The notes beneath the pieces are model-generated. The model was not told the DNA's origin. It did no database searches and saw only the letters and a program-made list of their open reading frames with translations. From Thelephora terrestris (lineage: Eukaryota; Basidiomycota; Agaricomycetes; Thelephorales; Thelephoraceae), in contig WIUZ02000009.1 in NCBI GenBank assembly GCA_015956445.1, positions 558,001 through 622,000 of the forward strand: a DNA stretch of 64,000 nt. Direction: 5' to 3'. Below are positions 1 through 64,000 of this stretch, in pieces. The translations under genes were made by a program, and so were the position numbers. Every line of letters begins with the position of its first letter. The stretch's first letter is position 1.

Positions 1-3000
1 CAGGAGAAGAGTCAATCTTCCCTCCTTCCAGTTATCCCTGACCCACGGTTCTCCTTATCGTCACCGCCTGACTCTCCTCCGCCGACTTGTCCCTTCCCAC
101 CATTCACCGGCACCGGTAAGGGTCCGGCCAGGACCCGCCTCAGGCAACCTCCCTCCGACGAGCTTCAGGAAATCGGGGACGAAGAGTACGTGCAGAGGCC
201 TTATAATCCTTACAACCTTCCTCCTGCCTCTGTCATTGCCGTCGAAGTCGGATCTCAGCCTCAATCCAACAACTCCCTCTCACGCGTATCCCCACGTGAA
301 GATCACGATGGCCCGGTCATCCCTGAGGACGAAGATTCAGATGACGCAGAATCGCGGGCGATAACCATCTCGACTTTCTTCTCACCGGACCTCGATGCTC
401 GACTTCCACGAACGCCTGATAGCGACGACAACGCGGGCAGACGTGGTCGCCCTGTTGTCCCGAAGCGTATCGCTAGTAGGGGCGCTGGAGGTGCTGTTAG
501 GTCTGTTCCACGGACGACACGAGTCTCGCCCATGACTACGCCTACACAGTCGAGATTCAGCAGGGATGTTCGCGACAGGGACAGCCATGAGACAAGTTTT
601 GCCTGCGTCGGTGCCAAGGCGGTGACAAGCAACTCTAAACGGAGAAACCTCGCTGCACTGTTGGGTATCAAGAGCAAGAGCGCGAACAAGAACGGGCCCA
701 AGGCCGACGAGAATTTGATGGATCTAGACGCTGACTGCGCGCTGGATGCCCGGACTTGGGGAGACGCCATTAGTGATGTCGGGAGTTGGGACGAGGGTTT
801 CTTCACTGCTGGTGGCGGACGGGAAGACCGCGGAAGTGGGGAAGGAGATAATAATCGTCAGTGGACGGAATATCTCCAAGCCATGGGGGATGCTATGACT
901 GTCGTCTCGACGGATTTCGTTATGCCGCGGGCCGCACCAGTACCCCCGAACCCTTCACTTCCAACGATCCCCACTCTAACCTCCCTTTCCCCTCTCGGTC
1001 TCGATGACCCAGCTCAAACTACGTCAGTCGTCACCTCGACTCCAAGAACGAAAGAGAGAGCAAAGAAGAGTGCGAGACCAACTGGGAAAAGCATCCCAAC
1101 TGGATTCCCTTCGCCCACGAAAATGCGCGCAGTTCCCACCACGACTTTTGGCCTCGGATTGGAAGGGCTGGAGACGGAATTGGCTCTGGCGTTGGATACG
1201 GATTTTATGGATGTCGATAACTGCCACGACGTCAACACCCTCGACGGTGACGGTGATGTAGATATGGACCGAATGTCGGACGTTACGCCCACCATGACCA
1301 CGAAAACGACTCTCACGAACTGGAAGACCAAGGAAAAAGGTCAAGCTATGGATATGCAGAGACAACAACAGCCTACTCCCGCGGAATCGACTATTCGTTT
1401 GCCCCCTACTTCACTCACTCTTAAGACTCCTTTCGGCGGACCAAGTCGATCCGCCAATCCTACGGTTTCGAATAGCGGGATCCCGACATCCGCGAAACCC
1501 TTCCCCCTCCCTCATAACAAACAGCTCTTGTTAACCCGCTCTCTCACCCCACGCACTCCATTATCGGGTTCGAAGCCGCCAGCGCAAAAGTTGATGGGGA
1601 AAACGATGATCTCGTTGCCTTCTGTGTCCACTACGACTCTTGGCCCTCGGCCCGCGCAATGGAACGGACCCTCACCAGCGACACCCACACAACAGCAATT
1701 GTCACCTTTATCCCCTTCACCTACTCCTTCACCCGAACGGACCCCCTGTCCCCCGGAGAGGTTGAACCAAACTAAGAAACCTGCTCGACCGGTCTGCGTA
1801 GCAGGAAAGGCGCTTCCTGTGTCAAACGGTGTTAAGAAGGGTGGGGAAGGGATCGAAAAAGCTGCGCCGATGACTAGGGACATGCCGGTCAACAGGAAGA
1901 GGGCGGGCACTATGGATGAGGTGCAGGTGTGTGCCCAGATCGATGAATGTATTGCCATGGCAGATAGGATGGAGGAGGTGTGTTACCTTCTCTCCGGTCG
2001 TGGTTTCTATTCTAACTCCACCCATTGTAGACTCTGCGCTCTTGCAGTTATTTTGACTCGACACCATTCACCACTATCTGTGACTTGTTGAAGGGCGCAT
2101 TAGTGGAGATGATGGCCACAATTGCGGGAGGAGCCGAGAGCAGTCTTGGCAGTGATGGATCAGCTTCTAGCTTGACTGTGACTGAGGATATCCTGCAGTG
2201 GAGGCAGAAGCACGAGTTGTTGGAGCAGTCTATTCAAAAGTACGTTCCGTGGTCCGTTCATCATGAACAGGTCAATTAACGCTTCAATATTCAATTTTTA
2301 GGAACGTGTACAAGTTTTACCAGCTTGCTGAACACACGTGCAGCAAGCCCCCGAGGATTAGTAAGATGGAGGAGAGGATGGATAAGCTCGTGGCTTATCT
2401 TCGAAAATTCAGGGATTTGAACATCCGGATCCTTGTACGCTTCTTCCTGTTATCTTTCTGGCCTTATGATCTAACTCCGAGTCGAAAGGCATCTTATGAT
2501 AAGCTGCGTGTTCTTCTGTTGAGCGGGAGGCTGGCGTCTGCAGTCGCTCTCGCTCGTGCGAATTCCACCTCGAACTCTAAACGGAGGCACGAGGACATGT
2601 CTGTATCCATGTCGATGTCTACAAACCAACGGCCTAAACAGCGACAAAGGCCATCCGCGGCTGGTCCGGTCAAATCAACCAGAAGTGGTGATGGTGCCTC
2701 CGCTCGAAGGAGAGCGGATAGCCTTACCGCGACCAAGCCTACGAGGAACCAGAACGCACCATCTCAGACCGCAAGAAAGAACGCGAGCCAGATGATGGCC
2801 ACGACGCGTTCGACTTCGCTTGGCCCAGAATCTACCGCCGAAATGTTCACCGCGAAGAGCCGATATACCCACACGTCGAAGGGCGTTCAGGCTCAGTTCC
2901 GCGATACCCGTGAAAATTCACGGGATACCATGATATCACCTCCACTTACTCGCTCGAACTCGCGTTCTCAGACTTATGGCGATATCCCTACCCACTCCCA

Positions 3001-3088
3001 CTCTCACGTGCACACCGTTAACTCGAAGATGAAGGCGAGCTCTGTGCAGAAGTCCAAAGCTCTATCGCCGTTGGAGAATTTCGTATGA
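1..3088 (+). CDS. Uncharacterised Ser/Thr/Pro-rich protein, 5' end cut by window edge
   Basis: The reading frame is already open at base 1, so the start lies outside the window. I place introns at 1980-2047, 2240-2301 and, less surely, at about 2438-2491 (54 nt, a multiple of three, with a ctaac branch point), so the last one could also be retained. The first ~650 residues are low-complexity, rich in Ser, Thr and Pro, with acidic patches. The more conserved-looking part follows the first intron: a helical, probably coiled-coil stretch running through LLKGALVEMM, WRQKHELLEQSIQ and MEERMDKLVAYLRKF, then a basic Ser-rich tail. I do not recognise a family. There is no signal peptide or membrane segment in the visible part. 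Composition resembles nuclear or cytoskeletal regulators, but that is only inference. Confidence 0.7.
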
Positions 3089-3704
3089 AACATGAATGCT
3101 AACGAACATTTCACGACGTTGCACCTTTCGTTCTTGGATTTGTTTCCCCTTCCTTTCGTTTGCGTCCGTTTTTGCTTTCTGGATGTTTGTCATACTAGTG
3201 TTGTTGAACACGCTCCTTACGCTGGCCAGTGGCCCACCCTTTCTTTGCGGTGTTTTTTCTTTACTTCTGTTTTTGATGTTTCAGGGTTGAGGATGGTTTC
3301 TGTTCATTATATGTTGTAACCGTATGAATACGTAATCGTTAGTTTCGGAGTGGCTTTTATTGCTACATATCAATAGGACAAGCTTAGACTTTCGGGCTCG
3401 AGCGGGTTGTGAAGGTGTGATAGAAGCTTGAGTCTTTCGCGGACCGTGACGCGTGGAGGCGAGCAAGTCGAGAGGTGGTTGTTTGGATCAGACGTCGTTG
3501 CCAAACAGAGCGGTCGCCCGCCGAGTGGAGCTTAAGCGGGGAAGCGACCTTGGTGTTGTTGACGTACCTTGCTGTCCGACTGACATCTGCCTCACCTTAC
3601 TGCCCAGCGCCACCACGGTAGGGAACGCGGACTTTTGCTCTATGGCCTTCTTTCGTTCAGTCGCTTATCCAAGTCTCCACAATATAGGATCAATCCCACG
3701 AGGG
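3089..3704. other. Intergenic, no gene seen
   Basis: This stretch holds a T-rich 3' flank of the upstream gene, then the promoter of the CFEM gene. Short open frames here have no family signature and look accidental. Confidence 0.5.
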
Positions 3705-4715
3705 ATGCGTCCCCACCACATCCTGATGCAGACCACGGGTGTCTGCTTCGCATTCCTGCTCATTTTCACCCTCGGGGCGAATGGGCAAGAGACCAATTCA
3801 TCGATACCCTCCTCGTCCTCCACCCGACCGCCCTCGTCGACCATATCCTCCAGCACTTCCGGCGTCAGCTTGGGCGTCACCGGAACTTCGACGGGCACTG
3901 CAGACTTCCCCACGTTGAGCGGGTACTCTGATTGCGGTACGGCTAATTCTTGGGCGTGTCCTCTCCTCTGGAGAAGTTCGAATGGCTAACGAAGGGTGTG
4001 TGTTGTTTGCCGATGCGTGCCACGCGTGTGTTTAGTCACGAACTGCTTCGCTCTCGCTGTTGCGTCGACTGATTGCTCAAGCCTCACCGCACCTCAATGC
4101 TATTGTAATAGCACCAACGTGTGAGTCTCATTGTTTTAATCGAGGCGGGATTTGGGGTGGTCATGTTTCATACGTACGCGGCCGTACACCCGACGACTGC
4201 TTATGGCGAGAGATGTCGATGATAACGCGGGATCTGTACGATGAACGTACACGCCCTTCCTTTCATTTCCGAGACCGTTATTGCTTTTACTCTTTTCTTG
4301 CTCATTGCCGTCCGTCCTCATGGGTTACTAACGGCATATTCGGGTCGTTTCGCGGTGTGATAGGGAGGGGTTCAAACAGAACATCATCTCGTGTTTGACA
4401 GACAATTGTCCGCAAGAGCTGTTGACGGGTGAACAGTTGGCGCAGAGGTTCTGTTATGTTGGACCTTCAGCGACGTCGATTTCGTTCCCTCCACCTCCTT
4501 CCTCGTTATCCTCGATGTTTTCGTCGTCATCTCCGCCGCTATCATCACCTTCTCCGTCCTCGACCCTAGCCACCCCGACTGCCACTCGGACTTCAACAAG
4601 CAATGGCGCATCAAGTTGGAGGCGGAGCACGTGGGAGAAGGATGGTTCTACGGTTGTGTTTGGGATCCTTATTGGACTCGGGTCGATCTTGGTTTGGACT
4701 GTTTCTGCAGCGTAG
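3705..4715 (+). CDS. CFEM-domain cell-surface protein, likely GPI-anchored
   Basis: Three exons (3705-3936, 4036-4120, 4364-4715) give 669 nt, 222 residues. The start at 3705 precedes a signal peptide with hydrophobic core VCFAFLLIFTLGANG; ATG 3726 would also work. After a Ser/Thr linker comes a CFEM module with eight cysteines in family spacing: DCVTNC, DCSS, QCYCN, then SCLTDNC and RFC across the second intron. A second Ser/Pro/Thr-rich stretch and a hydrophobic C-terminus (VVFGILIGLGSILVWTV) follow, as in GPI-anchored or membrane-tethered wall proteins. CFEM proteins act at the cell surface, in haem/iron capture, adhesion or host interaction; which applies here cannot be read from the sequence. 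The Cys pattern only appears after splicing, which supports the intron calls. Confidence 0.85.
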
Positions 4716-4909
4716 GGATCTTACGGACCATGTACCCTATTACTTCTCTTTGCCTTAAGGTTTGGAGGGTTTAGCGCCCTGTTTCGAAGCCACGTGGTGT
4801 TCCCATCATATCGGAGTTTTAAAAAGTTGAATCTCCGATTGAAACGCAGAGATGGACTTGACTTCTCCTGGGATTGTTCGCTGTGACAGATCAAAATCGT
4901 CGCCTGCGT

Positions 4910-7867
4910 ATGAGTGTGACCGCTCGCGCAACGGAAGCGTACACGGCTCTGATGTCTACTCCTACCACACAGTACAAGGGAAAGTTATCAAACAGATCCT
5001 GGCAACAACTCCCTCCAGAGATCATCCGGTACGTGTCCTTCTCCTTTTCGTTTATCGCCACGCCCCATTCCCCTTCCCTTTCATGAACCCACCCACCCGT
5101 ACACCAAACTTCCCGTCAATCTCGCTAGGCGAACACGGATCGGAAACGCTGACCTCTCCTCTCTTTCTCCTTTCATTTCAAACAGTTTGATTGCCACCAA
5201 TTACCTCCTCGATATCACCTCACATGCATATTGTCCGCATACTTGGGACGCGCGGGATGCCTGGCCATCCAGGATGGTCTTTACTCTAATCCGGGACGCA
5301 GTCCAACTGGAGAGGCTCATGCAAATATGTCCACCGTGGTCCGCCGCTCGTGAGTGTCGCCCTATTTTTCTCTTCCTGTGGTTCTTTGGTGTGGTCCTCG
5401 TATGGGGAGTGGCTGAGAACTGTCGTCGGATCTGCGTTCTGACTCTCTCGATCATTCATTCGCAGTCGAACTTCATCCGTATTGGCAGCAAGGTTGCGTG
5501 ACCTTGGACCCCCACGATTTCCTCTCCGACCATGCGGTCATTGCCCCTCCACAAAATGCCGGCTCGCAGCTCATCGTCGTCCAGCGCCTTACCCCCTACC
5601 GCCACTTTCGTCTCATCATCAACACCTCCTGCATCATCTGTCGCATAAATTACCCTTTCACGAACCACGGGCTGGGCGAGGGTCGTAAACCCGTCCGCAC
5701 CGTTCCTCTCGGCGTGATGAAGATGTGCCGTGTTCACAAACGCGCCACTTCTGCTTTTTGTGGCGTTTGCTTACGCGACGCGCCGCCATTTGAAAACGAA
5801 GCAGGTGGATCGCTCGTGTCGTGCGTCGAGAACGACGATGTCGAGACTTGGCCTGGGGTCGAGGCGACTTGTCGGACGTGTCGAGAGGAGGCGTTACTGA
5901 GACGCGCTATGAGCAACCCTCGCGATCGTGAAGCCGTTGGAGGACCGCGGTGGGAGAGCCCCGATTGGGAGACGCGTCAGACGATCGACACTTTCATTGA
6001 GATGGGCGAGGGAACTATTACTGATGTCATCAATGTGGCCCTCGAGAAGCATTGGCTCCGATCTAATACCAAGCTCTCCAACTTACTTTCCCAAGCGCTG
6101 GCCGCCTCGAGATATGCCTCTCGAGAGGACGCTGCTGCCGGAGGTGGTGGATACGACAGCGAGGAGTTGAGCGATGATGATGAGGACCCAGAGTTGTTGT
6201 CCTTGACGGAGGACGCTGGTGGGGTCAGGGATCTGGCCATCAACGATTGGGCTCGAATCAGGATCCTTGACGGTCACTGGTACAGCCCTGCCGACCAGTA
6301 CTACGGAAATCGCGTTCCAAACAGGCCTACTGTCGTTCCCGCCAATCATCCATGCCCTTGGACGATCGACGACGTTGCGATGCAGGAGATCCAGCACCCA
6401 CAGCTGGAACTCGTCCGCTCTGAGGTTCCTAGCTCGTTCACCCTGTGTGATCAAGTTTATAGAGGCTACCAGAGGCAGATGCGGTTGATCCTCGGTCCAG
6501 CCATGCAGAACGTGGTGAGGAAGTTAGTGGTGGAGTGTACCATGGATGGCGCGGATCCGGCCTTGAAGGCCACCCGGATGACGGTCGAGGAGATCGGTCA
6601 GGAGCTGAGGAACGAGGGTGTATGGTTCAACGGTGTAGATTGGCTCGAGCGGAGGGCAAACCTCCGGCGGGAGGAAGCGGACAGGGAAAGGAGACGTGGG
6701 GGCGCAAGGCAGAAGGAGGAGGACGAGTCTTCAACGATCTCCTCTGTCAAATCTGACGCTTCCCACGAGACCAGTCCCGTGCTGTCGACCACGACTCTTC
6801 AGACAACTCCATCACCACCTCCCTCAAACGGTGCCGAGCTGAAAGATACCAAGGAATCCGTAGCTTCCGATCCGCCGGCTGTCGATACGGCACCTCCGCA
6901 GTGGCCGATCGCTATCGGACCGAATTTGAATCCACCTCAACTATTACATTCGATCCCGTTCATCCCGGAGACGTTGGAACATCTCCCTCAATACAGCAGG
7001 GAAACTTTCATATCGGTGAGAATTAAAAACATGAGTTTTTTTTACCTACAATGTATGCTGACCACCTTCTGACAGGTATGGAGGGAAGTCACGATACCAT
7101 TATACCACTGCCGGTGTAGGATTTGTGAACGGGCGATACAGGTTGAGAACGTCGCTAACGGCATGGTTACTGCACCTGTCACCACGACCACTGAGAACAC
7201 GAAGACCAACGTCGTTTCTCCCGCTGTCGTCGAGTCGCCTCCTGTCACCCGCCCTCAGCCGGTCGAGGTCCGCCATGGGCAGCCTCCTCAAATAGAGATC
7301 GAGGATAGTGCCGAACAGGAAGTCGAGGAAGAGGACTATTTGACGTCCGCCTCCGTCACAGAGTCGACAACCACAACCGACGCTGCGCCTGCACACGTGC
7401 GGAAACGGCCTTTGGAAGAGGTCGACGGCGACGAAGGCTTAGAGTACGCCGATGAAGCCTATGCTTCGGAAGATGCGGATGCGGCAAGTAGCGACGGGGC
7501 AGACGAGTATGAGGATGCGGTTTCCCCCCAGGACGCGACTCCGCTGTACGAGAAACACACGACCATTACCCCTCCAATTGCTAACGTCCAGCTTTCCGTC
7601 ACCACCTCGGCACCAACTACAGCGGTCAACATGACCCCGAACAAGAAGCGGAGGACTTCTGGGACGTACTCACCCGCGGTCTCGCCTGCAAGAGTCAGGA
7701 AACGATCCTCGGAGGAGCTAGAGGCTGATGATCTCGAGTACGAGAGCCCGGGCGGGCAGCGTGAGGCAAGCACGGTGACGAAGAAGAGGGTGAGGAAGTC
7801 TCCTGAGCTTGTGAACGGGGAGAAGCCACCAGCGGTGATACTGAAGGTGCCGCCTCACCTCTCCTAA
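4910..7867 (+). CDS. F-box-like protein with Cys-rich region and acidic nuclear-type tail
   Basis: Four exons (4910-5028, 5186-5349, 5466-7015, 7076-7867) sum to 2625 nt, 874 residues. The N-terminus carries an F-box-like core, SWQQLPPEIIRLIATNYLLD, about residues 31-50, suggesting an SCF-type adaptor, though the match is short. Around residues 160-240 lies a Cys/His cluster (MCRVHKR, FCGVCL, SCVEN, CRTCREE) that could bind zinc. A second cysteine motif, YHCRCRICE, spans the last splice junction. The C-terminal quarter is strongly acidic with basic clusters (PNKKRRTSG, KKRVRKSP) like nuclear-localisation signals. I infer a nuclear basidiomycete protein; I do not know its substrate. Start chosen because upstream ATGs are out of frame. 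Confidence 0.75.
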
Positions 7868-9344
7868 TGCGGAACCCTTCCTCCCTACCCGCTTCGTCTC
7901 ATCTTAATGGGTCACTTTATTTTGGGATCTATGGGGGGCCAAGTGCATACACGTGCACACGACCCGTAGAAGAAACGGGTTCGGTCATCAAGGTCCACGC
8001 TCCGCATGTGCTCGTCGCTCTTCCCTCCCGATACCCATCGGAAAGCGCCAGTGGGTATGTGGAATGAAGGTGCCACGCACTACCGCTTCTCTTTGCTTTC
8101 CCTTTCTCTTTTTTCTTTGTACAACCAACCAACAGACCAGTCGAAGATGCTATCGGGTTCCCTTTTCCTCCCCATACTCTCCATCTCCCCCTTGTCTTTG
8201 TATCATTACTCTTATACTTATATGTTGCCATTCATCTGCCCCACTCCCCTCCTATCAGGATCCTACTCTCAAAGGTTATCGTCAAATGCCCTTCTACTCA
8301 ACCCCTGTGTGCCACGTTACCCCGGTCCCGCTTTTTGTCATTCCCCCTTCCAACTCTTCTTTTCTCTCTTCGCTCCCCAGCTCCCCTTTTCTTTTCGCAA
8401 CCCACCCTTTTCCCACACCTAATGTTAAAGGAAGCAACACGGTAGAAACTTTTTTCCTGAAACCTCTAAGCACCAGAATCCTTTCGTGTAAAGCATATCT
8501 GTCCACTCTCCGGTCCGCCACAAATTATGCAAGCCTATCTGTTAACTCAGTTCCTCGGCCACTAAATTATGGCACTAATCATCCACTTTCTCCTTCCTTT
8601 GTCAAAATTTGAAGTATTCGCGTGGTGCTCTAGTTCTTTCTTAACCTTTTGACGTATAGTAGTAGGCTTTACCTCCAGCTGCTGTGTAGAGAACGAACGA
8701 ATGTACTGTAACCATTGTATACCGTAAACCGGCCGAACCGCAAACCGGCGATTCCTCCGACCCTTTCGTGAGGGCCGTTATCTCTCGGCGCAACGGACGA
8801 TCAGCACAGTGTCTCGGGCCTGGATGTACAAACTCGTGCGAGGGGGACCTGGAGCCCGGCTTAGGCGATTTCCCACTTGCGGTTTAACGCATGGGACGGA
8901 AATGAAAGTGCTGACGACCCGAAGCTATATACTCGTATTCTGTTGCCGCTTCCGCATATGAGCTCGCTGTTCATTAACATTTTCTATATACATCGATCGT
9001 GGGAACTTGGAGCCTGAAGCTTGAAATTATGTGTTTCGTGATCACGCTGGGGACGCCATGCCCGGTGGAATCGATATGAAGTCACGGCGAGTATCATTCC
9101 GTATCACCAAATTGTCCGTGATAAGTCCACACCTAGAGGATCGATGCAGATTTGTGAGTGGTGTACGGGATGCCGACGGATTTAATCAAAGTCACATACT
9201 TAAACGCCTCAAATATCACCGATCTGACTAAGGGGAGATCATTCACCGAACTTGCCTCGTCTCCTGGTTACGGATCTTAGGAGCATGGCCAGATTCGAAC
9301 ACAAAAGCAATCAGCACAAGAAGTGGCAGCGTCTCCAGGAGCGC
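7868..9344. other. Intergenic, no convincing gene
   Basis: Pyrimidine-rich DNA after the preceding stop, then AT-richer sequence up to the 3' end of the STAND gene on the other strand. Open frames near 7950-8610 are rich in Ser/Pro/Phe from the CT bias and resemble no protein I know. No tRNA-like cloverleaf was seen. Confidence 0.5.
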
Positions 9345-12300
9345 TTAAAACTCACCATTAGGGTCTGGCCCATCAGAGAAAGGCGCCTTGCTCATGGCTG
9401 CCATGATCATGCTGAGAACTTGTCGACAGTCCCCAACGTCCTCCTCACGCCCAAGCTTCTGGAAAGTATCCGCAGCACGAGAAACTTCGGACGCCGCTTG
9501 TTCGAGCCTACCCTCGCAGTACCACACCTCCGCCTGTAACTCCATCAGTTGAGCCAGCCAGAGGACGTTGTTGACGGCACGCAGTTTGGCCCGTTCGAGG
9601 TGAGTGTTCGCCTCGTCGAACCTTTGTTCCTGGAAGAACACCGACGCCAGGGAGTGATGACTCCGAAACGCTTCCTCGTCCCAATCGTGAGAGGATGCGA
9701 TTCCAAGAGCCACCTCGAAATGTTCTGTGGCCTTCTCCCAATTTCCCATGGTGAGATAAACGTTGCCAAGGCCGCGATGACATCTACAGGCCTCGAGTTG
9801 TTCGATGTTCTCCGGGAGCAGGGTTATCGCGCGGGATGCTGTCTCCTCTGCGGCATCTAGTTGGTCATTCCGACGCAAAAGCTCAGCAAGCTGGGCCAAA
9901 CAACGGGCTTGGCCGACTGAATCCTTGAGATCTTTGAAGATCTTCAATGCTTCTTCTGCCCGTTGCACCTGTTCTTCAAGGGTCAACGAGCGGGTGACAC
10001 AACCCGAGTTGAGCAATGTCACAGCAACCGAATGAAGATCCCCCCGATCCCTCCAGAGCTCGAGCGCGTGAGCGAGCAGCCGTTCGTTTCCCAAGCAATC
10101 CCCAACTAGCCTTGCTAACGTTGAGAGCCTGAACAAACATCCCGGCTTCGAGGGATGGTCATCGGGCAGCCGCTCGATCTTTGGTCCCAGGATGATATGT
10201 CGTGGTTTGTACCACTGGAGGAGATCCATGAAACTGGCACAGGTACCCCAGACATTGACTGTGTCTGGATCGATAGATGTGAGGACATCAAGTAGGTACT
10301 CGACGTTCACATCCTCCGACGCGATCCACCGGGCTTCTCCAAAGTCGGGCCCCTCGGGATCCAAAGGAATCGACAATCGGGTGAAGTAACAATCCTTCGT
10401 CATGCAGAGAAGTGGAGAGGACAGGGGATCCTTGGGAGAAAGATAATCGCGAAGTGGCGCGAGCATCTTGATGAATCCTTCGCTTCGATACGCCAGAGAG
10501 AGGATGCAGAATTTGTCAAATATGACATCCCTGTTCGAAATGGCCGGAAAAAACCAGTCGAGGTTCCTCTCATCGACGCCTTGAGGAAAGAAAGCAACGA
10601 CCCCGAGAAGCTCTCGGGCGCCAAGGCCAAGCTCCTAGAACATCGGGGATGCAAGTGAAAGCTCGATCGTCGCCGCGAGGCTCTTGTTGTGCTCCGTCTG
10701 CAGTACGCCCGTCCGGCGATTCTCCCACTCTCTGGTCAGACGATCGATTCCCCGCTTGCTCTGATGTGCAACGGTAGCGAGCAACGTAATCGACAGTGGG
10801 TGGAAGTCGAGTGTTTCGAGGATGTTGTTAGCCGAATCTGACTGTTTCCCGTGGTCGTAGATGTGGTAGAAGGCGCTGCATGCAGCCTCCCTCGACAATG
10901 TTGGGACTTCGAGAGTCTTGCAGTTGGAAGGAATGATGGAGATCCGAGAGGTAATAAACAGCCAGATGTTACTGAACTCGCTGAGCTCCTCTATTGCAGA
11001 GTAAACCTCATCGGAGTGATGTCCCTGCGGATCAAGTATCGACTCGGCGTTGTCGAGGACTATCAGGATTTCTTTCGATGATAGGAACGGTCGGAGGGAT
11101 ACCAAGCCATGAGGATTTTCGACGGATGCACCAATGACCTCGGAGAGCCGGCGGAGGAAGTGGGTGAGAGAGGCAGGAAACTGGTCACAGCGAATGAATC
11201 TACGATCGTCGCCAAAGCGTTGTTTGATGCGGTCGTCGTGGAGGACTGTTAAAGCGATGGACGTCTTGCCGATTCCACCAGCACCAGTCAGGGCAACTGG
11301 CGTGAGGTGCTCTGCGAAGCCAACGATTTTCTCGATTAATTCGTGACGTCCAAAGAAGATCCTTGGCGGTCGAGGCGGAGATTCTCCAGATACGCTAGAT
11401 GAGATCATGAGGTGACGAATACCTCGGAATCATACAACAGCTGCTAACCTGTTTTGAGTCTGGGGAGTGGTCACTGTTTGTTCGGAGATATTGAAGAGTT
11501 CTCATATCGCTTACTGCTAGATTTTGACCCCTATTATTTTAATGACTTTTTAGGGCACGGTGCATTTCCTCAATTTCGCCCTGAAGTCTGGAAACAGCGG
11601 TCCGGGTTTTCAGGACGTTGGAGTGGATATCCGGAATTGACCCAGATATTACTCTTGGTGGCGGAGCCGGTGATTCACCAGGTGCACTAGATGTAGATTA
11701 TTAGACACCGAATCTTCGACGAGTGAGGTTGCTGACCTGGCGTAAGTCTTCTCATGACCGTTTAAGGTATTGTGGTAAATTGAGGTGCGGGCGTGATATC
11801 GCACCTCAGGAATGGCGGGGTGGGTACCTGCAGCGTTCTGGTGATCGGTAGAAATGGCCATATTCGTGCTCGAGGCATCATGGCGGGCTTCAGGAATGAC
11901 GATGCCGGCATTCAAAACATCTTTGGGGACGGCGGGGTGGGTGTTCGAGACGCTGTGGTGAACGCCGGGGATGTTTACGTCGGTGTCTATTGCGAATTCG
12001 GTCTGGTGGTGGAAGGTCAGTAATCTTCAGACAGAAGCGAAGGTACGCGCCTCGAGATCACGGCGAAACCTTTCAAGGTCTGACCTCCAAGTGGAAATCG
12101 CCTTTTTATCGTCTTTTTTGTGGAGATGTTGAGAGATCGGATTCCGTTTACCCCACTCAACGATCTGCCTCTGGATTTCGGTCACGGTCCTGGGATTGGA
12201 AGTTCGGTGAGTAGAATGAACTTTGTATGCGTCGTAGGCCCAACTCACATCGACAGTTGGTTAATCCCTTTGAGGGCAGCTTGACTGGGCTGCCCCGCCT

Positions 12301-12569
12301 GGCTTTCACTCACCCTCCGGGCAAGGACTTGGTAGGCGTCGGCGCAGATCAGCCCTAGTTCGACGCAGTCCGGTTTGTTGATCATCGAGCCCTACATAGA
12401 TCAGCCAACAATGAACGCGGGCAAGGAGGACACCCACTTTGATTGAAGTGAGAAGCACGATCGCTGGGCCGAACGCGTCCTTGGCTGGTTTTGAAGTGAT
12501 TGCGTCCCTCGCAAGGTCCAGGGCGTCGATTGCAGCATTCAAGGAGGAGAGATGATCGTCGCGTCCCAT
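9345..12569 (-). pseudogene. STAND NTPase (NB-ARC + TPR) with in-frame stop
   Basis: Agaricomycete STAND protein related to NLR-type receptors. An N-terminal helical module lies in exons from 12569 (DHLSSLNAAIDALDLARDA) to about 11500. The NTPase begins near 11408 with [16 protein letters not shown], Walker [13 protein letters not shown], Walker [11 protein letters not shown] and the sensor region WLFITSR. From about 10000 down to 9345 come TPR-like helical repeats, for example the pair AEEALKIFKDL and CLAQLAELLRRNDQL. The frame is interrupted by TAG at 10635-10637 between LASPMF and ELGLGARELLGVVAFFPQG, where related proteins as I remember them have Gln, so a CAG-to-TAG change is likely; the frame is otherwise continuous. 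Another in-frame TAA near 11540 lies in the linker and may mean a missed intron or further decay. The same N-terminal module occurs in the gene at 43360. Confidence 0.8.
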
Positions 12570-13682
12570 CGTTGAGACGCAAGGCAGCCTCGGGCGAGGA
12601 GGGATGGTAAAGGTTGCGAATGCAGGGCCCAGGCCAAACCCCAGTTGGAAATGAGCGTCTATCTCTTCACCGCGCCCACACCCATTGGGCTCTTGAGCTG
12701 GCGGTGGCTAGTGTGAGTTGAGGGCGTGCTTGATCGTCTGTGAAGTTCTGGCCTCGAGAAATGTTCAAGTCGAGGCACCTGGGGTCCCCTACTACTAGGG
12801 TCTCCTGCTCTGAACTTGTGGCTGGGCTGGGTTCTCTGCCCGGTACTCCGACCCGCATATCGCCGGATTCCGTCCTAGGTTCTGACCTTGTCACCGGTTC
12901 CATGCAGCCTCGAAAGGGCGTCTTGTAAGGTCTTGTACCGCTATGAACACGGCCTTGCTGACATGGCACTTGAATGAAGTTCCTCTGAGCCTGGATCAGT
13001 TGACGGAATGTACGATGATCATCCTATCCAGATCGGTGTTATTCCGCCAGGCGGACTCAGGCTGAGCTCCAGCCTCAAGTTCAGAAGCGGGGAGATCATA
13101 TTTTGGAAGGGGACAGTGCCCAGGGGCGACGTGCGAACCCAATGATGACGTCTGCAACAAGGAGGCAGATATTTCGGCTGCCACCTGCAGGGGAGGTCCG
13201 TCTCGGGGCTTGCAGCAATCTTCCATACTTCCGAGGGCGCAATTTACTAAAGATTCCTTACCAAGCGGTGTTAAAATGTGATCACATGGGGTATTATGAA
13301 AGTCACGAAGAGACAGGGTGTCCGAAGCGTGCCTACACTCAGGCAGCCAGGAGGAAAACAAAAGGAAATGGGTGCCATACGTCGAACGGTGGAAACAACC
13401 CCACAAAAGAAACAAAGCTCTCGAGGAGAAATGTTATCATAATCTGGAGTTGTAATGCCAACTTTGTGGAACGAATATGGGGGGGAGCAGCTCAGGAGGT
13501 ATCTTCCCCGTGGGTAACGAGATTTACGAGAGGGTGTTTGTCACTGTTGGCGTCCGGTAAGCCTCGAGCGGGGGAATATCCTGTGGTCTGACTGCATGGG
13601 GTCTTCGGGTTCTTACAAAGAGGAAAAAAAGAAGGGTCAGCGACAGACGACTCTACGATGAGGTCCCATACAAACAAAACCC
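12570..13682. other. Intergenic, degenerate sequence
   Basis: No gene I can support. It contains one copy of a dispersed repeat (13059-13140). Weak minus-strand open frames lack family features. Confidence 0.45.
13059..13140. repeat. Dispersed short repeat, copy 1
   Basis: About 80 bp resembling 16028-16110. Both share agcctc[ag]a-ttcag, the block ttggaaggggacagtg and a purine-rich continuation; roughly three quarters of positions match by eye. Probably a decayed copy of the same mobile or duplicated sequence; family unknown. Confidence 0.5.
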
Positions 13683-15382
13683 TTACCGCGAAGATTTTGC
13701 ACGAGGCTGTACGCATAGGTTTGCTGGGGGGGAAGGATCCGCTTCTGCGCTGCGTTGAACGCTATTTACGTGGCGCTGGGGAGCGACGACATCTGAACGA
13801 CGGAAGGCTGCGTACTGGTCCGGAGGGACCTTGCTCAGGGGGAACCCCTCCCAACCCCTCGCTCGCGCTATTTCTGCCAAATCCGGAAAGACTGCTTTCA
13901 AGTTCGTGGACGGCTGGAGCGTGAATGACTCTAGGTGCGGGAGCAGTATGCTTCCATTTGGGGATGGGTATAACGCCTTGCTAAGGATCGCGTTGTTGCA
14001 TCGCTCCACGGCGAGAGATCGTAGCCCATCCATGGACTGAAGCAACCTCAAAACGGGGCATTGGTCCGATGGCTTCTCAGGACGATAGTTGCACAGGGTC
14101 AGTCCCTTGATGCTCGTGATCGACGTGGGTTCGAGGGAGTCAAGCCAGCGGGATTGGAAATCGTCTTTCTGCTGTCGGCTGCCCATTCGCGAAGCGTGGA
14201 TGGAAACCACCCCAGCTGGGCCGCTGAGTTGGACGTTGCAGTGCGCGTCAGGGACGCTCAATTTCAAGTTGTCTGCTTTCAAAAGGTGAGGGAAGTTTGG
14301 ATATCGGGCCGGTAAGAAGTCCAGCATGGTCCGTGTATCTTCTCCAGGAAGGCTGATGTCCAATTTGACTTCCTCCACAGATGGCATGAAGAGCAAGGAC
14401 AGCAGGCGCTCCGGGAACCCTCCCGTCTCATTCGAAAAGCTCAGCTTTTTCATTTGCGGGAGCGAGACGACTCCTTGGCTCCCTGGAATGGGCATCGTCG
14501 GACCACAAAATTTGACGGAGACCTCCTCCAGCAACCTGGCCGATGTGAACACCCTGAAAAGCTCAGACATGTAAAAGACGTGTGAGTTTGTGACAAGGGT
14601 GAGGTGAGTCAGGGCGGGGAAGTTGAGCTCGGAGTTGATCCCAACTAGGTGTAACGATCTCAAAGCGGGTGCAAACCCGCCAAGGAACGTTGCTGGAATG
14701 GATGGGGGGAACGTCTGTCCGGCCCCGAGATGAATCTCGAGATGCTCCAGTGTGGGTGCGGGGGTAGTTATTTGGTGGAAAACCTGCAAGAGGTCCTGCG
14801 GTCTGAGTCGGAGTTTGAGGGACCCGAACCTGTCAGTCGCGGACTTGAGGGCGAGTACTGCCTTGGTATCTGAATATAAATCAGCGTCCACGTAGATTGG
14901 GACAAGTTTGGATCGTTCGAGGTATCGCAGGGTTCGAACCACGTTGTCACATCGAAATTTGGCCCAGAGTCGGGGAGAGGATAACAGAATATCTCGCCAG
15001 CGACGACAGACGCATGTGGCCGTGAGAAGGTCTTGTTCCGAGGCTCGCACTGCGAGGATTCGTTCGAGCACATCCCCCGGGAGGCGGCCAACGGGAGAGG
15101 TAAGGTTCCTTAACCCTTTCGCCAGCGAGAGGATATCTGATGCTTCCTTTTGCAGGGAAATCACCTGAAGGGGCACACCCTGTAAGTAATGGGCGATTCC
15201 CACCGCCAAGCCCACCTACCTCCGGAAGTTCGAGCCCCAAAGAGTTCCTGAACGTACCGCCGGTCAGCATCACTCGTCCTGAGGACAAGTGTCGTGACAT
15301 ACCCAAGGCAATTCGAAGAAATCCCGCACAGTTGTTGCTTGAGTTCCTGGAATGTTTCCAGGATGGATGAGGTATTAGACAT
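13683..15382 (-). CDS. F-box protein with LRR-like C-terminal region
   Basis: The model has three exons. Coding starts at 15382 (MSNTSSILETF), with a 55-nt intron (gtatgt...ttcag), a 28-nt exon, a 40-nt intron, then one long exon. The total is 1605 nt, 534 residues, closing exactly in frame. The F-box is clear: GRLPGDVLERILAVRASEQDLLTATCVCRRW in two parts, near residues 65-110, followed by WAKF. The rest alternates hydrophobic strands and helices (LEHLEIHL, LRSLHLVG, LTHLTLVT) like the degenerate leucine-rich solenoids of fungal F-box proteins. Such proteins recruit substrates to SCF ubiquitin ligases through Skp1. It differs from the four-gene F-box family nearby in its first exon and F-box sequence, so it belongs to another subfamily. 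Confidence 0.85.
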
Positions 15383-17707
15383 GGAAGGAAAGGAAAATGT
15401 CGGACCCGAGAGACTTTCTTGGGGCGTTTTAAGGGGCTTATCATAAACACGCCTGTTCATGCTGTACGGGCGGCGTGCCCTCCTTCGGCGACATCATCTC
15501 GATTCGATCATAAGTTGGCGGGAGTGGGACTGAGGGCGTCATTTCTTCTCACGATTTTAACGCCATCCAAAAGACTGGTACCCCCCAAAACCCCGCTTGT
15601 TCAACAAGAGTGGTCATCGTCTTAATTCTGGACACCTTAAAGTAGATTTGACCTCCCTGTTCATGATTTTTTACCTGGCGCAGAAGCTGCACGATGCCAT
15701 CGGACGGATCGCTTCGGATGAATGTGCTATTCTTTCACCGCCTCAGCGTTCTATGGCTCCCGTCCTCGCCCTTTCAATGCGGGACTTATGAGGGTCATGT
15801 ACAACTCAATAGCCTCCAGGTTCATTAAATCACACAGCCGTGTACTTTCCGCATGGTGCTTGCGTGCCAATTAACCGACCCTGCAGCACGTCGTGATACT
15901 CATAGCCACTTATTACGTCCATGTCGCATTCTTCATGAATTGACTCGGTGTGTACACGTGAGCCCTGCTATTGCTTGGCAAAAATTCTGCAGTAGGAACC
16001 TAGTTCTTGTGAAAGCTGTGCGCGCTTAGGTTGGAATTCAGCCTCGAATTCAGAGGCGAGGAGGACGCGATTTGGAAGGGGACAGTGGCAACACCTAGGG
16101 AGACGATACGCACGCTGCCTGGTACTCTTGGGGCACAACTCGCCAGAATGCGACCCAAGCTCGAGCAAACTTTCGAGTCCAGTTCGTGATTTCAAAGGGT
16201 TTTACATCGTCGAACGAGTCCCCACCCGTCACACGGCCGTTTGTCTACCCATCATCTAGACATGCGCCCATGAGGTGTTAATAGTTCAAGCCAGTTGGCG
16301 GTGTTCCGCAACACCGATAGACTGCCATGGACTTACTGACTGTATTAATGTGTAACGGTTTGTAGGTTCAAGAGGACCCCGCCAATTGAAGGATGGATTG
16401 GCACAGACCGCACGGCAATGTCCGTCGTCCGTGAATTGGAAATTTGATTGGGGCCACGAACTAGTATTCGTGCTGTGAAATGGTGGGACTTCGCTCATGC
16501 CCAAGTTTGTTCTGGTCATAATACAATGGCTTGCCATGGGCCGTTGAGGGCATGGCCTATGTAAGCGCTCCAAGACGACACGCGCAGGCCTGGGCCCCTC
16601 CCTCGTACTTATGGAGTGCGTCTCTGATCTGTTTCGTCATTCCCCAGATCCTACGAAAGTCACTGTGTGAACCTTCAACAAGTGCGCGTGAACCATCGGA
16701 AGAGGGATTTCCAGAGACTTGGACGCCAATGTGCGATGATGCAGCGACGTTCGGCGAATCAGTCACTGCATCGCGCCTACAACCTTCAAGTGGCCGACCG
16801 CCCAACGTCAGATGGTCCCCCGCCGGTCACCCTCAGACATACCTAGCGGGTTTCCGCCAAGATCCACATCGGGATGAAAGCACTCGCTGTCGTTTGACAG
16901 GCGCAGGACGTCGCGACGCGAGCGGAAGAGAACAACAAGGCAGAAACGACCACGATGGGGGAAACGGTGAGCTACCGGTGGGACTTTTTAAAATCCCGTA
17001 CAAAGTTCCGAACCTCCGAGCCCGAAGGTCCTCCTACCCTCGGTGCATTTGGGATATAGCCGGGAAAATGCGACCTAGGTCCGTTGAAAGTCCCAGACCG
17101 GTGGACCAGAAGTGATCAAGAGGAAGTTAGACTAAGATGAAAAACCACGTGGCGCCTTTCAGCGAAGTATTTTTCTTCTACATTAGAAGTTAGGAGCTGG
17201 GTTGGCTTCAGAACCCGAGCGTTATTTATAACTTGCCACCACGGGTTCCAGGCCTTCGAATGCTAATATGAAATTTGCCCCTTCTATCGGCAGGATAACA
17301 AGGGCCATTCACCGCGGGTGTTGTTGATTAGCCCCCTCCCCCCGAGCGGTTGTTGCAGCGATTATGGGCGCACCTGCACAGGTTCAGTGAGAAAAAACAG
17401 GTGTGTGGTCTGGTCGAGGAACCGCACAGAAAGCCGAGGTGGTTATGGTCCCGACCCACTTATTCATATGAACGGCGACATGTAACTTTTGCTCAGGACC
17501 TCGTTGAAGCAAAAGTGATACGATCATGCCACCTAACGCAAGCGTGCGTATTCCCGAAGAGGCGTCAGTCGGCTCTGCAAGGGATTTATAGCCGGCGAGT
17601 ATGTCAATGATGCCCCAGCATATTAGGAACTTGAAGGTATACAATACAACACGGAGTCCTGCTAACCGTTCAAACTCTTGGCCCACATAGAAATACACCA
17701 TCCAAGC
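15383..17707. other. Gene-poor intergenic region
   Basis: 2.3 kb without a supported gene. It holds the second copy of the dispersed repeat at 16028-16110. The longest plus-strand open frame (16531-17115) has no recognisable domain and an Arg/Ser/Pro-rich random-like composition. A minus-strand frame (17384-17701) sits just beyond the F-box stop and is unsupported. Confidence 0.45.
16028..16110. repeat. Dispersed short repeat, copy 2
   Basis: Partner of 13059-13140, sharing the ttggaaggggacagtg block and flanking bases in the same orientation. Confidence 0.5.
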
Positions 17708-19421
17708 CTAGTCGTTATCTGCCTTACACAGCTTATCATATCGGTGCTCTACGCTGCCAACCCACGGCCTCAGTCTCTCCTCCATCCCCACGGGCATAGT
17801 CTCCCCGCAAATTACCACGCGCTCGAAAGGTATCTCCCGCGCATGGTGTGACTTTGCGAGTCCCACAATCGCCGCCACACATTGCTGGTCGGATCGACAC
17901 AGTGGATGAGAGACGGTGAGTTCCTTGATCGGCGGGAATACGACAGGTTCCTCTACGCAGCCCTCCGAAAGGCTCAAGAAGGAATGGAGGTACGGCCGTA
18001 GATCGCAGCGGTGGATGGTCAACTCATCCAGAGGGCCCACATGCTGAAAGAATCGCTCAGCGCTACCTGCTATGTGCGAGACGTTAGTAGGGCTGACGGA
18101 AGGGAAGCTATGGCAGATGTGAAGGCGTTTGACATTGGCCAGTTGTGGGTGACTTCGGATAGCCATAGTGGCCTGCTTAAAGACTTCATCGTGGATGTCG
18201 ACAGGGGACCGGTCAAGAACTTCAAAACTCAATTCGACCACAGCCGCATCGAGGGATCGGAAGACGAGCTTGCATGTGATGGACGGTTTTATCTCGAGCC
18301 TGACTTCCTCAACCAGACTTCTCGTATACTGGCGGACGATCGCATTCCACGAGTCAGAAGCGGGGAAAATCTCCCCCGGTGTCACGGCCTCAACTTCACT
18401 CTTGTACACGAGCGATGTGTATCTCGAGGAAGGACACGAAAGATGAGCCGCAAGTCTGTAACCTGGCCTGCCATCGTTCACGATTAGGGTGAATTCTTCG
18501 ACGTTGGGGAGGAGGACGACCCTTCCTTGAGGAATGCCTTTAAGCGATATGTGCGCAACAATATCCATGTGCACCCTTCGCAACATCGGCGAAGCTTGCA
18601 GGAAATCGAGTAGTTGCAAGGCGTGGAATTCGTCCCATGGCGCGGCGGATAGGTCGAATGAGACAAGGTTTGGAAAAAAGAACTGGCTGAAGGAAGGTGA
18701 CCATTCTGACTTTGAACTGAAGCGGAAGGCTCTCAGGTTTACGGCATTGGTGAAAAGGGGAGTAGAGGGAGGAGCCATCATATTGGTGTCGCCCGGACTC
18801 TGTTCCTCGGTGGTGCTGATTGTGAGGGTATGCAGAAGCGGGAGCGGTCCTGAGAAGGCCTCGGAAAACCTCTGGATGTCCTCCCAGTCGTTGGGCAGGA
18901 TATCAAGGCACTTGATTTGTTTCGTGTGGGAGGGGAGCAGTATTGCGGTACTGACGGGATCCATTCGATCGACGATCACATTGATCGCTGACGCTTTTGT
19001 GCGTTCGAGGAGGGTTTTCAAATATACCTCGCCCTTTGAGAGGGAAAACTGGGACCACAATTCAGCGCGTTGAAGTAAGCACCTGCGCCAGTGACGGCAT
19101 ACGAAACTGGCACGGAAACGGTCCTCTTGAGAAATGAGGTGGGTAGGTATGAGGGAGAGGATATCCCAGGGGACGCAGTTGATGGGAACGAAGGAGTTCC
19201 TCCATTCACGAATAGTCATCAACGCTGTCGAAGTATCTTGGTCAAGTTGAGAGACCTGATCGAAGGTGAAGCTACGGAAGAAGTCAGCAAACGCTCCACA
19301 GGACCGAGATCATCTTGGCGACATACTGCGGGGAATACGCTGTGCGTTTCAACTCCTCGTTTAGTGCAAAGACGAGCTGCGAAAGGGACAAGCCGCTTCC
19401 AGGATAAGGACGTGCGTCCAT
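17708..19421 (-). CDS. F-box protein, local family member A
   Basis: Two exons: a 95-nt first coding exon (19421-19327, MDARPYPGSGLSLSQLVFAL), a 55-nt intron (gtatgt...ctgac...ccgtag) and a long second exon. The total is 1659 nt, 552 residues. After FTFDQVSQLDQDT comes the F-box, VPWDILSLIPTHL with the trailing CRHWRR and LWSQF, about residues 65-110. The remainder is a family-specific solenoid ending in GPLDELTIHRCDL, FPPIKELTVSHPL and IPFERVVICGE, then a short tail. Members at 20416, 47844 and 55054 align along nearly their whole length and share the 95-nt first exon. The likely role is an SCF substrate receptor; the target is unknown. Confidence 0.88.
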
Positions 19422-20415
19422 GGAGGGAATGAGGCTCGAAGGATGATATTGCCAGTGGGGAATCCAATGGTAAACACCCCGAGTAGCAGGACTATTTGGA
19501 AGTGTGCATTCATTCTCTATCCCCCAAGCTGCCTTATATACTTCTCGCTAGAGTAGGAACTACGGGACTCCGCGGTGAGCCAAAGAGTGACTTGCACGGT
19601 TGAGGTTTGAAGGTATACGATGAACGTTTATCCGGAATGGCAACATCGGAAAATGATGTGATAGACGTTGCAGCTGTTGTACCGCATCACAACCGTTGCG
19701 TCGCGTTTATAAGTACCAGCGATACAACGCAGTACAACGCCCTGACTAGTATTCCTATGAAGGGGCCACGCGGACTTCGGATACACATGGCGCTACGCTT
19801 CAAGCCATCCATCAGCTAAGCATAGAAAGTTTTGCAATTGACTGTGATCATGTGAGAAAACCCTAGTGGATCATAATAGGTTATAATTCATTGCATCACA
19901 ATACGTACCCAGTCCTATGCGCCTCTCAGAAAATAGGCAACGAATTACACACACTAGCCAGGTCGTAATGGGGTTACAGGCCTTAGCGGTAAGTTACCAG
20001 CCAGGCCAGTGGAGAATCCTCGGGGTGTGGATTGCCGATATGTAATTCCACCCTGAAATCTAGAGGGCTTGTGCCTGGGCTAGACTGGGCCACAACACGA
20101 ATGTCCGTATTGGGGGCTGGCCGTCTGTGTGCACGAGCGGCTCCATGGTGTGATTCTCAGTAGGGCATTCATAACGAAGGAGAGTTAGGAAAGCGGAAGA
20201 CCGTTAAGGAGTGCATGTGATTCTCGAGAGAAGGATTGTGGACGGTCAAGCTTCTTGCCCGGTAGCGGTGGATTGCCACCGAACGGCTTGATGAAAGCAA
20301 ACACGCGATCGAAATCTCTGTTGCACAACGCAAATGCTCGCAGCGAACGTGTTCAAAAGGGATTCCGTGGATTTGTTGCACGACTTGAGCGCAAAGGGAT
20401 ACATTATCAGAGGCC
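19422..20415. other. Intergenic between F-box genes
   Basis: Contains the TATA-like promoter of the F-box gene below it (19533-19540). Near 20300-20400 on the minus strand the motif GIPFEHVR recalls the conserved end of the F-box family (IPFERV), possibly a tiny remnant; the match is too short to call. Confidence 0.4.
19533..19540 (-). promoter_or_regulatory. TATA-like box upstream of F-box gene A
   Basis: TATATAAG on the minus strand, about 110 bp before the ATG at 19421. Position and sequence fit a fungal core promoter; no other element was assigned. Confidence 0.5.
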
Positions 20416-22179
20416 TCAATCTTCCTCTGCATTGTGCAGCTCGAAACAATACTCCGCACTGCCCACCCATTTCCTCAACTTCTCCATCTCTGCAGGCATT
20501 CTCTCCCCACGAAGTAGCACTCTCTCCCCACGAAGTAGCACTCTCTCCCCACGAATTAGCACACGTTCAAAAGGTATCCCCCGTTCGTGATGCGATTGTG
20601 CGAGTGCCACAATCGCTGAAAATTCGGGATCATCTAGGTTCACTGGATGCGATGTTACGAACTCCTTGATCGAGGGGAAGACAACCGATTCCTCGATTCT
20701 CTCGATAGAGCCCTCCGGAAGGACAAGGTAGGAATGAAGGTACCGTCGCAGATCGGAGTTGGAGATGGTGAATTTGTCCAAAGGTCCCAAGGACCTAAAG
20801 AGGCGTCCGATTTCCTTCACAGCGTGCGAGATCTGGAAAGGAGAAAACCCGTCGCGGATGTGAAGACATTTTAGGTCGACCAATTGTGGGTGGCTCCGGA
20901 TGGTACGAATGGCCTGAGTGAGAACTTTGTTATACGTCTCATCGGAGAGCAAATCGTCCCTGTCATCGTCTTCCTCGCTTGCGAAGAGCAATTCAATGGC
21001 AGTCGCATCGTGGGACTGAAATGTAAGTCTAAATGTGCTGACTTCGCCGGCTTTTATCTCGAGTGTGGCTTCCTCAAGTGGGCTCCTTGTGTGCTGATGA
21101 ACGATCGCCTTCCAATTGGCCGGGGTGGGAAATATCTCCTCTGAGAATATTTCGTCAGGGAGCCGTTTGTGCATGATGGATGTGGTTCTTGCAGAAGGAC
21201 GTGATATGTGAGCCGCAATCTTGTAAGCAGGTCCACCGTTGGTAACGGTTACTTTGAGTTTTTCGGCATTGGGAAGGATGACAACCCTTCCTTGGGGGAT
21301 GCCTTCAAACGATATTTCGATAAAAGTCGTTAATGACACTTCTTGCAGCATCGGTGAAGCTTCCAGGAAGTCGAGGAATCGAGAAACGCAGAACCTCGAG
21401 ACCTCCTGCGGCGCCACAAACAAGTAAAGTGAAACGAGGTTTGGAAAGACAAAGTTGCTAGAGAATGGCGACCATTCTGAAGAGTAGATAAAGAGTTCCT
21501 TCAGATTTACGGCACTGCTGAGGAGGAGTGGCAAGGGAACCTTCTCGTCGAAAGGCCTGCCGTTCACCATGTCGTTGACGGTAAGGGTTTGCAAGAGTGG
21601 GAATGGTCCAGAAGTGACTTCTGAAAACTCCTGAACGTCTGCCCATCCGCTGAATACGCCGAGATGCTTGATTCGTCTGGTGTGTGAAGAAAGCAGCCTT
21701 GAGGCGCCAACAGGAACCTCGCCATGGATGGATACGTGCAACGGTGATCCTTTCGTGCGTTCGAGGAGGTTCTTTACATAGACCTCGCCTTGTGAGAGAG
21801 ACAGCTCAGACCACAAATCGGCACATTGAAGGAAAGTTCTGCGCCAATGGCGGCACACGTAACTGGCCTGGAAACGGTCCTCCTGGGAGGGGAGGTGGGT
21901 GGGTATGAGGGAGAGGATATCCGATGGGATACGGTTTATAGGAACGAGCGAGTTCTTCCATTCCCGGATATCCGCCAAGACTGCCGAGGTATCCTGGTCG
22001 AGTTGAGATACTTCTTCGAAGGTGAGGCTACGGAGAAAGTCAACACATCGTTCATGGAGACGTCGATTGTATTTCGCAACGTACGGTGGGGAATGTATCG
22101 TGCGTTTCAATTCCTCGGTCAGAGCGAAGATGAGTTGCGGAATGGTCAAGCCCTTTCCGGGGTATGTTTTCGTATTCAT
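20416..22179 (-). CDS. F-box protein, local family member B, with C-terminal heptad repeat
   Basis: Start at 22179 (MNTKTYPGKGLTIPQLIFAL). A 95-nt first exon is followed by a 57-nt intron (gtacgt...gttgac...ccgtag) that is a multiple of three and open, so read-through would not break the frame. The spliced length is 1707 nt, 568 residues. F-box IPSDILSLIPTHLPSQEDR with CRHWRR and LWSEL. The body matches family member A: FSEVTSGPFPLLQTLTV, LLDFLEASPML, LGPLDKFTISNSDL. An odd feature is near the C-terminus, where RGERVLL-type heptads are repeated three times from a 21-nt direct repeat, while paralogues have a single copy. Likely an SCF adaptor of unknown target. Confidence 0.88.
   Translation of the reverse strand: MNTKTYPGKGLTIPQLIFALTEELKRTIHSPPYVAKYNRRLHERCVDFLRSLTFEEVSQLDQDTSAVLADIREWKNSLVPINRIPSDILSLIPTHLPSQEDRFQASYVCRHWRRTFLQCADLWSELSLSQGEVYVKNLLERTKGSPLHVSIHGEVPVGASRLLSSHTRRIKHLGVFSGWADVQEFSEVTSGPFPLLQTLTVNDMVNGRPFDEKVPLPLLLSSAVNLKELFIYSSEWSPFSSNFVFPNLVSLYLFVAPQEVSRFCVSRFLDFLEASPMLQEVSLTTFIEISFEGIPQGRVVILPNAEKLKVTVTNGGPAYKIAAHISRPSARTTSIMHKRLPDEIFSEEIFPTPANWKAIVHQHTRSPLEEATLEIKAGEVSTFRLTFQSHDATAIELLFASEEDDDRDDLLSDETYNKVLTQAIRTIRSHPQLVDLKCLHIRDGFSPFQISHAVKEIGRLFRSLGPLDKFTISNSDLRRYLHSYLVLPEGSIERIEESVVFPSIKEFVTSHPVNLDDPEFSAIVALAQSHHERGIPFERVLIRGERVLLRGERVLLRGERMPAEMEKLRKWVGSAEYCFELHNAEED
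20501..20563. repeat. 21-bp coding tandem repeat, three copies
   Basis: Three head-to-tail copies of ctctccccacgaagtagca plus two bases; the third has one substitution (gaatt for gaagt). It encodes, on the minus strand, the repeated RGERVLL heptad of F-box member B. Confidence 0.9.
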
Positions 22180-22539
22180 CGTTAGGTGGCTCTGGACAAG
22201 CACAGTAGGCGCCTACTCGTTAAGTTACAAGCCCGCATCTGATGAGGCCTGAGGTAAGCTACGTGTGTTTCGGACGACTCCCTGGTACAGTGGTACTCGC
22301 CGACTTTCCCGACGCAGGGGAAATGGAAGGAGAAAAGGAATTAATCTACTTAGAAATGCAATCCATCGTCAGCTGGTTGCTAGATCTAACAAGAACGAAC
22401 GATCAAATCCTGGAATGTAACGATTGTATGAAATGAGCAGAAGTACATAATGATAGTGAGTGTAGATAGCAGAGCATCGACGAGAAAGTCCATCTTGGAA
22501 CTGAAAAATGGTGCAGATACGACATGCGGGGGGGGGTCA
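22180..22539. other. Short intergenic region
   Basis: Between the start of F-box gene B and the 3' end of SPT7. Contains a G homopolymer near 22528-22536. No gene seen. Confidence 0.5.
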
Positions 22540-25500
22540 TTATGATGCCGTAGCAACGACAACCCTCGAAGCCAAGTCCATCTTGCCCTTCTTCCCCCTC
22601 CCTGGCCCACCTCTCTTCTTCATTGGCACGGTCTGTGCTTCGCCTGTAGTACTAGTCTGCCCAGGTGCTCCAGTCTGGGTCATGGTCGACGCCTGCATCA
22701 CGCCGATGGTCCCTCCAATACTTCCTGGTTGAGATCCTGCCACAGTCATTTGCTGAATACCTCCACCAGTCCCGACGTTCATGTTGATAACTCCGTTCAT
22801 TCCGCCCCCGACCAACCCACTCACGACACCAGGGACGCCTCCCCCGCCGCCACCAGTTCCAGATGATGTGGGGTCTTTTTCCTTCTTCTGCTTCTTCTTC
22901 GCTGCGGCGTTGGTTGACTTCCCACCAGCGATCTGCCCAAGCGGACCCATCTTTGTTTGAGCGGGAGTTGGAACGTCATCTTGAAGGACGAGTACCGCCA
23001 GTAGTTGAGATTGTGAAGGCTGTTGCACGGTTGGGTGGGGTAGTGTTGGAAAGGAGAAGGATGATTGCAGTAACTGCCCTGGGATACCTGTCGTAGCTTG
23101 CGTTGTCGGAGGATTTTCGATCCCGATGGGGGGTTGGGGTTTTGAAGGGGTAGCTTGGGCTTGCGCAAGGGCTTCGAAACGAGACTTGTAGAATGGTCGT
23201 AAGAGTCCAATGATTTCGTCTTCCATCCGTGTAAATTCGAGCGGGACGAACAGGGGCGGCGGTGGGAAGGGTGGCGGAGGTTCCGTTGGTTTGCTTCTGC
23301 AAAGAAAACAGAGACGGCGTGGGTGAGAGTCAAGTAGGTGAAACGCAAGCACGTACGGTAAAGAACTTCCAGCGCCCATCCTCCCTCCTTTCGGACGTAG
23401 AAGCTTCTTTGGGACGGAAAGACTTGATATTCCGAGCTCGGAGGCGATGCCGCGAAGACCCAGAAAATCTTCCCCAACCATATCGGCAAACCCTCCCATG
23501 ACGAAAGGGTTTTCATCACCCTCAATCTCGTCCCCGAAGAGCGCATCGTCATCGAGGAAACCCCCTTCGTTCGTCTGTTTGCCAAGCTGTGAGAGGAGGA
23601 ACACGAGAGCCACGATTTGTTGGGCCTCACAATCTCTTGGTACGCATTGTCCAACTTTTTCCCTAGCTCGGACAACCTTCCGCCGTATCTCACGACATCA
23701 TCTTGAATATACCGTTCCAAGTCACCCACTCTAGTGATGCCGCTCTCGAATAGCGTATGCAGGATGACTTCCTGGTTGGTGGAGTAGGCATGGTGCGATA
23801 CAACGCCTGGTACATTGGACTCACCTCTGGGGACATCTTCTTTCCGTACTTTTCCGACAGAAATTGTATTGTCCGCCCGACGTTTGATAAATATTCCGAA
23901 GCAACGCCAGTAAGCACGTCTAAAGCTATCTTGGATGTGCCTGGAAAGAGTGTAAGCGTCAGCAAGAAGAGGGGGGGGTGGGACTTCGACCTTGGAAACC
24001 AGCATGCTCTAACACTTTCTCTCCCACCCAATGTAGGCAATTCTCAGCTTCACGCGGACTAAAGTCGCGGTCCTCGTCCAGCCGTCGCGACCATGGATTA
24101 ATATTGCTCAAAGGCTCTAGGTTTGTCAAAATCGGACCCCCAGAAAAATCGAGAGGTTCTGGCGGTCCACCAAAGGCGGCGGAAGTACCGGGCAACGCAA
24201 GTCCACCTTCATCGTTTGCAGCTTCTTTGCTCTCTTTGAGACTGGAGAACTTGGAATGCGTAACACGGAGGTGCCGAACCGTAGTGATGTTCTTGTTGAT
24301 TAGTCCGAGGAGTGTCTTATTGGCAGCATGCGAATCCTCCTTCGGTACTTTCTTCCGTCGCTTCCGCCGAGGATTTGAGGTTTGAAGAGTTTGTACATGC
24401 GCCTGTGCGGCGGTGGCGAATGGGGGCGGACCATCTGGGTTGGAGGAAGAGTATCGCAGAGCAGGGTAACCACTTCCCACAAACTGGTCGCATTGCATGA
24501 CCTCCCACCATAAATCAACCCTCTGCTTCCCAGCCGAGGATGATGATCGTCGGGACCGTTTCCGCGGCCTTTCTGCACTCGTGCCGTTCCTGAGGATTTG
24601 GTATTAGCCAGTCTCGTGCACCACGTATAAACGCCGCCATACGTTTTCCGCTTGTCGCCGGTCAGAGCGGTCTCTTCCTCCGACTCTAGGTCCACAAACT
24701 CATCCGGGTCCTCGAGAGTGAATTCCCTCAGCCTGTTTTCGACATTCGACTCCTCATCATCCAGTTCCTCGTCGGCAGCCTTGAACAACCTCATCCCTTC
24801 CGCTGTGCGAATAATTGCAGGGCTTTCCGGAAAGGAGATGTCTTTCGATTTCTTCTTCTTCGAAAGCGTGCTAGGTGGGATACGGATCGTGGATTTCGGG
24901 GGAAAGAGCGAAGGCACTGGAGTGCCGGACTGGGATCTTGAATGTCCGTTGATTCCGTTGGGTTTGATCAGAATCGTCGATGGTGTCCGTCCAGGGAGGT
25001 CGCTGGGGATAGGTGGGTTCGAGCGGTCTTTACGATCCGTAATGTTCTTCAACAGTCGCTCAGCCTTGACCCGGAGGCGTTTCGCACATTGTCGCAGAGG
25101 GTGATCCTGTAGGTTCCGTGTGGAAACTTGAGCGATCAAGGGGATGCGCGTAACTGAGGCGACGAACCGGAAGGGCATTATATGTCATACAATTTGACCA
25201 GATGAGGTCAAGGTCATCTTCAAACTCCCGTTTGGACTTGTAGGTTCTTGTCTTAACTCGTTTAAGCATTGTCTGAAAGTCCATTGGCGTTGAAATGACT
25301 GCATACACGGATGTTAACTGTGGACAACAAACAACCGCCATAGCCGATCGTACTCACCCTCATAGTAATCTGGGACATCACTCTTCGAAACAGGCTTTAA
25401 GAACGCCTCCGCATCGTGGTTATCCTATTGAAAGGTGGGCGGTTTAGAATGCTGTTGCGCTGTGCCACTCCCAGCTGAATTTGGTTACCAAAGTTACAGT

Positions 25501-25780
25501 ACGAAGGTCGTTCAAAAGACCTTCGAGTGATTCGTAAAATGCGTCTGAAAGTTTGGCATCCTGACTTTGGAGCTACGAGCCCGCATTAACTCTGCGCGAT
25601 CAGGAGCAGGTTTGCGAGATGACATACCCTTCCGTCTTTGACGGTGGATAACAGAAGCTTGAGGTCTGTGTCGGCTAAAGAAGCCTTGACCTGACCCTCG
25701 GTCAGGGTACGTAACAAGTTCTGATACGCAATGAAGTCAAAAAATGGGGGAGAAACGGGATGAAAGGCGCGTACGTTCAT
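22540..25780 (-). CDS. SPT7: SAGA complex subunit Spt7 (bromodomain + histone fold)
   Basis: Core subunit of the nuclear SAGA co-activator. The proposed start gives a 6-nt first coding exon (25780-25775, Met-Asn), then NLLRTLTEGQVKASLADTDL after the intron. Later exons spell LSDAFYESLEGLLNDLRTVT, then the bromodomain: FLKPVSKSDVPDYYEVIS, TPMDFQTMLKRVK, YKSKREFEDDLDLIWSNC, MTYNA, HPLRQCAKRL. A basic/acidic linker follows, then LWWEVMQCDQFVGSGYPAL and the histone-fold partner of Taf10: ENCLHWVGEKVLEHAGFQ, ALDVLTGVASEYLSNVGRT, ILHTLFESGITRVGDLERYI. The Spt7 tail FGDEIEGDENPFVMGGFAD, then EDFLGLRGIASELGISSLSV, leads to a Pro/Gly-rich end. About eight or nine short introns. One of them, near 23613-23575, is only about 44 nt in my model and less certain. 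Confidence 0.9.
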
Positions 25781-26070
25781 GTGGCTTTATCCGTGGTGGT
25801 GGAAGCGGAACAACATCAAGCGTTACCATCGGCATTCGCCGAGACTCCAGAAACGCTCCAAGCGCATCGCCTGGACCTCGAATTTTCCCTGATTTTTTCG
25901 ACATTCTCCCTCGGACTTGAATCGCGGCCCTGCCTTGCCTCGACGCAACAGGAAAATTATTCTCTTGGACAATTTTGTTCTACGTTTGAGCAGATTTTCG
26001 AGAGTGGAGTGCCAGGCGTTGTAAGCGTGAGAACCCCGTTCCTTCTTCAAGTCGATCTCGCACCGAAAAC
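25781..26070. promoter_or_regulatory. Shared divergent promoter of SPT7 and HOT13
   Basis: 290 bp separate the proposed start codons of SPT7 (minus) and HOT13 (plus). Nothing else coding is needed in this interval, so it probably acts as a bidirectional promoter with both 5' untranslated regions. No TATA box is obvious. Confidence 0.55.
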
Positions 26071-26589
26071 ATGTGGTATTGCGTCCAGAAGTCTCTTTCT
26101 ATGTGTCGGTGCTAAAAGGCATTAGCAAGCACATCTTGAATGCCCAGGTTTCCATCCGCGCGCCCTGCTGCAAGCAGTGGTTCGATTGTGCCGAGTGCCA
26201 CGCAGAAACACAATCGCACAGGCTCGCGAAGGCGACGGAGATGACTTTCATTTGCAAGAAGTGCAAGAAAGCCTTCAGGAAAGACGTTACGGAATTCGAG
26301 GAGAGCGATGAGTACTGCCCCCACTGTGATAACCATTTCGTGATTGAAAAGCCCACCTCCGTCGTTTCTCCCACTCAACAAGATGTTGCAGGTTCTGGAC
26401 GCTCTGACACCCAAGGCAGCATTAACTGTGGAAGGCGAGGACCCAAGAGTGGACGCAAGGTACGAAAGTTGCCGCGTTTCATCGTGTTCTGGATGCTGAC
26501 TCCATGCTAGGATGCTCAAAGACGAACGCACAAAGATCGACCCAAGTCGCTCGATTTACGATCAAGACACATCAGATAGGCTGGGATGA
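26071..26589 (+). CDS. HOT13: CHY zinc-finger protein, Hot13-like
   Basis: Small CHY-type zinc-finger protein, related to yeast Hot13, which helps the mitochondrial intermembrane-space import receptor Mia40 by binding zinc. Four exons: 26071-26075 (only ATGTG), 26126-26339, 26392-26459, 26511-26589; 366 nt, 121 residues. Splicing is needed to rebuild the first cysteine: MCKHILNAQVSI. Zinc ligands then follow in family order: APCCKQWFDCAECH, SHRL, FICKKCKKAF, EYCPHCDNHFV. Without the 52-nt intron at 26340-26391 the frame is wrong; with it the conserved tail GEDPRVDARMLKDERTKID is restored. The four cysteine pairs and His residues are all present, so the protein looks intact. Confidence 0.9.
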
Positions 26590-26822
26590 TTTAAACTATC
26601 TGAGTTGGAGTCATCCGCGCGGTGTACTACGGCCAAATCGGTTCTATTCTTCTCTGCTTCACGCGTATATCCACACGTAGCGGTCCGGATGTTCTCAACG
26701 AATGCACAATCATCATGCGATTACCCATATTTCATTTCCCGAATGCCGTCCAGGTAACGGTACACACGATTTACGATTGTTATACATATCGGGATATACC
26801 AAGAAAAGTATTGAATCCATAA

Positions 26823-26845
26823 CCTCTCGAGGAGTTATCGAGAGG
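26823..26845. repeat. Perfect 8-bp inverted repeat after the importin stop
   Basis: cctctcga and tcgagagg separated by 7 bp, beginning two bases past the stop codon of the minus-strand karyopherin gene. Could form a small hairpin in the 3' untranslated region. Confidence 0.7.
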
Positions 26846-26847
26846 AC

Positions 26848-29800
26848 CTAAGCAGGATCGTCGATTCCTTCATTCAAGAAAACTCCGAGGTCCCTGACGC
26901 TCGACACGGCGATGAGTAGTTCATGAGTTTCGCTGAAGCCCTTCAGCATCGTGGCGATCTCCTCCAAAGCATAATCTTCGACCTCCTCGGACCACATCAG
27001 CAGCTCCTTCTTGTCCTCGCTTCCCGGAGCCCTGGCCTCCTCCGAACGCTTCTTCCTCTTGTCGGCCATACTCTGAAGCTGACGCCTGGTTCCTTCCATG
27101 ATACCTTCGTGGATTGGTTGAGGAAGGCCGACAGGTCCATCGATGACGCCCATACATCCCGTGAAACATTTATATAGGGACGAGAGAAAGTTGATGTCGC
27201 GTTCAGTCGCAATGCAATTGACAAGCTGGCTGAACGTCGCAGAAACCATCTCGTTCGTCAATGTGCCGCTGTTCTTTCCGCACAACAACAATCGCGGCAT
27301 CAACCTGTCAAAGCCGGGTCAATGAGTCAGCGAACGCAAGGGTGTGAGGGGCGACCCACAGGGCAGCTGTCTCTTGGACCCCTACATGGAAATAGAACCG
27401 CAGCGCGGGCAACACAAGTTCAAAGCTCTGCGTGAGATAAGGCGCAAAGCTTCCACCGAGTGTGGATACATAGACGAGAAGCATCTCCAAGGCTTGGCAC
27501 TTCTCTTCCAATACCGCGGATTTTATCCCCACGCTTTGACCCTCCAACTTGATCGTTGTCCAGGCGTCACTTTCAAATCGCTCGTCTTCCTCGTCTGGGA
27601 AGCAGTGAGTGCGCGGGTCTAAGAATGCATCAGGGTACGAACCAATTACAGATACATCTGCTTTTGCGCTCGCGGCACGTAAGAGAGGTGGCATCACAAC
27701 AGGTAAGTATGGTTCGAACTCTGGTCCCAGAGCTTGGCATATCTTCGCCCAAGAAGCGACGAGGTATGAACTCAGGAGGGTATCATCATGTTCAACGGGG
27801 CTATCTATTATCAATGTGGTCACCCATTTTGTATTCTCAGCGAGAAAGGGTCCGACTCACTTTGAATTTGCATGAGGAGTTCGCATAATTTGCGAGAATC
27901 CTCTCGGAATGTATCTCGGCCGACAGCAATCGCTGGTTGGATATCAAGGGAAGGCACCGTAGACAAGATTAAACAGAACCCACCGACCAATCCGGCACAT
28001 TCCATGGCTTTCAGTCTCAGTTTGTGGTATTCCGACCCCTTCGCATTTTGCAACACGCTCAAAAGCAAGGGCATGATCGCAGGATAGTGCTGACCAAATA
28101 TCACTGAGCTGAACTCAAATGTACGAACTGTGGCGGTCGGCTCGCACCTTTGCAAACGCTTTCTCGCTAACATCCGCAACCATGGCCAAAGACGTAATAA
28201 CCTGCTCCTGAACGTACCTCTTCGGCTGTTTTCCGCTGTTAGCTGGCGGGTTTAACAATTTCAGCAACCGTTCCACGATTGCATCCAGGTACAGTATTAT
28301 GATGTTCGATCCCGATCCTTCACAGAAGTTGATCAACGCAGCCGCTGCGTGCGAGTGCACACTAATGTCAGAAAGGGATAGCCCGCCATGCGTCAATAAA
28401 TAGGCGATTGATATGGAGATCGCAGTTTTACGTACCGAGCCTCTGGGGCTTCTAACGTGGGTATCAAAGCAGCGAAGATTTGTTGGTGGTACGCGGCCTG
28501 TATCACCTCCTGTGGTGCTTCGTTAGCATAACGCAAAACCTGGTGGGATGCAATCGGAGTTACTTCAAGATCTGTGCAGAGTTGACCACTGAGGTCGGAA
28601 CTTGTGAGCGACGTTGGTGAAGTCTGTGAAATGATCGACCTTACATGCACTGGCAGGCTGCATGTCTTACACGCGGATGACTGTCCTTGAACTTTGGAGT
28701 GACAAGACTAATTTGGCAAGGGGTTAGTAGAAATCCCAAAAGAAAAGCATGGGAAAAACACACTCGACGACTATTCCGAGTTCACGTTGCATGACCTACA
28801 CAAAGGTTTTTTTCCGACGAGAATACAGAGAGCGATTTGTACGAACCTGAGATGTTCCCTCAGCCATAGCTGCTACAGCCATAAGACCAGCGTGCCGCTG
28901 TCTCCAGTCGTGGCTCGCAAGCATTGCGGGTATCTGTTGGAAAGCGGAGGGTAGGACAGCCTCCCCCCCACATGCACAAGCTATCCGATCCAGCGCTTGT
29001 TCGTACTCTTGCGGATATGTGTCGTCCGTGGGATCGTCAGATGGCTGGGTATTGGCGCTTCAGTTGTGACCGGAGATCTGATATCTGATTGACTTACATC
29101 GGCTTCTAGCCAGAGCGGAGTGGAATCCTCTTCGAGCTCCCCCATTCCTTCCAAGCAACCTTTGATTATGACCGGTATCCACCCCTCCACCCGTTTAACC
29201 ATCGAAGGCTTACTCTCGCTCAAGCTTACCATAAACTCGAGAGCAGCTTTCCGAATCTCCTCGCCCTCTTCATCTCGCGGCTCATCTTTTGCTTTTCCAG
29301 CGCTTGCCGGAGGAAAATCGAATGAAAATGTACCCTCAGTAGGGTATGGCTTTGAGATCGTCGGTGTTGGACCAGGATCGGCAGAAGGGAGTAAAAGGGT
29401 AGGCACAAAGGAAAGCAATGCGGGCAGGTGAGGTGCAAAGAGATCTGGGCACGTGGCCAAAGGGGTTAATGTTGAGAGGAACTTGGCAATTCGATTGTGA
29501 GGGACGGATGGAAGGGTGTTAAGAATCGGATACATCAGGGCTAGAGACTGTGCTTGCTGGTGCTCGTCGCAGTGAGAAAGGTATTCAACTGACGCCCCTA
29601 AGGCGGCTAATCGAACCTAAAAAGAATATAAATCTGGTGACCCGAATAGATACAAGGGTGACAAACTTCTATACTCTCCCCGTCTTCTAAACCACGCTGT
29701 AAGGTGCCCAGTACAGTTTCGACTTGGAGATCTAGGATTATGTTGGGACTGCTAGTGAAAACCCGATGGGCAATCTCTCGGCTCATGGGATCAGGACTCT

Positions 29801-30525
29801 GGACCAGCCTGAATATCTCTGTTTGGAGCGCATGCCACGGGCGACCATTTCGCATAGCGTGGTTCGTGACGTCGGAAACAGTGTCTGCAGCCTTCCGCCT
29901 GACCACTAGGACGGGTTCGTGGGTAAGCGATTGCAAGAGTAGTCGCTCCAAGGTCGACAGAGTTTGCGCTGAGAGATGATCATAGAGCGTTGTTGCGACG
30001 GAGGTGGATGAGTGTTGAGGGCCTGGACGGAATAATAGTCTACGCAGCAAGACAAGGGAGAATGATCTCATCTAAAATGGGGAAAAAATTAGACGTTGAT
30101 CCGTCGGCGCAGATGGAAAAGATGTAGGAGATCATTCGGAGATTAGAGTATTACAGCTGTAACAAAGGGTCCTTCGTCGGAAAAGCAACATGCGAGGGAC
30201 TCTCGCGTCGGTTGGGAACACGGGGGAGGGGTATGGGAGACACGCGCAGCGAGCGGCTAGATACAATCTCCTAGGATTATGGGCATACTCACCACCTCTG
30301 TGTCTGCGGTCGTAGCGAATTGTGCGAGCGCAAGGAGATAGAGCTCTGGCGTTTGGGCCAGTCTCTCGTTAACGGCATTTTCAGCACTGGTAGAATGGTC
30401 AAAAGCGGGTGCGGCGGAGTCTTGCGCGATGCATACTTTGAGCGGATCTGATTGTCTCCCAGCACGAGATTGGAGAGAATCTGGGTCAACTCAGCAGTGA
30501 CCTCCTGCGGTACAACTGGGTCCAT
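26848..30525 (-). CDS. PSE1: Karyopherin beta, importin-5/Kap121 type, lacking the C-terminal part
   Basis: Nuclear import receptor built of HEAT repeats. Start at 30525 (MDPVVPQEVTAELTQILSN), then, through about ten short introns and one longer one near 30071-30290, the family landmarks in order: LVLLRRLLFRPG, YPQEYEQALDRIACACGGEA, ASHDWRQRHAGLMAVAAMAE, FKDSHPRVRHAAC, VHSHAAAALINFCEG, YVQEQVITSLAMVADV, SYLVASWAKICQALG, FEPYLPVVMPPLLRAA, LEEKCQALEMLLVYV, ALRFYFHVGVQE. It stops after EEIATMLKGF and a short unrelated tail. Kap121/importin-5 proteins normally continue some 200-240 residues with the last HEAT repeats, and no such sequence follows: HOT13 starts its 3' end only 258 bp away. The Ran-binding N-terminus and central cargo-binding repeats appear present, so it may be a partly working or derived copy. 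Confidence 0.88.
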
Positions 30526-31411
30526 CGAGCTGAGTCGACTGTTTGAAGAGATGATGTCGAGTTTGGGTTCAAGGGCAAAGAGTGCAATGGAGGTGGAAGA
30601 CGAAAAGCGTCTACACAAAAATCACTTCATCGGGAGAAATAAAAGCAAATTGTATCCTCCGACTAATCGGGCGCTTCTGCGGAATACTAGCGAGGGCTCA
30701 GGGTCATCCCGCTGAACCCTAGGTTGCCAGCCAAGACGTAACGACTGCCATGAGACAGCTGGGCACATGAGGGTCTTTCGTGGACCCAATCTTTCCGGAT
30801 ATACGGGCCCGAGAATATGCCGGTTGTTGGGCATTAAATCGATAACGAGAACAAATGCGAAGTTTTCGCCCTTCTCAGGCAGTCAGCCCGGGTTTCTCCC
30901 AACCGGGCCATGCAAGTACGACGTAGGCACCCATTGAATCTCCCCACGAAGAGCTTTACGAAGTTCGTGCAAACCCAAAGATCACCTCAGGCGCAAAGCC
31001 CCGAGATTTTGGGTTCCTGATCGGATGATCACTTGTACTCATCCATCACCTGTCCTGCCACATGAATAGTTCAGAGTCAGACAGCATCTGGCCCGCATTT
31101 CATGTAGTGTACCCATCGCTGTCTGGTGCAAACGATGGCTCATGGTGGTGGGGTCAGATACAAGCGTGTTCTGTCAGGCTTTAATCCGGACAACCGGAGC
31201 TGTTGAGTGATATGGGTGCGTAGACCAATGGTGATGGAAACGGCAACAATTCACCCATGGGTTAGACCCGGGATTCACCGCAGGACCCGGCGTCAATGCA
31301 GGTACGCACTGAATACTGATCCTAGGATTGGCCGCCGAAAGTTATGAGAATGACCGGAGGCCGGCAGGGTGTGTTGCCGATCCTCCTGCGATTGCAAACT
31401 CAGCCTCCACC
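30526..31411. other. Divergent intergenic region
   Basis: Lies between the karyopherin (minus) and PL14 lyase (plus) start codons, so it holds both promoters. No conserved frame; no signal-peptide exon for the lyase was recognised. Confidence 0.5.
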
Positions 31412-32481
31412 ATGAAACGTCATCTGTTTCCCACTGAGGAGAAACTCCAGCATGCATGGACAACCTGCTCGAAAGTTGACGATCCTGTGGTGGAGAAATT
31501 CCTGCTGGACGATCACACATTGGGGGCACATAAAGTCGCGTCTTCGACATCCCACCACCTTGCTTTTCCCCCCAGTGGCGTCGGACCAGCGGCTCCGAGC
31601 GCCGCCTGGGAGGCCTTCTACCCGAAAGGGAGCATAAATCCCAAGAATTCAATCCCTGGCGGCTTCGGATTTTACCTGTCTGGACCCCCAGAATTCCGGG
31701 CTGGCCTGAAAACTGCGAAGGAAGTTTTATTCAGTTATTCGGTGATGTTCGACAAGGAATGGGACTTCGTCAAAGGCGGTAAACTACCGGGAATCTGTGA
31801 GTGTGGATCATTTATTGCACCCATATTCTGACATCTGTCCTCGCCCTGGAGTCGGCGGGGAGGGTGACTCCGCATATGGGTGCTCAGGCGGGCGCAAAGA
31901 CGACAGATGCCGATGTTTTTCTCTCCGGCTGATGTGGAGGTCTGTCGTTGTAATTTTCCAGGAATAAATACGTGGTTAAGCTATGTTATGAACAGGCAGG
32001 AGGGATCCGGCGAGGTTTATGCTTATCTGCCAGAGTTTGAAAAGAACACCGAGATCCTTCTCACCGTCCCGCCCAAATCCTACGGGAATCCCCAGTACGG
32101 GTTCTCTGTTGGCCGAGGCGCATTTGTATTTCCGCGGGGGCAATGGATCACGGTTGCCGAAAGGGTCAGGCTGAACGACCCGGGAGAGGAGAACGGTGAC
32201 TAAATTCCTGTCTCGATGACGTGTTCCTCATCCGACGCTCAGGAGAACTTGAACTTTGGGTCGATGGAAAACTCGTTATTTCTGTGGGAGAATTAATACT
32301 TCGCGTGAACACCGCCTCCAGAGTCCAGGGTGCCCATTTCGAGACCTTCTTCGGTGGTAAGACCTCCGCTGCGCTCATTATAAACACTTCTGAGCGAATC
32401 GTAGGACATACTGAGGATTGGGCATCCCCCAAAGACCAGAGAGCGTGGTTTGCCAACGTGTCCGGTGCGATACTTGGCTGA
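31412..32481 (+). CDS. Polysaccharide lyase family 14 protein
   Basis: Five exons (31412-31796, 31852-31939, 31996-32195, 32243-32356, 32405-32481) give 864 nt, 287 residues. PL14 enzymes cleave uronic-acid polysaccharides (alginate, glucuronan) by beta-elimination. Family landmarks: AWEAFYPKGSINP, IPGGFGFYLSGP, FDKEWDFVKGGKLPGIFGG, GDSAYGCSGGRKDDRCRCF, LRLMWR, GEVYAYLP, NPQYGFSVGRGAFVF, WITVAERVRLND, ELWVDGKLVI, FETFFGGHTEDWASPKDQ. The fully spliced frame closes, so it looks intact. No signal peptide precedes the start, and none was found upstream; the protein may stay inside the cell or use an unrecognised first exon. Substrate cannot be deduced. Confidence 0.88.
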
Positions 32482-32624
32482 TGGGTCAGGTGACCTGGAG
32501 TTTACGATGTGTAGTAATCGTGTGAATAATTTCCGGAATTTGGGCACAGGAAAAGTTTGATGCCGATCGCATTCAAATCCCTCCCACCGCGCTTTCCGTG
32601 AGGTCCATTTATCTACTGCTCAAA

Positions 32625-35600
32625 ATGTCCGAAGACCCAACGAACGATGAAGAAGAGCGCCCAGCAAAGAGGTTCAAGGTCTGCTAGCCAAAAATGTTGT
32701 GATACGGTTGATAGAACCCGTATTTCTCAGCATCTCTCGTACAAGCAAAGCCTGAAAGATGTCCATCTGCCCTCCGCTTTGGAGCAGTCACGTTTTGACG
32801 AAGATATTGCAGTAAGGATCATTTGGGATCCCAAGCCTCGTGCAATCTGACGGAGAATACAGGATAATGATTCGCATTTCCACCAAGCAATTGACCACTG
32901 GCGGCAACTGAACCTTGCTCCGAGCTTTATTAAATTTGCGAACAAGGCCGACGGTCTCTCTGCATCTATGCCGTTATTGCTTCATCACCACAGTCAGATT
33001 GTGGAGCTATGGATTGCTGCGCTGGATGCTGGGGACAGCGAGGCTTTGAAGCCCTTACTCGAGTAAGCCTCACCATCCCAACCCTAACTCTTCTACCCTG
33101 AACCATACCCAGCCTCCTCCAGAAGTTAGCGCACGACCTCCGAACAACGTTGACACCCAACTTTGAGAACCTGGTGTCGAAGCTTGTTCCCTTGCTACGT
33201 CGGGCGATACCCTCAGAGGCTCTCACCAGTCTTCTTGCGACCTTCTCCGCCCTCTTCAAGTATATCATGATCCCATCCGACGATTTCAATGTTATTCAAG
33301 AGGTCTGGGCATCGTTCCGGGAAGCCTTATTAAAGTCCAGTCCAGAAGTCCGCCAGGCAACTGCTGAGGTCTGGGGAGTACTCGTTCGGAAATTGAAGTT
33401 GCCGACTCGGAGCGAGCTTGTGACTTTGCTGGTTTCTGACTTGAACGGAGTTGAGGACTTTGTACCCTGGGTGATAGTGGATGCGTGCAAGGTGTGTTTT
33501 ACTTAGCTGTGGACCTACCGGAGATGCTCAACCCTTCGGCTAGTCTGTTGCCCAGAGTATACACACTGCTGCACCCTCCATCATTTCACAGATGTTGCGT
33601 TGTTATATCGATACACGAGCGCCCACAGACGAGCTTTACCATGTTATCCGCCGCGTCTTGACAGCGTTGATTCACAATGTTGGTACTGCAGAACAATTTA
33701 CGCCCGCCGCGACTGTGATTTTGGATATGTACAAAACTTCCGACCCCGAAAAGGTCACCAAGCTCCTCCCTGTTTTTGTTACGATTTGCTCTGTCCGGCA
33801 CGGATCCCGCCTCAGCAGTATGTCATACAACTTGGTTCACATCTCCGTCAACTCACTCATTTCACATTGGTAGCGTCACAACTCAAAGAGGTGGCTGGTA
33901 CTCTGAGCAGTATCTCGTTGACCGAGGAGAACCGCTCGCCGCTTCTCCAACTGTCCGTTTCACTGCTCATTGCAGGCGACAGTTCACTTTGGGCAACTGT
34001 TGGCAGAGAGATAATCGCCAGAAGCTGGGAAACGGACATCCCCTTTGCTATTGAGCTCTCGGCTTCCTTGTGTGAACTTGGTTGGGGTGGATGGAAATCG
34101 TTCGGCTTGCCGCCTATCCTGAAACATACACATCGTGCCCTCGAAATCACCCCCACCAGGATGTTGCGGCTGCTTGCTTGGGTGGTTGAAGAAAAAAAGT
34201 TGGCTACCGTAGATGCCGTTTGGAAGCAAAGGGTCGAAGGGTGGGTCGAGAAGAGGCTTCTAGCGGCCAATTGGCATGGTTCGGAAGATGATGTGAGTGA
34301 CAATTGCTGGGAGGGCCTTCACAGAATCGAATAACTCTTTCCAATCAGGTCAGCCACCTACGTGACATCCTAACTCTTTCACCGCTGCTTCCCAACGTGA
34401 ATAAGATGCTCGACGGAATTCTCCAGCAAGTTGTGAACACAGCTGAATCGTTGGAAGACTTTCAAAGAACCCCGTACAACGCGTCATTTGCGCTGGGAAT
34501 GTGTTTGAAATCGTTCTCTAACCAAGCGAAGTCACCGAAGCTGAACACTCCCCCCTTTGACTTGGCCGATATGTGTCAACGATGGGGCTGGTCCGAGACA
34601 GTTACGGGTTCTTTGGTATCCTTGACCACTTCAAGGTTCGTTGCAACTCTGGCAAAAATTTCGGTCCCAAGAATGACGCCATTCTAGTCCTGGATACCTG
34701 AGGCCGGCGCCGTTGGAGAGTGTCTATGCAAGCCTGAAGCAGTCTTTGCTGTCGCACTCTCAGTCATTACGGCTAAGCGTTCTGCGTATCCTTTCTTCCT
34801 CCCTTGTAACAAAATCACCTGAAGAGAGAGAGGTGATTAAGAGGTGTTTGCAATGCGAGAACACCTCCATTGATGTTCAAGGCTCTCGGGAACGTGTGCT
34901 TTGGATTGGGAGGATACCTCAGATTGTTCCAGATGGCCGTTCTGTTGCCTCCGACATTGCCGTCAACTGGTTGGTTTGTAAGCAGCATTAGTTTCAATCT
35001 AGAGCCTGCACAAATCTCACGGCATCTCGTAGCCCAGCTAAAAGTAAACCTACGACCACTGTGGGCCCCGACCATGAAAGCCCTGTCAGAACTCTCGAAA
35101 CGATGTGATCCCGTTGTCTGGTCTGCTATCCTTGAAGATTTGCGTCGGCTATCCGAGGGTCAAAGTCTCGAGTTATCTCCTGAGTGGGCGAAAGAACTCC
35201 CCGATGAAGTTGAAGACGTTATCCAAGAGGAGGAGCGTACATGGCAAGATCCTTCAGCTCACAAGATGCGCGTTACAGTTGCCAGCTGGACAAGTGACCG
35301 AGTTCCAAGGCGGAAAATTGCCAAGGTACGCTCGTCGTCACAAGCTCCAGTCGCGTATATTGAGACTGTCGACAGGTACAAATCTCCAATGACAGGTTTG
35401 ATCCAACGTCTTACCACACGCAACTCCTTGGGACATTGGGCGAGTCTTCATCTCTCGCGGAAAAGCACAACCGCGATCTCATCCCATTGTTCCTATCAAC
35501 CATTCCCGACCATGACTCCCCTGCAAAGAACGATCGACGCAAGTTGACATTATGGCTGACTTTGTTCTCCAAATTTCCCAACCCAAAGGCACTGTATGCG

Positions 35601-38600
35601 ACAGGGGATCTCCGGTCACTTTACACCACGCTATTGTCACATCCAGACAGAACCCTCCAACGACTGGCGCTGAAGTGCATTTTGACTTATCGTTCCCCAC
35701 ATCTCACACCCCATCAAGATATCCTCACGGGGTTATTAGACGACACGCGGTGGAGAGACGAACTCACGAAGCTCAATCTGGACGAAATCGATGACAAGGA
35801 CCGACCGGAATTTGTTGAGACCTTTATCCGACTGCTGTACGGGTTGATGCTGGAGAAGCGAGGAAACTCGAAGACAGGGGAGCGGCGGGGAGCAGTGATT
35901 CATTCATTTGCGGGATGTCGTGATGAAGAGCTTGGACTCCTCGTCGAACTGATGCTCGGTTCCCTTCGCAGGGAGAATCCTCTGGATGCAGAGGGGCAGT
36001 ATACGAACGAGCCTGTGCCGGAGCCATTTTTGGAAGCGCAGCAGGTCGGGTACCTGAACTTGCTTGATGTTGTCCTGAAGAACCTGGGTTCCCGCCTCCT
36101 TCCCTTCTGGCCTGCTCTACTTGGCGGGACTTTGGACATACTTGCCCACGCGCAACAGCGAATCGAAACGGAGAAGCACGATGCCGAAGCACTGGAACCT
36201 GAGGAGGAACTGGAGGAAGATTCCAAAGTACCCACAAATACCACGAGGTCCCTCAAGGCCATCAGGCAGCTCTCGCTGAAACGATTTGCCCAATTCTGCA
36301 AATCCCCCGTGGAGTTCGACTTCTCGCCCTTCATCCGTACCGTGTTCCGAACCGCCATTTCCTCTCGTTTGTCTGTCCTTGCACAGGAGAACTCTCAAAG
36401 CCCTTCCGCACTCCTCGAACTCTTTTACGTTTGGACTGCGAAACCAGAGCAGGCGATTTTCTTGACCACCATCGACCACAGAACTCTTCCGAACATATAC
36501 GACTGCATGGTTTCTGCGAACGTCAAGCCCACGGTAATATCCAAAGTTCTCGATATTGTCGAAGCGTTGCTGGCCATATCTTCTTCGGATGAAGAGGTGT
36601 CGAGGCTCGTACTAAAACCGTACATCCCGAAACTTCTCGAAAACTTGGCCACGGCTGTCGAAAGGAGTAAGGACGTAGCTGCCGCGTCCAATGTTCTCGG
36701 ACATCGACAAATCTTTATCCTCTCCGAGTTAGCCCCCCACCTATCGGATGCAAAACAGGCCACGATTTTGCTCGCTTTGTTCTCTCCTCTACTGAAGAAG
36801 CCCCCGAAGGTAGTCCCCGAGACAGTCAAGGCAAACATGATCAACATTATCTCCAACCTCTTTCCCCTTATCACGGACCTCCAAGATCCTACAAGTCCAT
36901 CCTTCCACAAGACTTTTATGCTGCTCTCACAGCTCATGCTAAGTCTTCGGACTCGACCCGCACGCTCGGCTCTGATATCTGCCAACCAAAAATTAGTGGA
37001 AGCGGACTCCTCACTATCGAACCTCTCGGGTTTGATAGATGACCTGAACGCCTACTCGACGAGGAGGGTGGATGAGCCCGATTTCGATCGCCGAATTTCT
37101 GCCTTCACGCGGCTCAACGGAGACCTTGGTCGGACTCTCTCCCTTACGCAGTGGATTCCGATACTCTACAACATGCTCCACTTTATTCAAGATGCAGAGG
37201 AGCTCGCTCTGCGAACGAACTCGGCTACGGTTCTTCGTATCTTCATCGACACGGTGTCTAAAACCTCGGACAGTGAATGGGAGGGTATCCTGGTCAAAAA
37301 CGTGTATCCGGGGCTAAAAAACGGTCTGAGGTCGAAGTACGAGTTGGTGCGCGCGGAGATTTTGGCTGTTATTGCCCACGGGGTCACTGTTTGCCGGAAT
37401 ATCCCAGCCTTTCACGAGATGCAGATACTTCTTGCGGATGGTGACGAAGAAGTCAATTTCTTCAATAACGTCCACCACATTCAGATCCACCGTAGGATTC
37501 GAGCACTCCGTAGGTTCGGAGAGTGGTGTGGAGAGGGCCAACTCAGGAGCAGCACTCTGGCGGATGTCTTCTTACCACTCATCGGGAATTACATTGGCGC
37601 AACCGACACCATCGATCACCACTTGGTCACAGAGGCCATCAATACGACCGGATCTATCGCCCACTGCCTCGCATGGGGCGCATACAACAACCTCATTCAT
37701 CAGTACCTTCGTCTGGTGAAACAGAAGGATTCGTCGGAACGTGTCTATGTACGGGCCATCGTCGCGATTTTGGACAATTTCCACTTCAATATGGATGAAC
37801 CCGTGGCTGCTGAGGAGGACGGTGATGAGAATATTAACGTGGAGGAGCTGGATGCTGCGAAGCGAGCGAAAGAGATGACGCGGATTGCGGATTCGGTACA
37901 TTCTCGGCTTCTTCCTGCCTTACTCAATCACCTCGAGCGTCGGGACGAGAACGAGGACACGATCCGGATCCCAATCGCTGTCGGAATCATCAATGTTGCC
38001 AAGCATCTTCCCGACCCCGCTCGCACGACACAGGTTACCAGGCTCTTGACCGTCCTTTCTCAAGCATTCCGAAGCAAATCCCAAGAAACCCGGGATCTCA
38101 CTCGCGATACCCTCTGTCGCATCGCAGCCACCCTCGGCCCAGAATTTCTCCCACACATCATCCGGGAACTCCGGGCCGCGCTCCTCCGTGGACCTCACCT
38201 CCATGTTCTTGCCGTCGTGACACACGCGTTACTTGTCCACCTGACATCCCCGGAGAACTCCGGGCGGTTCAAGAATTTCGACGACTGCGTGGAAGATATT
38301 GCGTATGTTTCAGCTGAGGTCATATTTGGCGAGTCAGGGAAGGATACCCAGTCCGAAGGGTTCAAGACCAAGCTACGTGAAGTCCGTTCATCGTCATCCA
38401 AGGGCCTCGACTCTTTCTCCATCCTCGCGAAACACATTACATCAGGGAAGATCAGCGCCTTGCTCCATCCCATTCGCTCAATCATGCAAGAGACCGAAAC
38501 GCTGAAGACTCTGCAGTTGATCGATGACGTACTGAAGAAGATCGCAGGTGGCATCAATTCGAACGAGCGCATATCACCTGCAGATCTCTTGTCTCTTTGT

Positions 38601-40880
38601 CAATCTTTCATCACTCAGAACGCGAAGTTCTTGCAAGTTGTCCCAGCGATCAAGAAGAACAGATCAAAGAGGGGTAGAGACTCGGCAATTGTACAACTGA
38701 AGCGTACCTCGCACGTCGACTCGAACCATTATGCGAACAACTCTTTCAGGTATGTAGGTACTTTTCCTGGGGTGAGCTACAGACTGGATAGTGTTTAGGT
38801 TCGTCGTGTTTGGGTTGGACTTATTCCATACGGCGCACAAGAGGAATCGTTTCGACTTTCAGGACCCTGACATCATTCGGCGCTTGGAACCTATGGTCAC
38901 CGTCATCGGGAATACCCTGTACTCTCAAAGCGCGCCGGTCCTGATCCTTGGGATGAGGTGTGCGGCTGCTGTTCTACAGTGCCCTCTCAAGTCTGCGGAG
39001 AAGGCATCACTCGTGGTCGTCAACCAAATTATGGAGGTCATCAGAGCCACGGGAAGCACGGAATCCGATGTCGTTCAGACAGGTCTCCGATCCCTCTCAG
39101 CCATCCTCCGCCACCATGACGAAGTTCAAGTGAAGGAAAAGGATCTCTTGTTCCTCCTCGAGTTTGTTGCTCCGGATTTGGAAGAACCTACCCGCCAAGG
39201 GACGGTTTTCGCTCTCCTCCGTGCGATCATCTCCAGGAGATTCGTTGTTCCGGAGATGTACGATCTCATGGACAACGTCTCGGAGGTGATGGTCACCAAC
39301 CAATCCCCCCAAGTACAAGAACACTGCCGGGGTATACTCTTGCAGTTCCTTCTGGAATACCCGCATGGAAAAAACCGGTTGAAGAACCAGATGACATCCT
39401 TGGCAAAAAACCTCTCCTACGTTTATGAGAGCGGGCGGAGTTCGGTGTTGGAGTTGTTGAATGCTCTCGTGAACAAGCTTGAAGTTGGCTTGGTTTACGA
39501 GTACAGTGACCTGCTCTTTGTGGCATTGGTCATGGTTATAGCCAACGACGACTCGACGAGGTGCAGGGAGATGGCGGCGGAACTGATCAAGAGCTTGTAC
39601 CTTCGCTTGGATGAATCCCGTAAAGAGACACTCGTGTCGCATCTCCATACCTGGATCTCCCAAGCTACTCAGCAACCTTTGATCCGCGTTTCGTGTCTGG
39701 TCTACGGTTTCCTCCTCCCCATCGAAGACAGTACCTCATTCTCCGATACGCTGTTGGAAGATGTCAACTCTCTCTTGGAGCGAAGTTCCGAATTTGAGGA
39801 GATGGAGGAGGGAGACGGGGAAGATGAGACGTTGGGAAAGGACACGTGGCAAACCCCCTATCAGGCTTTGACGGTGCTGACCAAACTACTTGCGAAAAAT
39901 CCGGAACTCGCCCAGGACCACTCTCGTATCAGTTGGTCACACGTTGTCCCGCTCTTGTTGTACCCCCATGCCTGGGTTCGCGCCGCGTCCTGTCGTTTGC
40001 TGGGAACTATGCTGGCGACTGTTCCTGCAACGGCGCCTCGGGGGAATGTCCCGTCAGAGGCTTCCGAATCGCCTCGACTTTTCACGAGGGAGTGGATGGA
40101 GCTGGTGACTCAGAAACTGTGTATGCAGTTGAAGAGCGAATATCTTGGAGAGGACCTTAGCCTTCACATCGTCAAGAACCTGTTTTACTTCGGCAGATGC
40201 TTCTCTCACATTCCGTTCCCGAGCACCGATGGCAGTGGCGCCAACGACGAGGGTTCCGATGAAGCACAGCAAGATCCGACGGAGGATAAAGGGGGACATC
40301 CGCTACGGTGGCTATTCTCGAGACTGTCGTTCCAGGCCCGTTCCGCGTATATCGCGCGCCGCAACAAGGCCTTTGTTTCCGTGGGTCCTCACCTCGTCTC
40401 GTCACGTTATGACATAAACTCACGGCCCTGCTCTAGCACGATTGGTCGCGCCAGCCTTCGGCAATTCTGAAGTGGTTTGCAGCGATGACAACGCATTTGA
40501 GCGCTGAGGTCGTCGAGACGTTCCTTGTTCATGTTCTCACACCTGTTTATCGGATCACAGAGGATGACAGCGTTCGTGATCCCCGAATGGGTGAGTATCT
40601 CACCACCCTCCAGATCTGGTCCCCGACTGATGATCGTACAGAGGAGTTGAAGCTTACAGCGATCGAGCTGCAGGACATGGTTCGTTCGAAAGTGGGAGGC
40701 AATAAATTCGCGGAGGTCTATAACTGCATACGGCAAGGAGTTATTGATGTACAGAGGGAGAGGAGGGTCGCTCGAACGCTGCAACATACCACGAACCCGG
40801 AAGCGGCGGCGAAACGGAAGATCCAGAGGAATGTGGCGAAGAAGGGGAGTCGGAAGAGGAAGGACGCCGTGTTTTTGTGA
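32625..40880 (+). CDS. UTP20: U3 snoRNP / SSU processome HEAT protein Utp20
   Basis: Giant nucleolar HEAT-repeat protein of the small-subunit processome, needed for 18S rRNA maturation. Start at 32625 (MSEDPTNDEEERPAKR); the first intron begins within the AGG codon, giving PAKRTRISQHLSYKQ. Succeeding exons carry HFHQAIDHWRQLNL, LLLHHHSQIVELWIAALD, LAHDLRTTLTPNFENL, then the DRIM-type region in the long exon 35436-38754 (DRTLQRLALKCILTYRSPHL, GLLDDTRWRDELTKLNL, FVETFIRLLYGLMLEKRG, LGSRLLPFWPALL). The tail holds VFGLDLFHTAHKRNRFDF, a run of HEAT-like helices, HDWSRQPSAILKWFAAM, and ends in KRKIQRNVAKKGSRKRKD, the basic C-terminus typical of the family. Length is about 2,600 residues, normal for Utp20. 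About a dozen small introns. It looks intact. Confidence 0.93.
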
Positions 40881-41869
40881 GTGAACGTCTCTGTTTGAAG
40901 AGATAAGATCGTGTGCTTATGGAGATCTTTTTTTTGTGAAGGGAGCGCAAGGGCCGTGTAAAACGGATGAGGGAGTTCTAAAAGTGAATGTCCTTATACG
41001 CTCTTTCAATGTAGCCGTAGATGTTGTAGCCTGTGCGATTTTTGTTTCATAAGGATACATGTCGTTCAATGCCCGCTGGGCTATGTTTGTAGTAATACTA
41101 TCGAGCTCCGAGACCTGTGTCATGCACAACCTCTCTACAATCATGTATAGTCCCAGGCTCAGATCGTGAGGAACGACAAAACTCCTCCTTTAGACGTCCT
41201 TGATTGGCACATCGCCGTGCGAACCAAAGACAATTGAGCCTGGATGACAGAGCCGCGGTCTTGTGAATAGGAAACGCTGCTTATCACAGTGGTGGTGGCG
41301 AGCACAAGCTTCACGGAGATAGCCGCCCCGCCGCATGATCCCATGACATCCATCAACGCATCAACTTCTTCCGTCAACGTTAAACTTGGAGCCAAGCTTG
41401 AGCCAAGCCGTCCCAAAGTGCAACGGAAAGTTGAACTCGGGAGGAAGCTTGAACTCTGACGTCGACCATCTCTCATTCGCTCGTGCTCATCTTCTCGAGC
41501 CCCATCGCCCGCCACCTGGACTGGCTCCCACATCCGACTGACGGCCTTTCTTCGGTTGCCACCTCCTAATCCCCGCCTCGATTTGTGGCGCTATTCCGTC
41601 TCTTTTGTCACAAAGGGAAATCCTCGCGCCTAGCATACAACGTCAACTTTCACCTTTGGTACAATAACCGGTCGCTCTAGGTTCATTCTTCAAAAACAGG
41701 TGAGCTAGAACGTCCTTTTCCACAGTCGCGTTCTTCTCATCTCTCTTCCTCGTCGCCGCCGGCTGGTGCGAACTCATCCAGTCTCTACAACACCCTGGTT
41801 TCGGTGGCATAAATCTTTCCCCTCCATCACTACCTCCATTGCTAAAACACGCGTAACCAACAATCTATC
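40881..41869. other. Intergenic, no gene seen
   Basis: 3' flank of UTP20 and promoter of the next small gene. The plus strand near 41690-41830 is CT-rich, as in fungal promoters. A minus-strand frame at 41159-41533 lacks family features. Confidence 0.5.
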
Positions 41870-42440
41870 ATGTCCGCTACCGTGATTGCCCTTGCTACAA
41901 TCCTGGTCATTGTGCTGGTCCTCGCGTCTGTTCTCATCGCCTTGTTGTATGTTCAACTCCGACAAAAGCGCTCGTACAACGGCGCCGTCGAAGCTTCTCC
42001 GCTCACCCCGGGATTTGGAATCTTCAACTTCATCCCGCCCTGGCATCCCGCTGCCCAAATCACTCCGTTTGGGTCGTCGCCACAGGCCCCAGTTTTCAGT
42101 GAGTTGCCATCGTAGGACGGGACTTTTCACGCGCTTACATAACCAACTTGTAGGCTTCGAGCCTGGAACGAACATGCGCATCGCTCACAGGAACTCTCAG
42201 GGAGGATGGGAATTCTTTGACAGTGGACTCTCTGAGAACGACAAGTTACCTCGCCCCCAGTCCGTACGGTCATCGATCTTTACTCGGTCGGCTCGTTCTT
42301 CTCCTTCGAGTCCAGGGTCCATCTCGTCCTCTCAGTGGACCACCGGGCCCGTCACAACTACCCCGAGAGAATCCTTGGCCACAGATTTCCGGACCACCGC
42401 TCCTCCACCGCCGGCATACTGCAAGGATGAAAACCGTTAA
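41870..42440 (+). CDS. Small single-pass membrane protein with PPxY-type tail
   Basis: Two exons (41870-42098 and 42154-42440), 516 nt, 171 residues. A hydrophobic segment at residues 4-27 (VIALATILVIVLVLASVLIALLYV in two halves) is followed at once by LRQKR, so the N-terminus is outside or lumenal and the tail cytosolic. Past the intron come SFEPGTNMRIAHRN and WEFFDSGLSEND, then a Ser/Thr-rich stretch ending APPPPAYCKDENR. PPAY is a PPxY motif, the usual ligand of WW domains such as those of Rsp5/Nedd4 ubiquitin ligases. I infer an arrestin-free membrane adaptor for such a ligase; there is no family name I can give. Confidence 0.75.
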
Positions 42441-43359
42441 GCGCCTATATTCCGATTCGTTTGTGTGCGGGCACTCTTTGTACGCTTCTGTTCCGCTCCT
42501 GCTTTCTTGTTCCATATAGTTCCACCTGTGCATTTTCACTTGATTTGGTCACGCGTTACAATATCCGCCCCTTCCAGGGCGAATCCCATGCAGTTTTTTC
42601 CCCCTCTTTCATTCGTACTTTGTGTGCTTTCTTCACAATCGTTTGTCACGACACTCCTTATGCTCTACTCATAGTGTTTGTATATTCCAGCATAGTTTCG
42701 AACTACCTCTTCCGGTTTCCTCTTTCATGGTGTTAATAGTGTAAGCGATATATCTGATGGTTTACGTGGACAGTCACTCGTACACCGTGGCGATAGACTT
42801 TGAACTATCATTGTGTTCTCATGTCCAAACCGGCCGACGCCGCGATGTCGTGGACATGACCAGAAACTCAAGTAAATCTTTGGGCAGAGCTTTATCTGAC
42901 CACAAAATTACGCCTCATCATGAGCCACATATCGTTCCAGCCCCCGCCCTGATCTAACGACGAGTTCGGCGTACTAGTGTTGTACTTCGGCGATCACCGC
43001 AATCGAGTTGGCCAAGGATTGTAGTGCTCTTCTAGTACGACCGCCCATTCTTCCAAGCTTTCATCTCACAGTTGAGGTACCTTGGATCTTGGAGGTCCTT
43101 GTGAAACGAACCATAATCATGCAGTGGGTACTAGTTAACCCAGCGGGATTGAAAAGCATCAAGAACGTGCAAACTTGTTTGACACAGTAGGTAAGAACGT
43201 TGATGTTTGAATAAGAGAACATGGCTAACCTACAAACCTTACTAAATGGATGTACTCGCGCGACGAATAAGATGCCAACCTAGACGCTCACTCCCAACGT
43301 AGATTGAGCCCCCGTGACCGACACTCGCCCCACCCTGCTTTCTCCTCGCTATCTCGACG
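42441..43359. other. Intergenic, no gene seen
   Basis: T-rich 3' flank then promoter of the fusion gene. Nothing coding recognised. Confidence 0.5.
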
Positions 43360-46300
43360 ATGGAAGCCAAGCTCCAACGACAGAAGGAGCGCGAAAGCGC
43401 CCTCTCCTCTTTGAACAAGGCCATTGGTGCCTTGGATCTCGCGGGGGACGACAAGGGCACGAAACCGGCCAAGGAAGCTTTTGACTCAGCTAGTTTACTT
43501 CTCGCTGCAATCAGAGTGAGTTCCTTTTTAATTCGTCCTGGTCCATTGTTGGCTGATGTGTGCAGGACTCGGTGATTGACAAGGCTGACTGTGTCGAACT
43601 GGGAATCATCTGTGCTGAGGCGTGTCAAGCCCTTGACCGGGGGTTAAGAGGAAGACGGGCGGATCAGCACAGTCCGTCCGTCCTCGATGCTATTTACCGA
43701 TTGAATATGTGGGTTCACTCAGCGACGCATGCGCCGGAAGTTTGACTCACCAACCTATTGGCACCAGGACTATGGCCGAGATTAAGGGGCACGTCGTCAA
43801 GCGAGGTAAACGGAACGCGATTGCTCAACGGTTTCACGCAAAGAACGATAAAGAGGCGGTCGCCTCTTGGAAGTTGAGACTTGTAATGATTCGTGGTATC
43901 TTTGAAGTGTGTTGCTCCGCTTCTGTCTGACGACTGTTGACCTTCGGCCCCTAGGCCGAACTCGCAATCAGTGCCGATGTAGATGACAATCAATGTGGCG
44001 CTTCGGATACCCAGAATCTTCCCGACCCTGTCGACGTCAGCGCCAGTGCTTCAGCCATTCATCGCGACGTGGGGGAGAACTATGGGGACAAATACGCACG
44101 TCCCTCGGTAAGCGCTTGATCTCTATCAGTCACAGAATAAACACTTACCACTACTCAGACATACGCCAGGTCAGCGATATATACTATCCATCACCCACGT
44201 GTCTGACAATATCACCTAGCGCACCCGACGAGTCATTACCTCCACTGGCAAGAATCTCTCCTCGAGCCATTTCAACGGATGTCCGTCACGATGTTGTGAA
44301 AACCCGCACCATGGTTTCCCAGGTTCAGCGTGAAGTTGGGGATACCCATTCCATAGTCACCGAGATACATCAAAACCTCTTGAAAATCCGCGAGAATAAC
44401 GGCCATCAAAGTAGAGCAGCCACTTCAGGAGTCAAATCGAGCAGCACTTATATGGCAATCAACAACTACCATACCATTACCCCACGAAGCAATATCTCCG
44501 CAGTCGTACACGGGCTAATTAGAGTCTTCTACCAAGCACTTGATGGCACCATCCTTCGGGGAGAGTGGTCAAATTGCCGATGGTCCCACTTTCGCCACCA
44601 GCACATCGACGCCGTCCCTTTGACCCCGCTGGCTTGTACCAGTTGGATGCAAGACAAAGAGGTGAGAAAATCTCCCCATTTCTTGTGCGCGGCCTAATTA
44701 ATATAAGGGTAGATCCGCATGTACTACCTCGACCGCCAGTACATTCTTCAAGAGTATTGTTACTCTGAAGGTGTCGGTTGGTACGCCGGAGATGTCGGCA
44801 AGATGAATTGTAGAGCATCTACCGATACCCGGCTGAGTGCTGTTAACTTCTGTGATCCCGAGGGAGGCATCAATGTTCGAGTCTATTATCAGGGTGAGCA
44901 TTACCTGTCCCCAGAGCGTTGCCCATCCATTGAAACAGCTAGAAGAGCCTGGGTCCCAGGCCATTGTAGAATTGCGCAACGACGGTTACTGGACCAAAGG
45001 AAATCGCTTGCTAGATGCGCTTGACGGTACAAGCATCGCTGCAGTGGCAATGAATTGGAACGGAGGAATCACAATACGCGTTTACTACCAAGCCGAAGAT
45101 TTATCCCTTAAGGAATATTGTCATGACAGTGGCCGCGGGCAATACCCAGGTCAGTTCCTCGTTGCAATTAAGTCTCATCTTTGCCAGAGAAATTGAAATA
45201 CTGTCAAAGGCGAATGGAACCATGGGAAGGCACCAAGTAGAAGTCCCATCAATGCTGCGGCCCACGAGATCGATGGAGAGTTATGCATTTGGGTGTGCTG
45301 GCGTAATCACCAAGAAGAGATCGTCATCAACAAGTACCACCGCTTCTGGGGTCCTGTTACCAGGGTTGTGAGAAGCGTCCCGTCTGACTCCCAGTTTGCC
45401 TTAGTGCAGTGGGTGGACGGGAAGTACACCCAACTCAGGCTCTACTACCAGAACGACGCGAATTTGGTGTGCGAACAATGTAGTGACGACGGCGGCGACA
45501 ACTGGTGGTCAGGCTACAAGTGGGGTGCCACCCGAAAAGTCGTCCTCCAATTACCCCATTATGCCCGTTTCTTCAAAGACGAACAAAACCTCCCTCAGCA
45601 TGAACTTTCCTTGCCCTCACCGGAAGGAAAGGATGGCCGTTATCTGTGGGTCTCGAACCAGCATAGTGGTACGCTCTCACAATTTAATATGCCCATTGTG
45701 AAGCTGATGGTGTGGCAACAGGTTTTGGATGGGGAAACATCTTTGGGCCTCTGTAAGTCTCGACTATAGGTGTCATCACAGGTAGCTAAACTCTGGGGCA
45801 GATGCATGATGTCCTTGGTTGCATACCTTTCAAATCGAGCGTGAGTTTTTTCCAAATCTTTTATCTGAATTTTTCCGATGAACACGGACTTGCAGCTTTG
45901 TGTTTGAACCTTATACATGGCATGTGGGCGACGAGCCATATGTAGAGCATAAGCATGAGAAACGGCTTATAGTCTCTCGTGTTCCCCTCACGGCATTGAT
46001 CTCCGGTACACAGCTCCTTTCCTATTCCTCCTAGGTCTTCTCACTGACGCCCTCCTTGGACTCACCACAGGGCCGTTGGCTGGAGGGTCATTTCCCGCTG
46101 GGGATAACCATCCTCGTTCTGTCAACAAAGAATTTTACAAGCAAGTTTCCGAAGGAAGGGATGTTGCTCACTTGAGCATCAAAGAGCTCAACGAAGGGCT
46201 TGAGGGCAGACCCGCCATAGAAATTCTGGAGAAATATGTCCAGGCCCTGAAAGATGCTTCGGAAGATTGTGTAGAGCTTTTTGGCTCTAGGGAACACCCG

Positions 46301-47201
46301 TTCGACTACATGTGCGTTTGTTTGCTCCATGCTTGCACTGTTTATATTTGTGTGGTGCCTTATCTGATTTCCGCTCAATGTAGACAATTTGGGGATGCCG
46401 AAATTCAGACGGTCTATAAGCAACTCTCCGAGTCTCCTTTCATTACAGAATTCAACTGGTCTTCTCTGGTTCTCTCTGCCCTTGGTCATAATACCTCCAT
46501 CATTTGTCCCCTCCTTCCCAAGTCAGGTCTTGATCTGTCGGACCCTGAACTCAAATTTGCTGATCCCGTAGAGATCGCCTCTGTGCTGCCACACTACATC
46601 CCAGACCTCCTCGTCCTTCACGTTCGTCGAGGAGACTATGAGAGGCACTGGCATTTTCTGTGCACATGCAACTCTCTCTTCTGCGGCTGGAACCGGGTTC
46701 CGGGAATGGGCGATGTTTTCAATCCCAAGGAAGAAGAGGGCACCAAGGAGGAGATTTACAAGAAGCATGCATACCCCTCTGATGAGCAGATTGTGAAGAA
46801 AGTTGGTGAAGTGCGTGAGAAATGGGAAACTGGGCAGCAGGGTGAAAGAAAGCTCTGTCGGCTGTACATTGCCACTAATGGAACACAGGAAGAAACCGCA
46901 AAACTGAAGAAAGCTTTGCGGCAGGCTGGAGCCTGGGATGTAATTGCATCGACGTACGACTTGGCACTTGACCATGAACAACAGTATGTTGCATATGCCA
47001 TTGACTCTGCGATTGCGGAGCGGGCAGGTGTGTTCATTGGTACAGGGGTAAGTAGATGCTCTCTGATTGGTGGCTGTTTTTGAGTACTGACATCTGAGTG
47101 GTGGAATCCTTGTGTTCCCATAGTTCTCAAGCATGTCAGCAAACATTAACTTCATGCGTAGGGTGCATGGGCTTCCTCTTCAAAGTAGTCGATTCTGGTA
47201 A
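43360..47201 (+). CDS. STAND-type N-terminal module + fucose lectin + O-fucosyltransferase-like fusion
   Basis: Fifteen exons: 43360-43515, 43566-43708, 43768-43906, 43955-44107, 44159-44169, 44220-44661, 44713-44893, 44943-45149, 45210-45668, 45722-45752, 45802-45840, 45896-46005, 46071-46311, 46384-47047, 47124-47201. They sum to 3054 nt, exactly 1017 residues plus stop. Residues 1-290: helical module shared with the STAND NTPase at 9345-12569 (ALSSLNKAIGALDLAGDD, then DVRHDVVKTRTMVSQVQ). About 293-585: six blades of an Aleuria-type fucose lectin, with fucose-ligand Arg and Glu in several (IRMYYL/QEYC, IRVYYQ/KEYC, LRLYYQ/CEQC). About 595-1017: GDP-fucose O-fucosyltransferase-like, with SNQHSGFGWGN, HVRRGDYERH and the C-terminal FIGTGFSSMSANI. 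The exon 45210-45668 runs through blades 5-6 straight into LPHYARFFKDEQNLPQHEL of the transferase with no stop. No signal peptide; likely cytosolic unless exported unconventionally. Confidence 0.85.
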
Positions 47202-47843
47202 ATTTTCATGATCCTTACATTGTAATTGTTATTTGTAACATGGTTTGAATGGCATCTATGACATACAATTCAATTAAGTTAATATGAGCAATCAGGCAAT
47301 GCATTTGGCAGGTTCTGCTGGCCAGGTGGATCTCTTGTCTATAAAGATAAAGAGCAATCCTGGTTTTGAGCTGACAATTGAACCATCAAGAGGAGCAATG
47401 TAATCACTACAGATAGACAACAGGAAAGTGATGAAGAAGAAGAAGAAGAAATTGAAATTGAGAGAGAAAATAGCAATGCCAGCTCTGAGGACCAGAGAGA
47501 TTTAGGATGGTCTTTGAGGAGTTTGCTTGACAGTTGCGCCTTAGGAGCAGAAGGGAGTTATGGAGTCAGTAAACAACTTGAAAGCAAGTACAAATTCACC
47601 CACTTGGCAGAACCCAAAAAATGCAGGAGTTCCTCAGACATGAGGATGTAGAACATTTTGGGTAGCTAATACTTCCCCATCCATTCATTCGTTCACCCAA
47701 ATTACAATCAGTTGGAGCAATCAAAATTCACGTACACCACTCACAATAAATGTCATCTAGAAGAAAATAACCCCATACTGATGAATCTGACAACTTGCTG
47801 AATGACCAGCTATATGGTACTTAATGCAGGCTTTCTACACACC
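47202..47843. other. AT-rich intergenic region with acidic open frame
   Basis: Noticeably more AT-rich than its surroundings. A plus-strand frame from about 47410 to 47651 starts within a gaa-repeat run of glutamates (SDEEEEEEIEIEREN) and continues with DLGWSLRSLLDSCALGAE and YKFTHLAEPKK; it has no good start and I do not recognise it. It could be a fragment of a mobile element or of a lost gene. Confidence 0.35.
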
Positions 47844-49588
47844 TTATTCTTCCGTATACTCCTCTTGACAGCAATCCACTATAGTGACCCATTGCCCCAA
47901 CTCCTCCGCCATCCCATCTGGAAGACTCCACATGCGGACCATCACACACTCGAAGGGCACCCCCAGTGTGTACTGTGAAAAGGCAAGTTCCTTGATTGCA
48001 TCCATACATTCCATCTCATCAACATCCATCACTGGGTGTAAGATTACAAGCTCCCTAATTGATGGGAACACAATGGGTTGCTCCATGTCATGAAACACTG
48101 GGTCGTCTAGGAAGGTGGCAAGGAATACATGTAAATCGCACCCACAGATGGTCAACTCGTCCAAGGGCCCCAATGAATGGAACAGGTCCCGAACTTTGTC
48201 CACCACAGCCAGCATACCAAATGTGTGTGGAGCGGCAGCTCTGTATTTGATGCGGAGACGTTTGATGTGCGATATTAGGGGGTGATCCCGGATGGTCGTG
48301 AGGGCTTGAGAGAAAATCTCCCAGCTCTTCTCAGCACGGGGAATTTTTATCACGTCCCTGTCTGCATCCGTCTCTGCAACATCAAAACCCAATCTAAAGG
48401 TCGTCGCATCGGAGGTCCGGAAGGTGAGGAGACTTCCAATGTTATCATCAGAGTCATCTATCTCAAGTGTGACTTCCTCAATCAGGTTGGTCATGTGCTG
48501 GTGAACGATTTTGTCCCACAAAACAGGGGTGGGAAACATCTCCAGGAAGAGACTCATGTCTCTGTCAACTATCTCGCATGTCAGCACCATTTGTTTAGCG
48601 CAAGGACACGAAATCTGGGCTCCAATATCGTATACCCGTGTCGTGGGGAGATCGAGCACACACAAGGAGAAGGTCTCGGCATTGGGAAGGACAACGACCA
48701 TTTCCTGCGGGACGTCCTGCATCAAAATATCCGCAGAGATCTTCACTTTGACCAATTGCAACGTAGGCGAGGCTTTCAGAAAGTCGAGTAGGTATAAGGC
48801 ACTGTATCCCCCTCCCGGTACTGAAAATAGCTCGAACGTGGTGAGATTTGGAAAGGAAAATTGGTTCAACAAGGAAAGCATCCAGGTATGGAAGACGAAT
48901 TGTTCCAGATTGATGGAGCCACTGAAGAGGGTATACGAGGGAGGGGCGACACCGACGGGTTGACCGTCTGAATATTTATTGTCGGGGTGAATGATTTTGA
49001 GGGTGCGGAGGGGAGGATTGAATGCAGAGAATGTTACGATGTCTTGCCAGCGGTTGTATCTGAATTCAAGGTGCCTGATTTGCTGAGCGCGAGGGGAAAT
49101 GAGAGTTATGGTGCCGACGGGATCATCGCGATGGGCAACGACATCTAGCGCAGACCCTTTCGCGCGTTCGAGGAGGGTTGACACGCACTCTTCGCCCTTT
49201 TTGAGGAACATCTGTGACCAAATTGCGCTCTGATTGAGGAGAACCCCACGCCAATGGCGGCACACAGAAGCGGCATGGAAATGATCCTTCTGGGAAGTGA
49301 GGTGGGTTGGGATAAGGGAAAGAATATCGATCGGGATGCAGTTGACGCGAACGAAGGAGTTCCTCCACTCGCGAATGGACGCTAACGCAGTTGAACCATC
49401 CCGGTCGAGTTGAGAGACGGCCTCCAAAGTGAAACTGCAGAGGTGATCAGCATGTCGTTCCCCAATTAGTTCGAAATTATGTTTTAGACATACAGCGGAG
49501 AATATGCCACCCGCTTCAACTCTTCGTTGAAAGCGAAGATGAGCTGCGAAACCGATAGGCCCCTTCCGGGGTAAGTATGTGTGTCCAT
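47844..49588 (-). CDS. F-box protein, local family member C
   Basis: Start at 49588 (MDTHTYPGRGLSVSQLIFAF); a 95-nt exon, 59-nt intron (gtatgt...aactaat...tgcag) and long exon give 1686 nt, 561 residues. Without the intron the first exon would end in a stop, so splicing is supported. FTLEAVSQLDRDGS leads into F-box IPIDILSLIPTHL, CRHWRG, IWSQM. Family landmarks follow: LLDFLKASPTLQLV, VVVLPNAETFSL, LGPLDELTICGCDLHVF, FPSIRELVILHPV. It diverges from members A, B and D and is the closest relative of the decayed copy at 57028-57850. The likely role is SCF substrate recognition. Confidence 0.87.
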
Positions 49589-50042
49589 CGGAGAGGCGGG
49601 GAGCCTGGAGACTTGACGGCGGAACCTTGGATGTAAGCGCGTGAGAAGGAACAGCCACACGTTTCTGCCCTTCGTACCCACACCTCTGACGCCCACGATC
49701 CTCTAACACCAAGGAATATTGCAAATCGACGAGTTGAAGCTCAACAACCTAGGCTTGAGTCTCAAAGCCCAAAACCTTGCTGGTGACGTTGAGGTCGTTT
49801 GCAAGGTCAGGCACCCATGCGAACCGAAAACAAACCGTTTTCGAGCGCAAAACCGCGGACCCAATCCTCTCGATCTAGGGTCGGGGGGATTACCTCTTCT
49901 TCTCTCCGCCCCCTTATCGAGCCCTTCAAACACTGCATTCTTGTGTCACTGGAGCGTCCTACTCTCATAGATTCGGAAATGCTATGAAGACTACAAGGAC
50001 GCCAAGACTTCCTAGTATCACAGCCCTGACAGTGCTATTTCT

Positions 50043-50062
50043 CCCCCCCCCCCCCCCCCCCC
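50043..50062. repeat. Poly-C homopolymer, 20 bases
   Basis: Twenty consecutive C residues, ten bases upstream of the TATA box. Long C runs of this size are rare and prone to length variation. Confidence 0.9.
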
Positions 50063-50071
50063 TCTTCTCTG

Positions 50072-50078
50072 TATAAAA
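50072..50078 (+). promoter_or_regulatory. TATA box of the small membrane protein gene
   Basis: TATAAAA, 56 bp upstream of the ATG at 50134, directly downstream of a C/CT-rich tract. This layout matches strong fungal core promoters. Confidence 0.65.
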
Positions 50079-50133
50079 CCAGCACCCCTGCCCGAAATGC
50101 GTATCTACGGAACTTCACTTCGCCACCCCAACT

Positions 50134-50890
50134 ATGACTCGGAAGTCGCTTGTGAAAATACCTCGCCTGGAATGCCTCGCATTTGCTGTCACGATATTGC
50201 TTGCTGTTTCTGATGTTGGGGCTGAAGCTGGAAGCAACGGTCGTACTCCAGAAACCAGTGGCGTTGTAGGTGGTGTATCGAAGGCGAACTGCTACGACAA
50301 CAGGTGAAACTCACCGTGATTATTTCTCCTCTGCAAACTAATACGAGTCGGCGGCATTTTTCCAGGAACAAGGGAGTCAAATGCACGAAAAAGAAGGCAA
50401 TCATCGTTGGGTCGGTGATTAGCTCACTCTTTGGTACGCCTAGACATTGTGTATTCACCTCGTTTTACCTATTGATCTACTTCGCCAGTAATACTAGGGT
50501 TGCTTCTTTTGTACGCGACATTTTCGGAAAGACGGAAAAAGTGTAAAGTAACCTCGACCACGGAAGAGAGCGAGCCGTTAAGCAATGGGGCTGGAGCCAG
50601 TTCTGATTGCGAAAAGGGGACCACTAATGCAAGCATGAAAGATAATCACGAAGATAACGATGATTCCATGGTGAGTTTATCCAGCATACGGTTGTGCGAG
50701 GTGTTGCTAACCATACGCCGTATGAATTCCATCGTAACAGCACCTTGACAAACCAGATGAAGCACCGGTATCTAGAACAAGCTCAATCACGTCAAACCTC
50801 TCAAGTTACAACAGAACTCTGGATCTTACTTTAACCCACGAACCAGTCAAACCGTCGGACCCGGACCGCGCGCCCTTGGCTAGGCCTTGA
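50134..50890 (+). CDS. Small type I membrane protein of unknown function
   Basis: Four exons (50134-50303, 50366-50433, 50489-50670, 50741-50890) sum to 570 nt, 189 residues. An N-terminal signal-like segment (LECLAFAVTILLAVSDVGAEA) in two parts is followed by a short external stretch with two cysteines, then a membrane helix (AIIVGSVISSLFVILGLLLL) that spans the second splice junction, a basic stop-transfer RRKKCK and an acidic/Ser-rich cytosolic tail. The helix only forms after splicing, which supports the model. Layout resembles small sensor or adaptor proteins with one membrane pass; I know no family match. Confidence 0.72.
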
Positions 50891-51675
50891 ATTCCACCTC
50901 CGTTCACCTCCACCAGCTGCGCGCGCTTCTCAAGGTCTTCTTTATCTTTGTAACGCCGGATTCCCTGATGAATGACATATTATTCGTATGGGGCCTTCCA
51001 CACCCGCGCAGACATGGCAGCCTCCGTCCACGTAGTGGCGTGGTTTGCCTCATAAATCCGGGAGATTGTAGTCAATCTATAGGCCAAGCGGGCTAGGCCG
51101 CCCTGGTCTTGAATTGAGAGACATCTAGGAGGGACTTAGATCCCTTCTGGAGAGAGCGAGAGCGTTTTGTGTGCAAATTGGTTGGCGGAGCGTACAAGGA
51201 GGACGCCTGGTCTAGGTTGAATGGTAGGAGCTGGTTTGCGACAACAACGCCGGTCTCGCGTGGGGAGGGAGGATCTGTGAAAACTTGCTACTTTTAGGCG
51301 GACGAGAGATTGCATATTTCAGTGTCATTCATCGAGCTCACGTTCACACTCCGGCCCACCCTCGAAACCGACCGAAAATGAATTTCGCATGGGCACACGC
51401 GGTTCCCCGGTGCCCCACAGAACTTGATGTACTGTCGAGGTGCGGAACCTGGGTAGTGCGTATTGTATGAAAACTTGAGGCAGAACTCCTGCAAGGTTCA
51501 AGCAAGTTTCGCGCCAACGTGCCGATGGGCGCTGGCGCTTTCGACTGTGGCCCCAGGGTGGCCCCGCTCGATCAATCCACATTGGTTGTTCCACGACTTG
51601 CTCCTCTACTCCAGCAGCTCAGACAACTGATTCTCGTACATCTCTTCATCCTTACCTTTAAACCTTGAGAACGCA
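50891..51675. other. Intergenic, no gene seen
   Basis: No supported coding sequence. Short open frames on both strands around 51280-51600 overlap one another and lack family features. Confidence 0.45.
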
Positions 51676-52893
51676 ATGCCTATCTGGAGCAGACGAAAGG
51701 CAGTCGTTCCCCCGCCGTATCGACGTATGTCACCCCCTTACGGGTGGAGTCGATGACTAACGGTTCTCTATGTCAGGTACCTCGATAATAAGCGGGATAA
51801 CGCAAGATGAGCAAGACGCAATTTGGAGAGAAACCCGGGATGCTCTGCGGGATATCTACATCTCATACAATGCTCGGTCGGGGCAGTGGACTAAAGTCGC
51901 GAAGAAGATGTGCGAAATACTCTACCTCATGGATGTGACGGAAACCCTTTTGGCGGGGCACCCAGGGAGGACGGCGGAGGAGGGTAGCCGGGAGCGATTG
52001 TATGACATCTCATCGATCTCCCTATGATCATAGTGTTGATTCTCCCTTTCAGCAGTTTCTTGGTTCGTTCATGAGCATGGCACCGCCTCGATGCTAATGA
52101 GGATCTCAGACAGATCAAATGTCGAAGTACTTGGAGATCAACATCCTGGTGACGGAAATGAAGGTGAGTGCTCTCATTGCGGGTCCAAACAAAAGAAGTA
52201 ACCTCTCCACAGCTCGAAGGTCAGAATATATCTCGCTTTTGGAGACAGGGGATCTGATGCGAGACCTTGGTAGCTGAAATGACCGCCCTCGGTTGTATAT
52301 GGGAGGCCCTGCATCAGCCCGGCGATAGTAGGGTTTGCGGCGAGGGGACCCGCGATGGAGTTATTCTCGGGATCAAGCTCTGGGCGCAGGACCCCAATGG
52401 GCCTTCCATCTGCTGGTTGACAGGAATCGGTCGGACGGGGAAGAGCACCATCGCGCGGACAATTGCAGAACACATGTCGGAGGATAGACTGCTCGGGGCG
52501 TCCTTCTTCTGCTCTCGTTACTCCAAAGACCGAAGCAACCTCCTTTCCATATTCCCTACAGTCGCCTACCAGCTCGCACGCAAGTACCCCAAGTTTCGGG
52601 CGGCCATGGTAATTCGCAAGAAATATACGACCTTCCAAGACCTGGTAGACGATCTGATCGTTCAACCCCTGACGAAGTCCGCCATCTCAACCGTGATTAT
52701 CATCGATGCTCTAGACGAGTGCAAAGGCGGGGAAAGCCTCATCCCTATCCTTGGGCAAATTGTATCCGAGTCTCCTGGAGTCAAGTTCTTGATCACCAGT
52801 CGCCGAGAGCAGGGGATTCGAAGCGGGTTCAACCGTATAGGCGGATCGAGGGTTCACGAGTTTGACCTCGACCGCGAGACGGGTACTTCTTAG
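51676..52893 (+). pseudogene. Truncated NACHT-type STAND NTPase
   Basis: The NACHT core is clear: SICWLTGIGRTGKSTIARTI (Walker A, with Arg-Thr where most relatives have Ala-Gly-Thr), LLGASFFCSRYSKDRSNL, IFPTVAYQLARKYPKFRAA, Walker B VIIIDALDECKGGES and VKFLITSRRE. It ends soon after, at VHEFDLDRETGTS, where relatives go on with the winged-helix and repeat domains. The upstream part starts at 51676 (MPIWSRRKAVVPPPYR), with an intron at 51725-51776, then a helical region; the join to the NACHT region runs through conflicting frames around 52200-52270. I read it as a decayed NLR-like gene; a short NACHT-only protein from 52267 is possible. Confidence 0.65.
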
Positions 52894-53329
52894 ACACTAC
52901 TCGACGTTATCACCTTCTCACCGCGCGAGATGTACATGTTAGCTGTTGTAATAGACGTCTTTCACCGACCAAAAAAATCAAGATGGGAGCCTGCGATGGC
53001 AAAACCGACCTGGTAACGACGATGCAGTTGCATTCAGATTTAGGACTGGCTAGGCACTCATCTCTCCCCCCCCCTCTCAAGTATGCTCACAAGCGCGTAG
53101 CTGTGTCGCCCCGAGACATGTGCATGAGAGTCGAGGCGATGTGAGCGACGACTCGGTTCATTTCGTGTGGGACGGAATCTGGGGGAGCCATTTCTGCTGC
53201 CTTCCCTTTGACTTTTAGTCTACTACACCACAAACACAACGACTATATGCAACACTTTCCTGTAGGTATACAATAGAAGGATTATGGATACAGTCGCAGG
53301 TGTTACAAACGCCAGGGCTCGAGCAATAC
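52894..53329. other. Intergenic with a LIN1 gene fragment
   Basis: Between the NACHT remnant and LIN1. Its only recognisable content is the duplicated LIN1 piece at 53103-53223. Confidence 0.55.
53103..53223 (-). pseudogene. Duplicated fragment of LIN1
   Basis: About 120 bp that align with 53596-53706 inside LIN1, same strand, from gtgtcgcc through gagacatg, the shared tctggggg block, the ttttctgct-like block and the final tctac at the splice acceptor. Several small gaps and changes make it non-coding. It lies beyond the 3' end of the parent gene, so it is a partial tandem duplicate. Confidence 0.75.
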
Positions 53330-54519
53330 TCAGGATACGACTTGGTCCCAGTCCCCCCACTCCCCTCCAACCTTTCTGACCTTGACCTTTTCGCCCATGG
53401 ACCCGAAGTAAGCGGCCTTGAACCAGGAAGTCAGCTCCTCCTCGCCGAAAGGTCCGAAAGTCTGGCCGTCCGTCGCCCCAATCCATTTGTATTCGTATTT
53501 GACGTCTGCGGACGGCGGTTCCCAGTCTGGTTCGACGTCACCGGAAGAACGAACGGAACGAACGACTTGTTCGTAGGTTTTGGAGTATATCTCGGTGTCG
53601 CCCAGAGACATGAGAGTTGAGGCGAGGTGGGTGACGAGGTTTATCTCGTCTGAGACTGGGTCTGGGGGTGCCTTTTCTGCTACCTTTCCCCTGCCCTTTG
53701 ATCTACACGTAGTGAGGTTGAAAACGTCTGCATGGAGTATGACAACTCTCACCCTTTGTTCTTCTTCACACCTAACCGCTGCAGCGCCTCCAGCACCGTT
53801 TCGCCCTTCCTGAGCTTCGCCAATAGCTGCACCTCGATGGAAAGCTTCCCACCCATATCCTGCAGTTCCTTCTCCTCCGCCTCCTGCTTCTCCCTTTCCA
53901 TCTTCTCCCTTTGTTTGAGCACTCTCCTCGCCTTCTTCATCTCTTTCTCGTCCGTATCCTCCAGCCACCGATCATGAACGGCGTGAGGGTCGAATGTCCG
54001 GATGTAGGACCCGTCCGCGGAGAACTTTCCTTCCTCCATCTCCTCCCTCATGTTGAACGAAGACAGTTCGTAGCCCATCCCGGCTTTCTTCCGCCTCTCC
54101 GCGTCGTCTTCGTCCTCCGGCTCGTCCGATTCCGAAGAGTCCGACCCATCGCCCAAGCCGAACTCCTGGCCCTCGATATCCCCAAGTCTGAGAAACTTGT
54201 CCTTCTCCTTCTTGGCGTTTTCCACCGGTTTCTTCTCCTCGGGGACGGTCGAAGCGAACATATCGTCGTCGTCGCCTTCGGCGTCGTTCGCTGGTTTTCG
54301 GCTGTTCACCACGCCTTCACCGTCGTCGCTAGAATCGGATTCGTAGCCTTCGGTACGGACGCGTCCCTTGCGACGGGTACGAGGGTCATCCTCGAGATTA
54401 GATTCAATCTGTTCGGAGAAATTTGCGGGATCTTCTTCGGGGTCGAGAAATCGCGTTTTCTTGGAAGTTGAAGCGAAAGTCTCGGAGGCAGGTCGTTTGG
54501 CAGATGGTCGAGGTGCCAT
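53330..54519 (-). CDS. LIN1: GYF-domain protein Lin1/CD2BP2, U5 snRNP-associated
   Basis: Start at 54519 (MAPRPSAKRPASE); one intron at 53703-53752. The N-terminal half is charged (KKTRFLDPEEDP, FGLGDGSDSSESDEPEDED), then the family core YELSSFNMREEMEEGKFSAD, GSYIRTFDPHAVHDRWL, a coiled coil (REKMEREKQEAEEKELQDM) and LLAKLRKGETVLEALQRLG. The second exon ends in a GYF domain: YEYKWIGATDGQTFGPFGEE, LTSWFKAAYFG, VKVRKVGGEW. Human CD2BP2 and yeast Lin1/Snu40 bind the U5 snRNP (Prp6, Dib1) during assembly, with GYF binding Pro-rich motifs. Length and domains are complete. Confidence 0.93.
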
Positions 54520-55053
54520 CGTTTGAGTGAGAGATACGGGGGATGATCCGTGATCGATCGTGATCGATGAACAAGAGAGGGGGCGCGTTGTTTGTGTATA
54601 GTTGACCGAAGGCTTTGTCAAATCTTGCATGCGAGCATCCCCCGTCTCAACCGTGCTTTACCGCCAAGCACAGGTGACCAGCCTAAGATATGCGACCAGC
54701 TGGACGTTGCGTGAGTTGTGCATACTGGTCTGGCGAGGAAGTCGGATGATGGCCGAAGTCCCGACCTCCCGAACAAGTCCACACGAAGACAACTGTCGGC
54801 ACTCTTCCACGGGTCATCGCCCGAAGCGAAAGCAAGCTGCGAAAAGTGAGAGCTTCTTGCTTGGGCAAACACACCTTCTCAGAGGAAGGCTGATTGTGGT
54901 GGCCTTTCTGGCCTCAAGTTGAAAACTTTCCACCAACACTCAAGGGCCGGCGCGACTGATGTGCTCACTGATTCGGCTGCATAACACAAATGCCGTCAAT
55001 AGGTATAGACAAGGGCTCCAAGAGTTGGCTAAAGAGGGGCGCAAAGATCTACG
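54520..55053. other. Intergenic, no gene seen
   Basis: LIN1 promoter and the 3' flank of F-box gene D. No conserved frame. Confidence 0.5.
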
Positions 55054-56788
55054 CTATCTCGGGCCCCACTCCTCAGGTTCTCCACGCAGCTGCTCACAAC
55101 GATATTCCACACCACCGACCCATGGCTTCAGTTCCTCCTCCAGCTCCTCAAGCATCTCAACACTCCGAATCACTATACGCTCAAAAGGCATTCCCCGCGC
55201 GTGCTGTAATTTTGCGAGCACCACGACCTCCGTCTCGTACTCAGACAAGTTGATCGGGTGCGAGAGTGTGAGCTTCTTGGTCGATGGGAATAAAACTAAT
55301 CTCTCGTTTACGCCTCTTCGGAAGAGAGGGAGGTACGGTTGTAGGTCGCAATGGTAGATCGTCACTTCATCCAGGGGACCCAGGGAGTTCAATAGTCGCC
55401 CGACTTCAATGGCAAACCTTGAGTCATCGATGAACGTAGGGCGGAAAGTATGGCAGATGTGGAGGCGTTTGACGTTGGCTAGCTGTGGGTAATTGAGGAT
55501 AGTTCGGGTGGCCTGAGCAAAGATTTCTGGAATCCACCATCCTATGCCGTCCCCGCCAAGTTCGTCCAAGCTGATGGGAACTTCTCTGAAACCGAAGCTA
55601 ATGGTGGTCGAATCGGGGGACCCGAAGGTGATATTACATGTAAGGGAGGCACGGCCGGGCCTTATCTCCAGTGTGGCTTCCTCTGCCGGAATTCTCGTGT
55701 ACTGGTGAACGATTGCGTTGCAAAAAACCGAAGGGGGAAATATTTCTCCCGGGACCATGTTGATCCTGGACTTGAGCACGATCGATGTGACTCTCGCGGA
55801 AGGACATTGTATGTGGGCCGCCATCTCGTGGCCGGGTACAATATTGCCCACGACCAGCGTGAACCTCTCCACATTGGGAAGGGAAATGACCCTTTCTTGA
55901 GGTATTTCTTCCAGCGATGATATGTACGCGAGGACCTCCATATTTACTATTTGCAGCATCGGTGAACCTTCCAAGAAATCGAGTAGCCGCGGAGCACAGA
56001 AGATGCCATGTACCATCGATATATCGAACGAGACGAGGTTCGGAACAACGAGGTGGAGTACGAACGGTGACTGAAACGAGGTTGAATTGAAGCGGAGCAC
56101 CTTCAGATTTATGGCGTTGTTGAAGAGCATACTCTCGAAATCGTCCATATCGTCTTCCTCCGGGATATCTTCCACGTGATCGATTGTGAGGGTGTGCAAG
56201 AGCGGGAATGGTCCAGGAGTCGCTTCTGAAAACTTCTGGATGTCCAGCCATCCACTGCGCAAAAAAACAAGAGTTCTGATTTGTTTGGTGAGGGAAGAAA
56301 GTGGGATCATCGTTCTGACGGGAACTTCGCGGTCGACGATGATATCCAGTGCGGAGCCTTTCGCGCGTTCGAGGAAAATCTTGACGTAAGCCTCGCCCTT
56401 CGAAAGGGATAACTCGGACCATAACTCGGCACATTGAATGGAGGTTCTGCGCCAATGACGGCATACGAATCCAGCACGGTGACGCTCCTTTTGAGAGGGT
56501 AGATAGGCGAAGATGAGGGAAAGTATTTCAAGCGGGATACTACTGTTTATGGGAATGAACGAGTTCCTCCATTCGCGTATGGTCGCCAACGTGGCCGAGG
56601 TATCGAGGTCCAGTTGAGACACCTGATCAAATGTGAACCTGCGGATGAGAGTCGGCGTGTCGTTCTTCAAACTATCAATGATCTTATACATACGACGAAG
56701 AATATGCTGTGTACTTCAGCTCCTCGCTGAGAGCAGAGACGAGCTGTGAAAGGGACAAGCCCTTTCCGTGATAAGTTTGTGGGCTCAT
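55054..56788 (-). CDS. F-box protein, local family member D
   Basis: Start at 56788 (MSPQTYHGKGLSLSQLVSAL); 95-nt first exon, 55-nt intron (gtatgt...gccgac...cgcag), long second exon; 1680 nt, 559 residues. FTFDQVSQLDLDTS leads into the F-box SIPLEILSLIFAYLPSQKER, CRHWRRTS, LWSELSLSKGEA. Family landmarks: FSEATPGPFPLLHTLTID, LLDFLEGSPMLQIV, RVISLPNVERFTLVV, VKRLHICHTF, LGPLDEVTIYHCDLQPY, LTLSHPINL, MPFERIVIRS. It is most like members A and B. Likely an SCF substrate adaptor; target unknown. Confidence 0.88.
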
Positions 56789-57027
56789 CGAGAGGATGAG
56801 GGGTGTTGGAGATGCGGTCGAGTCTGGGTGGTGACCAAGGTGGTGACAGATGTGTAATGGAATCGATCAAACGGAGGTCGCCCCGTTAGGGTGCGATCGA
56901 AGAATTGGGAAAACTAATCTTCACGTACATAACTCACGACGAGTGGCGGCTACAAGAGAGTCACCCTGTATCGAGGGCTCTAACAACACGCTGAGCGACC
57001 AGTTATATGGTCCCCAACGCAGACAGT

Positions 57028-57850
57028 CTACTCGTCGTCCTTATACAACTCACGGCAGTCCACAGCGTCGACCCACCGCCCCAACTCCTCCATCATCCCT
57101 GAGGGAAGACCCCACATACGGACTTTCACGCGTTCCAAGGGTATCCCCAGCGCGTGCTGCAATTTTTCGAGCTCCACAATCGCATCCACACCTTCCATCT
57201 CGGCATCTTCCATCAACAGATGCAAGAGAGTGAGTTCGTTGATCTGTGGGAAGGTAAATGGTGGTTCCAAGTCGCGAAGCTTCGTTGGATCTTCAAGGAA
57301 GTTGACAAAGAACACGTGTAAATCGCAGCCGCGGATGGTCAACTCGTCCAGGGGCTTCAATGAACCGAATATTTTCTGGACCTCGTCCGCAACACGTAGC
57401 ATCTGGTAAGGTGGTTGACCCAGCATCCCTATATTCGCTGTGGAGCCGTTTGATGTGGGACGGTGGAAGGTGGTCGTCCCTGATGGTCGCGAGAGCTCCA
57501 GAGAAGATCTCCCAAGCCATCTTTCCAAGGCGCATGTTTAAATCGTCCTTGTTAACGTCTGTTTCACCAATATTGAGACCCAATCTAAGGACGGCCACAT
57601 CGGAAGACTGGAAGGCGAGAAAATGTTCGATGTTCTCCTACTCAAAGCCTCTTATCCCGAGCGTGACTTCCTCGATTGGGGTTGTTGTGTGCTGGCGACC
57701 AATCGTGTTCCACGAAACAGGGATGGGGAGTATCTTCAGATTGCAACCCATGCTGTTATTATCCATCTCGTGCAACAGGGACGTGTCCCTGGGCACAAGG
57801 TCATGATATGTGGGTTGCAGAACCTCAGACCTGTGACGTGATTATTCTTG
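57028..57850 (-). pseudogene. F-box family member E, 5'-truncated and frame-broken
   Basis: Only the C-terminal half of an F-box family member is left. Intact-looking end: LKPLDELTIRGCDLHVFFVN, FPQINELTLLHLL, LQHALGIPLERVKVRMWGLP, GRWVDAVD, nearly parallel to member C. Upstream, LRLGLNIGETDVNKDDLN and AWEIFSGALATIRDDH are in another frame, and further up the match to member C continues to about 57850 with stops and no start, F-box or first exon. At least one frameshift near 57440 and stops beyond it. It descends from a duplicate of member C or a near relative. Confidence 0.82.
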
Positions 57851-60800
57851 TTACATCCCGTTGTTACTGCGCCCACTTACCTTGACCCCATGTTCTGGCT
57901 GGAACAGCTGTGACCAGCACCGGTGATTTTCCCCAACTCCAAGTATTCGAACTATTGATGAATTGGTTCGGCGACGCTCAATGCCTCCTCTCTTCGGTAT
58001 CATCGGTTGCAATGTCTTTACACAGGGAATGGAGGCGTGGGCTCCGTTGGACGAACAGCTCTGTAAGCTCGTTGCTTGGCTAGGTAGGACCGGATATCGT
58101 CATACGCTGGAGGTGGGACTTCGACCTATCGAGATTAGAGAAGATAATCGCGAGACCGATTTGACCAGGGTTTTGCCGGGGTTCAGAAAAAAAAATGTTC
58201 GTGGCCATCGCGGACCCATCCATGACGACCAGGGTTGATGTCTTTCTCCCTAGCCACCGCTCTCGTCTGGCCTCTCCGACCCGAGGATCCTGCAAGCCAC
58301 TGTGACCGAATCTCCAGAGATGGCAAACATCAAGGTAAGGCGAACTAAGGGCATAGGAGCATCTGGACACGTTCACCAGAGATCACCCGTTTGGGCCAGG
58401 TGCATAACCCCAGACAGTGGGGACCCATCCCGGCAGCGAAACATCCCCACAATTACCGGCGAGATCGGGTATGGTTTCGGAGCGTGACATGCCTTCCCGC
58501 CGTCGACTGGAAGCGGTTCGGGAGGGGGGCCAGACCAAAGAGACAAACAACAAAAAGTCGGTGCGGGTATCCCGCCGTATCCGAAATTCACTTGTCAGAT
58601 CATCATCAAGAACATGGCAGTAATACCACAGGCTCGAGAGCACTCGGAAACTCCGGGTCATTTCTGGCGTAATTGCCGACAGAAGCGGGATAAGGACCAG
58701 ACCGAGTTGTGGGAAACACGAGAATTACGGTGGAACCATCCCAGGAAGATCCCTTTGGGTGAATGGACTCCCAGAAATCTGCAAAATCCCGTTGGGCGTG
58801 ACGCGTGATTCAGCGAGGCATTCAACGGGAGCAAACACGAAAAGGGGCGATAATTTCATATCGTCTCAGTGGGAAAATCAGCGGGGGAAACGAGGAGACT
58901 GAGCCAGAACAATGAGAAAGGGGGACATTAGGAAAGGAGGCGCCGAGGGTTCGCCAGGTTCAGGTCACAGAGGAAACAACGCCACAGGCGCGATCGCGGG
59001 ACAACCTTCCAGGCACGACAGAAACCCCTTCGGCATAGCGGGAAGGGGGTGCGATTTCCGCTGAGAGAATCGGGCAGTAATGCAGGGGCTTACGCAGATG
59101 CAAGCCATTCCCGCTGGGAAAGCTTTCCACGGTGGGTGGGAGATAACTCAGTCGTGTAAAGTCAAACGACCCAGGGCTATCACCAGTGTGGGCAAAAATG
59201 AACGAGAAAGGCATCCCACAACCCCACAGTAACAGCGTGAAATGAGCGCGAATTTCATCAATGGCGTCTGATAAATTGCACACATACATTTTGCCCTCTG
59301 TGAAGGAACAGCTCGCGCGAGGCAAGTGTAAGAAAAAACAGGACAGGTGAGTTAGAGTCGTGCCCCTAAACTCCGACCTAGTTGGCAATAAAGTTGCGAG
59401 GGGGATTTTCAGGGTCAGGTACAGAACGGAGGCGCTCTTAGGGCGGCCAGACACGCCTTGAAGCTATATCGTGAACTGGAGGGAGTGGGTCGCCCTTTAT
59501 TCAGTGTTTAGGGACTTTCGGCCCACTATTCTTCCCATAACTGCCTTTGAAGTACCGGCGGAACAGGTAAGAGTACGTACACATTGAGGTACGTGTACGA
59601 TCCACTTACGGAAGCGAGAGAGCGACTTGTCAAAGCCTTCGCACCACCATAATGCGCCCGAGAGACTTGGACAAGGTTCAGTCTAAGACCAATCGAAACC
59701 GGGACCCCTGTTTCAAACGGAACCAATACGAAATCGATGGTTGGCGCATGAGTATAGAAAATTCACAAAACACACACCTTCCGGTAAAATCTTGAGGTGG
59801 GGGTTTCGAAATCGCACACCAAACCATCATGAATTTACCAAACCCCGGCAGACCGGACCTAGACTATTCCCCAATGTTTGCTGGCCTAAGGGCAAGCATA
59901 AGTACCATTGTATGTGGCGGTGATATGAAGTTCCAACCCGCATTGCGAAATCGGTGAGGAAAGTGATGTTCACAGCCATAGAGTTCTGTTCACAAAGGCT
60001 GCTGGGCCACATCCTATACTCATCCATCAACACTTCTCAAATCTCACAAAGATTTTCCACCACGTTCGAGTCCATTCCATTCATTGGACTGAATCATAGA
60101 ACTTGGTATTTCCGCATAGATCTTCTTCGACGAGATAGGACTTTGCGACCTAGCCACCTGAATGGCCCGCCGCGAGGTTGTCGCGTGTCCTTTGTGGTGC
60201 GGTGCTGTGCCGGTCACGATTTTGCTTGATGTAGCCCAGTACGGTAAGTCGCTAGCTTGTCGAAACCTCCTCCGATCCTCGCATGAGAGCAAGCGCTGAC
60301 GAACAATGCTGGCACTGTCGAATCGGCGGGAGTGCTTGACTGACAGTGTGAAGACGGTCATCGATCGACGGGTACCCATGGTAATGCTTTCAAGTTTCTC
60401 CGATGAGACATGGATTCACGTCAAACAGAGCTGAGGATTTACCTGCCGGCGTTGATCAACGCTGTGTCGCGTGAAGAGACCACTTCATCAGCCGAAACGC
60501 ACTCCCCGACTGCGCAGCCTCTTGTGCGAGTTGGCGTTCGCCTGATCCGACGATGTACATCCTGTGGTCGCACGGTAGGTAGAAAGAAGGGGTAGCATGT
60601 CAGGCTCCTGTTGCACGAAGACCTGGGAACAAGCAACATCATTACCGTTGACTTTGTGTGAGTCGGTATTCGCCTGATCCGACGGTGTAGATCCTCTAGC
60701 CGCGCGGGAGAATGAATGGTAGCAAGTCAGGCTGCTATCGCACGAAGGCCTGGGAACAGTTACCATCGTGTTGGCTCGGTCCCTACAACCGGCCCAAGCA

Positions 60801-61375
60801 CAAATCCAGGACCCCATTGGTTAGGGGTAGCGTGTAAATCGAGAGGCATGAATGGCTGAGGTGCGTCATGATGGTGGCGGCAATGCCTGAATTCAATCCA
60901 TTTTGGCAAGCATACCTGATGATTTGGGGGCTTTGGTGCTAGAGATCCATTATAGAGATCCGAGCGATGTTTTTATGGCTCAAATCTGATTAACGAGGCT
61001 CGGTTTGTGGAAAGGAAAGGAACAGATGAAGCGACGGGAGATTTGAGAGGTGCCATCTGGCTCGGTTTGCTGGCTTGCGAGGATTCCAGGGCTGGAGACC
61101 GCCAATGAAGTGGGCGCGGGTCGGCCATACGGTGAGAAGGCAAAGCAAGAGTCGCTCGTTGTACCCCCAGAGCGCGACAGTGGCTTGGCATCGGATGATT
61201 CGGAGTTACCCGTAAAAGCTGACAGCGCTGACCGCCCAGCCGGATTGAGCGCTGCATCGTGGCTTCTGGCCAGACCGTTCTACATCCGTCACCTCGACGA
61301 CCCACCCTCGCTCATTTTTCTCGCCAGTCCACCTCCTGCTCGTCGTGCCAGCTCCCCCTCTACTCAGGATTCGAA
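57851..61375. other. 3.5-kb gene-poor region
   Basis: No supported gene. Several overlapping open frames near 58380-58810 lack start context, introns or known motifs. The only structure I see is the tandem duplication at 60525-60775. The last few hundred bases are the 5' flank of the GH5 gene. Confidence 0.5.
60525..60775. repeat. Diverged tandem duplication, ~125-bp unit, two copies
   Basis: Copy 1 about 60525-60649, copy 2 about 60658-60775. Shared blocks, in order: cgcctgatccgacg-tgta, catcct/gatcct, gtagca-gtcaggct, and gcacgaag-cctgggaac. Roughly three quarters of bases match by eye. Function unknown. Confidence 0.75.
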
Positions 61376-63464
61376 ATGGAGCACACAGCAGGTTCCGAAT
61401 CCCCGATAAACCCTTCCAGATCGGAAACCCCAGATCAACCCGTTTTCAACGAACCACTTCTTCCTCCTGCAGCCCCATTTCTTGCTCCCTCTGAAGGCTC
61501 ACCCACCCCACGTGACTCGTACCTCACGACCAATTCTGCCACTCCCTCTGCTCCCCTGCTTCCCGACGACGGCGAGAAGGACCTTCCTGGTCAAGGCGAC
61601 TCCACAGCAGCCAACAGGTCCCAGCCTCTCCACAAGAGACCACTTATCTGGGCTCTTGCTGTTGCCGCTGTCGCGTTGATTGCTGTGGCGGTCATTGTGC
61701 CAGTGTACTTCGTTGTGATCAAGCCCAAGAACAACAACGTTACCGGTGGAAATAGCAACGGTACGAACGGTAACGGGAACCCCAACAGCCCCACCCACCA
61801 GCCCCCTTCAAATGGTATTAGTGGTGGAAACGGCTCGACTATCATCACTGCCAACGGTACTCAGTTCACGTATATAAACCCGTTCGGTGGTATCTGTCAG
61901 TGTGCCCAAAATTTCTCAACAGGCGCCACTTCTGACATCATTTCCACAGGGGTATCTGACCCTAATGATCCCTTCAACAACGATGCATACCCAAATTCAT
62001 GGACGCCGCCTTTGAACACCTCTTGGGTTTGGGGTCAAGACAAACTCTACGGGTACGCACCCGTTGGGCTCGTATATTCCTCACTAACACCGCAAATTCT
62101 TTCAGCGTCAACCTCGGTGGTTGGTTTGTCCTGGAGCCATTCATTACCCCAACGCTTTTCCAAAAGTACCAACCCGCCGCCGTCGATGAATGGACTATCA
62201 GCACCGCCATGGCCGCGGATACCGCCAGTGGTGGTATTTCTCAGCTTGAAAACCACTATAAGACCTTCATCGTGAGCGCTCTTCCATCCCAGTTGTGCAT
62301 ATACTCACACCAAACAACGTCTTGTAGACTGAGCAGGATTTTGCTGAGATTGCCGGTGCCGGTCTGAACTGGGTCCGTATCCCGATTCCATTCTGGGCGA
62401 TCGAGGTGTGGGGCAACGAACCGTTCCTGGCCCGTACCAGCTGGCAGTATATCCTCACAGCTCTCGGATGGGCTCGTAAATATGGCTTGCGTGTTAACAT
62501 CGATCTGCATACTATCCCCGGATCTCAAAATGGTGAGTACGCCTTTGCTTGAAATCCACACCGGAAACGGGACGCAACCTACCCGGACCCCTCCTCATCT
62601 ATATCTTGTCCGCTGATTCATGTCCCTCCTCGTTGGCACTCCATAGGGTACAACCATTCCGGCAAGTCAGGAGACCCGAATTTCCTCAACGGTGTTATGG
62701 GTATTGCCAACGCCCAAAGGGCTCTCTATTACATTCGTGTCTTTGGAGAGTTCTTCGCCCAGCAAGAGTATTCTAACCTTGTTGGCATTTTCGGCATCAT
62801 GAACGAGCCGCTCCAGCCTGTGATTGGAAAGGATGCGTTGGTTGCATTGTGCGTTCTTCGTTTCACTACACAAACATAGTTATGATCGCAACTCACATGG
62901 CTTGTTGACCCACTGTGTAGCTACATTCAGGCTCACAACGTCCTCCGAGAGATTACTGGTATTGGCAAGGGTTACTACATCTCCATCGGAGACGGGTTCG
63001 CCGGGGTTGACACCTGGGCTGGCTTCCTCCCAAACTCGGATCGGATCATCCTCGACTCTCACCCGTACTTTGCGTTTAACGGAGAGGCCAACGATTCCCC
63101 GATTTCAACCCTCGGGCCCGACGGAAATTATGGAGGCGTTTGGCCACAACAGGCGTGCTCTTCTTGGGCTGACCAAATGGTCACCAGGTATGGCTAATTC
63201 AACCCTATGGCAAGGGCCTTCGCTGATGCCCGTCATCTTTACAGTCAAAGCGCGTTCGGCGTAAACATCGCCGGAGAGTACAGTAATGGGTTCAACGACT
63301 GCGGCTTCTGGCTTCGTGGGACAGAGCAGCCCACTCCCTTGAATCCTGACTGCTCCCTCTGGAACGACTATACATCATGGAATGACACCGTCAAGCAGGG
63401 CCTCAAGAACTATGCCTTGGCTAGCATGGATGCCCTCATATACCCGTTCTTCTGGACTTGGAAG
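61376..63464 (+). CDS. Membrane-anchored GH5 exo-beta-1,3-glucanase, last exon not found
   Basis: Cell-wall glucanase of the GH5 exo-beta-1,3-glucanase group, hydrolysing glucose from beta-1,3-glucan at the cell surface. Start at 61376 (MEHTAGSESPINPSRSE). A Pro/Ser-rich cytosolic head, a membrane helix (LIWALAVAAVALIAVAVIVP) near residues 90-115 and an Asn/Gly linker make it a type II membrane protein. The catalytic domain then follows: GVNLGGWFVLEPFITP, LNWVRIPIPFWAIE, NIDLHTIPGSQN, GIFGIMNEP with the acid/base Glu, ILDSHPYFAF, and NIAGEYSNGFNDC with the nucleophile Glu. Six introns are clear. After WTWK at 63464 a donor gtgagc occurs, but the expected C-terminal exon (about 60-80 residues) is not recognisable before the window ends, so the gene probably continues past 64000. 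Confidence 0.9.
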
Positions 63465-64000
63465 GTGAGCTGTGTTCTCAGATATTGCCCCGGGGGTACA
63501 CGAGGTTCCATTGTTTCTTGTTTTATCTGGTTGACTATCGGCGTTACCGCCTTGAAGTTGGTACCAGCACCTGTGTCAGCGTACTTTTTCTGCGCCGTAT
63601 CACTGATCTCGAAAATCACTCCTATCTTTTTTCTCTCCTCTTTGTCACCTGGTTTCATTTTCCGTCATCGTCACGTCCTATTGGCTCCTCGTTGTTGGGC
63701 GAGGTGTTCGGGTCTTCCCCAGGTGACAGCGTTCCATGCATCACCTTGCAGGTGGCCGGGTTGTTTTTCCCCAATTCATTGGAACCTTGGGCTTCCAATC
63801 GATCCGAGATCGCGCAAACGTGGGGTGTTTCGAGGTCCTTCCCATTTTCTCGCCGTGTCGGTTTTTTTTTGTTATTTTTCATGACCTTCGTCCCGAAATG
63901 ACGAATACCTACCTCTTCTTCTGCATCTATTATTCCTCTATGATATTTGACACCCGGAACTACTTTCGGTCATCCGACCATTACATTGGATCGTCTTGTG
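63465..64000. other. Probable long intron or 3' region of the GH5 gene
   Basis: Follows the GT donor after the last clear GH5 exon. Contains pyrimidine-rich stretches and several potential acceptors, but no frame with GH5 C-terminal features. It may be an unusually long intron running past the window edge. Confidence 0.4.

What the first reader, a model, noticed from the sequence alone, without database searches (positions are those of the whole stretch)
43360..47201. Three-domain fusion: NLR-type module + fucose-binding propeller + fucosyltransferase
Seen: a 15-exon model of exactly 1018 codons in which one exon (45210-45668) carries lectin blades 5-6 and the start of the transferase without a stop. 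Known: Aleuria-type lectins bind fucose, and HxRRGD-containing O-fucosyltransferases use GDP-fucose; I know them as separate proteins. Inferred: the protein reads and writes the same sugar, and its N-terminal module may tie this to STAND-type signalling. I am not aware of a described system with this arrangement.
Basis: partly seen in the sequence, partly recalled or inferred. Interest (0 to 1): 0.92.

Follow-up and report, generated by a model that had tools for sequence, protein, structure and literature searches.

The report
NLR-module, fucose lectin, fucosyltransferase fusion
A fungal gene appears to encode one protein that joins a module borrowed from an immune-receptor-like gene, a fucose-binding lectin and a fucose-adding enzyme, so it may both recognise and attach the same sugar; the parts are known kinds, the combination looks new, and its function is untested.

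Summary
The gene model holds: 15 exons at 43360-47201 (+), 1018 codons with the stop, 14 of 14 introns GT-AG. Residues 290-563 match the Aleuria-type lectin profile (PF07938, 1.2e-35) and 847-1006 match O-FucT (PF10250, 1.2e-8, above its cut-off); the transferase's N-terminal half matches nothing. Both junctions lie inside single open exons (6 and 9) and exon 9 has no in-frame Met, so separate genes are unlikely. New here: exons 1-3 are homologous in DNA (68.7% over 571 bases, E 1e-51) to the start of a STAND/TPR gene 31 kb away on the other strand (nSTAND1 2.5e-6, TPR_12 6e-16). 'NLR-type' is thus supported by descent, although that neighbour has in-frame stops. Fucose-site Arg and Glu positions persist in four of six blades; some POFUT2 key positions persist. 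Structure prediction was uninformative, and no fungal proteome could be searched. I commit to a cytosolic fucose reader-writer with an NLR-derived N-terminus: architecture likely, mechanism inferred.

The parts
43360..47201 (+). Whole fusion gene, 15 exons, 1017 aa plus stop
   Evidence: open spliced frame, 14 of 14 introns GT-AG, 48-76 nt
43360..44352 (+). N-terminal NLR-type module, residues 1-245 (exons 1-5 and the start of exon 6); strong homology over exons 1-3, weak over exon 4, a linker motif in exon 6
   Evidence: homologous to the start of the STAND/TPR gene at 12569-9348 (-); 72 of 147 aligned core codons identical in amino acid; no named family
44220..44661 (+). Exon 6: one open exon carrying the end of the NLR-type linker, a tail of about 40 residues and lectin blade 1
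   Evidence: the junction between module 1 and the lectin lies inside an exon
44473..45523 (+). Aleuria-type lectin, residues 286-582 by my reading (profile match 290-563); six blade motifs at residues 301, 349, 403, 453, 502, 553
   Evidence: PF07938 1.2e-35 on the whole protein and 1.4e-36 on the lectin alone; AAL 1iub 6.8e-26
45210..45668 (+). Exon 9: blades 5-6, linker 583-616 and the presumed transferase start, residues 478-630; no in-frame Met
45626..47201 (+). O-fucosyltransferase-type domain, residues 617-1017; HVRRGD 850-855, D978, S994
   Evidence: PF10250 on residues 847-1006; weak POFUT2 alignment, E 0.53; N-terminal half unmatched
11547..12569 (-). Paralogous N-terminal module of the neighbouring STAND/TPR gene (exons placed by hand by analogy with the fusion; third donor is GC)
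9348..11429 (-). STAND NTPase (10638-11429) and TPR (9348-10634) parts of that neighbour; in-frame stop at 10635-10637, another upstream at 11539-11541

Best explanation
A chimeric, probably cytosolic protein. A copy of the N-terminal module of a STAND/TPR (NLR-like) gene was joined, inside an exon, to an Aleuria-type fucose-binding propeller that is itself joined to an O-fucosyltransferase-type domain. Most likely mechanism: the propeller docks the enzyme on fucosylated acceptors (reading), the transferase adds further fucose from cytosolic GDP-fucose (writing), and the NLR-derived N-terminal module oligomerises the protein or couples it to NLR-type partners that carry the same module. Shown: the open gene model, the lectin homology, the O-FucT C-terminal half and the shared descent of the N-module. 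Inferred: activity, ligand, location, oligomerisation and any link to signalling.
For: Open model and exon-internal junctions. Lectin PF07938 1.2e-35, AAL 6.8e-26. Blades 2, 3, 4 and 6 keep the Arg of the R-x-Y strand and the Glu 12 residues on (my reading; blades 1-4 against AAL; the site pattern is recalled). O-FucT 1.2e-8 on the whole protein, 4.8e-10 on the C-terminal half. Of the POFUT2 residues named in PMC10481521, D371 and S387 align to D978 and S994 (with an assumed numbering offset of 21) and R294 corresponds to the HVRRGD Arg (recalled motif). N-module: DNA 68.7% over 571 bases to the STAND/TPR gene; 4 of its 5 introns have a counterpart at an equivalent position in the neighbour, whose exons I placed by analogy. 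Best 19-residue hydropathy 1.32, no signal-like N-terminus. De novo GDP-fucose synthesis is probable in representatives of Dikarya (PMC10481521, passage).
Against: No transcript or protein. The transferase N-terminal half (618-849) matches no family and 616-696 no solved O-fucosyltransferase; the POFUT2 alignment alone is not significant (E 0.53), and T388 and F389 become Ser and Met. Blade 1 has Arg where AAL has Glu; blade 5 has Cys where the others have Arg. Fold predictions were poor (pLDDT 48.5 and 56.5); the fold search of the exon 9 model had 0 matches at E 0.001 or better and no propeller among the 50 listed. The neighbour has in-frame stops and a GC donor, so it may be a relic and not a working partner. 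None of the four aligned intron pairs (55.9-72.9%) exceeds the best of 100 random 50-base pairs (78.9%), and exon 4 is near chance at 50.4%. dN/dS of the shared core depends on method: 0.33/0.95 (NG86), 0.41/0.57 (YN00). Codon bias of the lectin part is slightly negative. 0 relatives in 3 scans of 2 non-fungal collections, which says nothing about fungi.
Confidence: 0.45

Rival explanations
1. All-in-one recognition receptor: the lectin is the sensor (of a glycan or a partner protein), the N-terminal module is the output (cell death or signalling), and the transferase is an accessory or a second sensor.
For: In Podospora het-B a HET cell-death domain is fused to a C-terminal lectin fold that sets recognition specificity (PMC10890737, abstract and sections 8 and 13). 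Fungal NLRs show combinatorial assortment of N-terminal, NTPase and repeat domains (PMC4986451, passages), and Goodbye/HeLo/MLKL-like domains make up 23% of basidiomycete NLR N-termini (PMC9815663, passages). The N-module is shared with a STAND gene.
Against: The fusion's module matches no HeLo, HET or MLKL profile (0 families at E 5). The het-B lectin is an FB-type fold, not Aleuria-type. Keeping enzyme-like residues suggests that catalysis matters.
Confidence: 0.25
2. Cytoplasmic chimerolectin for defence against fungal feeders or competitors: the lectin targets fucosylated glycans of the attacker and the enzyme acts there.
For: Aleuria lectin is reported as nematotoxic, insecticidal and active against a zygomycete, and MOA is a lectin-protease chimera (PMC6272156, passages).
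Against: The two fungal chimerolectins described in those passages (MOA, LSL) carry no NLR-type module; a transferase would need a GDP-sugar donor inside the victim (inference).
Confidence: 0.08
3. Young non-functional chimera: duplication pasted an NLR start in front of a lectin-transferase gene and the product is decaying.
For: The source paralogue looks degenerate; two of six lectin blades lack site residues; the transferase N-half is unrecognised; the lectin's codon bias is slightly negative.
Against: 1017 codons are open with 14 GT-AG introns; codon bias favours the model frame in 12 of 15 exons; at 68.7% identity to its paralogue the module has diverged enough for stops to have accumulated had there been no constraint (inference).
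Confidence: 0.12
4. Two or three separate genes merged by the model.
For: No cDNA; retention of intron 9 gives a stop at 45767; Met 279 could start a lectin and Met 643 a truncated transferase; the only AATAAA or ATTAAA in 43000-47700 lies inside intron 4, at 44136.
Against: No stop between modules in exons 6 and 9; no Met in exon 9; a start at Met 643 would drop the Gly-rich motif at 630-636.
Confidence: 0.1

Closest known systems
Aleuria aurantia lectin family (AAL, FleA; Pfam PF07938)
   Same: Homology over profile positions 4-276 of 299 and six blade motifs; AAL 6.8e-26, FleA 9.9e-21
   Different: AAL itself is a hololectin (PMC6272156, passage); here the lectin is fused at both ends, and Arg and Glu are kept in only four of six blades
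GDP-fucose protein O-fucosyltransferases (PF10250; POFUT2 the nearest solved chain)
   Same: C-terminal half, HxRRGD, and the D371 and S387 equivalents
   Different: N-terminal half unmatched; fused to a lectin; no signal peptide or membrane span seen
Polypeptide GalNAc-transferases with a lectin domain
   Same: An enzyme that adds a sugar carries a lectin domain that modulates its preference for already glycosylated substrates (PMC5716993, start of abstract in a listing)
   Different: Different folds, sugar and compartment (recalled); no NLR-type module
Podospora HET-B BH (HET + HAD + lectin fold)
   Same: Fungal non-self-recognition protein with an immune-type N-terminus and a C-terminal lectin fold
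   Different: FB-type lectin fold, HET domain, no enzyme described
NWD2/HET-S type STAND-effector pairs
   Same: A STAND gene and a nearby non-STAND gene share a homologous interaction region (PMC3321046, abstract)
   Different: There the shared part is a prion-forming motif in immediately adjacent genes; here it is a longer N-terminal module, 31 kb apart, with the STAND copy doubtful

Membership tests
Aleuria-type fucose lectin | PF07938 match above the gathering score | tested here: met
   123.8 bits against 25.3; 126.9 on the lectin alone
Aleuria-type fucose lectin | six-bladed propeller | tested here: inconclusive
   six strand motifs by sequence; the profile match stops at residue 563, within blade 6; the single-exon model of blades 5-6 was poor and matched no propeller
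Aleuria-type fucose lectin | Arg and Glu of the fucose sites | tested here: inconclusive
   kept in blades 2, 3, 4 and 6; altered in 1 and 5 (reading; pattern recalled; blades 5 and 6 not aligned to AAL)
O-fucosyltransferase (PF10250) | profile match above the gathering score | tested here: met
   35.4 bits against 31.5 on the whole protein, 40.0 on the C-terminal half; covers only profile positions 180-326 of 326
O-fucosyltransferase (PF10250) | N-terminal half of the domain | tested here: not met
   0 families for residues 618-849 and for 616-696; no O-FucT chain in the PDB search with 616-696
O-fucosyltransferase (PF10250) | residues named for POFUT2: R294, D371, S387, T388, F389, E54, P53 | tested here: inconclusive
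   D371 and S387 kept, T388 to Ser, F389 to Met in an alignment of E 0.53 with an assumed numbering offset; R294 by recalled motif only; E54 and P53 lie outside that alignment
O-fucosyltransferase (PF10250) | GDP-fucose transfer | not testable with these tools
   needs an assay
Fungal NLR | central STAND NTPase (NB-ARC or NACHT) in the protein itself | tested here: not met
   no NTPase profile on the 1017 residues at E 1; the protein is not an NLR, it only shares an NLR-type N-terminus
Fungal NLR N-terminal module | homology to the N-terminus of a STAND gene | tested here: met
   one neighbouring gene, itself with in-frame stops
MLKL/HeLo-like four-helix bundle | profile or fold match | tested here: inconclusive
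   no such profile for either copy (the neighbour's copy had 3 unrelated matches, best E 0.075, all below cut-off), no PDB sequence match (one unrelated hit, E 2.3); fold not predicted, because the spliced module is not one contiguous window translation

The most novel reading that the evidence does not exclude
A fucose reader-writer wired into NLR-type signalling: a fungal protein whose lectin recognises fucosylated targets in the cytosol, whose transferase adds more fucose to them, and whose N-terminus, taken from a STAND receptor, recruits or mimics the receptor's oligomer, so that a glycan mark is both sensed and amplified as an immune or self-recognition signal.
Probability: 0.2. Interest if true: 0.88.

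Novelty: new variant of a known kind. Interest (0 to 1): 0.6.

Why it matters
Lectin-guided glycosyltransferases are known for GalNAc, and lectin folds act in fungal self-recognition, but I found no description of a fucose lectin fused to a fucosyltransferase, nor of either behind an NLR-type N-terminus, in the listed rows of seven searches of one open-licence library. If the protein is active, it would link cytosolic fucosylation to NLR-type signalling in fungi and give a compact, testable reader-writer for one sugar.

Tried and rejected
Whole-genome search of the source: none is held. Relatives: two viral-contig scans (transferase: 4 pattern stretches; lectin: 2) and one genome-contig scan (transferase: 27) gave 0 confirmed relatives. 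These scans look for exact short peptides in collections that are not fungal, so the prevalence of the fusion could not be tested. Structure prediction: exon 14 (pLDDT 48.5) and exon 9 (56.5), single sequence, too poor to use; the fold search of the exon 9 model gave 585 matches at E 10 or better and 0 at 0.001. The strand pattern of the exon 9 model is compatible with two blades but is not counted as evidence. The exon 14 model was not searched.

Two-gene reading: rejected as unlikely (no stop between modules, no Met in exon 9), not excluded without cDNA. NLR membership of the whole protein: rejected (no NTPase profile). MLKL/HeLo membership of the module: a recalled resemblance only; tests found nothing. 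The second NACHT gene near 52 kb as source of the module: the fusion had no match there in the window-wide tblastn at E 1.

Paper searches for the combination: of 9, 25, 118, 1, 93, 191 and 17 papers that held enough terms, 9, 20, 15, 1, 25, 10 and 10 were listed and seen as title and abstract start. PF07938 with PF10250 returned one paper, the survey of fungal fucose proteins PMC10481521, whose main text has 0 occurrences of fused, fusion or multidomain. The fungal lectin survey PMC8227253 had 0 of fused, multidomain, NACHT or glycosyltransferase. The chimerolectin review PMC12355970 had 0 of glycosyltransferase or NLR. Supplements were not available. PMC12881547 and PMC3192844 were read as passages and gave no such protein.
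Full report
What is there. A CTRAY branch-like motif is present in 8 of 14 introns. One exon is only 11 nt (44159-44169) and is needed to keep the frame; its last bases and the following donor resemble the neighbour gene at the same point. Codon bias trained on nine other open frames of the window (5229 codons) prefers the model frame in 12 of 15 exons; exons 10, 11 and 15 do not. By segment, the share of 1000 random segments that score as high is 4.1% for the N-module, 51% for the tail 246-285, 8.7% for the lectin (total -7.9 bits), 10% for the linker, 68% for the 14 codons after it and 2.9% for the rest of the transferase. So codon bias is supporting, not decisive; the homologies carry the case.

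Lectin. Residues 290-563 match Pfam Fungal_lectin with E 1.2e-35, over profile positions 4-276 of 299, and AAL (1iub) with 6.8e-26 for the lectin alone, where the printed AAL alignments cover blades 1-4 and FleA (4agi) reaches residue 561. Six strand motifs of the R-x-Y type lie at 301, 349, 403, 453, 502 and 553; my outer limits of 286 and 582 are a reading of these motifs. Read against AAL for blades 1-4, and by internal comparison for 5 and 6, blades 2, 3, 4 and 6 keep Arg and the following Glu. Blade 1 has Arg in place of Glu, and blade 5 has Cys in place of Arg. The Arg/Glu rule for the fucose site is recalled, not taken from a call. Fucose binding at up to four sites is therefore plausible but untested.

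Transferase. Pfam O-FucT covers residues 847-1006 with E 1.2e-8 on the whole protein (35.4 bits, cut-off 31.5), 2.4e-9 on the transferase alone and 4.8e-10 on the C-terminal half. The N-terminal half, residues 618-849, matched no family, and residues 616-696 matched no family and no solved O-fucosyltransferase. POFUT2 (4ap5) was the best of two PDB hits for the transferase, but at E 0.53; that alignment places D978 on D371 and S994 on S387 (chain numbering with an assumed offset of 21), with T388 and F389 replaced by Ser and Met. PMC10481521 (section on fucosylation) names these residues and R294, and reports eight O-FucT subfamilies in which the E54 position is kept only in some. HVRRGD at 850-855 supplies the R294 equivalent (recalled motif).

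Why one gene. Both joins lie within single open exons. Exon 6 (44220-44661) passes from the NLR-type linker through a tail of about 40 residues into blade 1, and exon 9 (45210-45668) passes from blade 6 through the linker into the presumed transferase start. Exon 9 has no Met in frame, and the next Met codons, 643-644, lie behind the Gly-rich motif at 630-636. A separate lectin gene would have to retain intron 9 and end at 45767; that remains possible as an alternative transcript. The one AATAAA in 43000-47700 lies inside intron 4 (44136).

The N-terminal module. For the fusion's own copy, Pfam gave 0 families at E 5 and NCBIfam one unrelated match at 0.081, far below its cut-off; the neighbour's copy gave 3 unrelated Pfam matches, best 0.075, all below cut-off; the two-row profile gave one unrelated PDB hit at E 2.3. 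The decisive observation is inside the window: 43402-43968 aligns to 12551-11989 on the other strand at 68.7% over 571 bases, E 1e-51. That second copy begins a gene whose next parts are a STAND NTPase (nSTAND1 2.5e-6, above its cut-off; NB-ARC 1.2e-4, just below its own) and TPR repeats (TPR_12 6.3e-16). I placed the neighbour's exons by analogy with the fusion, so the equal lengths of exons 2 and 3 (143 and 139 nt) are partly by construction; the donors found there are GTGGGT, GTGAGT, GCGCGT and GTCAGC. Four of the five module introns have such a counterpart; fusion intron 4 has none. Aligned identities: exon 1 65.9%, exon 2 68.5%, exon 3 66.2%, the exon 4-5 region 50.4%, the start of exon 6 60.0%; introns 69.6%, 55.9%, 72.9% and 61.2%; upstream 100 bases 55.2%, upstream 400 bases 40.5%. 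One hundred random 50-base pairs gave 49.1% (s.d. 8.2, maximum 78.9), so no single intron stands out of that range and exon 4 is near chance. The homology is thus firm for exons 1-3 and supported in exon 6 by the shared motif SAPxES and VxKTRTxVS. Protein identity is 72 of 147 aligned codons in the core and 107 of 239 overall; the two-row alignment prints 45%. NG86 gives dN 0.33, dS 0.95 for the core and YN00 0.41, 0.57, so constraint is suggested but method-dependent. The neighbour has in-frame stops at 11539-11541 and 10635-10637 and the GC donor. Unless short introns that I did not confirm remove the stops, it is degenerate. A living receptor-partner pair inside this window is therefore doubtful, while the common origin is not.

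How it may work. The parts suggest a cytosolic protein (no signal-like N-terminus, no membrane span). Fungal precedents cover pieces of the logic: HET-B joins a cell-death domain to a lectin fold that decides recognition (PMC10890737, abstract and sections 8 and 13); NWD2 and HET-S share an interaction region between a STAND receptor and its effector (PMC3321046, abstract); fungal NLR domains assort in many combinations (PMC4986451, passages); Goodbye/HeLo/MLKL-like domains are the commonest annotated group of basidiomycete NLR N-termini (PMC9815663, passages). I commit to a lectin-guided fucosyltransferase with an NLR-derived N-terminus at 0.45. The architecture itself I would hold near 0.88; the function is inference.

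Limits. No fungal proteome or genome collection was available, no genome for the window is held, and both fold predictions were uninformative. The novelty statement rests on the listed rows of seven searches of one open-licence library and on keyword counts in three surveys.

Noticed in passing
window 9348-12569 (-): STAND (nSTAND1/NB-ARC-like) + TPR gene whose N-terminal module is shared with the fusion; it carries two in-frame stops and a GC splice donor and may be a relic.
   Followed up: yes
window 52258-52890 (+): A second STAND-type fragment: NPHP3_N 1.5e-28 and NACHT 3.5e-6; the frame closes after 211 codons, and the fusion has no tblastn match there.
   Followed up: partly
window 47847-49748 (-); also 13686-15215, 17711-19309, 20419-22212, 55057-56715 (-): Family of look-alike open frames; the one at 47847-49748 has an F-box-like domain (2.3e-6), the others resemble it by eye and were not searched; a related stretch (70% over 250 bases) joins 47727-47975 and 56920-57159.
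   Followed up: partly
window 35364-40467 (+): Two long overlapping open frames (1144 and 564 aa) upstream of the fusion; the second has weak HEAT (2.9e-4) and UTP20_C (8.8e-4) matches, both below cut-off, so perhaps a large HEAT-repeat ribosome-processing protein.
   Followed up: no
window 45669-45769 (+): Retention of intron 9 would keep the frame open for 33 more codons and end at 45767, giving an N-module + lectin protein without the transferase.
   Followed up: no
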